From the NCBI GenBank assembly GCA_030765065.1, contig CM060985.1, positions 6,262,001 through 6,326,000 on the forward strand: DNA of 64,000 nt. The letters run 5' to 3'. Source of the DNA: Deroplatys truncata. Lineage: Eukaryota > Arthropoda > Insecta > Mantodea > Mantidae. Position numbers and translations under genes: made by a program. The notes below the pieces were generated by a model. That model had not been told where the DNA came from, searched no databases, and worked only from the letters and a program-made list of their open reading frames with translations. This document shows positions 1-64,000 of the stretch, in pieces (position 1 is the stretch's first letter; each line of letters starts with the position of its first letter).

Positions 1-3000
1 CAGTAAGAATACTTTAGTTTGACACAGTTCCTTGTATAAGAATCAATGAAAACACTTAATATTGTAAATAGTCCAGTAAGAATACTGTAGTTTGTCACAG
101 TTCCTTGTATAAGAATCAATGAAAATACTTAATATTGTAAATAGTCCAGTAAGAATACTGTAGTTTGACACAGTTCCTTGTATAAGAATCAATGAAAATA
201 CATAATATTGTAAATAGTCCAGTAAGAATACTGTAGTTTGACACAGTTCCTTGTATAAGAACCAATGAAAATACTTATAATTGTAAATAGTCCAGTAAAA
301 ATACTGTAGTTTGACACAGTTCCTTGTATAAGAATCAATGAAAATACTTATAATTGTAAATAGTCCAGTAAGAATACTGTAGTTTGACACAGTTCCTTGT
401 ATAAGAATCAATGAAAATACTTATAATTGTAAATAGTCCAGTAGGAATACTGTAGTTTGACACAGTTCCTTGTATAAGAATCAATGAAAATACTTATAAT
501 TGTAAATAGTCCAGTAAGAATACTGTAGTTTGACACAGTTCCTTGTATAAGAATCAATGAAAATACTTATAATTGTAAATAGTCCAGTAAGAATACTGTA
601 GTTTGACACAGTTCCTTGTATAAGAACCAATGAAAATACTTATACTTGTAAATAGTCCAGTAAGAATACTGTAGTTTGACACAGTTCCTTGTATAAGAAC
701 CAATGAAAATACATTATATTGTAAATAGTCCAGTAAGAATACTGTAGTTTGACGTAGTTGCTTGTATAAGAACCAATGAAAATACTTATACTTGTAAATA
801 GTCCAGTAAGAATACTGTAGTTTGACACAGTTCCTTGTATAAGAACCAATGAAAATACATTATATTGTAAATAGTCCAGTAAGAATACTGTAGTTTGACG
901 TAGTTGCTTGTATAAGAACCAATGAAAAACTTATACTTGTAAATAGTCCAGTAAGAATACTGTAGTTTGACACAGTTCCTTGTATAAGAACCAATGAAAA
1001 TACATTATATTGTAAATAGTCCAGTAAGAATACTGTAGTTTGACACAGTTGCTTGTATAAGAACCAATGAAAATACTTAATATTGTAAATAGTCCAGTAA
1101 GAATACTGTAGTTTGACACAGTTCCTTGTATAAGAACCAATGAAAATACTTAATATTGTAAATAGTCCAGTAAGAATACTGTAGTTTGATATAGTTCCTT
1201 GTATAAGAACCAATGAAAATACTTAATATTGTAAATAGTCCAGTAAGAATACTGTAGTTTGACACAGTTGCTTGTATAAGAACCAATGAAAATACTTAAT
1301 ATTGTAAATAGTCCAGTAAGAATACTGTAGTTTGATATAGTTCCTTGTATAAGAACCAATGAAAATACATTATATTGTAAATTGTCCAGTAAGAATACTG
1401 TAGTTTGACACAGTTGCTTGTATAAGAACCAATGAAAATACTTAATATTGTAAATAGTCCAGTAAGAATACTGTAGTTTGATATAGTTCCTTGTATAAGA
1501 ACCAATGAAAATACTTAATATTGTAAATAGTCCAGTAAGAATACTGTAGTTTGACACAGTTGCTTTTATAAGAATCAATGAAAATACTTATAATTGTAAA
1601 TAGTCCAGTAAGAATACTGTAGTTTGACACAGTTCCTTGTATAAGAATCAATGAAAATACATACTATTGTAAATAGTCCAGTAAGAATACTGTAGTTTGA
1701 CGTAGTTGCTTGTATAAGAACCAATGAAAATATTATAATTGTAAATAGTCCAGTAAGAATACTGTAGTTTGACACAGTTCCTTGTATAAGAGTCAATGAA
1801 AATACATACTATTGTAAATAGTCCAGTAAGAATACTGTAGTTTGACACGGTTCCTTGTATAAGAACCAATGAAAATATTATAATTGTAAATAGTCCAGTA
1901 AGAATACTGTAGTTTGACACAGTTCCTTGTATAAGAGTCAATGAAAATACATACTATTGTAAATAGTCCAGTAAGAATACTGTAGTTTGACACAGTTCCT
2001 TGTATAAGAACCAATGAAAATATTATAATCGTAAATAGTCCAGTAAGAATACTGTAGTTTGACACAGTTCCTTGTATAAGAGTCAATGAAAATACTTATA
2101 ATTGTAAATACTCCAGTAAGAATACTGTAGTTTGACACAGTTCCTTGTATAAGAACCAATGAAAATACTTATAATTGTAAATAGTCCAGTAAGAATACTG
2201 TAGTTTGACACAGTTCCTTGTATAAGAATCAATGAAAATACATACTATTGTAAATAGTCCAGTAAGAATACTGTAGTTTGACACAGTTCCTTGTATAAGA
2301 ACCAATGAAAATACTTATAATTGTAAATAGTCCAGTAAGAATACTGTAGTTTGACACAGTTCCTTGTATAAGAACCAATGAAAATACTTATACTTGTAAA
2401 TAGTCCAGTAAGAAAACTGTAGTTTGACACAGTTCCTTGTATAAAAAACAATGAAAATACTTATATTTGTAAATAGTCCACTAAGAATACTGTAGTTTGA
2501 CACAGTTCCTTGTATAAGAAACAATGAAAATACTTATAATTGTAAATAGTCCAGTAAGAATACTGTAGTTTGACACAGTTCCTTGTATAAGAATCAATGA
2601 AAATACTTAATATTGTAAATAGTCCAGTAAGAATACTATAGTTTGACACAGTTCCTTGTATAAGAAACAATGAAAATACTTATAATTGTAAATAGTCTAG
2701 TAAGAATACTGTAGTTTGACATAGTTCCTTGTATAAGAACCAATGAAAATACTTATAATTGTAAATAGTCCAGTAAGAATACTGTAGTTTGACACGGTTC
2801 CCTTTATAAGAACCAATGAAAATACTTATACTTGTAAATAGTCCAGTAAGAATAATGTAGTTTGACACGGTTCCTTGTATAAGAATCAAAGAAAATACTT
2901 ATAATTGTAAATAGTTCAGTAAGAATTCTGTAGTTTGACAGAGTTCCTTGTATAAGAACCAATGAAAATACTTATAATTGTAAATAGTCTAGTAAGAATA

Positions 3001-5452
3001 CTGTAGTTTGACATATTTCCTTGTATAAGAACCAATGAAAATACTTATAATTGTAAATAGTCCAGTAAGAATACTGTAGTTTGACACGGTTCCCTTTATA
3101 AGAACCAATGAAAATACTTATACTTGTAAATAGTCCAGTAAGAATAATGTAGTTTGACACGGTTCCTTGTATAAGAATCAAAGAAAATACTTATAATTGT
3201 AAATAGTCCAGTAAGAATACTGTAGTTTGACACAGTTCCTTGTATAAGAACCAATGAAAATACTTAATATTGTAAATAGTCCAGTAAGAATACTGTAGTT
3301 TGATATAGTTCCTTGTATAAGAACCAATGAAAATACTTAATATTGTAAATAGTCCAGTAAGAATATTGTAGTTTGACACAGTTGCTTGTATAAGAACCAA
3401 TGAAAATACTTATAATTGTAAATAGTCCAGTAAGAATACTGTAGTTTGACACAGTTCCTTGTATAAGAACCAATGAAAATACTTATACTTGTAAATAGTC
3501 CAGTAAGAATACTGTAGTTTGACACAGTTCCTTGTATAAGAACCAATGAAAATACATTATATTGTAAATAGTCCAGTAAGAATACTGTAGTTTGACGTAG
3601 TTGCTTGTATAAGAACCAATGAAAATACTTATACTTGTAAATAGTCCAGTAAGAATACTGTAGTTTGACACAGTTGCTTTTATAAGAATCAATGAAAATA
3701 CTTATAATTGTAAATAGTCCAGTAAGAATACTGTAGTTTGACACAGTTCCTTGTATAAGAATCAATGAAAATACATACTATTGTAAATAGTCCAGTAAGA
3801 ATACTGTAGTTTGACGTAGTTGCTTGTATAAGAACCAATGAAAATATTATAATTGTAAATAGTCCAGTAAGAATACTGTAGTTTGACACAGTTCCTTGTA
3901 TAAGAGTCAATGAAAATACATACTATTGTAAATAGTCCAGTAAGAATACTGTAGTTTGACACGGTTCCTTGTATAAGAACCAATGAAAATATTATAATTG
4001 TAAATAGTCCAGTAAGAATACTGTAGTTTGACACAGTTCCTTGTATAAGAGTCAATGAAAATACATACTATTGTAAATAGTCCAGTAAGAATACTGTAGT
4101 TTGACACAGTTCCTTGTATAAGAACCAATGAAAATATTATAATTGTAAATAGTCCAGTAAGAATACTGTAGTTTGACACAGTTCCTTGTATAAGAGTCAA
4201 TGAAAATACTTATAATTGTAAATACTCCAGTAAGAATACTGTAGTTTGACACAGTTCCTTGTATAAGAACCAATGAAAATACTTATAATTGTAAATAGTC
4301 CAGTAAGAATACTGTAGTTTGACACAGTTCCTTGTATAAGAATCAATGAAAATACTTATAATTGTAAATAGTCCAGTAAGAATACTGTAGTTTGACACAG
4401 TTCCTTGTATAAGAACCAATGAAAATACTTATACTTGTAAATAGTCCAGTAAGAATACTGTAGTTTGACACAGTTCCTTGTATAAAAAACAATGAAAATA
4501 CTTATATTTGTAAATAGTCCACTAAGAATACTGTAGTTTGACACAGTTCCTTGTATAAGAAACAATGAAAATACTTATAATTGTAAATAGTCCAGTAAGA
4601 ATACTGTAGTTTGACACAGTTCCTTGTATAAGAATCAATGAAAATACTTAATATTGTAAATAGTCCAGTAAGAATACTATAGTTTGACACAGTTCCTTGT
4701 ATAAGAAACAATGAAAATACTTATAATTGTAAATAGTCTAGTAAGAATACTGTAGTTTGACATAGTTCCTTGTATAAGAACCAATGAAAATACTTATAAT
4801 TGTAAATAGTCCAGTAAGAATACTGTAGTTTGACACGGTTCCCTTTATAAGAACCAATGAAAATACTTATACTTGTAAATAGTCCAGTAAGAATAATGTA
4901 GTTTGACACGGTTCCTTGTATAAGAATCAAAGAAAATACTTATAATTGTAAATAGTTCAGTAAGAATTCTGTAGTTTGACAGAGTTCCTTGTATAAGAAC
5001 CAATGAAAATACTTATAATTGTAAATAGTCCAGAAAGAATACTGTAGTTTGACACAGTTCCTTGTATAAGAAACAATGAAAATACTTTTAATTGTAAATA
5101 GTCCAGTAAGAATACTGTAGTTTGACACAGTTCCTTGTATAAGAAACAATGAAAATACTTATAATTTTAAATAGTCCAGTAAGAATAGCGTAGTTTGACA
5201 CAGTTCCTTGTATAAGAACCAATGAAAATACATAATATTGTAAATATTCCAGTAAGAATACTGTAGTTTGACACAGTTCCTTGTATAAGAACCAATGAAA
5301 ATACATAATATTGTAAATAGTCCAGTAAGAATACTGTAGTTTGACACAGTTCCTTGTATAAGAGTCAATGAAATTACTTATAATTCTAAATAGTCCAGTA
5401 TGAATGCTGTAGTTTGACACACTTCCTTGTATAAGAAGCAATGTTAAGTACT
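1..5452. repeat. 73-bp minisatellite array (about 74 units)
   Basis: Head-to-tail units of 73 bp, with occasional 72-bp units. Each contains TAGTCCAGTAAGAATACTG, GTTTGACACAGTTCCTTG and CAATGAAAATAC. The array runs off the left edge of the window. Its right border is near 5,450, where the last degenerate units give way to single-copy AT-rich sequence. A block of about 1.3-1.4 kb from ~1,550 recurs about 2,114 bp downstream with the same sequence of unit variants, so the array has higher-order structure. The reading frames in it are artefacts: 73 is not a multiple of three, and the same 70-residue phrase appears in every frame. Confidence 0.98.
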
Positions 5453-5579
5453 AATTAAAACATATATTATTTATGGTAAAAAGGTAATGTTTTATCACCT
5501 AACAGCTTTCAGAATTCCAGACCTGTTCTTTTTGTAAAGAAAAGATGATCTATTTTGTAATATTGCATATAGGGATAAG

Positions 5580-6710
5580 TATTTATAAAATGAGAAATAG
5601 GAATGTGACGTTTTGCATTCACGTGATTTTCCCTTCTCACTCTTCTACACACTATTGTTACAAAAGCTATTTTTTGTATGTACTTCTTTTTAATACAGAA
5701 AAACTTTCCTTACAATAGCAAGAAATCAGTAGGCTAAATTGATTGTCGGATGTTTTTGAAGCGGGTCACTATATGATTCCCTGATCTTTGCATACCATGA
5801 AAAAGAAATCTGATGTGATACATTCGTATTAGTTTCTGTGCCCTCTGCCTCGTTTTAATCCTTTACAGAAATAGCTACATCACACAAAGAGAACAACGAT
5901 AGTGAAGTTTTTAAGAGTTGAAATTGATTTTTATTATTTATGGATGCTGTTTAACTGCTATTATTGGCCGTGAAACACCGTAAATTTTGCTTTGAGACCT
6001 CTTTATCAGACTTGAGGTTCTTTTGCGCGCCGTAAATCTACGACCACCGGCTTTACGTTCGTACGAAAGAAAGCCATGCTAAGTATTTTTACGCCCAAAA
6101 AAAAGAAGAAAAAATCGATTGGCCTCCGCTGGGTTTGAATCCGCGCCCTCGGGAATTTTAACAACTGGACACTATACGCTGCTTTAAAGTTCCATACTGT
6201 TTTCATGACAACTGAATGTTGGCAGGACTTCAAGAGAATGACCAAGTAATGAGCAATTTGAATGGATATCTCAGAGATGTATGTTTGTTGTACACTCCGT
6301 TTTCGTCTATCGCTTAACCTGTACTGTAATATGAGATGACACAAAATTCCTTCTGAATAAAGAGGACTTGAAAGGCTATTTCCAGAAAATTCAACATAAA
6401 CATTGTAAACATCTGTCATATATGGTATTTTAATGAAAATCTTTAGAGCCAGTTTTTAGAAGAGTTGTTTGGGTGGGAGCATTTTCTTGAAAATTTCCGT
6501 GTCGCATCTTTAGAACCGAAATACCAAGTTTGGTGTTTACCGACTTTTCCATTTTGATTTATGCTGTTCACACACGGACTTTTTTTAAAAAGGCTTTTTT
6601 TTCTGTTCAGCGATCTCATAACATGTATTTCCGGTGAAATCTCGGTAGGGAATTTTTGTGTGGAATGCAAGGTTATCTACCTACCATTGACGTGGTAAAT
6701 AAAGTAAAAA
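5580..6710 (+). repeat. Family A interspersed repeat, old copy with inserted sequence
   Basis: A degenerate forward copy of the repeat described at 8,783-9,629. It has a diverged CATTCACGTGATTTTC head, a second head near 5,808 (ATCTGATGTGATACATTC), and an end with GAAATCTCGGTAGGGAATTTTTG just before 6,700. The stretch ~6,010-6,180 is foreign to the repeat and interrupts it. Bases 5,453-5,580 before it hold nothing I recognise. Confidence 0.6.
6095..6175 (-). repeat. Possible tRNA-derived SINE fragment
   Basis: On the minus strand the segment contains GGATTCAAACC, close to a tRNA B-box, followed by a short stem-like GC-rich tail, inside material that interrupts a family A copy. No clear A-box, tail or target duplication is seen, so this is a weak call. 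Confidence 0.3.
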
Positions 6711-7640
6711 GGAATAGCAACTTCCCACTTGAAAAAGTGTAAGTATTTGAAAATAGCAAAGAATATCTCGGAAATGGTTAATGCCACAAAGATTGATTAA
6801 ACTAGTGCAGTTTATGAGCTACACAAGTCTTTCAGAAGGAACATTCAACATGTACATTACATTTGTCATGCAAATACCTTTAATTAGAGTCGTTACAGCA
6901 TTGTTGATTTGGTATTTAACCAGCTTTTCTTCTTCTTCTTCTTTTACTTTTTTGAGTGATGCTGTTTACAGACACGCACGCGCGTGCGGTTTCATGAACT
7001 CTCAGTTCGAACTTTGGCTGAAATTAACACTTGATGACCAGTAGGAGACAAACCGAACTTAAATTTTGAAATTAGAGTGTTTTAATACTTCTTTGGGGGC
7101 GCCCAGTGCAAAGTTTTTCGAGATTTTCAACAAATTTCGTTGTCTTAATTATTTAAAATAGGTGATCTCTGTGGGCATAAATTAAAATAACTGTAAGGAA
7201 AATAAAGTTCCGTATTTTAGACACAATTTTATGTGTAAAAAGTGTTTTGATGCTGTATAATTTGTTTTTTCCCCAAAATGTGTTTTACGGAAGTTGACAC
7301 CGAAAGTGTTTATAAAGACGAAACGTCACTGGTCACAGTGATTTGCGATCTAAATTTCTTCGCCAAGAGAGATTTGCATAATGTGTTGTGTGCTGATTTC
7401 ACGAGAAACCTTTCGCTGGTCCCGTCTCTTCGTTCTTCACAAGTGGCTGTTTGTGTAATTGTTAAGCCGTGACAAATTACCAGTAGAAAAATGTAAAGCT
7501 CTGTACAACACAAACATGATATTCCTGCTGTCACCGTTGCGATGCATCAGCACCTTCACATATCTTTCTCTACCCAGTATCGTTATGTTTATATAGCGTC
7601 TACAATCTGTTCTTACTACTTGACATTAATCGGGCGTAAG
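6711..7640 (+). repeat. Diverged family A fragments and anonymous sequence
   Basis: 6,720-6,900 contains recognisable family A phrases (AATATCTCGGAAATGGTTAA followed by a degenerate tail). From about 7,050 to 7,640 the sequence is AT-rich and not assignable. Short open frames exist on both strands at 7,278-7,534, but they overlap each other and have no recognisable domain, so I do not call them genes. Confidence 0.4.
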
Positions 7641-8025
7641 TCAAAACAGAAAAGTGCGTAAATACCAAGCTACACATGCATGGAAACATTTTCGTTATTT
7701 TTGATTTTGTCAAAAACAGCTGTTAACATTTCGATTATCATACCAAATGTTTAAGATATTTATCTTGAATTTTCGTAAAGTTCTCTTCGGTCTGTGTAAC
7801 CGTAAGGGGTAGACAAAGCATACATTTCCGAGATATTATGTATAATTTTTTCAAGTGGTAAGACGTTATTCGTGGTCATACAAAGAACATGAAATTTGAA
7901 ACCGATATAAAAATATGAACCTCACTGTATTGCCTTATACCTACAACAAAGTGAGAAATGGAGGTTAATAAAAAAGTATGGAAAAGAATAAGCTTTTGTA
8001 ACAATAGTTTGTAGAGAAACTCTGT
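7640..8025 (-). repeat. Family A repeat, reverse-oriented partial copy
   Basis: Reverse-strand phrases of the family are present: a decayed ATTTTGTCAAAAACAGC segment, then CATTTCCGAGATATTATG, ending with GTAGAGAAACTCTG, a decayed form of the terminal GTAGAGAAAGT. Confidence 0.5.
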
Positions 8026-8129
8026 CAATGCACATTTTTATTTCTCTCTTTATAGATGCTTACGCAATGTACAATAGAATAAAATTGAATCTTTTTTTTT
8101 TTCATTTTAAACTTCGAGTTTTTTCAAAT

Positions 8130-8425
8130 TCTTTTTTCCAGCACATCGTTTCATTGAAAATGTTCGTTCCGAAAAACCAAACAATTAAAATTCTTGTGTG
8201 TGTGTGTGTTGAGAATAATTTTAAAGCGGAAATGTGTTACATTCACATGAGTTTCTCTGCACACTCTTGTACACGATGAACGTTCACAGAAATAGTTTCG
8301 CAAGGTTCTGAAATAGCCATAGTCAAATGTTTAAAATCGGACTTTGTATTCCATACTAGTTTCTTGACGTCACAATTGAATGTTGACAGTCAAAGCAATA
8401 ACAAAGTATATCCCTAAAATGGCTG
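8130..8425 (+). repeat. Family A repeat, forward head fragment
   Basis: Contains TTCACATGAGTTTCTCTGC and the following unit-specific phrases in the forward order of the family, ending at a CA microsatellite. Confidence 0.5.
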
Positions 8426-8428
8426 AAG

Positions 8429-8430
<2 letters not shown>

Positions 8431-8479
<49 letters not shown>
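8431..8479. repeat. (CA)n microsatellite
   Basis: An uninterrupted run of about 24 CA dinucleotides, lying directly between two family A head fragments. Confidence 0.97.
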
Positions 8480-8483
<4 letters not shown>

Positions 8484-8755
8484 CTGATGTGTTACACTCA
8501 CATAACTTTCTCTACTCTTGTACAAACTATTTTTACAAACGCTTATTCTCCATCTACTTCATCTTAATCGAGATAAACATTTGCAGACTCTATCTTATTG
8601 CTAATTTTCTTGTAGATGTAATAGGATAATATATTTGCAAAGGCAATATAGAAATACAGTAGCCTTTAAGCACATACATATCTCTTAATAGCTGGTTGCT
8701 AGGTGCAGCACCATTCCCTTTCCCACAGATTAATACTCTGCATATCCAAGACAAA
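8480..8755 (+). repeat. Family A repeat, truncated copy
   Basis: Begins with ATCTGATGTGTTACACTCAC and ACTTTCTCTAC but stops after the head. It is followed at once by a complete copy with the same head. Confidence 0.7.
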
Positions 8756-8782
8756 AAAAATCTGATGTGTTACACTCACATG

Positions 8783-9629
8783 ACTTTCTCTACTCTTGTA
8801 CAATCTAATTTTACAAACGCCTATTCTCCATATGCTTCATGTTAATCGAGATATCGAGATGTCAATCTTATTTGTAATTTTCTTGTAGATGCAAGGGGAA
8901 TATGGTAGGTTTTAAGCGATAGTCAAATATTTTATCGCTGGTTGCTATGTGGCGCATTTCATTCTCTTTGCATGTCCAGGACATAAAAAAAATGAATAAC
9001 GAATTTGAGAAAAAGTATAAGTATTGGAAAATTTAAGGAAATAACAAGCAATATCTCGAAAATGGTTCACTCAACAAAAAAATGTATATGACATAAGTTG
9101 TGTATTTTAACGCGATCTACATTTTTTGTGAAGTAAAATTCTGTCTATCTCTTACGGTTTACCAGTTATGCAAAAGTCGTTCACAATAAAGAATACTTTT
9201 GGAGACATTCCCAGAAAATTCGAGATATACATTTCATTTCTCATGACATTGTCTTAAACATATGATATTTTCATCAAAATCGTTAGAGCCATTTTTGAGA
9301 AAATTAAAATTTTCGAAAAATGTTCCATGTAAAGGGTAGTCTGGGGTGGGGGGATTTTCTTGAAAACCTTCGTGTCGCATCTCTGGAAGATACTGAACCT
9401 AAATACCAAGTTTGGTGTTTATCCATCTGTTCGTTTTTGAGTTATGCTGTTCACAGACACACAGACACACACACAGACACACACACAGACACACACACGG
9501 ACATGTTTCCAAAAATGCTTTTTTTGGATTCAGGAGGTCTCAAAACATGTATTTCCGGTGAAATCTCGGTATCGAATTTTTGGGTGGAATGCAATACTTC
9601 CCCTACTTACTATACGTAGTAGAGAAAGT
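8783..9629 (+). repeat. Family A interspersed repeat, best complete copy (847 bp)
   Basis: This copy defines the family. It starts with ACTTTCTCTAC (8,783) and ends with GTAGAGAAAGT (9,629), which are perfect 11-bp inverted termini. Internal landmarks in order are GCGATCTACATTTTTTG, a segment with GTTTACCAGTTATGCAAAAG, CATTCCCAGAAAATTCGAG, TGGGGTGGGGGGATTTTC, a CA/CAGA-rich microsatellite (~9,456-9,500), and GAAATCTCGGTATCGAAT. It has no coding capacity. The structure fits a short non-autonomous DNA transposon (MITE-like). A target duplication was not established, because many copies sit in tandem or nested. Confidence 0.75.
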
Positions 9630-10264
9630 AAAAATGAATAACGAATTCCCATTTGAGAAAATATTGAAAAATTTAAGGGAATAACAAGTAATATCTCGAA
9701 AATGGTTCACTCAACAAAAACAATGTATATGACATAAATTGTGTATTTTAACGCGATCTACATTTTTCGTGTAGTGAAATTTTGTCTATCTCTTATGGTT
9801 TACCAGTTATGCAAAAGTCTTTCACAATGAAGAATACTTTTGGAGACATTCCCAGAATATTCAAGATATACATTTTATTTGTCATAAAAATATCTTAAAC
9901 ATATGATATTTTAATCAAAATCGTTACAGCCATTTTTGAGAAAATTAAACTTTTCGAAAAATGTTCCATGTAAAGGGTAATCTGGGGTGGGGGGATTTTC
10001 TTGAAAACCTTTGTGTCGCATCTCTGGAAGATACTGAACCTAAATACCAAGTTTGGTGTTTATCCGACTGTTCGTTTCTGAGTTATGCTGTTCACAGACA
10101 GACATACACACACACACACAGACACACACACGGACATGTTTCCAAAAATGCTTTTTTTGGATTCAGGGGGTCTCAAAACATGTATTTCCGGTGAAATCTC
10201 GGTATCGAATTTTTGGGTGGAATACATTACTTCCGCTACTTACTATACGTAGTAGAGAAAGTAA
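9630..10264 (+). repeat. Family A repeat, head-truncated copy
   Basis: Directly follows the complete copy and repeats its 3' three-quarters at roughly 95 percent identity by eye. It ends in the same GTAGAGAAAGT and has its own CA-rich microsatellite at about 10,100. This is a partial tandem duplication of the preceding copy. Confidence 0.8.
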
Positions 10265-10660
10265 AAAGGATAGTTATTTGGATTTTAAAGAGATGCACAT
10301 TTTGTGTGCAGTTTTATCTATCTCTGCTGGTTTACCAATTATAAAAGTCTTACAGAATGACGTGGCCACTGCTACAAAATTAGAGATAAGGAATTATTAG
10401 AGCGATTTTTGACAAAATCGTGAATAAACATCATTTGTAAATGATACTTTGGGTTGGGCAAATTTTCTTGCAAATCCCCGTGTCTCATTTTTGGAACTTA
10501 AATACTAACTTTGGTATTTATCCAACACTTTGTTTTTTGAGTTATGCTGTTCACATACAGGAACCCTTTTTAATTTTGGAGGGATTCTGAGCACTTCAAA
10601 ACATGTGAATGTTTCACTGGAACGCAATAGGTAGAAGCTCTGCTTGGTAGAGAAAGTCGT
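10265..10660 (+). repeat. Family A repeat, third head-truncated copy
   Basis: More diverged. It keeps TTGGGTTGGGCAAATTTTC, GAGTTATGCTGTTCACA and a terminal TAGAGAAAGTCG. Confidence 0.6.
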
Positions 10661-11390
10661 ATGAATATAACACAAGCCACCTTCATTCTGACTGAATTTA
10701 ATCTAGCTGATAAAACACAATCGTGTTAGATTTAAACATACGATTGTCTGGCTAACACAGATTAACACTTTTTGAAAACACTTAAGTATTGTCTCAGCCT
10801 GCTATTTACTCTTCGTATAACGAAATAAAATCTGTACTTTTCAGTTGTTTATCGTATCCGTTAGAAAATTTAGCTTGTGATACGAATATCGCCATCCGTT
10901 TTGTTTTGAAGAGTTTGATAAAGCAGACATGTTGACGATATTTTTCCTGTTGCTTACCTATGTTGGGTAAAGCAATGTCCATCCAAAAATTCGACATCGG
11001 ATTTTGCCCGTAATGCATGTTTTAAGATGCCCTAAAAGAGCATTGTTTGGAAAAAAACGCGAGAGAGAACGCAAACACTAAATAATCTATAAACAGTAGA
11101 TTTCCAGCATTTTACAACGATATTAGCCAACAGTTTTGACTAACTCCCACCCCGAAACCCCCAAATTCATTTAAATCAAAAATATTCCTTTCTCAAAAGT
11201 AGATCTAACGATTTTAATTAAAATATCAAATGTTTGAGACATGGATTTTCATTGGTTGTTATTGGGAAGATACGGGACATAAAATAGGAAATATGCACAA
11301 CTCATTAAAATTGCTATTTCGGTCAAATAACTTAGTTCGTTTCAATTTTTCCAATATTTTAAGCAAAGAAGTTTTAAAATCGTATCGCTC
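10661..11390. other. Anonymous AT-rich sequence with faint family A traces
   Basis: No supported gene or RNA was seen. From ~11,200 weak family A phrases appear (AATTAAAATATCAAATGTTT). Short open frames here lack domain signatures. Confidence 0.4.
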
Positions 11391-11404
11391 TTATGTTTCT
11401 CATC

Positions 11405-11580
11405 AGGCTGTGCACCGACACGAGGGGCCGAGCCGAAGTCGTTAAGGCATGGACTCGTGAGCTGAAGGTCTTCCTGACAAGTTACGTGCGTCACCAGCAT
11501 ATCGCCTGTAGTACGAAAGGGCTTGAAATATCAGGCTATGCGCCTGCCACCGCGGTCTTGGTATCCATAACAATAAATTG
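11405..11580 (+). repeat. Degenerate tRNA-derived SINE-like insertion
   Basis: A GC-rich island in AT-rich repeat. GGGGCCGAGCCGAAGTCGTT followed by AAGGCATGGACTCGTGAGCT resembles the D-arm/A-box and anticodon arm of a tRNA. The B-box region is decayed. It ends in an A-rich CATAACAATAAATTGAAA tail. This is inference from shape, not a family match. Confidence 0.4.
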
Positions 11581-11584
11581 AAAC

Positions 11585-12245
11585 CATTTGTGGTGAATAT
11601 TTATCACATGATCTTCTCAAACCACAAATGCTTATTTATCTAGTTCATCTTAATCGAGAAATAATTTCATTGTAGTTACAAGGAGAGACTGAAGTGATAA
11701 TGAAATGTTTAAAAAGCGGGTCGCTATGCGCTGGCTTCAAAATTCCATTCTTTGCATGACCACCAGAAACAATTGTATAGCGACAGCGCTTTTGATAAAA
11801 TATTGACAAATTAAAAGCCATGACAAGCTATATCTCGGAAATGTCTGATGAAACGAAAAACGGTTATTTGGAATAAATTGTGTGTTTTAGAGTTTTACAT
11901 TTTTCTGGTTAGTAAGTTTTTGTCTACCTCTTATGGTTTATGAGTTACAAACTTAACTTCAGGGACTGTTCCCAGAAAATTCAAGACATTTTATGTCATG
12001 TATATGGTGTATTTTAATAAAAATCATTACAATCATTTTTGATGGAATAAAAAATAACGAACAATTTTTTTTATGTAAAGGATAGTTTTCGAGGGGAAAT
12101 GTTCTTAAAAATCTTTGTGTCACATTTTCGATAGGTTCTGAACCAGTTTTCTATGCACACACACACACACACGTTTATTTTTTTTAATTCTGTGGACTCC
12201 AAGAACTATATTTGCGATATCGAATCTTCGCTTAGAATACGCGGT
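11585..12245 (+). repeat. Family A repeat, diverged forward copy
   Basis: Ordered family phrases include CAAGCTATATCTCGGAAATG, GTTTATGAGTTACA and CCCAGAAAATTCAAGACA. A short CA run is present near 12,160. Confidence 0.55.
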
Positions 12246-12497
12246 AGAGTATTTAACAAGGTGTTGCATACGGAGCAGGTATGAAAATGAATAAACGCAG
12301 TCTGTCTGTTGCCAAGTCCACGTGACAGCCTAAGATGGACGGTACAATAGGAAACTCTAAGGCCGCGATATCACTCCAGAAGCTAAAGCACAATAAATAA
12401 ATGTGACGTAAAGGGGTATTACTATTGCAACGATGGCAGTGAGACACAGAAATGGCGACCACATGATAAAGTAAACGACAATATTAGTGGTACTTAC

Positions 12498-12585
12498 TGG
12501 ACGGGACGGGACGATGAAACGACCCCGACGTGTTCAGGATGCAGACTGCCAGCAGGTCGCCGGGCTGGTCCACGCTATACAGCAT
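12498..12585 (-). CDS. Candidate host exon (unidentified gene)
   Basis: On the minus strand an ATG at 12,585 opens 29 codons plus one base. They end exactly at a consensus splice donor, CCA|GTAAGTA, with the intron beginning at 12,497. The frame reads MLYSVDQPGDLLAVCILN and continues to 29 residues. Its GC-rich codons stand out sharply from the AT-rich repeats on both sides, which is what first suggests coding. There is no in-frame ATG between an upstream stop and this one, so it could be a first coding exon. I do not recognise the protein family, and no second exon is identifiable in the window. It could instead be a chance frame within a GC-rich repeat fragment. Confidence 0.3.
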
Positions 12586-12869
12586 CCCTCCCTTCCGTCA
12601 CATGCGCGCGACGATCACAGCACACATTTCATTTTACCTATGTACCAATTCTTTACATTTTTTATCATTAAAACTTTTCTTGCAAAAAGTCAGATGTTAT
12701 CCTAAGCGTACACAAATATTGCAGAAAAATTATTAATTTTTGTACTCTCGAAAATTCTTCATTTTCAAAAGTTAATAATTTACTTCTCATTATTTAAGAA
12801 CTATTTCAACAAAGTGTATGATCATTTTCTTTAATGTGCATTTGAGAGCCTCAACAAAAGCTGTGAAAT

Positions 12870-13555
12870 AAGCTATTTTAAAAAGTCTGATGTGATACAT
12901 TCACATGACTTTCTTACCCTCTATCGTCCATTAGTGGATATGCAAACTAGTCTTACTAAAACTTATTTTTCTATTCTACCACGTCTTAATCGGGATAACT
13001 ATGCGAAACAGCTACATTACGTTATAGAGAACAGCGATAGTCAAATGTTTAACAACTGCACGCTATATGCTGGCCATGACATCGCGAGAAACAAGTGATT
13101 GTTGACACGACTTTAAGAGAATAAGTATTGAGCATTTCGAACGTATACCTATATATCAGAAAGTTGTGTGTGTTTAAGAGATGTGCATTTCTCATGTAGT
13201 ACGTTTTCGTTTATCGCTTAAGGTTTACCAGTTATACAACATTATACCAAATTTCTTCCGAATGAAGACGAGTTCACAGGCTATTCCTAGAAAATTCAAG
13301 ATATGCATTTTATTCGTCATGTAAATATCTTTAATATATGTTATTTTAATCAAAATCGTTAGAGCCATTTTTGAGGAAATAAACAACTTCGAAAAAGTTT
13401 CCATATGAAGGGTGGTTTGTGATGGGGGGGGTTTCTTTAAAAAATTCGTGTCGCATTTTTGGAAGGTACTGAATTTAAATTCCAAATTTGACATTTATCC
13501 AAGATTTTGTTTTTTAGTTATGTCTTCACACACACGGACTTTAGTGTGGGGATTT
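12870..13555 (+). repeat. Family A repeat, forward copy
   Basis: Head TCTGATGTGATACATTCACA at 12,887, then family landmarks through GTGATGGGGGGGGTTTCTTT and CACACACGGAC. 12,590-12,870 before it is AT-rich with nothing recognisable. Confidence 0.65.
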
Positions 13556-13559
13556 GACT

Positions 13560-13830
13560 TTAAATACAAGTTTTGAATAACCAAAAGTATTTTTAGAAAA
13601 ACGTTGAACCGTGCTTTTGTGTGTCTGTGAACAGCATAATTGAAAAACGCAAGTCCGTTAAATACTAAATATGGTTTTTAATTTGAGCGTCCTCCAAGGA
13701 TACGACGCGAAGATTTTCAAGAAAATACCCCCCCCCAAACTGCACTTTAAATGGAAAAAGTCCCTTACTTTAAAACACTATTTTTTTTAAATTACTTGAA
13801 TGCGAATGTTGAATTTTGTGGGAAGCGCTC
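13560..13830 (-). repeat. Family A repeat, reverse fragment
   Basis: Reverse-strand segment with GTGTGTCTGTGAACAGCATA, TACGACGCGAAGATTTTCAA and a C-rich CCCCCCCCAAAC tract. It forms an imperfect inverted pair with the preceding forward copy. Confidence 0.6.
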
Positions 13831-13904
13831 TTGATTCTGATAAACTGTAAATGTACATCTATGGCAACATTAACCATTTCCGAGATATTCCTTGTTATTG
13901 TTTC

Positions 13905-14925
13905 TTATACTTTTGACTTTCTTTACCACGTACATAGTAGGTAGAGAAGATATTGCATTGCACCCAAAAATTCGATACCGAGATTTCACCGGAAATACAT
14001 GTTTTGAGGTCCCCTGAATCCAAATAAGCATTTTTGGAAACATACTAGTATGCGTATCTGTGAACAGCATAACTCAAAAACGAAAAGTCCGATAAATACC
14101 AAACTTGTTATCTAAATTGAGTATCTTCCAAGGATACGACACGAATATTTTCAAGAAAATCCCCCTACAACTACCCTTTACATGGGAAATTTTGATTTTC
14201 TAAAATATGGCTTAAACGATTTTGATTATAATACCATATATTAAAGATATTTACATGAAATATAAAATGTACATCTTCTGGGAATATAGGCACTGCGAAG
14301 TCCTCTTCATTCCCAAGAAATTCTATATAGTGCTGTATAACTGGTAAATGTCAAGCGATTCACTACACACAAATATTTAGTTCTCTTTATTTAAAATAAG
14401 TTGTTTTTGTGGAGTAAGCCGTATTAATGGTTCGAATTTTTCATTACTTGGTCAACATTCAGTTGTTTCTCGCGATGTCATGGCCAGTTGTTAAACATTT
14501 GACTATCGCTGTTCCCTTCAGGCAACCGCAGGTGTGGGTTACAGGAGTGTGCAGTAAATATGGTACAGTTATTTCTTAAAAAGAAAGGTAAGTTGAGGAA
14601 GGATGTACTACCACCTGCTTAGGAAATTGCTCTCAGAAATGACAGCAATGTTAGTTTTAAGTATGTGCTTTCTTTTTAATGCCCCTACAGGGGGGCCACA
14701 TGTCATGAGAAGTTGTCTATATGTGCTGCTTCTGCAAGATTTTAACTCACACGGAGGGGAGCCAGTCCTGCGGTTGCGTCAAGCATTGCTCACCCAGTGT
14801 AATGTAGCTAGTTCTGCAAAGGTTTACTTGCATTAAAACGAAGTAGATAAAGTATACGTTGTATACTCACTAATAAGGGATAGAGGGCAGAGAAAGTAAT
14901 GTGAATGTATCACATCAGATCTTTT
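13905..14925 (-). repeat. Family A repeat, reverse copy carrying an insertion
   Basis: Starts TTGACTTTCTTTACCACG and ends AGAGAAAGTAATGTGAATG, with internal phrases in reverse order. About 14,517-14,790 is foreign sequence splitting the phrases CGCTGTTC and GTGTAATGTAGCT. The insert has no recognised coding content. Confidence 0.65.
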
Positions 14926-16065
14926 AGATGGTCATACAAAGAGCGTGGAGTTTTAAAGCGGTCCGCTTTTTATAAGCTTAGTGTACTGTATTGTGCGTGC
15001 CGGAGTTTGTCGAACGCTCCTTAGAGTCTGCAAGTGAGAGTTTAGAAGGCGTAGCACAACGGTAAACGACTTCACCTCTAAATGGGTGGGTAGAGCAATA
15101 ATGTAATGCTTTAGAAGAATACAATACATCACATTTTTGCACTTCCTTCTGCTCTGTACTGAGCATTGCTTACTTTGAGGTTGTCATGACGAGAATACGA
15201 TAATCTGTTTGTTGTTTCCCTTCTCGTAGAGCAGATACATGCAGAGAGCAGAAGACGCACACAAAACACGTGGAGAGTTGGTTCTTCCTGTACCCGCTAC
15301 TCGCATCATTCATAATCTCCTGGTTTTCACCTGTGACATGGCTTACTTTACCTGCTTCTGCTGCCGTGATCTCGTAGTTGGTGCTCCAGTGGTAAGCTAC
15401 GAGATCTTTCTCTCAGGGCGACAACACCAGTTTAAATTGACTGGGAAATTTACTGGACTGACTCGAATATCATACCTTCCGCATCAAAAGAAACTAGTGG
15501 TGTAACTTGCCGTGAGTCGCTAAAACGCTTACCGGCGAGACCTCTCGCAACAGCCGGGAAATCTTACCCACAGAAGCGCGTCACTAGAATCACACGAGCG
15601 TTACACTGTGGCAGAGTATCTAATGTGTGCGCGAACGAATGTAAGTACCAGAGTCACTGCACGTCTTCATTACTTTTAACTCCGTCTACTTCCTTTCTCC
15701 CCACCAACGTTATTGTCCTGTCCATGTACGTCTCTCAACTGTTACTAGGGAGCTTGCCTAAAATCGGAGAATCTAAGTGCCTTTCTCTTTTCTAGAATTC
15801 TGCCTCTGCAAACGTAGTGAACTTAGGTATAACCTAATTGAATTCACAGAATCTTTAAGCTAATGCGTTCGCTACTTCGTCTGTCGCTAATGACTTTGGT
15901 TAACATGTCTCGCTAATAACCTTTCTCTCGTACAAATCTTTTAATTCAGGTTTATTATATATGGAAATTATTTACTGCAATTACTTCTCTATCTTGCTAT
16001 TATTTCTCTGTTTAATTATTTATATCTTTACCTGTCTGTGTGTGTCAACACACAATTCTATAACG
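14926..16065. other. Mixed non-family A sequence with a perfect short hairpin
   Basis: No confident gene was found. 15,043-15,075 faintly resembles a tRNA A-box region. 15,368-15,377 and 15,397-15,406 form a perfect 10-bp inverted repeat (GATCTCGTAG / CTACGAGATC) with a 19-nt loop. The open frame across the hairpin (15,239-15,505) has no convincing homology. 15,660-16,065 is pyrimidine-rich on the plus strand and otherwise featureless. Confidence 0.4.
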
Positions 16066-16069
16066 AAGT

Positions 16070-16680
16070 GTTCGATAAACACCAAACTTGCTATTTAAAT
16101 TCAGTAGCTCCCAAAGATGCGACAACAAGATTTTCAAGAAAATTCCCCACCCACCCCATAATACCATCCTTTACTGTAATTTTCTTAAAAATGTGATGCA
16201 CTACAATAACGTGGCTTTCTTTAACAGATTGTTCTTACAAAATCTTATTCCTCTATTTACTTCATGTTAATCGGAATGAACATTTGTAGAAATGGTTTTA
16301 TTACATATTTCCTTGTAGGATTACACTACACTGCAGCGATACTCAAATGTTTTAAAGCTGTCGGTATGTGATGGCTTGGAAACTCCGTTCTCTTTGGAGA
16401 ACCAAATAGCTATTTTCCACTAAAGAAAACTATAATTATTGTAAATTGGAACCAATAAGAAGAATACTTCTAAAATCCTTAACTCCACAAAAAAAAAAAA
16501 AATAAACTGTGTGTTTTAACGAGATGTACATTTTTGTCTCTCCCTTGCGGTTTACCAAAATTCATTCTGGATGAAGCCTGTTCCTAGAAAATTCAATATA
16601 TATTTTATTTGCCATATAAATTATTTAAAGATGTGCTAGTTTTCGTCAAAGTAGTCTGACTCATTTTTTGTTGTTAAGTT
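16070..16680. repeat. Family A fragments, reverse then forward
   Basis: 16,070-16,180 carries reverse-strand phrases (AACACCAAACTTGCTATTTA, AGATTTTCAAGAAAATTCCC). 16,190-16,680 carries forward ones (CTAGAAAATTCAATATATAT), with a poly-A tract at 16,489-16,502. 16,681-16,787 is unassigned lead-in to the next array. Confidence 0.5.
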
Positions 16681-16787
16681 TAACGTTCTGTAGCCGGGTA
16701 GGTCATACCGAACGGTGCGTAAAGGAAATGATTGAAACGTACCCTACAGCTTAGCATTCGTCTTCTGAGGATAAGGGAGAACCTCGA

Positions 16788-19700
16788 CCAGGGAGAACCT
16801 CACTGAGTGACTGAGTCTTATGTTTCTGGACGCAGTCATGTGTCACTGAGCGACTGAGTCTTATGTTTCTGGACGCTGTCATGTGTCACTGAGTGACTGA
16901 GTCTTATGTTCCTGGACGCTGTCATGTGTCACTGAGTGACTGAGTCTTATGTTTCTGGACGCTGTCATGTGTCACTGAGTGACTGAGTCTTATGTTTCTG
17001 GACGCTGTCATGTGTCACTGAGTGACTGAGTCTTATGTTCCTGGACGCTGTCATGTACCACTGAGTGACTGAGTCTTATGTTTCTGGACGCTGTCATGTG
17101 TCACTGAGTGACTGAGTCTTATGTTCCTAGACGCTGTCATGTGTCACTGAGTGACTGAGTCTTATGTTCCTAGACGCTGTCATGTACCACTGAGTGACTG
17201 AGTCTTATGTTTCTGGACGCTGTCATGTACCACTGAGTGACTGAGTCTTATGTTCCTGGACGCTGTCATGTGTCACTGAGTGACTGAGTCTTATGTTCCT
17301 AGACGCTGTCATGTGTCACTGAGTGACTGAGTCTTATGTTCCTGGACGCTGTCATGTGTCACTGAGTGACTGAGTCTTATGTTCCTAGACGCTGTCATGT
17401 GTCACTGAGTGACTGAGTCTTATGTTCCTAGACGCTGTCATGTGTCACTGAGTGACTGAGTCTTATGTTCCTAGACGCTGTCATGTGTCACTGAGTGACT
17501 GAGTCTTATGTTCCTGGACGCTGTCATGTGTCACTGAGTGACTGAGTCTTATGTTTCTGGACGCTGTCATGTGTCACTGAGTGACTGAGTCTTATGTTTC
17601 TGGACGCTGTCATGTACCACTGAGTGACTGAGTCTTATGTTCCTAGACGCTGTCATGTGTCACTGAGTGACTGAGTCTTATGTTCCTGGACGCTGTCATG
17701 TGTCACTGAGTGACTGAGTCTTATGTTTCTGGACGCTGTCATGTGTCACTGAGTGACTGAGTCTTATGTTTCTGGACGCTGTCATGTGTCACTGAGTGAC
17801 TGAGTCTTATGTTTCTGGACGCTGTCATGTGTCACTGAGTGACTGAGTCTTATGTTCCTGGACGCTGTCATGTGTCACTGAGTGACTGAGTCTTATGTTT
17901 CTGGACGCTGTCATGTGTCACTGAGTGACTGAGTCTTATGTTTCTGGACGCTGTCATGTACCACTGAGTGACTGAGTCTTATGTTCCTGGACGCTGTCAT
18001 GTGTCACTGAGTGACTGAGTCTTATGTTCCTAGACGCTGTCATGTGTCACTGAGTGACTGAGTCTTATGTTCCTGGACGCTGTCATGTGTCACTGAGTGA
18101 CTGAGTCTTATGTTTCTGGACGCTGTCATGTACCACTGAGTGACTGAGTCTTATGTTCCTAGACGCTGTCATGTGTCACTGAGTGACTGAGTCTTATGTT
18201 CCTGGACGCTGTCATGTGTCACTGAGTGACTGAGTCTTATGTTCCTAGACGCTGTCATGTGTCACTGAGTGACTGAGTCTTATGTTCCTAGACGCTGTCA
18301 TGTACCACTGAGTGACTGAGTCTTATGTTTCTGGACGCTGTCATGTACCACTGAGTGACTGAGTCTTATGTTCCTGGACGCTGTCATGTACCACTGAGTG
18401 ACTGGGTCCCATGTTTCTGGACGCTGTCATGTGTCACTGAGTGACTGAGTCTTATGTTCCTGGACGCTGTCATGTACCACTGAGTGACTGAGTCTTATGT
18501 TCCTGGACGCTGTCATGTACCACTGAGTGACTGAGTCTTATGTTCCTGGACGCTGTCATGTGTCACTGAGTGACTGAGTCTTATGTTCCTGGACGCTGTC
18601 ATGTACCACTGAGTGACTGAGTCTTATGTTCCTGGACGCTGTCATGTACCACTGAGTGACTGAGTCTTATGTTCCTGGACGCTGTCATGTGTCACTGAGT
18701 GACTGAGTCTTATGTTCCTGGACGCTGTCATGTACCACTGAGTGACTGAGTCTTATGTTCCTGGACGCTGTCATGTAGCACTGAGTGACTGGGTCCCATG
18801 TTTCTGGACGCTGTCATGTGTCACTGAGTGACTGAGTCTTATGTTCCTGGACGCTGTCATGTACCACTGAGTGACTGAGTCTTATGTTCCTGGACGCTGT
18901 CATGTACCACTGAGTGACTGAGTCTTATGTTCCTGGACGCTGTCATGTGTCACTGAGTGACTGAGTCTTATGTTCCTGGACGCTGTCATGTACCACTGAG
19001 TGACTGAGTCTTATGTTCCTGGACGCTGTCATGTACCACTGAGTGACTGAGTCTTATGTTCCTGGACGCTGTCATGTACCACTGAGTGACTGAGTCTTAT
19101 GTTCCTGGACGCTGTCATGTACCACTGAGTGACTGAGTCTTATGTTTCTGGACGCTGTCATGTACCACTGAGTGACTGAGTCTTATGTTCCTGGACGCTG
19201 TCATGTGCCACTGAGTGACTGAGTCTTATGTTCCTGGACGCTGTCATGTACCACTGAGTGACTGAGTCTTATGTTCCTGGACGCTGTCATGTACCACTGA
19301 GTGACTGAGTCTTATGTTCCTAGACGCAGTCATGTACCACTGAGTGACTGAGTCTTATGTTCCTGGACGCTGTCATGTACCACTGAGTGACTGAGTCTTA
19401 TGTTTCTGGACGCTGTCATGTACCACTGAGTGACTGAGTCTTATGTTCCTGGACGCTGTCATGTACCACTGAGTGACTGAGTCTTATGTTTCTGGACGCT
19501 GTCATGTGTCACTGAGTGACTGAGTCTTATGTTCCTGGACGCTGTCATGTGTCACTGAGTGACTGAGTCTTATGTTCCTGGACGCTGTCATGTACCACTG
19601 AGTGACTGAGTCTTATGTTCCTGGACGCTGTCATGTACCACTGAGTGACTGGGTCCCATGTTTCTGGACGCTGTCATGTGTCACTGAGTGACTGAGTCTT

Positions 19701-22700
19701 ATGTTCCTGGACGCTGTCATGTACCACTGAGTGACTGAGTCTTATGTTCCTGGACGCTGTCATGTACCACTGAGTGACTGGGTCCCATGTTTCTGGACGC
19801 TGTCATGTGTCACTGAGTGACTGAGTCTTATGTTCCTGGACGCTGTCATGTACCACTGAGTGACTGAGTCTTATGTTCCTGGACGCTGTCATGTGTCACT
19901 GAGTGACTGAGTCTTATGTTCCTGGACGCTGTCATGTACCACTGAGTGACTGAGTCTTATGTTCCTGGACGCTGTCATGTACCACTGAGTGACTGAGTCT
20001 TATGTTCCTGGACGCTGTCATGTACCACTGAGTGACTGAGTCTTATGTTCCTGGACGCTGTCATGTACCACTGAGTGACTGAGTCTTATGTTTCTGGACG
20101 CTGTCATGTACCACTGAGTGACTGAGTCTTATGTTCCTGGACGCTGTCATGTACCACTGAGTGACTGAGTCTTATGTTCCTGGACGCTGTCATGTACCAC
20201 TGAGTGACTGAGTCTTATGTTCCTAGACGCAGTCATGTACCACTGAGTGACTGAGTCTTATGTTCCTGGACGCTGTCATGTACCACTGAGTGACTGAGTC
20301 TTATGTTTCTGGACGCTGTCATGTACCACTGAGTGACTGAGTCTTATGTTCCTGGACGCTGTCATGTACCACTGAGTGACTGAGTCTTATGTTTCTGGAC
20401 GCTGTCATGTGTCACTGAGTGACTGAGTCTTATGTTCCTGGACGCTGTCATGTGTCACTGAGTGACTGAGTCTTATGTTCCTGGACGCTGTCATGTACCA
20501 CTGAGTGACTGAGTCTTATGTTCCTGGACGCTGTCATGTACCACTGAGTGACTGGGTCCCATGTTTCTGGACGCTGTCATGTGTCACTGAGTGACTGAGT
20601 CTTATGTTCCTGGACGCTGTCATGTACCACTGAGTGACTGGGTCCCATGTTTCTGGACGCTGTCATGTGTCACTGAGTGACTGAGTCTTATGTTCCTGGA
20701 CGCTGTCATGTACCACTGAGTGACTGGGTCCCATGTTTCTGGACGCTGTCATGTGTCACTGAGTGACTGGGTCCCATGTTTCTGGACGCTGTCATGTGTC
20801 ACTGAGTGACTGAGTCTTATGTTCCTGGACGCTGTCATGTACCACTGAGTGACTGAGTCTTATGTTTCTGGACGCTGTCATGTACCACTGAGTGACTGAG
20901 TCTTATGTTCCTGGACGCTGTCATGTACCACTGAGTGACTGAGTCTTATGTTTCTGGACGCTGTCATGTACCACTGAGTGACTGAGTCTTATGTTCCTGG
21001 ACGCTGTCATGTGTCACTGAGTGACTGAGTCTTATGTTCCTGGACGCTGTCATGTACCCCTGAGTGACTGAGTCTTATGTTCCTGGACGCTGTCATGTAC
21101 CACTGAGTGACTGGGTCCCATGTTTCTGGACGCTGTCATGTGTCACTGAGTGACTGAGTCTTATGTTCCTAGACGCAGTCATGTACCACTGAGTGACTGA
21201 GTCTTATGTTCCTGGACGCTGTCATGTACCACTGAGTGACTGAGTCTTATGTTCCTGGACGCTGTCATGTACCACTGAGTGACTGAGTCTTATGTTCCTA
21301 GACGCTGTCATGTGTCACTGAGTGACTGAGTCTTATGTTCCTGGACGCTGTCATGTACCACTGAGTGACTGAGTCTTATGTTCCTGGACGCTGTCATGTG
21401 TCACTGAGTGACTGGGTCCCATGTTTCTGAACGCTGTCATGTGTTACTGAGCGACTGAGGCCCATGTTTCTGAACGCTGTCATGTGTCACTGAGCGACTG
21501 GGTCCCATGTTTCTGAACGCTGTCATGTGTTACTGAGCGACTGAGGCCCATGTTTCTGAACGCTGTCATGTGTCACTGAGTGACTGGGTCCCATGTTTCT
21601 GAACGCTGTCATGTGTTACTGAGCGACTGAGGCCCATGTTTCTGGACGCTGTCATGTGTCACTGAGTGACTGGGTCCCATGTTTCTGAACGCTGTCATGT
21701 GTTACTGAGCGACTGAGGCCCATGTTTCTGAACGCTGTCATGTGTCACTGAGTGACTGGGTCCCATGTTTCTGAACGCTGTCATGTGTCACTGAGCGACT
21801 GAGGCCCATGTTTCTGAACGCTGTCATGTGTCACTGAGCGACTGGGTCCTGTGTTCTTGGACGCTGTCATATACCACTGAGTGACTGAGTTCTATGTTCA
21901 TGGACGCTGCCATGTGTCACTAAGCGACTGGGTCTCATGAACCTGGACGCTGTCATGCGTCACTGAGCGACTGGGTCCCGTGTGCCTGCACGTAGTCATG
22001 TGTCACTGAGCGACTGGGTCCCGTGTGCCTGGACGCTGTCATGTGTCACTGAGCGACTGGTTCCGTGTTCCTAGACGCTGTCATGTATCACTGAGTGACT
22101 AAGTCCCATGTTCCTGGACGTAGTCATGTGTCACTGAATGACTGGTTGTCATGTTCCTGGACGATGTCATGCGTCACTGAGCGACTGGGTCCCGTGTGCC
22201 TGCACGTAGTCATGTGTCACTGAGCGAATGGGTCCCGTGTGCCTGGACGCTGTCATGTGTCACTGAGCAAGTGGTTCCTGTGTTCCTAGACGCTGTCATG
22301 TATCACTGAGTGACTAAGTCCCATGTTCCTGGACGTAGTCATGTGTCACTGAGTGACTGGGTGTCATGTTCCTGGACGCAGTCATGTGTCACCGAGTGAC
22401 TGGGCCCTATGTTCCTGGACGTTACCATGTGTCACCGAGCAACTAGGTCCTGTGTTCCTGGACGTAGTCATGTGTCACCGAGCAACTAGGTCCTGTGTTC
22501 CTGGGCGTTATCATGTGTCAACGAGCAACTAGGCCCTATGTTCCTGGACGTAGTTATGTGTCACCGAGCAACTAGGTCCTGTGTTCCTGGACGCAGTCAT
22601 GAGTCACCGAGCGTCTGCATCCTGTGTTCCTGGACGTAGTCATGTGTCAGTAAGCGACTGGGTCCTGTGTTCCTGGACGCAGTCATGTGTCACCGAGCGA

Positions 22701-23110
22701 CTGGGTCCTGTGTTCCTGGACGTAGTCATGTGTCACCGAGCAACTAGGTCCCGTGTTTCTGGACGCAGTCATGAGTCACCGAGCGACTGGGTCCTGTGTT
22801 CCTGGACGCAGTCATGAGTCACCGAGCGACTGGGCCCTGTGTTCCTGGACGTAGTCATGTGTCACCGAGCGACTGGGTCCTGCGTTCCTGGACGTAGTCA
22901 TGTGTCACCGAGCAACTAGGTCCTGTGTTCCTGGACGTAGTCATGTGTCACCGAGCAACTAGGTCCCGTGTTCCTGGATGTAGTCATGTGTCACCGAGCT
23001 ACTGGGTCCTGTGTTCCTGGACGTACTCATGTGTTACTGAGCGACTGGGTCCTGTGTTCCTGGACGCAGTCATATATCACCGAGCAACTAGGTCGCGTGT
23101 TCCTGGTTGC
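16788..23110. repeat. 43-bp minisatellite array (about 147 units)
   Basis: Tandem 43-bp units built from GTCACTGAGTGACTGAGTCT, TATGTTCCTGGACGCTGTCA and TGT. Units alternate between TGTGTCACTG and TGTACCACTG variants. 16,800-21,400 is very homogeneous. From ~21,420 the units diverge progressively (GAGCGACTGGGTCC, GACGTAGTCATG), as expected at an array edge. A marker variant GACTGGGTCCCATG recurs at 18,404 and 18,791, a spacing of 387 bp or exactly nine units, so local higher-order units exist. Reading frames at 22,581-23,297 are repeat artefacts. Confidence 0.98.
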
Positions 23111-23400
23111 CGGCAGTAAACGGACCGACCCTTCAGAGCGCGTTCCCCGGTCTACCTGTCCGACTGTTGGGTCGCCTCATCTGGAAACTGTAGGAACCTT
23201 GTCATTGCAGTGCCGTCAGTCTAGTTCTGCTCATCTGCTCCGTCCCTCCCGGGGGTGTTTGCTTGTGAGGCAATGGTACAATATCCTTAACGGCTAGCTC
23301 CGATAGACATTCTGTTGATATGCTCATGGTGTTGGAGAGAGTACGGTAAAGGTTAATTTGCCGTACTGGTTTGGGGACAGAAAAACATGAAACTGCAGGT
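23111..23400. other. GC-rich single-copy segment, unidentified
   Basis: A GC-rich stretch of about 180 bp directly after the minisatellite, then ordinary sequence. There are open frames on both strands but no domain, splice or SINE signature that I can defend. Confidence 0.35.
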
Positions 23401-23409
23401 AGTATGAAA

Positions 23410-24000
23410 CAAAGATGTTTACATGACAAATAAAATGTATATCTGGAAGCCCTTTGTGTATAATCTTGTATAACTGGTTAAGCGATACACAAAAAAATGT
23501 AGAATCTTAAAATTAACTTGTTTGCATCGACCGTTTATGAAGTATACGTTATTAATGGTTCGAACTGTTCAATACTTTGTCATTCTTTTAAAGTCCTGTC
23601 AACATTCAGTTGTTTCTCACGATGTCATGAAACGGTATGGAAGGCCAGCATATAGCGTCCGTTGTTAAACATTTGCTATCGCTGTTCTCTTTGTATCTAT
23701 AACGAAATGTGTAATGTAGCTGTTTCTGTAAAGGTTTATCTCGATTAAAATGAAACATAGAAAAATAAAGGTTCGTAAGAATATGTTGTATACCCGCTAA
23801 TAAGCAATAGAGGGTAGAGAAAGTCTTGTGAATGTAATACCTCAGATTTATGTAGTTTTGCTATTCACACGCTGCGCGGACGTGTTTCTAAAACAGCCAT
23901 TTGTATTCTAGGTGTTTCAAAACATATACTTTGTTGTAATTTGGATATCGAATGTTTGGGTGCAGTTCATTGCTTCGTTTACTTACCAGAGAAAGTAATA
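23410..24000. repeat. Family A repeat, reverse copy then forward tail
   Basis: 23,420-23,870 reads in reverse orientation (ATAACTGGTTAAGCGATACA, ending AGAGGGTAGAGAAAGTCTTG). 23,860-24,000 carries a decayed forward tail (GGATATCGAATGTTTGGGTG, CAGAGAAAGTAATATG). Confidence 0.6.
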
Positions 24001-24454
24001 TGACATAAGCCGCGTATATTTCAACAGAAGCTGTAAGTATATTAAGGTTTAAGAAAATAGAAGACGTAGTGTAAAGAAAAGTGACATAACCACCGTATAT
24101 AATACAAAACATTTTAAAAACTCTCCGCAAGAAAGTTTTGTTAATAAAGAACAGCGTATGTTAAGCAATTGTATCCAGTGTAAGTTCAGAAACTGAACAA
24201 CTGATATTTATGTTAGCAAGTGAGAGGATTATTTCTGCCGATGTTCACAGACCACGTGCTATTTCCTCTTGGTGACCAGCTTCAGTACTATTTAGTTGTT
24301 AGGGGTTTCTGTGTTGTCGTTATGTTATTAAATAACAATGGGATCAAACGTTATCTTGTGAGGTTATCTAAACATTACTCGACCATTTGTGTAGGTGAAA
24401 CAAGCTTAAATATTAGTGGGGGGGAGTTGACGAGTTCGTCTGCCCTAACAGAGC
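24001..24454. other. Anonymous flank left of the 7-kb element
   Basis: AT-rich, no repeat family recognised and no supported coding sequence. It ends at the target-site duplication TACCGC. Confidence 0.4.
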
Positions 24455-24460
24455 TACCGC
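24455..24460. repeat. Target-site duplication, left copy (TACCGC)
   Basis: TACCGC lies immediately outside the first base of the inverted repeat and is found again directly after the right end at 31,511-31,516. Neither neighbouring base extends the match, so the duplication is exactly 6 bp. Confidence 0.8.
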
Positions 24461-25489
24461 AGTAGAAATAATAGGGCGTCTTGACCACAAAGAGATACCG
24501 ACAACTGATAAGATGTAATCGATATCGTTTGTTCTGTGTTGCCGCATCCCGCCGGTTCCCTTTGAGGTCTTAGATACCGCCTGGTCGCGCGTGCCGCTAG
24601 CCCCACCCCCTCTCTTTGTGCGCTTACCTAATGCCGACTGTTTCTGTGTCGTCATGTCCTAGCCCCCCTCTCCCCTGGTGTCTGGTCGCGTGCCGTTGGC
24701 CCCCGCGCCCCTGTGGATAGTTGGGAGAGTGTGTATTGTTCCTATACGCTGGCAACGTCAACCCGCTCTCATAGCGTCCTGTCTTGAGGTGTGCGGTACG
24801 GAATGGTTTTCTCGATGCCTGCCGCCCTTCGGCAAATCGTTTGAGTACATAATTGTGTCAATCAATTATGTAATGTTCGTCCATGCATAAAACATTGAAA
24901 AAAGAATAGGCATTTTATGACTACTAATGCCCGCACATTGCATATCTAATGAAACGATTCTCCTCGAGCAATTAAGTTTTTTGATTAATTGTATATGAAT
25001 TGACTCGCGCGCAACTGGTCGTCATCGTATATGTGTGTTAGCGTATGTATAACTAGCACGCTCACGGGAACAGTCCGTCATGTAATGAAAAACCCGGCAG
25101 CCGACTTCTGTCTGGTAATAACGGTAATGTCCATGTATACACTCATTAGCGGACAACGGTAGACGTTTCCACCTCATTAAACATATTAAGAGACTTGAAG
25201 AATGCATACTGGGTCCTGTATACAGTCATTAGCGGACAATGGCAGTAATTGGTTTCCTAAGTGCTCTGAAAAACCCCAGACCCTCAATGTAAATACCTTT
25301 TAGCGATACAATAGATGTTCTTAATGATTAGCTTGAAAGGCTTCCTAATTGCTTGGCGTAGAATTTCCATCACAAACTGTGGAAAAACCCCCGGCCTAGA
25401 CATGTTTAAGCTTACTACAACAATTTTTTTCCCTGATAATATAAATTCTATATGATTGCGAATAAAGTATTCAGAATTCAACTTAAGAA

Positions 25490-25745
25490 ATATTACATAC
25501 GGTATTAAAAATAAATAAGCGTCTCATTGATTGGTGAATACTACATATGTTATTAAAAAATAAAATAAATACGCATAACATTATAGTTAAATATTATAAA
25601 TGTTATTAAAAATAAATGATTCGGTTAACATTATAGGTGAATATTACATATATTAAAAAATAAATAAATACGGTTAACATTACAGTTAAATATTACATAC
25701 GTTATTAAAAATAAATAATGGTCTCACTGATCGATGAATAAAATT
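25490..25745. repeat. AT-rich degenerate tandem repeat inside the left inverted repeat
   Basis: About five imperfect units of 50-60 bp containing ATATTACATA, GTTATTAAAAATAAATA and GGTTAACATTATAG. The same block appears in reverse orientation in the right arm (~29,830-30,086). Confidence 0.75.
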
Positions 25746-25800
25746 AAATATTTTTTTATTAATTAATTGTATATGAATTGACTTGCGCATTTTGGTTATT

Positions 25801-26503
25801 GCGGTGGATGTCCCTAACGTTTCCAGATCTCGGATCGTTCAGGCTAGTTGCGCGTCTCTGTCATCTACCTTCTAAAGTAAAGTTTAGATCTGTACAGCTT
25901 GCATTGCGGTGGATGTCCCTAACGTTTCCAGATCTCGGATCGTTCAGGCTAGTTGCGCGTCTCTGTCATCTACCTTCTAAAGTAAAGTTTAGATCTGTAC
26001 AGCTTGCATTGCGGTGGATGTCCCTAACGTTTCCAGATCTCGGATCGTTCAGGCTAGTTGCGCGTCTATGTACAGCTTGCATTGCGGTGGATGTCCCTAA
26101 CGTTTCCAGATCTCGGATCGTTCAGGCTAGTTGCGCGTCTCTGTCATCTACCTTCTAAAGTAAAGTTTAGATCTGTACAGCTTGCATTGCGGTGTATGTC
26201 CCTAACGTTTCCAGATCTCGGATCGTTCAGGCTAGTTGCGCGTCTCTGTCATCTACCTTCTAAAGTAAAGTTTAGATCTGTACAGCTTGCATTGCGGTGG
26301 ATGTCCCTAACGTTTCCAGATCTCGGATCGTTCAGGCTAGTTGCGCGTCTATGTACAGCTTGCATTGCGGTGGATGTCCCTAACGTTTCCAGATCTCGGA
26401 TCGTTCAGGCTAGTTGCGCGTCTCTGTCATCTACCTTCTAAAGTAAAGTTTAGATCTGTACAGCTTGCATTGCGGTGGATGTCCCTAACGTTTCCAGATC
26501 TCC
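25801..26503 (+). repeat. 105/73-bp array in a 105-105-73 pattern
   Basis: Units begin GCGGTGGATGTCCCTAACG at 25,801, 25,906, 26,011, 26,084, 26,189, 26,294, 26,367 and 26,472, giving spacings of 105, 105, 73, 105, 105, 73 and 105. The short unit lacks 32 bp around TCATCTACCTTCTAAAG. The 283-bp triplet is therefore itself tandemly duplicated. Long reading frames here arise because 105 is a multiple of three. Confidence 0.95.
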
Positions 26504-27359
26504 ACATAGGTTAAGATAGAATGATATAACATGAAAAACGTAGTAGCATACGATGCTCAGGCATTCACCTGCAGACCAGGGAAAACCACAAAAAAATCAA
26601 AGGTCTGAGTGACTGACCGACGTTAATCTGGTTACGTGGCATTGTAACGTAATGTTAGGCTGTAAGGGTGGTTCAGGAGACATGACAGGCAAAAAGGGGG
26701 TGGCCCTACCGTTTAAAGATTTGAACTTGGAGTCTTCCATCCGTCCTGACGTCTCCGGCTCTGTGAACAATTTCTGTCTAGATGCCTAATGTTTCAGGAG
26801 AGCATCCTTTCCCCTATAACTGCATGTTTAGAAGGTCTAGACTATCACTTTTGTCTTTAGAAAATATGTTCGGTTTTTTTGTGAAGGAATGTAATAGGAT
26901 AATGTTTTATAAAAAATAAATGTTGTTTATATTACATAGGCCTCATTTTTTATTAATCTTTTTATACACCTCATATCACACAGTTCAATATTAAGATGGT
27001 TCTGGCTTCTAGATTCCCATTTATTCAAGTCTCTTTCAGTAATTGTTCAATAATTTTTGTTTAGATTTCATGTAGCATCAATGTTTTAAGATAATGCATT
27101 CTCCTTTAAACAATTATAAAATTATTTATGAAATCAATGGTACTGGCAGGTATAGCAGTAATAATGAGTACATAATTTATATATTATTGCTATATTCTAC
27201 ACACGCGAATGTTTTTCCTTGCATGTTCCATGCTGCACGGTGCTGCAATTCTTCATGTTGAGAATGTTCCTATCACGTTTCTGTTCATGTTGTTTTAAGC
27301 TATCTCGTTCTTCCTCTTCATTTACATTCATCTGGTCATTCCAGTAACAAACATTCACA
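26504..27359. other. Inner single-copy region of the 7-kb element, left part
   Basis: Begins where the minisatellite breaks off (after TTTCCAGATCTC). Apart from the small frame at 26,652-26,789, it is AT-rich with no recognisable gene. Confidence 0.5.
26652..26789 (+). CDS. Candidate small ORF, 45 aa, unidentified
   Basis: ATG at 26,652 (a second in-frame ATG is at 26,682) and stop TAA at 26,787. The frame stays open upstream to a TGA near 26,612. The protein end reads GVALPFKDLNLESSIRPD and continues to the stop. It is unusually non-repetitive and GC-richer than the surroundings, which is why I list it. It sits just inside the left inverted repeat on the strand opposite to the larger gene. 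It could be a remnant exon of a lost transposon gene. No family is recognised and chance cannot be excluded. Confidence 0.22.
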   Translation: MLGCKGGSGDMTGKKGVALPFKDLNLESSIRPDVSGSVNNFCLDA

Positions 27360-27674
27360 TTATTTGCAGCTTGTTGTAGGTATATACTTCGATGCGGGGA
27401 ATCATTGCAAGGGGTATTAAACTTCTTTCTGCACGAAATCCCTCAGACTACAATCTAGACATTATTTACACATATTTGTTTTAATACAGTGATGCATGCT
27501 TTGACAACTGCTATCCTACTGGAAATTATTTGCAACTTGCTGTAGATATCTGCTTTGAGGTAAAGAATCAGTGAATAGACTATTAAACCTCTTTCTGCAG
27601 GTCCTCGCCCAGACTACATCCTAGGCGTTATTTACACAGTGATGTATACTTTAGACGAATGTTATCCTAGTGAA
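27360..27674. repeat. Two direct copies of a ~160-bp segment beyond the gene's 3' end
   Basis: 27,360-27,522 and 27,527-27,674 align along their length. Shared phrases include ATTATTTGCA, CTTTCTGCA, CAGACTACA, TTATTTACACA and GCTATCCTA or its near variant. They are diverged, so this is an old local duplication. It ends next to the stop codon of the minus-strand gene. Confidence 0.7.
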
Positions 27675-27682
27675 GTGTGAAT

Positions 27683-28696
27683 TTATAAACTCAACGAATG
27701 TAACTCTAAATGAAGCTTTGAAAGGATAGCTGAATTATTTCTACAAACCTTAACAGGAAGAAAAGACAATTTACATGTCTTAAACTTGCCGGCTGGTACT
27801 ACTCCATGATATACCATTTGAAACTTCCCTGGCATTTCCTTCAACTGTTGGCTTGTTAGGGTTGAATATCTTGTCGGAAGAAACACTTGCTTATCGCCTA
27901 AAACTGCAACCACTCTAGCACCGTATCTCGTATAAATTTTTCTTAAGGATTTTATATTATAAGGCTCCTCTGGCTGAAGATCTTGTAGTCTTTGAACGGG
28001 CAGGTAAATGCTACCCTCAGCCAATGTGTTAAGTTGAGATGTCAAACTTTCTGCATTAGGAAGAGAAAAAAAACATATTCTTTATTAGAGAATGTGTTGC
28101 ATAACAAAGATTCATTTATTTGAAAGTTACAAAATTATTAACTTTTTCTGTATAATATAATAATAAAAAATGATAATATGTGTAAATATAATTGAGGTTC
28201 TGATTCACTAATGAAGTTCATTAAGTACTGTATTTTTCGATTTAAATGTTTTAATGTAATGTAAACATTTACTTTGTTAGGGTGAATGATTCGCGCAACA
28301 GACTTTTTGTAATATTCTAAAGCAAAAACGTTAATAAGGTATTCAAATAATTGTATTTTCTCCAAAAGGAATATAATTCACTCTGTGAAATCCTGTATTT
28401 AAATATCTGGAATAATAATTTCTCAACAAGATGAATACTTAACTAAATTGTTCACATTTTTGAGAATTCGCCCAGTTAGCTATTAAATGTAGAATAAGCC
28501 TGCCTAATATGAATACTTAACTAAACTGTTCACATTTCAGAAAATTCACCTGTCTAGCTATTAACTTTTAGAATGCTCAGCTATTTACAAATAAAGGTCC
28601 GACATTAAAAACAAGAACGCAAATATAATTTAAATGTACTAAGTAATAAGTTAACTTTTTAATGAAAATGGATTGGTGATACAACTTACCAGACAT
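27683..28696 (-). CDS. Two-exon gene carried by the 7-kb element, ~124 aa, unknown function
   Basis: Seen: exon 1 is ATGTCTG (28,696-28,690), followed by donor GTAAGTTG. The intron is 28,689-28,051 and ends TTTCTCTTCCTAATGCAG. Exon 2 runs 28,050-27,683 (TAA) and continues the frame exactly, so the product starts MSESLTSQLNTLAEG. The centre has a YGARVVAVLGDKQ stretch followed by VFLPTRY and then a MVYHG turn. There is no signal peptide, membrane segment or zinc-finger pattern. The beta-rich layout with a conserved-looking VFLP core suggests a small OB-fold-like nucleic-acid-binding protein of the sort found uncharacterised in invertebrate mobile elements. That is inference from memory of the pattern, not a search. 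No stops or frameshifts are present, so the gene looks intact. It is the only clear gene of the element and could be either cargo or a replication accessory. Confidence 0.68.
28051..28689 (-). other. Intron of the element-borne gene
   Basis: 639 bp, AT-rich, with GT-AG borders. It contains two direct copies of a ~65-bp segment (~28,430-28,496 and ~28,508-28,573; shared GAATACTTAACTAAA and TGTTCACATTT). An open frame inside it (28,138-28,365) is of AT-rich composition and is not called. Confidence 0.6.
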
Positions 28697-28767
28697 GATG
28701 TTCGATGGAATTTCACGTTGAAAGAATAAAGTATGCAGAGTGCTTAGATCGCTGTGTTCTCACAATA

Positions 28768-28802
28768 CAGTGAAAATCATTGGAGAAGCTGCTGCTTTTA
28801 TA
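28768..28802 (-). promoter_or_regulatory. TATA-box promoter of the element-borne gene
   Basis: On the minus strand TATAAAAG occupies 28,802-28,795. About 25-30 bases downstream lies TTTTCACTGTATTG, a plausible initiator. The ATG of exon 1 follows some 70 bases later, giving a compact leader. Transcription would run leftward. Confidence 0.55.
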
Positions 28803-29029
28803 TCATATCCTCCGATAAAAGCTGAAGGGGGTGAGAGGTGTGATGGTATATAATACAACGATTTTGATTGGCTACTCCAAACATTCGAGTAGAAGGAGAG
28901 GGAAATGCTAGCCTCGCACAGTGACATTTCGTAAGCAAGCCTAAACCTGTTATGGGGAAATCCGACATCACGCCATCTCTCCTTAAGGGAATGCTTCTGC
29001 ATATGACTCTAGAAAATTTATTTTATTGT

Positions 29030-29504
29030 TTAATAACCTATGTAGTATTCATCGATCAGCGAGACGTTTTAATATCGTATGTAATATTTCTTAAGTTGAA
29101 TTCTTTCTACCATCTGAATTCTTCATATCACTCTCGCCAAATCATATTTCTTTGTTTAACATCACGTAAAAAATCAGTTTAATTTTTGATATCATGCATG
29201 CAATTCTTGTATGTGAGTATTTAAATAATGACAAAGATACATTCGAATGCTTAAGTACAGAATCTATACAGTACGCGTTTAATTATAATTTCAGCGTAGA
29301 AAATATTGCTTCTCACCGTTTAATTTTCCTAACGCTAGAGTCATATTCAATATTTTATTGAAAGAAATAAGAGCTATGAAACTTAATCATTAATAATCTT
29401 CATATAGAATTTATATTATCAGGGGAAAAATTGTTGTAGTAAGCTTAAACGTGTCTAGGCTTGGGTTTTCCACAGTTTGTGATGGAAATTCTACGCCAAG
29501 ACAG
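29030..29504 (-). repeat. Diverged extra copy of inverted-repeat sequence inside the element
   Basis: 29,040-29,107 and 29,400-29,500 repeat, in the same orientation, phrases of the right arm at 30,025-30,615: GTATTCATCGATCAGCGAGA, GTAATATTTCTTAAGTTGAA, GTAGTAAGCTTAAACGTGTC. About 300 bp of other sequence lies between them. This shows an internal duplication or rearranged arm before the current structure. Confidence 0.7.
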
Positions 29505-29507
29505 ATA

Positions 29508-29775
29508 TAAACTTTACTTTAGAAGGTAGATGACAGAGACGCGCAACTAGCCTGAACGATCCGAGATCTGGAAACGTTAGGGACATCCACCGCAATGCAA
29601 GCTGTACAGAGACGCGCAACTAGCCTGAACGATCCGAGATCTGGAAACGTTAGGGACATCCACCGCAATGCAAGCTGTACAGATCTAAACTTTACTTTAG
29701 AAGGTAGATGACAGAGACGCGCAACTAGCCTGAACGATCCGAGATCTGGAAACGTTAGGGACATCCACCGCAATA
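29508..29775 (-). repeat. 105/73-bp minisatellite, right arm, about 2.7 units
   Basis: The same units as at 25,801-26,503 in reverse: one 105-bp unit at the outer edge, then a 73-bp unit, then a partial 105-bp unit. The arms therefore differ in copy number by more than four units. Confidence 0.93.
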
Positions 29776-30086
29776 ACCAAAATGCGCAAGTCAATTCATA
29801 TACAATTAATTAATAAAAAAATATTTAATTGTATTCATCGATCAGTGAGACCATTATTTAGTTTTAATAACGTATGTAATATTTAACTATAATGTTAACC
29901 TATTTATTTATTTTTAATAACATATGTAATATTCACCTATAATGTTAACCGAATCATTTATTTTAATAACATTTATAATATTTAACTATAATGTTATCCG
30001 TATTTATTTTATTTTTAATAACATATGTAGTATTCACCGATCAATGAGACGCTTATTTATTTTTAATACCGTATGTAATATTTCTT

Positions 30087-30466
30087 GGCGGCGCCGTGGC
30101 CGAGTGGTTAGACCGCTCGCCTCCCACCGAGAATGCCCGGGTTCAATCCCAGGGACCTGCATTTGGGATTTGTGGTGGACGAAGCGGCGTCTGGGCGGGT
30201 TTTCTCCGGGTTCTCCGGTTTCCCCCGCCATTCATTCAACTGCTCCATAATCACCTTTCCTTTCATCCATTTCACCAACATTTCGTTTCATCTACTTCCT
30301 TCATCCCATACCAGGCATCGGGCTGATCACCCATCCTGGATGCTCTATCTGATCCATGAGTGTCTGCTCCTCGACGGGCCTCTGACCCCAGGCACCCGCT
30401 TGTAAGTCCTGGGGGGTGTAAGTCCTACATAAGAGGAGGGTAAACAGATAATGAATGAATGAATGA
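30087..30466 (+). mobile_element. tRNA-derived SINE inserted in the right inverted repeat
   Basis: The head has a tRNA-like A-box (GTGGCCGAGTGGTTAGAC) and B-box (GGTTCAATCCC). The body contains TTTTCTCCGGGTTCTCCGG and a unique GC-rich part, and it ends in an (AATG)n tail. It is flanked by a 14-bp duplication ATGTAATATTTCTT at 30,073-30,086 and 30,467-30,480. The corresponding position of the left arm (~25,490) is uninterrupted, so this is a filled/empty site pair within one molecule. The Ser/Leu-like head is an inference. Confidence 0.9.
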
Positions 30467-31510
30467 ATGTAATATTTCTTAAGTTGAATTCTGAATACTT
30501 TATTCGCAATCATATAGAATGTATATTAATTATCAGGGAAAACATTGTTGTAGTAAGCTTAAACGTGTCTAGGCTTGGGGTTTTTCCACAGTTTGTGATG
30601 GAAATTCTACGCCAAGCAATTAGGAAGCCTTTCAAGCTAATCATTAAGAACATCTATTGTATCGCTAAAAGGTATTTACATTGAGGGTCTGGGGTTTTTC
30701 AGAGCACTTAGGAAACCAATTACTGCCATTGTCCGCTAATGACTGTATACAGGACCCAGTATGCATTCTTCAAGTCTCTTAATATGTTTAATGAGGTGGA
30801 AACGTCTACCGTTGTCCGCTAATGAGTGTATACATGGACATTACCGTTATTACTAGACAGAAGTCGGCTGCCGGGTTTTTCATTACATGACGGACTGTTC
30901 CCGTGAACGTGCTAGTTATACATACGCTAACACACATATACGATGACGACCAGTTGCGCGAGAGTCAATTCATATACAATTAATCAAAAAACTTAATTGC
31001 TCAAGGAGCATCGTTTCATTAGATATGCAATGTGCGGGCATTAGTAGTCATAAAATGCCGATTCTTTTTTTCAATAATGTTTTATGCATGGACGAACATT
31101 ACATAATTGATTGACACAATTATGTACTCAAACGATTTGCCGATGGGCGGCAGTCATCGAGAAAACCATTCCGTACCGCACACCTCAAGACAGGACGCTA
31201 TGAGAGCGGGGTGACGTCGCCAGCGTATAGGAACAATACACACTCTCCCACCTATCCACAGGGGCGCGGGGGCCAACGGCACGTGACCAGACACCAGGGG
31301 AGAGGGGGGCTAGGACATGACGACACAGAAACAGTCGGCATTAGGTAAGCGCACAAAGAGAGGGGGCGGGGCTAGCGGCACGCGCGACCAGGCGGTATCT
31401 AAGACCTCAAAGGGAACCGGCGGGAGGCGGCAACACAGATCAAACGATATCGATTACATCTTATCAGTTGTCGGTATCTCTTTGTGCTCAAGTCCCCTAT
31501 TATTTCTACT

Positions 31511-31516
31511 TACCGC
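31511..31516. repeat. Target-site duplication, right copy (TACCGC)
   Basis: Directly follows the terminal TTTCTACT of the element and is identical to 24,455-24,460. Confidence 0.8.
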
Positions 31517-31689
31517 CATTGTATACTTGTACTTTGTGAAACATTTCTTAAAGGTAAAGGTGTGTCACTTTCAGTTATGTCCGTCTGAAGCCACCCGCCA
31601 CATTCTCACCTGCCAACGACAAACAAAAGAAGGCTCACGTAGCACTTCAAAAATCAAACTTTCATATGTACGTAACAGGTTAAAATAAA

Positions 31690-32995
31690 CACTTGTAGGT
31701 ACTCTACAATCTTCAACAAAAGTTCTGTCCAGCTTGGTACGAATTTGTATACCTACCTCGGGGTTGAAAACATGAGTATGCTGACGTTGTAAGCTATCCT
31801 GGAATTCTGTCCATATGTTATACATAAATATGTATATATGGGGTTGAAAACATAGGTATGCTGACGTTGTAAGCTGTCCTATTATTCTGTCCACGTGTTA
31901 TACATAACTTGTATATATGGGGTTGAAAACATAGGTATGCTGACGTTGTAAGCTGTCCTGGAATTCTGTTCAAGTGTTATACAAAGTTGTATATATGGGG
32001 TTTTAAACATGAGCATGCTGACGTTGTAAGCTGTCCTGTAAATCTGTTCAAGTGTTATACAAAGTTGTATATATGGGGTTGAAAACATGAGCATGCTGAC
32101 GTTGTAAGCTGTCCTGTAAATCTGTTCAAGTGTTATACAGAATTGTATATATGGGGTTTTAAACATGAGCATGCTGACGTTGTAAGCTGTCCTGTAATTC
32201 TGTTCAAATGCTATACAGAGTTGTGTATATGGGGTTTTAAACATGAGCATGCTGACGTTGTAAGCTGTCCTGTAATTCTGTTCAAGTGCTATACAGAGTT
32301 GTATATATGCGGTTGAAAACATGAGCATGCTGACGTTGTAAGCTGTCTTGTAAATCTGTTCAAGTGCTATACAGAGTTGTATATATGCGGTTGAAAACAT
32401 GAGAATGCTGACGTTGTAAGCTGTCCTGTAAATCTGTTCAAGTGCTATACAGAGTTGTATATATGCGGTTGAAAACATGAGCATGCTGACGTTGTAAGCT
32501 GTCCTGTAATTCTGTTCAAGTGCTATAAAAAGTTGCATATATGAGGTTGAAAACATGAGCATGCTGACGTTGTAAGCTGTCCTGTAAATCTGTTTAAGTG
32601 CTATACAGAGATGTATATATGGGGTATTAAACATGAGCATGCTGACGTAAGCTGTCCTGTAATTCTGTTCAAGTGCTATAAAAAGTTGTATATATGGGTT
32701 GAAAACATGAGCATGCTGACGTAAGCTGCCTGTAAATCTGTTCAAGTGCTATACAGAGTTGTATATATGCGGTTGAAAACATGAGAATGCTGACGTTGTA
32801 AGCTGTCCTGTAATTCTGTTCAAGTGCTATACAGAGTTGTATATATGCGGTTGAAAACATGAGAATGCTGACGTTGCAAGCTGTCCTGTAAATCTGTTCA
32901 AGTGCTATACAGAGTTGTATATATGCGGTTGAAAACATGAGCATGCTGACGTTGTAAGCTGTCCTGTAATTCTGTTCAAGAGCTATTCAAACTTG
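31690..32995. repeat. 78-bp minisatellite array (about 16-17 units)
   Basis: Units contain GCTGACGTTGTAAGCTGTCC, TGTAATTCTGTTCAAGTGCT, ATACAGAGTTGTATATATG and GTTGAAAACATGAGCAT. The period is 78 bp, a multiple of three. This produces a 287-residue minus-strand frame (31,882-32,745) of 26-residue repeats with no initiation context, and I treat it as an artefact. Two units near 32,640 and 32,720 have small deletions. 31,517-31,690 before the array is unassigned. Confidence 0.96.
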
Positions 32996-33489
32996 TTATA
33001 CTGATGGTCAAGCAGTAGCTATAGTGTTGAAAATAAGGAGTAATGTTTAAAGCATTTAATGTTGTTGTCACCACAGGCGGTGATACAAATGAAATGTTCT
33101 AGGCTTATATGTGGTATACGTAATGTGCCAATTATGAAGAACGAGGTATAAATTTGGTAGGATTTGACTCGCGGACGTCGGCCATCCGTGTCGCGCCACT
33201 TACTTATTAAGAATAGGGCTGGGTAGTTTTTGAAACTGGTACTTTTTGCCAGAACCTACAGTTTAACTGTAACAATATGTTGAGCAGATGGTAAAGTAGT
33301 GTACCCAAACGTTGGTATTTCGGGACCCGTTCTTTACCTTGGGTGAGACAGTAGACACTTAAACCAGAGGCAGGAGGGTACTGAGGTAGTCTACCGTAAT
33401 GTCTAGATGGCTACTTGCATGTTGTAGCAAGCCCAAGTGTTGTCGCACACATACCAAAAATAGAGACGGTAACGCTTCCAACGAGGGGA
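32996..33489. other. Spacer between two minisatellites, unassigned
   Basis: Ordinary sequence with no supported gene. 33,170-33,205 has a weak reverse tRNA-like block (GACTCGCGGACGTCGGCC), too decayed to call. Confidence 0.4.
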
Positions 33490-36400
33490 AGAACGGCCCT
33501 GATACCGAGTCAGAGCACAGCTCGCAGACCTGGTGTTTCTACCAGTGAGAGACCGATACTAGGTCAGAGCACAGCTCGCAGACCTGGTGTTTCTACCAGT
33601 GAGAGACCGATACTAGGTCAGAGCACAGCTCGCAGACCTGGTGTTTCTACCAGTGAGAGACCGATACTAGGTCAGAACACAGCTCGCAGACCTGGTGTTT
33701 CTACCAGTGAGAGACCGATACTAGGTCAGAGCACAGCTCGCAGACCTGGTGTTTCTACCAGTGAGAGGCCGATACTAGGTCAGAGCACAGCTCGCAGACC
33801 TGGTGTTTCTACCAGTGAGAGGCCGATACTAGGTCAGAGAAGACCTGGTGTTTCTCCAGTGAGAGGCCGATACCAGGTCAGAGCAAACCTGGTGTTTCTC
33901 CAGTGAGAGGCCGATACTAGGTCAGAGCAGACCTGGTGTTTCTACCAGTGAGAGGCCGATACTAGGTCAGAGCAGACCTGGTGTTTCTACCAGTGAGAGG
34001 CCGATACTAGGTCAGAGCAGACCTGGTGTTTCTACCAGTGAGAGGCCGATACTAGGTCAGAGCACAGCTCGCAGACCTGGTGTTTCTACCAGTGAGAGGC
34101 CGATACTAGGTCAGAGCAGACCTGGTGTTTCTACCAGTGAGAGGCCGATACTAGGTCAGAGCAGACCTGGTGTTTCTCCAGTGAGAGGCCGATACTAGGT
34201 CAGAGCAGACCTGGTGTTTCTACCAGTGAGAGGCCGATACTAGGTCAGAGCAGACCTGGTGTTTCTACCAGTGAGAGGCCGATACTAGGTCAGAGCAGAC
34301 CTGGTGTTTCTACCAGTGAGAGGCCGATACTAGGTCAGAGCAGACCTGGTGTTTCTACCAGTGAGAGGCCGATACTAGGTCAGAGCAGACCTGGTGTTTC
34401 TACCAGTGAGAGGCCAATACTAGGTCAGAGCAGACCTGGTGTTTCTCCAGTGAGAGGCCGATACTAGGTCAGAGCAGACCTGGTGTTTCTACCAGTGAGA
34501 GGCCGATACTAGGTCAGAGCAGACCTGGTGTTTCTACCAGTGAGAGGCCGATACTAGGTCAGAGCAGACCTGGTGTTTCTACCAGTGAGAGGCCGATACT
34601 AGGTCAGAGCAGACCTGGTGTTTCTCCAGTGAGAGGCCGATACTAGGTCAGAGCAGACCTGGTGTTTCTACCAGTGAGAGGCCGATACTAGGTCAGAGCA
34701 GACCTGGTGTTTCTACCAGTGAGAGGCCGATACTAGGTCAGAGCAGACCTGGTGTTTCTACCAGTGAGAGGCCGATACTAGGTCAGAGCAGACCTGGTGT
34801 TTCTCCAGTGAGAGGGCGATACTAGGTCAGAGCAGACCTGGTGTTTCTACCAGTGAGAGGCCGATACTAGGTCAGAGCAGACCTGGTGTTTCTCCAGTGA
34901 GAGGCCGATACCAGGTCAGAGCACAGCTCGCAGACCTGGTGTTTCTACCAGTGAGAGGCCGATACCAGGTCAGAGCACAGCTCGCAGACCTGGTGTTTCT
35001 CCAGTGAGAGGCCGATACCAGGTCAGAGCACAGCTCGCAGACCTGGTGTTGCTACCAGTGAGAGACCGATACCAGGGCAGAGCAGACCTGGTGTTTCTAC
35101 CAGTGAGAGACCGATACTAGGGCAGAGCAGACCTGGTGTTTCTACCAGTGAGAGACCGATACTAGGTCAGAGCAGACCTGGTGTTTCTACCAGTGAGAGG
35201 CCGATACCAGGTCAGAGCACAGCTCGCAGGCCTGGTGTTTCTACCAGTGAGAGACCGATACTAGGGCAGAGCAGACCTGGTGTTTCTACCAGTGAGAGAC
35301 CGATACTAGGTCAGAGCAGACCTGGTGTTTCTACCAGTGAGAGGCCGATACCAGGTCAGAGCACAGCTCGCAGACCTGGTGTTTCTACCAGTGAGAGGCC
35401 GATACCAGGTCAGAGCACAGCTCGCAGACCTGGTGTTTCTCCAGTGAGAGGCCGATACCAGGTCAGAGCACAGCTCGCAGACCTGGTGTTTCTACCAGTG
35501 AGAGACCGATACTAGGTCAGAGCACAGCTCGCAGACCTGGTGTTTCTACCAGTGAGAGACCGATACCAGCTCAGAGCACAGCATACAGACCTGGTGTTTC
35601 TACCAGTGAGAGACCGATACAAGGTCAGAGCAGACCTGGTGTTTCTACCAGTGAGAGACCGATACCAGGTCAGAGCACAGTACGCAGACCTGGTGTTTCT
35701 ACCAGTGAGAGACCCATACTAGGTCAGAGCAGACCTGGTGTTTCTACCAGTGAGACACCGATACTAGGTCACGCACAGCACACAGACCTGGTGTTTCTAC
35801 CAGTGAGAGACCGATACTAGGTCAGAGCACAGCACACAGACCTGGTGTTTCTACCAGTGAGAGACCGATACTAGGTCAGAGCAGACCTGGTGTTTCTACC
35901 AGTGAGACACCGATACTAGGTCAGAGCACAGCACACAGACCTGGTGTTTCTACCAGTGAGAGACCGATACTAGGTCAGAGCACAACACACAGACCTGGTG
36001 TTTCTACCAGTGAGACACCGATACTAGGTCAAAGCAGACCTGGTGTTTCTACCAGTGAGAGACCGATACCAGGTCAGAGCAGACCTGGTGTTTCTACCAG
36101 TGAGAGACCGATACTAGGTCAGAGCAGACCTGGTGTTTCTACCAGTGAGAGACCGATACCAGGTCAGAGCAGACCTGGTGTTTCTACCAGTGAGAAACCG
36201 ATACTAGGTCAGAGCAGACCTGGTGTTTCTACCAGCGAGAGACCGATACCAGGTCAGAGCAGACCTGGTGTTTCTACCAGTGAGAGACCGATACTAGGTC
36301 AGAGCAGACCTGGTGTTTCTACCAGTGAGAGACCGATACCAGGTCAGAGCAGACCTGGTGTTTCTACCAGTGAGAGACCGATACCAGGTCAGAGCAGACC

Positions 36401-36648
36401 TGGTGTTTCTACCAGTGAGAGACCGATACCAGGTCAGAGCAGACCTGGTGTTTCTACCAGTGAGAGACCGATAACAGGTCAGAGCAGACCTGGTGTTTCT
36501 ACCAGTGAGAGACCGATACCAGATCAGAGCAGACCTGGTGTTTCTACCAGTTAGAGACCGATACCAGGTCAGAGCAGACCTGGTGTTTCTACCAGTTAGA
36601 GACCGATACTAGGTCAGAGCAGACCTGGTGTTTCTACCAGTGAGAGAT
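33490..36648. repeat. 44/45/54-bp minisatellite array (about 65-70 units)
   Basis: The core unit comprises CTAGGTCAGAGCAGACCTGG, TGTTTCTACCAGTGAGAG and CCGATA, 45 bp in total. A 54-bp form has a 9-bp insertion (CACAGCTCG or CACAGCACA type). A 44-bp form lacks one A in TCTACCAG. CCGATACCAGG and CCGATACTAGG variants dominate different parts. The 163-residue frame at 33,415-33,906 exists only because 54 is divisible by three. Confidence 0.97.
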
Positions 36649-38921
36649 GAAGGTACGACATTCTTCTAGTGAGAACAGGGACAACTTTGGGAGAGGTAAA
36701 GTACCGTGACTACCCAGTGGCTACAGTTATATTGAAGGTATGACACTCTGCTAGTGAGAACAGGGACAACCTCGGGAGAGGTAAAGTACCGTGACTACCC
36801 ATTGGCTACAGTTATATTGAAGGGACAACACTCCGCTAGTGAGAACAGGGACACCTCGGAGAGATAAAGTACCGTGACTACCCAGTGGCTACAGTTATAT
36901 TGAAGGGACGACACTCTGCTAGTGGGAACAGGGACAACTTCGGGAGAGGTAAAGTACCGTGACTACCCAGTGGCTACAGTTATATTGAAGGGACGACACT
37001 CTGCGAGGGAGAACAGGGACAACTTCAGGAGAGGTAAAGTACCGTGACTACCCAGTGGCTACAGCTATATTGAAGGGACGACACTCTGCTAGTGAGAAAA
37101 GGGAATGCTACACTTCGGGAGAGGTAAAGTACCGTGACTACCCAGTGGCTACAGTTATATTGAAGGGACGACACTCTGCTAGTGGGAACAGGGACAACTT
37201 CGGGAGAGGTAAAGTACCGTGACTACCCAGTGGCTACAGTTATATTGAAGGGACGACACTCTGCGAGGGAGAACAGGGACAACTTCGGGAGAGGTAAAGT
37301 ACCGTGACTACCCAGTGGCTACAGTTATATTGAAGGGACGACACTCTGCTAGTGAGAACAGGGAATGCTACACTTCGGGAGAGGTAAAGTACCGTGACTA
37401 CTCAGTGGCTACAGTTATATTGAAGGTACGACACTCTGCTAGTGAGAACTGGGACAACCTCGGGAGAGGTAAAGTACCCAGTGGCTACAGTTATATTAAA
37501 GGGACGACACTCCGTTAGTGAGAACAGGGAATGCTACACTTCGGGAGAGGCAAAGTGCCGTGACTACACAGTGGCTACAGTTATATTGAAGGGACGACAC
37601 TCCGTTTATGAGAACAGGGAATGCTACACTTCGGGACAGGAAAAGTACCGTGACTACCCAGTGGCTACAGTTATATTGAAGGGACGACACTCCGTTAGTG
37701 AGAACAGGGAATGCTACACTTCGGGACAGGAAAAGTACTGTGACTACCCAGTGGCTACAGTTATATTGAAGGGACGACACTCCGTTAGTGAGAACAGGGA
37801 ATGCTACACTTCGGGAGAGGTAAAGTACCGTGGCTACCCAGTGGCTACAGTTATATTGAAGGGACGACACTCCGCTAGTGAGAAGAGGGAATGCTACACT
37901 TCGGGAAGGTAAAGTACCGTGACTACCCAGTGACTACAGTTATATTCAACGGACGACACTCTGCTAGTGAGAACAGGGATAACTTCGGGAGAGGTAAAGT
38001 ACCGTGACTACCCAGTGGCTACAGTTATATTGAAGGTATGACACTCTTCTAGTGAGAACAGGGAACCTTTCGGGAGAGGTAAAGTACCGTGACTACCCAG
38101 TGGCTACAGTTATATTGAAGGTACGACACTCTGATAGTGAGAACAGGGACAACCTTGGGAGAGGTAAAGTTCCGTGACTACCCAGTAGCTACAGTTATAT
38201 TGAAGGGACAACACTCCGCTAGTGAGAACAGGGACACTTCGGAGAGGTAAAGTACCGTGACTACCCAGTGGCTACAGTAATATTGAAGGGACGACAATCC
38301 GCTAGTGAGAAGAGGGAATGCTACACTTCGGGAGAGGTAAAGTACCGTGACTACCCAGTGGCTACAGTTATATTAAAGGGACGACACTCTGCTAGTGAGA
38401 ACAGTGACTGCTAAACTTCGGGAGAGGTAAAGTACCGTGACTACCCAGTGGCTACAGTTATATTGAAGGGTCGACACTCTGCTAGTGAGAACAGGGACAA
38501 CTTCGGAGAGGTAAAGTACCGTGACTACCCAGTGGCTACAGTTATATTGAAGGGACGACACTCTGCTAGTGAGAACAGGGACAACTTCGGAGAGGTAAAG
38601 TACCGTGACTACCCAGTGGCTACAGTTATATAGAAGGTACGACACTCTGCTAGTGAGAACAGGGGACAACTTCGGGAGAGGTAAAGTACCGTGACTACCC
38701 AGTGGCTACAGTTATATTGAAGGTACGACACTCTGCTAGTGAGAACAGGGATAACCTCGGGAGAGGTAAAGTACCGTGACTACCCAGTGCCTACAGTTAT
38801 ATTGAAGGGACGACACTCTGCTAGTGAGAACAGGGACAACTTCGGGAGAGATAAAGTACCGTGACTACCCAGTGCCTACAGTTATATTGAAGGGACGACA
38901 CCCTGCTAGTGAGGACAGGGA
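36649..38921. repeat. 85/90-bp minisatellite array, left portion (about 26 units)
   Basis: Units contain GGTAAAGTACCGTGACTACC, CAGTGGCTACAGTTATATTG and ACACTCTGCTAGTGAGAACA. The 85-bp form has GGGACAACTTCGG and the 90-bp form GGGAATGCTACACTTCGG. The array starts abruptly after the preceding array and breaks off at the left end of the palindromic element. Confidence 0.97.
38916..38921. repeat. Target-site duplication, left copy (CAGGGA)
   Basis: CAGGGA is part of the array unit. It is present immediately outside both ends of the palindromic element (second copy 57,695-57,700), and the joined flanks would restore a normal unit. Because the target is repetitive, this is slightly weaker than a duplication in single-copy DNA. 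Confidence 0.72.
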
Positions 38922-38931
38922 AGTAGTATTA

Positions 38932-39080
38932 GTCCCGGATGAGCCAATTGATTTAACGATAATCCTGCCGCTAGGGGCGCTGGTGTCGCTAGTGTCGGTG
39001 CGTGCGACGGCGGCGGCGGTGTGTTTGAAAAGCGCCCTGAGCGGTAGGATTATCGTTAAATGGGTTGGCTCATCCGGGAC
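38932..39080. repeat. Subterminal hairpin of the left arm (149 bp)
   Basis: Two ~50-nt stems starting GTCCCGGATGAGCCAA and ending TTGGCTCATCCGGGAC pair with about six mismatches around a GC-rich loop containing ACGGCGGCGGCGG. It starts 10 bp inside the element tip. No target duplication frames it, so it is either part of the terminus or a small inserted MITE. Confidence 0.88.
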
Positions 39081-39260
39081 GAGTTGAAAGAATTGAGGAA
39101 GTGACGTGGAGTGTTTTTGATTGGTTCGTTAATTTGGGGTGGGAGATGGAGGAAGGGAGATGGAGGAGTATGGAGGTCGCGTGATGGAGAGGAGCTGGGT
39201 GGTGAGGTGTTGTCTGTGCGGAGGTCGGTACTGAAAGAGGGGTAAAGATGGGGAGCGAGG

Positions 39261-39387
39261 GATAAAAAGTGTAACAGAAAGTGACGTGTGAAGTTGTGAT
39301 TGGTGGGAATAAGAAGTGATGTTATTGGTGGAAAGGAGCAAATGAAGGTTGTTGATTGGTAAGAATAAGAGGGATTATGATTGGTGG
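39261..39387 (-). promoter_or_regulatory. CCAAT-cluster promoter-like module, left arm copy 1
   Basis: On the minus strand there are four CCAAT boxes (CACCAATCA, ACCAATCA, CACCAATAAC, CACCAATCAC) about 23-32 bp apart, then CACGTCACTTTCTG and TTTTTATCCCTC. This order resembles an NF-Y plus CREB/ATF promoter. Function is inferred. Confidence 0.5.
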
Positions 39388-40333
39388 AAAAGAAAAAGTT
39401 GTGGGAGTGGGGTATGTTGGAGGTGATGGGAAAGGTGAGTTTTGCTAGCAGCAAGATTTGCAAAAGCCTGTCTTGAACTGATCAGCAATTTTTGAACGTC
39501 GGATGGTAGTTTTCTTGAGTGGATAGAGAGATGGGGGCGATATGAGATGCGGTGGCGAAAATGGGGACTAGACAAGGTTGTTGAGACAAGAGGTTTAAGG
39601 ACGAGGAAATTTGGAGGTTAGTGGTGAACACGGCGGTCGCAAGAGGTGGGGGTAAGGAGATGCAGTGGTGAGAATGGGAACTAAAAGAAGATGGGGGTAG
39701 CAAGAGTTTTAGAAGAGTAGATTTTGAGGTTAAAATAGTGGGAACTAAAAATGGCGGAGGGTCTACGACAAGGAGATGCGGTGAGAACTAAACAAGATGG
39801 CGGTCGCAAGAGGAGGGTAAGGAGATTTGAGGTTACAGTACGAAAACACGAAAGGATATATTCCTACGCCAAGCAGGTCCGAAAAATAATTATGCGTGTG
39901 GTACTTACCTGTTACCGGTGTGGATGCGTCACCAAAAGCGCGGCACGCGAGGCGGAAAAATAAAAGCAAACTGTTTTTGAAAATGCTTAACCAGCTTTAA
40001 GATCAACCAACATCACTACGCACTGATATACCTAGGTTTTTAAAGCGGTACAGACACCCTTTGCAGAGGCGTAATTTAACTATACCAAAAACCTGGTACT
40101 GGACCATCGTGATGGTCGCTAGCGTACGTAGGAGCAGGGTTCTCAAGCCGGTCGAAAGCGGTCAAAAACGTGTACGACGTAGGTGTTCGCAGTAGCTGCT
40201 GTCGAGTCAACCGTCGAGGTGTGAATAAACGAGATCTGTTCTCGCCGGCAATTTGGTTCGGAGATGTGAGCAGCGGCGAGGTGTTGTCTGTGCGGAGGTC
40301 GGGACTGAAAGAGGGAAAAGATGGGGAGCGAGG

Positions 40334-40461
40334 GATAAAAAGTGTAACAGAAAGTGACGTGTGAAGTTGTGATTGGTGGGAATAAGAAGTGATTTTATTG
40401 GTGGAAAGGAGCAAATGAAAGTTGTTGATTGGTAAGAATAAGAGAGGTTATGATTGGTGGA
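40334..40461 (-). promoter_or_regulatory. CCAAT-cluster promoter-like module, left arm copy 2
   Basis: Same order and spacing as copy 1: four CCAAT boxes, CACGTCAC, TTTTTATCCC, with a few substitutions. The CCAAT boxes and the CRE-like core are unchanged. Confidence 0.5.
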
Positions 40462-41458
40462 AAGAAAAAGGAGTGGGGTATGTTGGAGGTGATGGGAAAG
40501 GTAAGTTTTGCTAGCAACAAGATTTGCAAAAGCCTGTCGTGAACTGATCAGCAATTTTTTGAACGTTGGATGGTAGTTTTCTTGAGTGGATAGAGAGATG
40601 GGGCGATATGAGATGCGGTGGCGAAAATGGGAACTAAACAAGGTGGTTGAGACAAGAGGTTTAAGGACGAGGAAATTTGGAGGTTAGTGGTGAACATGGC
40701 GGTCGCAAGAGGTGGGGGTAAGGAGACGCGGTGGTGAGAATGGGAACTAAAAGAAGATGGCGGTAGCAAGAGGTTAGAAGAGTAGATTTTGAGGTTAAAA
40801 TAGCGGGAACTAAAAATGGCGGAGGGTCTGCGACAAGGAGATGCGGTGAGAACTAAACAAGATGGCGGACGCAAGAGGTGGGTAAGGAGGTTTGAGGTTA
40901 CAGTACCAAAACACGAAAGGATATATTCCTACGCCAAGCAGGTCGGAAAAATAATTATGCGTGTGTTACTTACCTGTTACCGGTGTGGATGCGTCACCAA
41001 AAGCGCGGCACGCGAGGCGGAAAAATAAAAGCAAACTGTTTTTGAAAATGCTTAACCAGCTTTAAGATCAACCAACATCACTACGCACTGATATACCTAG
41101 GTTTTTAAAGCGGTACAGACACCCTTTGCAGAGGCGTAATTTAACTATACCAAAACCTGGTACTGGACCATCGTGATGGTCGCTAGCGTACGTAGGAGCA
41201 GGGTTCTCAAGCCGGTCGAAAGCGGTCAAAAACGTGTACGACGTAGGTGTTGGCAGTAGCTGCTGCCGAGGCAACCGTCGAGGTGCGAATGAACGAGATC
41301 TGTTCTTGCAGGCAATCTGGTTGAGAGATGAGAGGCGCGGTGGTAAAAATGTGAACTAAATAAGATGGCGGAGGCACGAAGTTGAGGTTAAGGAGCGGCG
41401 AGGTGTTGACTGTGCGGCGGTTGGGGTCTGAAAGAGGGGGAAAGATGGCGAACGAGGG

Positions 41459-41585
41459 ATAAAAAGTATAACAGAAAGTGACGTGTGAAGTTGTCATTGG
41501 TGGGAATAAGAAGTGATGTTATTGGTGGAAAGGAACAAATGAAAGTTGCTGATTGGCGAGAATAAGAGAGATTATGATTGGTGGA
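41459..41585 (-). promoter_or_regulatory. CCAAT-cluster promoter-like module, left arm copy 3
   Basis: Has CGCCAATCA and CACCAATGAC variants, CACGTCAC and ATACTTTTTATCCC. Sequence between the boxes is more diverged than the boxes. Confidence 0.5.
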
Positions 41586-41699
41586 AAGAAAAAAAGGTGT
41601 GGGAGTGGGGTATGTTGGAGGTGATGGAAAAGGCAAGTTTTGCTACCAACAACATTTGCAAAAGCCTATCCAGAACTCATCAGCAATTTTAAATAACTA

Positions 41700-42240
41700 G
41701 TGTTTCGGGGGTTTTCTCTGGTTGGTAGACGAATGCAAGCTGTTTCTACCATACTTATATTATTCGTCTTTTTCCTTTTTTTTTTTTAAAATGACTAGTT
41801 TTTTTTTTTTTTTTTTTTTGGGAGTTTTCTGCGGATGGTAAACAAATGCAAGCTCTTTCTGCTTTTTCATAGGTTTTCCCTGGTTGGTAGGCGTTTTCTG
41901 TACTGGTTGACGAAGGCGTTTCTAATTTTGGAGGTTTTCTCAGGTTTTTAGCGGTTGTCCCTGCCCGGTAGGCAAATGATGAAGTTTTACCTTGTCGGCG
42001 CACGGATACTAGGCACGTACTGGCGCGCACACACACACACACACACACAGAGAGAGACAGACAGACACACAGACAGGCACACACACACGGACATGTTTCC
42101 AAAAATGCTTTTTTTTTTTTTTTTTTTTTTTTTTTTTGATTCAGGAGGTCTCAAAACGTGTATTTCCGGTGAAATCTCGGTATCGAATTTTTGGGCGGAA
42201 TGCAATACTTCCCCTACTTACTATACGTAGTAGAGAAAGT
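41700..42240. repeat. Low-complexity zone: poly-T, CA/GA microsatellites and a family A tail
   Basis: Contains poly-T runs (41,775-41,787; 41,800-41,819; 42,110-42,137), a (CA)n/(GACA)n tract (42,028-42,090) and imperfect repeats of TTTTCCCTGGTTGGTAGGCG at 41,710-41,960. 42,140-42,236 is the last 100 bp of a family A copy. Confidence 0.8.
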
Positions 42241-42457
42241 AAAAAAGTATTGAAAAATTTAAGGAAATAACAAGCAATATCTCAAAAGTGTACTATCTTG
42301 TTTTCAAGGGTTTTCCAGATCGGTAAGCGTTAGAATACTCTTAGAGCTTTTTTCAGGTTTTTTAGCGGTTGTCCCTGGCCGGTAGGCAATTGATAAAGTT
42401 TTTCTATAACGACGTCGTTTTGGCTTGTGGCGCACGGTTCCTAGGCACGTACTGGCG

Positions 42458-42496
<39 letters not shown>

Positions 42497-43271
42497 ATAG
42501 TAGCGTATAAAAAAAACTGATTTGTTACACTCACATAACTTTCTCTACTCTTGTACAATCTAATTGGTAGCTTTTAAGCGATAGTCAAATATTTTAACGC
42601 TGGTTGCTATGTGGCGAATTCCATTCTGTTTGCATGTTCAGGACATAAAAAAAATGAATAAACGAATTTGAGAAAAAGTATAAGTATTGGAAAATTTAAG
42701 GAAATAACAAGCAATATCTCGAAAACGGTTCACTCAACAAAAGAAACGTATATGACATAAGTTGTGTATTTTAACGCGATCTACATTTTTTGTGTAGTAA
42801 AATTTTGTCTATCTCTTATGGTTTACCAGTTATGCAAAAAAGTCGTTCACAATGAAGAATATTTTTGGAGACATTCCCAGAAAATTCGAGATATACATTT
42901 TATTTGACATGACAATATCTTAAACATATGATGTTTTAATCAAAATCGTTAGAGCCGTTTTTGAGAAAATTAAAATTTTCGAAAAATGTTCCATGTAAAG
43001 GGTAGTCTGGGGTGGGGGGATTTTCTTGAAAACCTTCGTGTCGCATCTCTGGAAGATACTGAACCTAAATACCAAGTTTGGTGTTTATCCGACTGTTCGT
43101 TTTTGAGTTATGCTGTTCACAGACACACAGACACACAGACAGACACACACACGGACATGTTTCCAAAAATGCTTTTTTTTTTTTGGATTCAGAGATTCTC
43201 AAAACATGTATTTCCAGTGAAATCTCGGTAACGAATTTTTGGGTGGAATGCAATACTTCCCCTACTTACTA
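42241..43271 (+). repeat. Family A copies in the left arm (first block)
   Basis: 42,241-42,300 is a short fragment. 42,303-42,460 is non-family sequence with a repeated TTTTCCAGATCGGTAAGCG-type phrase, and a (CG)/(CA) microsatellite lies at 42,455-42,492. 42,505-43,271 is a nearly complete forward copy ending GTAGTAGAGAAAGT. Confidence 0.8.
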
Positions 43272-45665
43272 TACGTAGTAGAGAAAGTAAAAATGAATAA
43301 CGCATTTGAGAAAAAGTATAAGTATTGGAAAATTTAAAGGAAATAACAAGCAATATCTGGAAAAACGGTTCACTCAACAAAATAAATGTATATGGCATAA
43401 GTTGTGTATTTTAACGCGATCTACATTTTTTGTGTAGCAAACTTTTGTCTATCTCTTACGGTTTATCAGTTATGAAAAAGTCGTTCACAATGAAGAATTC
43501 TTTTGGAGACATTCCCAGAAAATTCGAGATATACATTTCATTTCTCTCGACATTATCTTAAATATATGATATTTTCATCAAAATCGTTAGAGCCATTTTT
43601 TAATACAAAGAGAACGGGATTTCACAAGTGAAACAGTACTGTGATAACGATACCACTGAAACAAAAAAAAAAATCTGATGTGTAACACTCACATGACTTT
43701 CTCAACTCTTGTACAAAGTATTTTTACAAACGCTTATTCCCCATCTAGTTCATGTTAATCGAGATAAACATTTGCAAAATCTATTTTATTGCTAATTTTC
43801 TTGTATAAAAAAAAAATCTGATGTGTAACACTCACATGACGTTCTCTACTCTTGTACAAAGTATTTTTACAAACGCTTATGCTCCATCTAGTTCATGTTA
43901 ATCGAGATAAACATTTGCAAACTCTATTTTATTGCTAATTTTCTTGTAGATGTAGGGGAAAATATATTTACAAGGGGAATATAGAAAAACAGTAGCCTTT
44001 AAGCACATACATATCTCTTAATAGCTGGTTGCTATGTGCAACACCATTCTTTTTGCCACAGATTAATACTGTTTGCATATCAAAGACAAAAAAAAATGAA
44101 TAACGAAGTCCCATTTGAGAAAATAAATATTGGAAAATTAACAAACAATATCTCGAAAACGGTTCACTCAACAAAATAAATGTATATGGCATAAGTTGTG
44201 TATTTTAACGCGATCTACATTTTTTGTGTAGCAAACTTTTGTCTATCTCTTACGGTTTATCAGTTATGAAAAAGTCGTTCACAATGAAGAATTCTTTTGG
44301 AGACATTCCCAGAAAATTCGAGATATACATTTCATTTCTCTCGACATTATCTTAAATATATGATATTTTCATCAAAATCGTTAGAGCCATTTTTTAATAC
44401 AAAGAGAACGGGATTTCACAAGTGAAACAGTACTGTGATAACGATACCGCTGAAACAAAAAAAAAATCTGATGTGTAACACTCACATGACTTTCTCAACT
44501 CTTGTACAAAGTATTTTTACAAACGCTTATTCCCCATCTAGTTCATGTTAATCGAGATAAACATTTGCAAAATCTATTTTATTGCTAATTTTCTTGTATA
44601 AAAAAAAAATCTGATGTGTAACACTCACATGACGTTCTCTACTCTTGTACAAAGTATTTTTACAAACGCTTATGCTCCATCTAGTTCATGTTAATCGAGA
44701 TAAACATTTGCAAACTCTATTTTATTGCTAATTTTCTTGTAGATGTAGGGGAAAATATATTTACAAGGGGAATATAGAAAAACAGTAGCCTTTAAGCACA
44801 TACATATCTCTTAATAGCTGGTTGCTATGTGCAACACCATTCTTTTTGCCACAGATTAATACTGTTTGCATATCAAAGACAAAAAAAAATGAATAACGAA
44901 GTCCCATTTGAGAAAATAAATATTGGAAAATTAACAAACAATATCTCGAAAACGGTTCACTCAACAACAAAAATGTATATTACATAAGATGTGTATTTTA
45001 ACGCGATCTACATTTTTTGTGTAGTAAAATTTTGTCTATCTCTTACGGTTTTTCAGTTATGAAAAAGACGTTCACAATGAAGAATACTTTTGGAGACATT
45101 CCCAGAAAATTCGAGATATACATTTCATTTCTCACGACATTATATTAAACATACGATATTTTTCATCAAAATCGTTAGAGCCATTTTTTTAATACAAAGA
45201 GAACGGGATTTCACAAGTGAAACAGTACTGTGATAACGATACCAACAAAACTAATTATTATTCACCCACTGAAACACATAAAAAAAATCTGATGTGTAAC
45301 ACTCACATGACTTTTCTCATCTCTTGTACAAAGTATTTTTACAAACGCTTATTCCCCATCTAGTTCATGTTAATCGAGATAAACATTTGCAAACTCTGTT
45401 TTATTGCTAATTTTGTTGTAGATGTAGGGAAAATATATTTACAAGGGGAATATAGAAAAACAGTAGCCTTTAAGCACATACATATCTCTTAATAGCTGGT
45501 TGCTATGTGCAGTACCATTCTTTTTGCCACAGATTAATACTCTTTGCATATCAAAGACAAAAAAAAAAAAATGAATAACGAATTCCCATTTGAGAAAATA
45601 ACTATTGGAAAATTTAAGTAAATAACAAGCAATATCTCGAAAACGGTTCACTCAACAATAAAGAT
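43272..45665 (+). repeat. Family A derivative in three tandem copies (~794 and ~680 bp)
   Basis: The phrase AACGGTTCACTCAACAAAAT recurs at ~43,364 and ~44,158, and again near 44,951 and 45,644 in variant form, so two ~794-bp units and one shorter unit are in tandem. The first two are almost identical, including an internal double head (ATCTGATGTGTAACACTCAC twice per unit). Confidence 0.88.
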
Positions 45666-46160
45666 GTATATGACATAAGTTGTGTATTTTAACGCGATCT
45701 ACATACTTTCGTACTCACCTATAAGATATAGAGGGTAGAGGTCGTACGAACGTAGCACTTTGAGAATCTATATTCAACAGTTGGTGTTACTCCTTAGAAA
45801 GGAAGTATCTGCTGATTTTTATTTAATTCTTTACATTTTACATAGCACGTATGCACTGGCACAACACAAAAGCACTACACACAATACTCAGTTTTAATAT
45901 TTGCACTAATAACATCAGGAATAACTGAAGTCTGCAAACAGTCATTTCCCATGTGCAGCCTTACGTACAGAAAACGTGTGTGGCTGATCTATGTGTAAAA
46001 AGAGCCTGAGAGCGGATGTACGTCAGCGGTAAAATCTTTTAAATGCATTTTTATTGGCGATGGTAGAAATCGTGCAGTGGTGGATCGTGAAAATTCATAT
46101 AAATGGATGTATCACCTCATAATAAGCCTCTATATACCAAGAATATTGAGTTTTTAAAAA
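45666..46160. other. Single-copy-like spacer in the left arm
   Basis: No gene recognised. On the minus strand AATTAAATAAAAATCAG (near 45,825) contains a consensus AATAAA polyadenylation signal, so the segment could be an old 3' untranslated region. Confidence 0.35.
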
Positions 46161-47727
46161 GTCAGCAACTGTACCTGTGTTTCTATACGTGAACGTCAGA
46201 TGGCAGCTTCGATACGTGTCCACGGAGACCTTAGTGCTAGGCAACTGTACCTCTGTTTCTATACGTGAACGGCAGATTGCAGCTTCGATACGTGTCCACG
46301 GAGACCTTAGTGCTAGGCAACTGTACCTCTGTTTCTATACGTGAACGGCAGATTGCAGCTTCGATACGTGTCCACGGAGACCTTAGTGCTAGGCAACTGC
46401 ACCTCTGTTTCTATACGTGAACGGCAGATTGCAGCTTCGATACGTGTCCACGGAGACCTTAGCGCTAGGCAACTGCACCTCTGTTTCTATACGTGAACGG
46501 CAGATTGCAGCTTCGATACGTGTCCACGGAGACCTTAGTGCTAGGCAACTGTACCTCTGTTTCTATACGTGAACGGCAGATTGCAGCTTCGATACGTGTC
46601 CACGGAGACCTTAGTGCTAGGCAACTGTACCTCTGTTTCTATACGTGAACGGCAGATTGCAGCTTCGATACGTGTCCACGGAGACCTTAGTGCTAGGCAA
46701 CTGCACCTCTGTTTCTATACGTGAACGGCAGATTGCAGCTTCGATACGTATCCACGGAGACCTTAGTGCTAGGCAACTGCACCTCTGTTTCTATACGTGA
46801 ACGGCAGATTGCAGCTTCAATACGTGTCCACGGAGACCTTAGTGCTAGGCAACTGTACCTCTGTTTCTATACGTGAACGGGAGATTGCAGCTTCGATACG
46901 TGTCCACGGAGACCTTAGTGCTAGGCAACTGCACCTCTGTTTCTATACGTGAACGTCAGATTGCAGCTTCGATACGTGTCCACGGAGACCTTAGTGCTAG
47001 GCAACTGCACCTCTGTTTCTATACGTGAACGGCAGATTGCAGCTTCGATACGTATCCAGGGGGACCTTAGTGCTAGGGAACTGCACCTCTGTTTGTATAC
47101 GTGAACGGCAGATTGCAGCTTCAATACGTGTACACGGAGACCTTAGTGCTAGGCAGCTGTACCTCTGTTTCTATACGTGAACGGCAGATTGCAGCTTCGA
47201 TACGTGTCCACGGAGATCTTAGTGCTAGGCAGCTATACCTGTTTCTATACGTCAACGGCAGATTGCAGCTTCGATACGTGTTCACGGAGACCTTAGTGCT
47301 AGGCAACTGTACCTGTGTTTCTATACGTGTCCACGGAGACCTTAGTGCTAGACAACTGTACCTCTGTTTCTATACGTGAACGGCAGATTGCAGCTTCAAT
47401 ACGTGTCCACGGAGACCTTAGTGCTAGTGCTAGGCAACTATACCTCTGTTTCTATACGTGAACGGCAGATTGCAGGTTCGATACGTGTCCACGGAGATCT
47501 TAGTGCTAGGCAACTATACCTGTTTCTATACGTGAACGGCAGATTGCAGCTTCGATACGTGTCCACGGAGACCTTAGTGCTAGGCAACTGTACCTGTGTT
47601 TCTATACGTGAACGTCAGATGGCAGCTTCGATACGTGTCCACGGAGACCTTAGTGTTAGGCAACTGTACCTCTGTTTCTATACGTGAACGGCAGATTGCA
47701 GCTTCGATACGTGTCCACGGAGACCTT
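46160..47727 (+). repeat. 76-bp minisatellite, left arm (about 20 units)
   Basis: Units contain CTGTACCTCTGTTTCTATAC, GTGAACGGCAGATTGCAGCT, TCGATACGTGTCCACGGAGA and CCTTAGTGCTAGGCAA. Most are 76 bp. A few near 47,220-47,440 carry small insertions or deletions, and these are mirrored in the right arm. Confidence 0.96.
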
Positions 47728-47760
47728 TCGCTTCAGGTGACAAAATAACACTAGGCACTT

Positions 47761-47935
47761 GTGTGCCGTGGTGTAAGCCGCAATCACGGTATTGGTAGCG
47801 TGGATCTCCTTGGGGCTCTCCTCGGAGTTACCTCAACACCACGTACATGACCTGGTTCGTCACGGGTACGCAGGTCTGCACTACCACTTCCTCGGCGTTG
47901 AGCAGGCCCAGGAGGCGATCGTACCGGTACACCAG
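47761..47935 (-). pseudogene. Protein-primed family B DNA polymerase scrap, left-arm copy
   Basis: Mirror image of the fragment at 48,676-48,850, with the same internal frameshift. It is transcriptionally oriented away from the palindrome centre. Confidence 0.5.
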
Positions 47936-48018
47936 CTAGCACGTGGACATGTTATCGCGCTGTGGTGTTGCGTGTGCGAGGTATGGAAACTCAAGGACGC
48001 AAAACATGCACGACCGAG

Positions 48019-48148
48019 GGTTAAAAAGCAGAACAAGTAGTGACGTGGAGCGTTGTGATTGGTGTAAATAAGACGATCTCTGATAGGTGGACAAATTGAA
48101 ATAACGTGATGTGATAGGCGAAAATAAAATCAAAGGTGATTGGATGAA
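48019..48148 (-). promoter_or_regulatory. CCAAT-cluster promoter-like module, left arm copy 4
   Basis: A more diverged member near the palindrome centre. It has CCAATCA, two CCTATCA variants and CCAATCAC, then CACGTCAC and TTTTTAACCCTC. It lies ~85 bp upstream of the polymerase scrap on the same strand, which would place it at a gene's 5' side in the ancestral element. Confidence 0.45.
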
Positions 48149-48292
48149 AAATGACGAGAAGGAATTAGCGGTGAATTTGTGAACTAAGATGGCGAAGATT
48201 TTTTTTTTTTTTTAAAAAAAAGGATAATATAAGTACGGCAACTGTAACGGTTTACGGCAAACGCGCGCCGCGCAATGCGTCACGCCCGGGCA

Positions 48293-48319
48293 ATAAAACA
48301 AAAATCATATTGAGCAAGA
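48293..48319. other. Palindrome centre (27-bp spacer)
   Basis: An AT-rich spacer ending in TTGAGCAAGA separates the two arms. The arms meet it as CGCCCGGGCA on one side and TGCCCGGCG on the other, differing by one inserted C. Inner arm sequence GCGCGCCGCGCAATGCGTCA is strongly GC-rich. Confidence 0.9.
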
Positions 48320-48462
48320 TGCCCGGCGTGACGCATTGCGCGGCGCGCGTTTGCCGTAAACCGTTACAGTTGCCGTACTTATATTATCCTTTTTTTTAAA
48401 AAAAAAAAAAAATCTTCGCCATCTTAGTTCACAAATTCACCGCTAATTCCTTCTCGTCATTT

Positions 48463-48592
48463 TTCATCCAATCACCTTTGATTTTATTTTCGCCTATCAC
48501 ATCACGTTATTTCAATTTGTCCACCTATCAGAGATCGTCTTATTTACACCAATCACAACGCTCCACGTCACTACTTGTTCTGCTTTTTAACC
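48463..48592 (+). promoter_or_regulatory. CCAAT-cluster promoter-like module, right arm copy 4
   Basis: Mirror of 48,019-48,148. Reads rightward toward the polymerase scrap at 48,676. Confidence 0.45.
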
Positions 48593-48675
48593 CTCGGTCG
48601 TGCATGTTTTGCGTCCTTGAGTTTCCATACCTCGCACACGCAACACCACAGCGCGATAACATGTCCACGTGCTAG

Positions 48676-48850
48676 CTGGTGTACCGGTACGATCGCCTCC
48701 TGGGCCTGCTCAACGCCGAGGAAGTGGTAGTGCAGACCTGCGTACCCGTGACGAACCAGGTCATGTACGTGGTGTTGAGGTAACTCCGAGGAGAGCCCCA
48801 AGGAGATCCACGCTACCAATACCGTGATTGCGGCTTACACCACGGCACAC
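48676..48850 (+). pseudogene. Protein-primed family B DNA polymerase scrap, right-arm copy
   Basis: Seen: an open GC-rich frame from 48,676 (LVYRYDRLLGLL at its start) is closed by TAA at 48,781. The following codons in the +1 frame (from ~48,782) read SEESPKEIHATNT and end with VIAAYTTAH at 48,850. About 30 bp later the 76-bp array begins. The run IAAYTTAH with the preceding hydrophobic and Asn/Glu-rich context resembles the segment upstream of the catalytic motif C in protein-primed PolB of Polinton type. Family assignment is from motif recognition, not a search. At under 60 residues, frameshifted and cut at both ends, it cannot be functional. It is the best coding evidence for what the palindrome came from. 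Confidence 0.52.
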
Positions 48851-48883
48851 AAGTGCCTAGTGTTATTTTGTCACCTGAAGCGA

Positions 48884-50446
48884 AAGGTCTCCGTGGACAC
48901 GTATCGAAGCTGCAATCTGCCGTTCACGTATAGAAACAGAGGTACAGTTGCCTAACACTAAGGTCTCCGTGGACACGTATCGAAGCTGCCATCTGACGTT
49001 CACGTATAGAAACACAGGTACAGTTGCCTAGCACTAAGGTCTCCGTGGACACGTATCGAAGCTGCAATCTGCCGTTCACGTATAGAAACAGGTATAGTTG
49101 CCTAGCACTAAGATCTCCGTGGACACGTATCGAACCTGCAATCTGCCGTTCACGTATAGAAACAGAGGTATAGTTGCCTAGCACTAGCACTAAGGTCTCC
49201 GTGGACACGTATTGAAGCTGCAATCTGCCGTTCACGTATAGAAACAGAGGTACAGTTGTCTAGCACTAAGGTCTCCGTGGACACGTATAGAAACACAGGT
49301 ACAGTTGCCTAGCACTAAGGTCTCCGTGAACACGTATCGAAGCTGCAATCTGCCGTTGACGTATAGAAACAGGTATAGCTGCCTAGCACTAAGATCTCCG
49401 TGGACACGTATCGAAGCTGCAATCTGCCGTTCACGTATAGAAACAGAGGTACAGCTGCCTAGCACTAAGGTCTCCGTGTACACGTATTGAAGCTGCAATC
49501 TGCCGTTCACGTATACAAACAGAGGTGCAGTTCCCTAGCACTAAGGTCCCCGTGGATACGTATCGAAGCTGCAATCTGCCGTTCACGTATAGAAACAGAG
49601 GTGCAGTTGCCTAGCACTAAGGTCTCCGTGGACACGTATCGAAGCTGCAATCTGACGTTCACGTATAGAAACAGAGGTGCAGTTGCCTAGCACTAAGGTC
49701 TCCGTGGACACGTATCGAAGCTGCAATCTCCCGTTCACGTATAGAAACAGAGGTACAGTTGCCTAGCACTAAGGTCTCCGTGGACACGTATTGAAGCTGC
49801 AATCTGCCGTTCACGTATAGAAACAGAGGTGCAGTTGCCTAGCACTAAGGTCTCCGTGGATACGTATCGAAGCTGCAATCTGCCGTTCACGTATAGAAAC
49901 AGAGGTGCAGTTGCCTAGCACTAAGGTCTCCGTGGACACGTATCGAAGCTGCAATCTGCCGTTCACGTATAGAAACAGAGGTACAGTTGCCTAGCACTAA
50001 GGTCTCCGTGGACACGTATCGAAGCTGCAATCTGCCGTTCACGTATAGAAACAGAGGTACAGTTGCCTAGCACTAAGGTCTCCGTGGACACGTATCGAAG
50101 CTGCAATCTGCCGTTCACGTATAGAAACAGAGGTGCAGTTGCCTAGCGCTAAGGTCTCCGTGGACACGTATCGAAGCTGCAATCTGCCGTTCACGTATAG
50201 AAACAGAGGTGCAGTTGCCTAGCACTAAGGTCTCCGTGGACACGTATCGAAGCTGCAATCTGCCGTTCACGTATAGAAACAGAGGTACAGTTGCCTAGCA
50301 CTAAGGTCTCCGTGGACACGTATCGAAGCTGCAATCTGCCGTTCACGTATAGAAACAGAGGTACAGTTGCCTAGCACTAAGGTCTCCGTGGACACGTATC
50401 GAAGCTGCCATCTGACGTTCACGTATAGAAACACAGGTACAGTTGC
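48884..50446 (-). repeat. 76-bp minisatellite, right arm
   Basis: Mirror of 46,160-47,727 with the same order of unit variants. Confidence 0.96.
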
Positions 50447-50945
50447 TGACTTTTTAAAAACTCAATATTCTTGGTATATAGAGGCTTATTATGAGGTGAT
50501 ACATCCATTTATATGAATTTTCACGATCCACCACTGCACGATTTCTACCATCGCCAATAAAAATGCATTTAAAAGATTTTACCGCTGACGTACATCCGCT
50601 CTCAGGCTCTTTTTACACATAGATCAGCCACACACGTTTTCTGTACGTAAGGCTGCACATGGGAAATGACTGTTTGCAGACTTCAGTTATTCCTGATGTT
50701 ATTAGTGCAAATATTAAAACTGAGTATTGTGTGTAGTGCTTTTGTGTTGTGCCAGTGCATACGTGCTATGTAAAATGTAAAGAATTAAATAAAAATCAGC
50801 AGATACTTCCTTTCTAAGGAGTAACACCAACTGTTGAATATAGATTCTCAAAGTGCTACGTTCGTACGACCTCTACCCTCTATATCTTATAGGTGAGTAC
50901 GAAAGTATGTAGATCGCGTTAAAATACACAACTTATGTCATATAC
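50447..50945. other. Single-copy-like spacer, right arm
   Basis: Mirror of 45,666-46,160. It contains AATTAAATAAAAATCAG on the plus strand (~50,785) and no coding sequence. Confidence 0.35.
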
Positions 50946-53340
50946 ATCTTTATTGTTGAGTGAACCGTTTTCGAGATATTGCTTGTTATTTACTTAAATT
51001 TTCCAATAGTTATTTTCTCAAATGGGAATTCGTTATTCATTTTTTTTTTTTGTCTTTGATATGCAAAGAGTATTAATCTGTGGCAAAAAGAATGGTACTG
51101 CACATAGCAACCAGCTATTAAGAGATATGTATGTGCTTAAAGGCTACTGTTTTTCTATATTCCCCTTGTAAATATATTTTCCCTACATCTACAACAAAAT
51201 TAGCAATAAAACAGAGTTTGCAAATGTTTATCTCGATTAACATGAACTAGATGGGGAATAAGCGTTTGTAAAAATACTTTGTACAAGAGATGAGAAAAGT
51301 CATGTGAGTGTTACACATCAGATTTTTTTTATGTGTTTCAGTGGGTGAATAATAATTAGTTTTGTTGGTATCGTTATCACAGTACTGTTTCACTTGTGAA
51401 ATCCCGTTCTCTTTGTATTAAAAAAATGGCTCTAACGATTTTGATGAAAAATATCGTATGTTTAATATAATGTCGTGAGAAATGAAATGTATATCTCGAA
51501 TTTTCTGGGAATGTCTCCAAAAGTATTCTTCATTGTGAACGTCTTTTTCATAACTGAAAAACCGTAAGAGATAGACAAAATTTTACTACACAAAAAATGT
51601 AGATCGCGTTAAAATACACATCTTATGTAATATACATTTTTGTTGTTGAGTGAACCGTTTTCGAGATATTGTTTGTTAATTTTCCAATATTTATTTTCTC
51701 AAATGGGACTTCGTTATTCATTTTTTTTTGTCTTTGATATGCAAACAGTATTAATCTGTGGCAAAAAGAATGGTGTTGCACATAGCAACCAGCTATTAAG
51801 AGATATGTATGTGCTTAAAGGCTACTGTTTTTCTATATTCCCCTTGTAAATATATTTTCCCCTACATCTACAAGAAAATTAGCAATAAAATAGAGTTTGC
51901 AAATGTTTATCTCGATTAACATGAACTAGATGGAGCATAAGCGTTTGTAAAAATACTTTGTACAAGAGTAGAGAACGTCATGTGAGTGTTACACATCAGA
52001 TTTTTTTTTTATACAAGAAAATTAGCAATAAAATAGATTTTGCAAATGTTTATCTCGATTAACATGAACTAGATGGGGAATAAGCGTTTGTAAAAATACT
52101 TTGTACAAGAGTTGAGAAAGTCATGTGAGTGTTACACATCAGATTTTTTTTTTTGTTTCAGCGGTATCGTTATCACAGTACTGTTTCACTTGTGAAATCC
52201 CGTTCTCTTTGTATTAAAAAATGGCTCTAACGATTTTGATGAAAATATCATATATTTAAGATAATGTCGAGAGAAATGAAATGTATATCTCGAATTTTCT
52301 GGGAATGTCTCCAAAAGAATTCTTCATTGTGAACGACTTTTTCATAACTGATAAACCGTAAGAGATAGACAAAAGTTTGCTACACAAAAAATGTAGATCG
52401 CGTTAAAATACACAACTTATGCCATATACATTTATTTTGTTGAGTGAACCGTTTTCGAGATATTGTTTGTTAATTTTCCAATATTTATTTTCTCAAATGG
52501 GACTTCGTTATTCATTTTTTTGTGTCTTTGATATGCAAACAGTATTAATCTGTGGCAAAAAGAATGGTGTTGCACATAGCAACCAGCTATTAAGAGATAT
52601 GTATGTGCTTAAAGGCTACTGTTTTTCTATATTCCCCTTGTAAATATATTTTCCCCTACATCTACAAGAAAATTAGCAATAAAATAGAGTTTGCAAATGT
52701 TTATCTCGATTAACATGAACTAGATGGAGCATAAGCGTTTGTAAAAATACTTTGTACAAGAGTAGAGAACGTCATGTGAGTGTTACACATCAGATTTTTT
52801 TTTTATACAAGAAAATTAGCAATAAAATAGATTTTGCAAATGTTTATCTCGATTAACATGAACTAGATGGGGAATAAGCGTTTGTAAAAATACTTTGTAC
52901 AAGAGTTGAGAAAGTCATGTGAGTGTTACACATCAGATTTTTTTTTTTTTGTTTCAGTGGTATCGTTATCACAGTACTGTTTCACTTGTGAAATCCCGTT
53001 CTCTTTGTATTAAAAAATGGCTCTAACGATTTTGATGAAAATATCATATATTTAAGATAATGTCGAGAGAAATGAAATGTATATCTCGAATTTTCTGGGA
53101 ATGTCTCCAAAAGAATTCTTCATTGTGAACGACTTTTTCATAACTGATAAACCGTAAGAGATAGACAAAAGTTTGCTACACAAAAAATGTAGATCGCGTT
53201 AAAATACACAACTTATGCCATATACATTTATTTTGTTGAGTGAACCGTTTTTCCAGATATTGCTTGTTATTTCCTTTAAATTTTCCAATACTTATACTTT
53301 TTCTCAAATGCGTTATTCATTTTTACTTTCTCTACTACGT
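50946..53340 (-). repeat. Family A derivative in three tandem copies, right arm
   Basis: Mirror of 43,272-45,665, reading in reverse orientation. A substitution near 52,512 (TTGTGTCTTTG instead of TTTTGTCTTTG) distinguishes it from the left arm. Confidence 0.88.
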
Positions 53341-54115
53341 ATAGTAAGTAGGGGAAGTATTGCATTCCACCCAAAAATTCGTTACCGAGATTTCACTGGA
53401 AATACATGTTTTGAGAATCTCTGAATCCAAAAAAAAAAAAGCATTTTTGGAAACATGTCCGTGTGTGTGTCTGTCTGTGTGTCTGTGTGTCTGTGAACAG
53501 CATAACTCAAAAACGAACAGTCGGATAAACACCAAACTTGGTATTTAGGTTCAGTATCTTCCAGAGATGCGACACGAAGGTTTTCAAGAAAATCCCCCCA
53601 CCCCAGACTACCCTTTACATGGAACATTTTTCGAAAATTTTAATTTTCTCAAAAACGGCTCTAACGATTTTGATTAAAACATCATATGTTTAAGATATTG
53701 TCATGTCAAATAAAATGTATATCTCGAATTTTCTGGGAATGTCTCCAAAAATATTCTTCATTGTGAACGACTTTTTTGCATAACTGGTAAACCATAAGAG
53801 ATAGACAAAATTTTACTACACAAAAAATGTAGATCGCGTTAAAATACACAACTTATGTCATATACGTTTCTTTTGTTGAGTGAACCGTTTTCGAGATATT
53901 GCTTGTTATTTCCTTAAATTTTCCAATACTTATACTTTTTCTCAAATTCGTTTATTCATTTTTTTTATGTCCTGAACATGCAAACAGAATGGAATTCGCC
54001 ACATAGCAACCAGCGTTAAAATATTTGACTATCGCTTAAAAGCTACCAATTAGATTGTACAAGAGTAGAGAAAGTTATGTGAGTGTAACAAATCAGTTTT
54101 TTTTATACGCTACTA

Positions 54116-54151
<36 letters not shown>

Positions 54152-54375
54152 CGCCAGTACGTGCCTAGGAACCGTGCGCCACAAGCCAAAACGACGTCGT
54201 TATAGAAAAACTTTATCAATTGCCTACCGGCCAGGGACAACCGCTAAAAAACCTGAAAAAAGCTCTAAGAGTATTCTAACGCTTACCGATCTGGAAAACC
54301 CTTGAAAACAAGATAGTACACTTTTGAGATATTGCTTGTTATTTCCTTAAATTTTTCAATACTTTTTTACTTTCT
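53341..54375 (-). repeat. Family A copies, right arm
   Basis: Mirror of 42,241-43,271, including a TG/CG microsatellite at 54,120-54,153. Confidence 0.8.
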
Positions 54376-54470
54376 CTACTACGTATAGTAAGTAGGGGAA
54401 GTATTGCATTCCGCCCAAAAATTCGATACCGAGATTTCACCGGAAATACACGTTTTGAGACCTCCTGAAT

Positions 54471-54507
<37 letters not shown>

Positions 54508-54915
54508 CATTTTTGGAAACATGTCCGTGTGTGTGTGCCTGTCTGTGTGTCTGTCTGTCTCTCTGTGTGTGTGTGTGTGTGTGTGCGCGCCAGTACGTGC
54601 CTAGTATCCGTGCGCCGACAAGGTAAAACTTCATCATTTGCCTACCGGGCAGGGGCAACCGCTAAAAACCTGAGAAAACCTCCAAAATTAGAAACGCCTT
54701 CGTCAACCAGTACAGAAAACGCCTACCAACCAGGGAAAACCTATGAAAAAGCAGAAAGAGCTTGCATTTGTTTACCATCCGCAGAAAACTCCCAAAAAAA
54801 AAAAAAAAAAAAAAAAACTAGTCATTTTAAAAAAAAAAAAGGAAAAAGACGAATAATATAAGTATGGTAGAAACAGCTTGCATTCGTCTACCAACCAGAG
54901 AAAACCCCCGAAACA
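54376..54915. repeat. Low-complexity zone, right arm
   Basis: Mirror of 41,700-42,240. Poly-A runs (54,474-54,506; 54,794-54,817; 54,829-54,840) are longer than in the left arm, as expected of independently mutating homopolymers or of sequencing error. Confidence 0.8.
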
Positions 54916-55030
54916 CTAGTTATTTAAAATTGCTGATGAGTTCTGGATAGGCTTTTGCAAATGTTGTTGGTAGCAAAACTTGCCTTTTCCATCACCTCCA
55001 ACATACCCCACTCCCACACCTTTTTTTCTT

Positions 55031-55157
55031 TCCACCAATCATAATCTCTCTTATTCTCGCCAATCAGCAACTTTCATTTGTTCCTTTCCACCAATAACAT
55101 CACTTCTTATTCCCACCAATGACAACTTCACACGTCACTTTCTGTTATACTTTTTAT
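55031..55157 (+). promoter_or_regulatory. CCAAT-cluster promoter-like module, right arm copy 3
   Basis: Mirror of 41,459-41,585. A consensus splice donor AACAG|GTAAGT follows downstream at 55,643 on the same strand. Confidence 0.5.
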
Positions 55158-55642
55158 CCCTCGTTCGCCATCTTTCCCCCTCTTTCAGACCCCAACCGCC
55201 GCACAGTCAACACCTCGCCGCTCCTTAACCTCAACTTCGTGCCTCCGCCATCTTATTTAGTTCACATTTTTACCACCGCGCCTCTCATCTCTCAACCAGA
55301 TTGCCTGCAAGAACAGATCTCGTTCATTCGCACCTCGACGGTTGCCTCGGCAGCAGCTACTGCCAACACCTACGTCGTACACGTTTTTGACCGCTTTCGA
55401 CCGGCTTGAGAACCCTGCTCCTACGTACGCTAGCGACCATCACGATGGTCCAGTACCAGGTTTTGGTATAGTTAAATTACGCCTCTGCAAAGGGTGTCTG
55501 TACCGCTTTAAAAACCTAGGTATATCAGTGCGTAGTGATGTTGGTTGATCTTAAAGCTGGTTAAGCATTTTCAAAAACAGTTTGCTTTTATTTTTCCGCC
55601 TCGCGTGCCGCGCTTTTGGTGACGCATCCACACCGGTAACAG

Positions 55643-55648
55643 GTAAGT
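55643..55648 (+). other. Consensus splice-donor sequence
   Basis: CGGTAACAG|GTAAGTAAC, a perfect CAG|GTAAGT, about 490 bp downstream of a promoter-like module on the same strand. The mirror copy is at ~40,973 on the minus strand. No acceptor could be assigned. Confidence 0.35.
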
Positions 55649-56154
55649 AACACACGCATAATTATTTTTCCGACCTGCTTGGCGTAGGAATATATCCTTT
55701 CGTGTTTTGGTACTGTAACCTCAAACCTCCTTACCCACCTCTTGCGTCCGCCATCTTGTTTAGTTCTCACCGCATCTCCTTGTCGCAGACCCTCCGCCAT
55801 TTTTAGTTCCCGCTATTTTAACCTCAAAATCTACTCTTCTAACCTCTTGCTACCGCCATCTTCTTTTAGTTCCCATTCTCACCACCGCGTCTCCTTACCC
55901 CCACCTCTTGCGACCGCCATGTTCACCACTAACCTCCAAATTTCCTCGTCCTTAAACCTCTTGTCTCAACCACCTTGTTTAGTTCCCATTTTCGCCACCG
56001 CATCTCATATCGCCCCATCTCTCTATCCACTCAAGAAAACTACCATCCAACGTTCAAAAAATTGCTGATCAGTTCACGACAGGCTTTTGCAAATCTTGTT
56101 GCTAGCAAAACTTACCTTTCCCATCACCTCCAACATACCCCACTCCTTTTTCTT

Positions 56155-56282
56155 TCCACCAATCATAACCTCTCTTATTCTTACCAATCAACAACTTTCA
56201 TTTGTTCCTTTCCACCAATAAAATCACTTCTTATTCCCACCAATCACAACTTCACACGTCACTTTCTGTTACACTTTTTATC
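56155..56282 (+). promoter_or_regulatory. CCAAT-cluster promoter-like module, right arm copy 2
   Basis: Mirror of 40,334-40,461, with one substitution (TTTGTTCC for TTTGCTCC) near 56,205. Confidence 0.5.
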
Positions 56283-56707
56283 CCTCGCTCCCCATCTTTT
56301 CCCTCTTTCAGTCCCGACCTCCGCACAGACAACACCTCGCCGCTGCTCACATCTCCGAACCAAATTGCCGGCGAGAACAGATCTCGTTTATTCACACCTC
56401 GACGGTTGACTCGACAGCAGCTACTGCGAACACCTACGTCGTACACGTTTTTGACCGCTTTCGACCGGCTTGAGAACCCTGCTCCTACGTACGCTAGCGA
56501 CCATCACGATGGTCCAGTACCAGGTTTTTGGTATAGTTAAATTACGCCTCTGCAAAGGGTGTCTGTACCGCTTTAAAAACCTAGGTATATCAGTGCGTAG
56601 TGATGTTGGTTGATCTTAAAGCTGGTTAAGCATTTTCAAAAACAGTTTGCTTTTATTTTTCCGCCTCGCGTGCCGCGCTTTTGGTGACGCATCCACACCG
56701 GTAACAG

Positions 56708-56713
56708 GTAAGT
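56708..56713 (+). other. Consensus splice-donor sequence
   Basis: Same CGGTAACAG|GTAAGT context as at 55,643, about 425 bp downstream of the module at 56,155-56,282. Mirror at ~39,908 on the minus strand. Confidence 0.35.
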
Positions 56714-57228
56714 ACCACACGCATAATTATTTTTCGGACCTGCTTGGCGTAGGAATATATCCTTTCGTGTTTTCGTACTGTAACCTCAAATCTCCTTACC
56801 CTCCTCTTGCGACCGCCATCTTGTTTAGTTCTCACCGCATCTCCTTGTCGTAGACCCTCCGCCATTTTTAGTTCCCACTATTTTAACCTCAAAATCTACT
56901 CTTCTAAAACTCTTGCTACCCCCATCTTCTTTTAGTTCCCATTCTCACCACTGCATCTCCTTACCCCCACCTCTTGCGACCGCCGTGTTCACCACTAACC
57001 TCCAAATTTCCTCGTCCTTAAACCTCTTGTCTCAACAACCTTGTCTAGTCCCCATTTTCGCCACCGCATCTCATATCGCCCCCATCTCTCTATCCACTCA
57101 AGAAAACTACCATCCGACGTTCAAAAATTGCTGATCAGTTCAAGACAGGCTTTTGCAAATCTTGCTGCTAGCAAAACTCACCTTTCCCATCACCTCCAAC
57201 ATACCCCACTCCCACAACTTTTTCTTTT

Positions 57229-57355
57229 CCACCAATCATAATCCCTCTTATTCTTACCAATCAACAACCTTCATTTGCTCCTTTCCACCAATAACATCAC
57301 TTCTTATTCCCACCAATCACAACTTCACACGTCACTTTCTGTTACACTTTTTATC
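57229..57355 (+). promoter_or_regulatory. CCAAT-cluster promoter-like module, right arm copy 1
   Basis: Mirror of 39,261-39,387. It is the outermost module and reads outward, toward the element end and the flanking host array. Confidence 0.5.
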
Positions 57356-57535
57356 CCTCGCTCCCCATCTTTACCCCTCTTTCAGTACCGACCTCCGCAC
57401 AGACAACACCTCACCACCCAGCTCCTCTCCATCACGCGACCTCCATACTCCTCCATCTCCCTTCCTCCATCTCCCACCCCAAATTAACGAACCAATCAAA
57501 AACACTCCACGTCACTTCCTCAATTCTTTCAACTC

Positions 57536-57684
57536 GTCCCGGATGAGCCAACCCATTTAACGATAATCCTACCGCTCAGGGCGCTTTTCAAACACACCGC
57601 CGCCGCCGTCGCACGCACCGACACTAGCGACACCAGCGCCCCTAGCGGCAGGATTATCGTTAAATCAATTGGCTCATCCGGGAC
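57536..57684. repeat. Subterminal hairpin of the right arm
   Basis: Mirror of 38,932-39,080. Ends GGCTCATCCGGGAC 10 bp before the element tip. Confidence 0.88.
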
Positions 57685-57694
57685 TAATACTACT

Positions 57695-58062
57695 CAGGGA
57701 TAACCTCGGGAGAGGTAAAGTACCGTGACTACCCAATGGCTACAGTTATATTGAAGGAACGGCACTCTGCTAGTGAGTACAGGGAATGCTACACTTCGGG
57801 AGAGGTAAAGTACCGTGACTACTCAGTGGCTACAGTTATACTGAAGGTACGACACTCTGCTAGTGAGAACAGGGATAACCTCGGGAGAGGTAAAGTACCG
57901 TGACTACCCAGTGGCTACAGTTATATTGAAGGGACGACACTCCGTTAGTGAAATCAGGGAATGCTACACTTCGGGAGAGGTAAAGTACCGTGACTACTCA
58001 GTGGCTACAGTTATACTGAAGGTACGACACTCTGCTAGTGAGAACAGGGACAACTTGTGGAG
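57695..58062. repeat. 85/90-bp minisatellite array, right portion (about 4 units)
   Basis: Resumes with CAGGGATAACCTCGGGAGAG, the continuation expected of the unit broken at 38,921. Units alternate 85- and 90-bp forms. Its presence beyond the palindrome shows that the palindrome interrupts the array. Confidence 0.95.
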
Positions 58063-58135
58063 AGGTGGCGTAGCGGTAGCGTGTGTGTCTCGCTTCCCGT
58101 TTTCGATCCCTGAGACCGCCCACCATGATCCGTGG
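58062..58135 (+). repeat. tRNA-derived SINE-like head
   Basis: GGTGGCGTAGCGGTAGCG resembles an A-box region and TTTTCGATCCCTGAGACC a B-box and T-arm, with tRNA-like spacing. It follows the array directly. Its body may extend through the GC-rich sequence to ~58,370, but no tail or target duplication was found. Confidence 0.45.
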
Positions 58136-58615
58136 GTTCAGCAGGCGGCAGTTTGATGCTGACGTTGTCTAGTGACTGCTCGGCTGGAGCTCGCTCTTGG
58201 GAGCCGTTGAATGACTTTAATCTGGAAACATTACGGACAGGCGCTGGTTATTCGGATGTGGTCACGCAGCAGGAGCCGGCTGGTCCGTCCCTTAGCGTAT
58301 GCTGGTAATCCAGGGGCTGGAGGAGGTCGCGCTGGCAGAGGGTGGAGCTAGATTTATCATTACCAACAAAAACAGGTGCGTAGCATTATGGGCCTCTTTT
58401 CGTGTGTGTCGGCGTACATATACAACACTAGTATTCCATTTATTGAGACAACTTAATATTTTCTGGAATGGTTTTAATAGCAATTTTATTGAAACTGTCG
58501 CCATGTGCTGGCGTACTTCCTCTTGGGAGGGTGACAAACAAATGAACGGTCTGCAAGAGAAAACATTTCGTAAAGCTTAACCCTACCACAAATCACACGT
58601 TTTAACGAGCAACTA
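58136..58615. other. GC-rich unassigned segment
   Basis: Short open frames exist on both strands (58,292-58,580) but overlap and lack domain or splice support. It may be SINE body plus flank. Confidence 0.35.
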
Positions 58616-59200
58616 TGTACGTCACCGAAAATAACATGTTTTGAGGTCTCGTGAATGGAAGTTAAGCATTTGTAGAAAAAGGTCCGCGCGTAGGTCTGTG
58701 AAAAACATAACTAAAACCAAAATAAGTATTTCTTCCTAAAATGAGACACTAACGTTTACAAGAAAATTCTCCACCCCACACTAGCGTCTTGCTTTTGATT
58801 TTGTAAAACATAATGTAACGATTTATATTAAAATTGCACACCTTAAGGATATTTACATGGCAAATAAAATGTGAAGTCTCTATAACTGGTAAACTGAAAC
58901 AAATAGACAAACTCTCACGTAGATGTCGTTAAAGCAAACTTTCTAGATGCTGTGGCATTAACCCCTTCCGAGATATTCTTTGTTGTTGGTTTTAATTCAG
59001 AAATAGTTAAACCTTTTTCAAGTCTGTCTTTGTTTTTTCTCGTGGTCATGTAAAGAACGTGCAACTTCAAAGCCATCGCTTGGTGACTCGCTTTACCCTC
59101 TACCTGCAATCACCAGCAACAAGAATAAACCTTCTTAACAATAGTTTCTAGAAGAGTGAGTACAGGAAGCCATGTGAATGCAAATCATTACAATTTTTAA
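58616..59200 (-). repeat. Family A repeat, reverse diverged copy
   Basis: Reverse phrases include GTTTTGAGGTCTCGTGAATG, TAACTGGTAAACTGAAAC and CCTTCCGAGATATTCTTTG, ending with TCTAGAAGAGTGAGTACAGG. Confidence 0.6.
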
Positions 59201-59204
59201 TAGT

Positions 59205-59920
59205 TTCTCTATTACGTATAGTAAGTAGGGGAAGAATTGTATTCCACCCGAAAATTCATACTGACATTTCACCCGAAATATGTTTTGAGCCCCCCTGAAC
59301 CCACAAAAAAAAGCATTTTTAGAAAAAGGTTCCGTGTGTATGTGTGTCCATAAACAGCGAAATCTCCGATAAAAACAGCAAACTTAGATCTTACAAAGAT
59401 GTGACACGAACAAACTCCGCGCACCCCAAGCACTTTACATGGACGACTAACGATTTTGATTAAAATATCATATATATGACAAATAAAGTGTTCACCTTGA
59501 ATTTTCTGGGAGTAGCCTATTCATTCGCAAGGAATCTTGTATAACTGGTAAACGTTAAGCGGTAGACCAAAACCCACAACGCAAAATATTTAGATCTCTT
59601 TAAAACACACGATTTATTTTGTAGCATTAGCCATTTCCACGATATCCGTTATTAATGGTTCGAGTTGTTCATTACTTGGTGATTCTTTTTAAGTCCTGTC
59701 AACATTCAGTTGTTTCCCGCGATCTCGTGGCCAGCATATAGCGTCCAGTTGTTAAACATTTGACTATCGCTGTTCTCTATAACGTAATGTAGCTGTTTCT
59801 GTAAACGTTTATCTCGATTAAAATGAAGTGGATAGGAAAATAAGCTTTAGTAGGAATAGTTTGTATAGCCACTAATAAGCGACAGACAGAGGGTAGAGAA
59901 AGCCTTGTGAATGTAACACA
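59205..59920 (-). repeat. Family A repeat, reverse copy
   Basis: Starts TTTCTCTATTACGTATAG and ends GGGTAGAGAAAGCCTTGTGA, with reverse-order landmarks. The head-type region 59,690-59,870 is complete. Confidence 0.7.
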
Positions 59921-59939
59921 TGTGTACTACATGTTATTC

Positions 59940-60450
59940 GAAATAAACGTTTACAGGAATGTAGGAACAGTGGGCACAGAAGAAACCGAATGGATAGTCA
60001 GATGTTTAAAAGGAGTGGCCATATGCTGGCCTTGACATTTCACACTCTTTCCACGAGATCACGAAAAACAATTGAATAACGCCAGCAATTCAAACCATTA
60101 ACAAACAGCGGATATCTCGGAAGTGGCTAATGCCAGCAAATAAGATATTTGAGATAAATTATGTGATTTAAACATTGTTTTTGTCTAGATGTTATGGTTT
60201 ATGTTACACAGAACTGAATTACAGTGAAGAGGGAAAATGTTGCTTGGGGTGTGGCATGTCATGAAAATCTTGACCTGTAGCGTGCACCACTTAAGTACGG
60301 GGTTTGATATAATCCAGGTTTTAACACATGCGCATCTGGGCTTTCTAAAAATACTATTTTTGGATTCTGGGGACCTCAAATGTTTGCAGGGTTATCTGTA
60401 AGCTCAGTGCATAACTTCCGGTACCTGAGGTGAACGGCAGAGAAAGCTAA
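59940..60450 (+). repeat. Family A repeat, forward diverged copy
   Basis: AGCGGATATCTCGGAAGTGG and GTCTAGATGTTATGGTTTAT mark the middle. It ends CGGCAGAGAAAGCTAAC. Confidence 0.5.
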
Positions 60451-60815
60451 CACGAAATCTATAATTTAAATTTGATTTACTGCGATTGTAGCATATTTTT
60501 CAAGGGAATGGAAATGTTTGTTTCTGTGCAGGTACATGGTGCGCCATCTCTGAAGCAAGGCAGGAAGCTTCATGGATCAATAAGTGGCCGATATGTGGCG
60601 ACATCAGGTTGGTATCACTGAAGTTGCCAAACCCCGCTATTGAAATACAATTTTAAGTATGAACACGAGTTTTGACAGAGACAGCGTTAAATAATTCAAA
60701 ACTGGAAGATGCCCTAGAGACCAGAGGAGATGTAGCGGGAGTCGAGCAAAATGATACAGGACAACAACATCTGTAGGTAAACATAGAGTCGTAGCTTATG
60801 GCAACACATCTGTTG
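60451..60815. other. Single-copy-like segment, no supported gene
   Basis: 60,530-60,607 looks like a short exon (pyrimidine tract then GTGCAG, frame open, CAG|GTTGGT). It is too short and weak to call. Confidence 0.3.
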
Positions 60816-61255
60816 TGTTACATTCACATGACTGTCTCTACCCGTTCTTGCGTCTACTTCGTTTTAATGGAGATAAACATTTGCAGAAATGGTTTTATTA
60901 CAATTTCCTAGTAGATGCAAAAGGAATAGACGATAGTCAAATGTTTTAACAGCTGGTCGCTTTGCTTCACCAGGAGAGCAGAAACGACTTCCCTCTTGAG
61001 AACCAATATCTCGGAAATGGTTAACGCCACAAAAAAGTCTACATCAGGATTCTGTCTGTCATTCCAAATGAGGAGAACTTCCAACAAAACTCAACTTGTG
61101 CCGTTTTAATGAAAGTCCTTACAATTCTGTGTAAGCGGCAGTTTGGGGCGGGGGATTTTCTTGAATAGGTTTTTCTGAAACTACACCGTATAAACAAATA
61201 CAAGACGTCCTCTACTTAATGTAAGCACTTGGCAGAGAAAGTACGTTGTATAAAA
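60816..61255 (+). repeat. Family A repeat, forward copy
   Basis: Head GTGTTACATTCACATGACTG, middle CCAATATCTCGGAAATGGTT, GGGGCGGGGGATTTTCTTGA, end TTGGCAGAGAAAGTACG. Confidence 0.6.
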
Positions 61256-61480
61256 TAAGTGATGTTTGGGCCAGAAATAAACAAGCAGTGTTTTCATTGC
61301 TACATTGTGGGAGATGATAGAGGAGGACGCAAGAATGGGGTAGAACAAGAAGGAAAAGCGAACTGGCTTAGCAAATTAAAAAGAGACTAAGTGGCCAGAA
61401 CTGTCTATAATGATATATTTGTTTATCAATTTGAAATTTCCTCTTTAGTTTGATATCTGCATTATCATTTTAGGCACAAT
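61256..61480. other. Unassigned sequence
   Basis: Nothing recognised. Confidence 0.3.
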
Positions 61481-62300
61481 ACATTTTTATTTTCCCCACG
61501 TACCTAATAGGAATTCGACCCAAAAAAGTCGATAGCGAGGTTTCAACAGATATACGTGTTTTTTGAGGGTTCCGGAAGCCAAAATAAACATTTTAGGAAA
61601 AGGTACCTACGTGTAACTGAAAAACGAACACACACCAACATTCGTATCAGTATGTTCCAAAGATGCGGCACAAAATCACCCTCACCAATTGCGTCTGTCG
61701 CTTAACGTTTACTACTAGTACAACATTCCTTCCTAATATGCAAACACGTTGCAAGCTTTTGATTTTCTAAAAAAAATGGCTGTAACGATTTTCATTAAAT
61801 ACAATATATTAAAGATATTTACATAACAAGTAAAATGTATATCTTGAATTTTCTGCCAAGTCCTCTTCATTAGGAAGGAATCTTGTATAACTGGTAAACG
61901 TTAAGTGATAGACGAAAACGCACTACACATGAAACGCGAATCTCTTTAAAACACACAATTTATTTCAAATAAATTTTTTGTGGCATCAGACATTTTCAGG
62001 ATATCCATTATTAATCGTTCGAGTTGTTCAATACTTAGCTATTCTTTTCAAGTGCTGTTGATTTTCAGTTGTTTCTCGCGATGTCATGGAAACACTATGG
62101 AAGGCCAGCATATAGCGTGCGTTTGTTAAACATCTGACTATCGCTGTTCTCTATAACGAAATGTGTAATGTAGCTGTTTCTGTAAAGGTTTATATCGATT
62201 AAAATGAACTAGATGGAAAATAAACTTTCGTAAGAGTAAGTTATATATCCACTGATAAGCCATACAGGATAAAGAAAGTAATGTGAATGTACTCTGAATT
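61480..62300 (-). repeat. Family A repeat, reverse copy
   Basis: Starts TTTTCCCCACGTACCTAATA and ends GATAAAGAAAGTAATGTGAA, with clear reverse landmarks (TGTATATCTTGAATTTTCTG, GTATAACTGGTAAACGTTAA). Confidence 0.65.
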
Positions 62301-62985
62301 CTGCAACACTTCAAACTTCAACCACAATTCTTACACACTTTGGAATAGATAAGACAAACTTTGGTCCATCTTTTAGCGGAAGTTTTGCTGTTAAGAATGA
62401 CAGATTCTGTGTGCTGAAGCCATGTGGCTCCTTTCTTTGCAAAAACACGTACCTATATGCAAGTTTTGTTTTTCTTCAATTTTTGATTCAACACTTCCTG
62501 CTATAAGTGTCCCGCTTCCTAAGAAACTATCAAATTTTAGGATAATAGAAAAGGCGTCTTAAGTGCCGTTGTGGTTAACAACACGGTTGGTATTTTTCAA
62601 TCAAAGGATGGTATAAGTGAGAAAAAAACTTATCTCCTTTAATAAACAAACGTATGCTATAAAGATATCTGAGTGAAGTTAGAAGACATTGATCTAATAG
62701 TTTCTGTGCCATTTTACATCTCTCCTTCACATTAGTACAAATATAACGTTAAATAACAAAGACACAATTTAAACACACAAATCAAAATTTACTACACAAA
62801 AATTTCATAACCTTTCACCAAAAGCTACCATTTTCAGGTATAGGTATTCATTATTGCTAAATTTCATATAAAAGGAATTCATATTTTATGTTGAAAAAAT
62901 TGGAGCAGAAATAAACAACAAAAGTTCATTTATTGCAGTTAGAAAATCTCAATAAATACAGCCGTATCAGAACACCCCGTACAGA
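62301..62985. other. AT-rich unassigned sequence
   Basis: No gene, RNA or known repeat was recognised on either strand. Confidence 0.35.
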
Positions 62986-62989
62986 TACG

Positions 62990-63090
62990 ACTAGGGTTGT
63001 AACAGCACAGCATCCCAGAGTAGCAATCCGTGGCATCGAACCCTGAGACTACAAATATTGGCACTCTCCTTACTAAACCTGCTACTATTT
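62990..63090 (-). repeat. Possible tRNA-derived SINE head
   Basis: On the minus strand TAGCAGGTTTAGTAAGGAG resembles an A-box region. GTCTCAGGGTTCGATGCC follows as a T-arm with a B-box-like GGTTCGATGCC. Spacing is plausible. No tail was identified. Confidence 0.38.
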
Positions 63091-63184
63091 CAATGTTAAA
63101 TGTTATGTTTTCATTACTAAACGCTCTGCTGTCACTAATCCCAATATCTATGTTTCTACAACGTTGCTAACAGATACTCTATAA

Positions 63185-63830
63185 TTTCACTGGCTTCTCC
63201 AAGGCCTTTGACAAGTTCGATCGTGGTAGTCTCTTATATAAACTGTCTAATTTTTTGTTCTATTTTCAAATCATAAAGTTAGTTTACTCCTATGTCTCTA
63301 ATTGAAAACAGCGTGTAAATGTTCATCAATCAAAATCCTATATTTTTACTTTTAACTCTGGGGTTCCTCAGGGATCAATATTAAGACCATTCTGTTTTAT
63401 GCTCTTTATAAATTAACTACCAAATGCCATTAATTATTCCAAATGTCTATTTTGTAATGCTCATTTTGAATTGTGCAGGAAAAATCTGTAATGGTGAAGA
63501 TATAAAGATCTAGATCGTGTTTACATGCGGAGCTTGGAAAATAGAATTCACATGAATGTTAACAAGTGTTACTTTATGATATATATATATATATATACTA
63601 GAAGCCTGCAATACATAAATTGTAATTATTGTTTAAACAACATTTCACTGCTTCTTCTAACGGAGAAAGTAAAAAGATTGAAAGCTTTGGTTCCTCGAAA
63701 CATTCCTTCCTAAAAGGCAAGTTCAGATACACATTAGTTATTTTGACAGGAGGCTGTACAGCAAACTTGCTCTTCATGTACAGTAATTTCCATTCAATGC
63801 AATTAATTATACCGGTTGTATAAACGGTTC
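63185..63830 (+). pseudogene. Degenerate non-LTR retrotransposon reverse transcriptase
   Basis: One plus-strand frame reads FSKAFDKFDRGSLLYKLSN (finger/palm start), then has a stop, then FNSGVPQGSILRPFCFMLF (the conserved GVPQGS block), a second stop and further stops. From 63,525 a frame reads RSLENRIHMNVNKC, the thumb-type segment that normally follows the catalytic box. The catalytic aspartate pair expected between them is missing or decayed. The endonuclease, 5' region and tail are absent. Known: this order is diagnostic of LINE reverse transcriptases, with the flavour of Jockey/CR1-type clades. The clade is inferred. An (AT)n run at ~63,578-63,597 interrupts the thumb segment. Confidence 0.82.
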
Positions 63831-64000
63831 TACAGTGTCCTAACAGTAGAATTACTGACTTTGGTACAGACCAGCAGTCAATTCTGGGTTTCCGTTAACA
63901 ATAGTCATTCTAATAAGAATGATGATTTCAGTTTGTTTATTTAACAGCTGTTTCTGACTACTCGGGCTATCATCATATACCAATAATAATAAATTATGAT
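63831..64000. other. Unassigned sequence at the window edge
   Basis: No feature recognised. Confidence 0.3.

What the first reader, a model, noticed from the sequence alone, without database searches (positions are those of the whole stretch)
38922..57694. An 18.8-kb near-perfect palindrome that is itself a transposon insertion
Two ~9.37-kb arms in mirror image around a 27-bp spacer end in AGTAG...CTACT. They are bracketed by CAGGGA and sit inside an 85/90-bp minisatellite that continues on the far side. Joining the flanks after removing one CAGGGA restores a normal array unit. So the whole palindrome behaves as one mobile unit in which essentially all the sequence is terminal inverted repeat. 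I know of no described Polinton-like element with this architecture.
Basis: partly seen in the sequence, partly recalled or inferred. Interest (0 to 1): 0.92.

Follow-up and report, generated by a model that had tools for sequence, protein, structure and literature searches.

The report
Palindromic transposon family with Maverick ends
An 18.8-kb mirror-image stretch of DNA is one of hundreds of copies of a mobile element without recognisable genes that was inserted as a whole palindrome, and it is likely moved and copied by the machinery of the virus-like Maverick (Polinton) elements that abound in the same genome.

Summary
Confirmed and extended. The palindrome (38922-57694) has arms of 9,370 and 9,374 bp that differ by 4 substitutions and a few run lengths, around 27 unpaired bases. 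It starts AGTAGT, ends ACTACT and carries an exact 6-bp duplication (CAGGGA).

It is neither artefact nor singleton. In the window's own 4.29-Gb genome, 10 of 10 further copies read as halves are palindromes with the same asymmetric spacer, and 21 of 21 checked elements with these ends have exact 6-bp duplications. Genome-wide there are 4,359 ends, 877 spacers and 1,708 inner-arm tags. In 11 copies, minor alleles mostly sit on both arms, so arms are copied from one another.

A second class with the same ends is not palindromic: one 19,028-bp copy matches the arm at its left end for all 1.5 kb held, but at its right end for only 159 bp. That right end has 1,078 candidates (40 scored).

A second element in the window shares its terminal repeat with a 16.8-kb Maverick whose ORFs match capsid, packaging ATPase and integrase.

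Likely reading: snap-back derivatives of a Maverick that spread as palindromes. Trans machinery and fold-back origin are inferred.

The parts
38922..48291 (+). left arm of the palindrome (9,370 bp), begins AGTAGTATTAGTCCCGG
   Evidence: no ORF of 100 aa or more from ATG inside the palindrome; left arm in six frames with stops read as X: no Pfam family over its cut-off; nearest miss Catalase-rel, 27.9 of 30.1 bits, E 2.6e-6, in the minisatellite
48292..48320 (+). asymmetric 29-nt spacer (27 unpaired), identical in all 11 copies read
   Evidence: 877 genome matches at up to 2 mismatches, control 0
48321..57694 (-). right arm (9,374 bp), reverse complement of the left, ends ACTACT
38916..38921 (.). 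left target-site duplication CAGGGA
57695..57700 (.). right target-site duplication CAGGGA
36648..38921 (.). 85/90-bp minisatellite, left part of the interrupted target array
57695..58066 (.). same minisatellite continued on the right
39201..41340 (+). about 1.07-kb tandem duplication inside the arm; its copies differ at 42 of 1,065 positions (43 in the right arm) while the two arms differ at 1 of 2,142 over the same stretch
   Evidence: mirrored at 55276-57415
46165..47727 (+). 76-bp minisatellite inside the arm; the anchored segment holding it is 1,610 bp in 19 of 22 arms compared
   Evidence: mirrored at 48884-50446
24461..31510 (.). second element, 7,050 bp, ends AGTAG...CTACT, TSD TACCGC, terminal inverted repeats of 1 kb or more; its terminal repeat is related (86-96% in pieces) to that of a 16.8-kb Maverick

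Best explanation
The feature is one copy of a multi-copy family of about 18-kb palindromic transposons with Maverick (Polinton) ends and no recognisable genes that likely arose by fold-back duplication of one end of a Maverick-type element and is predicted to be replicated and inserted in trans by Maverick polymerase and integrase. Shown: 11 copies read are palindromes inserted whole with exact 6-bp duplications around one shared asymmetric spacer; spacer and inner-arm tags put the palindromes in the hundreds; and the arms of a copy are mostly copied from one another. Shown: one element of a non-palindromic class with the same ends matches the arm at one end only, and a 16.8-kb element in the same genome with AGTAG ends and a 6-bp duplication has ORFs matching capsid, packaging ATPase and integrase. 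Inferred: during protein-primed, strand-displacing replication each displaced strand of the palindrome snaps back into a hairpin; repair of arm mismatches in that hairpin makes both arms alike; the Maverick integrase then inserts the double-stranded product. Inferred: the first palindrome formed when a displaced strand from one end folded back and primed on itself.
For: Ends are (AGT)2//(ACT)2, the commonest Maverick end motif, with 6-bp duplications, as reported for vertebrate Mavericks; 18.8 kb lies inside the 12,723-24,620 bp range given there (PMC8097293). Exact 6-bp TSD in 21 of 21 elements, symmetrised target consensus N-A-C-G-T-N; the C5 Maverick's duplication GACGTC, read by eye, fits it. 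10 of 10 further copies palindromic. 877 spacers and 1,708 inner-arm tags; of the 73 tags listed on C1, 66 form 33 inverted pairs, 32 of them 1,048-1,058 bp apart and one 703, and 32 of the 33 enclose an exact spacer. Minor alleles on both arms in 78 copy-sites against 19 on one arm; private to one copy, 21 both against 10 one. Non-palindromic sister class. C5 Maverick genes. PF21738 capsids genome-wide: 126 scored of 7,124 candidates, one row with a stop, 0 of 14 control genomes.
Against: The left arm has no Pfam family over its cut-off, the palindrome no ORF of 100 aa, and the arm no similarity to the C5 Maverick beyond short or low-complexity matches. The inner-arm tag count (1,708) is about twice the spacer count, so the inner arm is not found at up to 2 mismatches in most of the full-length class; a simple snap-back of today's full-length element predicts it there. 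The gene content of the 19-kb class was not read; the last 1.5 kb of one copy has only small open frames (up to 165 codons) and no Pfam match. No listed capsid lies inside a listed end pair (by eye). No polymerase gene was identified: two large ORFs of the C5 Maverick have no Pfam match, the larger none to solved structures; the integrase match is just under its curated cut-off (31.0 of 32.6 bits). Copies I and F carry all nine shared one-arm alleles, and in the inner segment the contrast is weak: arms of one copy differ by 0-7 per about 1,000, left arms of different copies by 0-10, mean 3.6.
Confidence: 0.68

Rival explanations
1. A Foldback-like cut-and-paste transposon (as Galileo or FB): the whole element is long terminal inverted repeat grown by recombination or gap repair, moved by a conventional DDE transposase unrelated to Mavericks.
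For: Long TIRs with tandem repeats and captured transposon pieces in both TIRs are known from Galileo (PMC4168063, passages); here too the arms hold minisatellites and dispersed repeats.
Against: Galileo duplicates 7-8 bp, here exactly 6 bp in 21 of 21. The ends match the Maverick motif, and an AGTAG-ended element with a 6-bp duplication in the same genome has ORFs matching an integrase and a capsid. The terminal repeat is only 159 bp in the one non-palindromic copy seen.
Confidence: 0.15
2. The palindrome is old and its arms are kept alike by gene conversion after insertion, as in mammalian Y palindromes; hairpin replication plays no part.
For: Both-arm private alleles (21 sites) are also what conversion in place would give; copies F and I look patchy, and the inner segment shows only a weak contrast within against between copies.
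Against: Most shared alleles sit on both arms in copies at unrelated places (57 copy-sites against 9), so arms were alike before those insertions. Minisatellite length changes on one arm only in C, E and G were not converted.
Confidence: 0.15
3. Assembly artefact: one arm joined to its own complement.
For: Fold-back reads do make false palindromes (general knowledge); no reads could be examined here.
Against: 10 of 10 other loci show the same spacer, with different flanks and exact 6-bp duplications. An artefact would be expected to mirror the flank as well. 877 spacers occur in nearly equal orientations, 443 and 434.
Confidence: 0.02

Closest known systems
Maverick/Polinton elements
   Same: (AGT)2//(ACT)2 ends, 6-bp duplications, size range (PMC8097293, find passages and section 7); the same genome holds a Maverick with AGTAG ends and a GACGTC duplication.
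   Different: No recognisable genes; the terminal repeat is the entire element (9.37 kb per arm) against 46-1,447 bp in intact vertebrate Mavericks.
Foldback-like transposons (Galileo, P superfamily)
   [quoted passage not shown]).
   Different: 7-8 bp duplications there, and 1,575/1,608 bp in the copy with the second longest TIRs; here 6 bp and 9.37 kb with one conserved spacer across copies.
Snap-back defective genomes of adeno-associated virus
   Same: Self-complementary duplex of one genome end, able to replicate with Rep and helper functions (PMC8235507, passages).
   Different: Parvovirus subgenomic particles; not a transposon family with target-site duplications.
Adenovirus jumping-back initiation and fold-back defective genomes (recalled, no paper seen)
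   Same: A repeated terminal trinucleotide and protein-primed strand displacement would fit AGTAGT ends.
   Different: From memory only; the term sets listed no paper on it.
Ginger2
   Same: 6-bp target duplication (PMC2836005, passages).
   Different: Ends TGTNR and targets RTATAY there; here AGTAGT ends and NACGTN-type targets.

Membership tests
Maverick/Polinton | 6-bp target-site duplication | tested here: met
   21 of 21 elements with these ends: the window copy, 10 more read as halves, and the first 10 end pairs of contig C1, of which 5 have a listed exact spacer between the ends
Maverick/Polinton | (AGT)2//(ACT)2 end motif | tested here: met
   AGTAGT...ACTACT in the window and in 10 of 10 further copies (motif from PMC8097293). 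The copies were found by likeness to this end, so they do not test the motif independently
Maverick/Polinton | genes for protein-primed polymerase, integrase, ATPase, protease and capsid | tested here: not met
   no ORF of 100 aa or more in the palindrome, no Pfam family over its cut-off in the left arm; hence not an autonomous Maverick
Maverick/Polinton | shares ends with a coding Maverick of the same family (non-autonomous membership) | tested here: inconclusive
   a non-palindromic class with the same ends exists but its interior was not read; 0 of the 126 listed capsids fall inside the 41 end pairs paired up from the 100 listed ends (compared by eye)
Foldback-like / Galileo (P superfamily) | 7-8 bp target-site duplication | tested here: not met
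   6 bp in 21 of 21 (Galileo value)
Ginger2 | TGTNR ends and RTATAY targets | tested here: not met
   ends AGTAGT, targets of mixed sequence

The most novel reading that the evidence does not exclude
A germ-line lineage of snap-back genomes: a fold-back defective derivative of a virus-like Maverick that became a self-templating palindromic parasite, in which every transposition passes through a 9-kb hairpin that rewrites one arm from the other, and that has spread to roughly 900 palindromic copies next to about a thousand full-length relatives.
Probability: 0.45. Interest if true: 0.93.

Novelty: new variant of a known kind. Interest (0 to 1): 0.87.

Why it matters
Long perfect palindromes are generally thought to be unstable (general knowledge), yet here an 18-kb one is the propagating form of a successful transposon. 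The family offers hundreds of natural replicates for asking how Maverick DNA replicates, a step not observed directly as far as I know, because hairpin copying predicts which alleles end up on both arms. It would also be a genomic record of defective-genome formation in a virus-like element.

Tried and rejected
CpG content first looked like a sign of youth (arm windows 0.82-1.71 against 0.66 for all flanks). Split by region, the arm is 1.06, three unique flanks are 0.85-0.99, and the low mean came from the minisatellites, so it was dropped.

The centre's one-base difference first looked like a microhomology scar; it is equally a C-run length change, and the same centre is present in the other copies apart from D's deletion, so it gives no evidence on the origin.

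The first search for terminal repeats with a flank duplication was swamped by self-complementary hexamers inside palindromes (305 rows). The second returned 14 rows at 6 bp, of which the palindrome alone has a duplication that is not its own reverse complement; the second element missed its threshold.

No match in phage records to 38922-46100 or of the 17-base terminus in viral contigs. Rfam found nothing in the window. A protein search with the SINE-like ORF of the second element found 3 hypothetical proteins; one with the ORF of the 120-codon frame of the 19-kb class found none.

Literature: nine searches of the held library; two listed nothing and four showed only part of their hits (24: 25 of 32; 37: 15 of 16; 48: 15 of 20; 80: 25 of 157). 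No listed title or abstract start describes an all-TIR palindromic Maverick. I saw passages of five papers: PMC8097293 (and its section 7), PMC2836005, PMC8235507, PMC4168063, PMC4642659.

Not finished: pattern counts at arm positions 3,325 and 6,800 and the J-allele count did not complete. The PF03175 polymerase family search did not complete (first asked, last); PF21738 was run instead.
Full report
OBSERVATION. The window aligns to its own reverse complement over 38922-57694 (18,773 bp). The arms differ by four substitutions, seven run-length changes and one C-run change at the centre. The centre is a 29-nt asymmetric spacer at 48292-48320, of which 27 are unpaired. The element starts AGTAGTATTAGTCCCGG and ends with its complement. 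The flanks carry CAGGGA and sit inside an 85/90-bp minisatellite that continues on the right. Removing one CAGGGA and joining the flanks gives a normal array unit. Because CAGGGA recurs in the array, this single duplication is weaker than usual, and I sought others.

A SECOND ELEMENT IN THE WINDOW. Of 720 AGTAG...CTACT pairs 0.5-30 kb apart, two carry an identical 6-bp flank: the palindrome and 24461-31510 (7,050 bp, TACCGC, terminal repeats of 1 kb or more at 96.8%). Its six frames have no Pfam family over its cut-off. A 27-base piece of its terminal repeat has 297 matches genome-wide (140 and 157, up to 2 mismatches, control 0). One pair on C5 about 16.8 kb apart was read in two pieces: it has AGTAG ends and a GACGTC duplication (by eye), and ORFs with a double-jelly-roll capsid domain (E 2.8e-109), a Pox_A32 packaging ATPase (1.1e-7) and an rve integrase (3.1e-7, just under its curated cut-off: 31.0 against 32.6 bits). 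So AGTAG ends with a 6-bp duplication occur on a Maverick in this genome, and the second element looks like a reduced relative.

GENOME-WIDE COPIES. The window lies in a 4.29-Gb genome. The first 579 bp have 3,027 candidate matches; the 40 scored are all full length at 99-100%. I took the ten other places where both ends were among those hits, a choice that favours palindromes, and read them as halves. All ten follow the arm from both ends. All ten have the spacer; in nine it is flanked by arm sequence on both sides as in the window (K with one base changed), and copy D has lost arm sequence on one side of it. All ten have exact 6-bp duplications; H and I share AGCGTT at unrelated flanks. The first ten end pairs of C1 also have exact duplications, giving 21 of 21, with 18 different sequences. 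The symmetrised target is N-A-C-G-T-N.

COUNTS. Ends: 2,179 + 2,180 with up to two mismatches, control 0. The 100 ends listed there, all exact, give 41 pairs, 5.2-19.9 kb apart, median 18,055, and 18 without a listed partner. Spacers: 443 + 434 = 877. An inner-arm tag at position 8,840: 851 + 857 = 1,708; of 73 rows listed on C1, 33 inverted pairs and 7 singles, 32 pairs enclosing an exact spacer, and 38 of the 40 listed C1 spacers have a listed tag within 1 kb. So palindromes number about 877 by spacer, about 16 Mb at 18 kb each (arithmetic).

A NON-PALINDROMIC CLASS. Of the ten C1 pairs, five have a listed exact spacer between the ends and five do not (compared by eye). For one of the latter (19,028 bp, TACGTA), the left 1.53 kb held matches the arm (1-1,347 at 95.9%; 273-1,530 also to the arm's second tandem copy at 96.7%), while the right end matches only the first 159 bp at 95%. 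Beyond that lie small stop-to-stop frames reading toward the end, the longest 165 codons, without Pfam match. A 120-codon frame matches the middle of the second element (29% over 89 aa, E 6.7e-7), and a 52-bp piece of this DNA matches the palindrome arms at 82-90%. That right-end DNA has 1,078 candidates, 40 scored at 98-100%. The numbers agree roughly: 2 x 877 + 1,078 = 2,832 against 3,027 left-end candidates, and 2 x (877 + 1,078) = 3,910 against 4,359 ends. The other four spacer-less C1 pairs were not read inside.

ARM HOMOGENISATION. In the outer 2.87 kb of 22 arms (11 copies), 50 gap-free biallelic sites show the minor allele on both arms in 78 copy-sites and on one arm in 19; private to one copy, 21 both and 10 one. 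All nine shared one-arm alleles come from copies I and F. In the tree the arms of A, C and D pair with strong support, those of E, G, H, J and K are identical, B and F are unresolved, and I's arms fall apart. In an inner segment the contrast is weak (arms of one copy 0-7 per about 1,000, left arms of different copies 0-10, mean 3.6). Copy A's arrangement of the repeat block between anchors 4,450 and 6,200 is the same on both its arms and differs from the other arms; anchors in C and in G's left arm are unclear. Within one arm the 1.07-kb tandem copies differ at 42 of 1,065 sites, while the two arms of the window copy differ at 1 of 2,142. So the arms were made alike long after the internal duplication.

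MECHANISM. Shown: whole-palindrome insertion in the copies read, one shared spacer, hundreds of spacer and inner-arm tags in palindromic order, arms mostly alike, a sister class with one shared end. Inferred: protein-primed replication and integrase supplied by a Maverick, displaced strands folding into hairpins, mismatch repair making arms alike, and a fold-back origin. Against a simple origin from today's full-length class: the inner-arm tag occurs only at about two per spacer, so it belongs to the palindromes. The founder may have been an element with a different interior, or the interior was replaced later; where the match ends between 1.5 and 8.8 kb is unknown.

COMPARISON. Ends, duplication length and size fit Mavericks (PMC8097293); the lack of recognisable genes excludes an autonomous one. 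Galileo shows that very long TIRs with embedded repeats exist, but with 7-8 bp duplications. AAV snap-back genomes are the nearest replication analogue. None of the titles and abstract starts listed by searches describes a palindromic Maverick; the listings were partly capped.

Noticed in passing
window 24461-31510: Second long-TIR element (TSD TACCGC), apparently a gene-poor relative of a 16.8-kb Maverick; many of the listed matches to its repeat lie on the 707-Mb contig C16.
   Followed up: partly
G000 genome-wide: Double-jelly-roll capsid genes: 7,124 candidates, 126 scored, one row with a stop, many with near-equal scores; suggests a large recent Maverick load.
   Followed up: partly
G000:C4:95173324/95185244, C10:54203865/54213293, C16:687831100/687853440: Capsid genes in inverted pairs 9-22 kb apart, possible palindromic or nested coding Mavericks.
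   Followed up: no
window 8430-10270, 42040-45704 and mirror: Dispersed repeat family shared by the arm's AT-rich part and the flanking genome (about 66-94%).
   Followed up: no
window 1-5443, 16800-23084, 31760-33000, 33578-36647: Long minisatellite arrays with units of 73, 43, 78 and 45 bp.
   Followed up: no
copy D (L013/L014): Asymmetric deletion at the palindrome centre, as if the palindrome were being interrupted after insertion.
   Followed up: partly
copy I (L023/L024): The two arms fall apart in the tree, suggesting recombination between copies.
   Followed up: no
L030:1526-3028: LINE-type endonuclease and reverse transcriptase just outside the right end of the 19,028-bp element.
   Followed up: no
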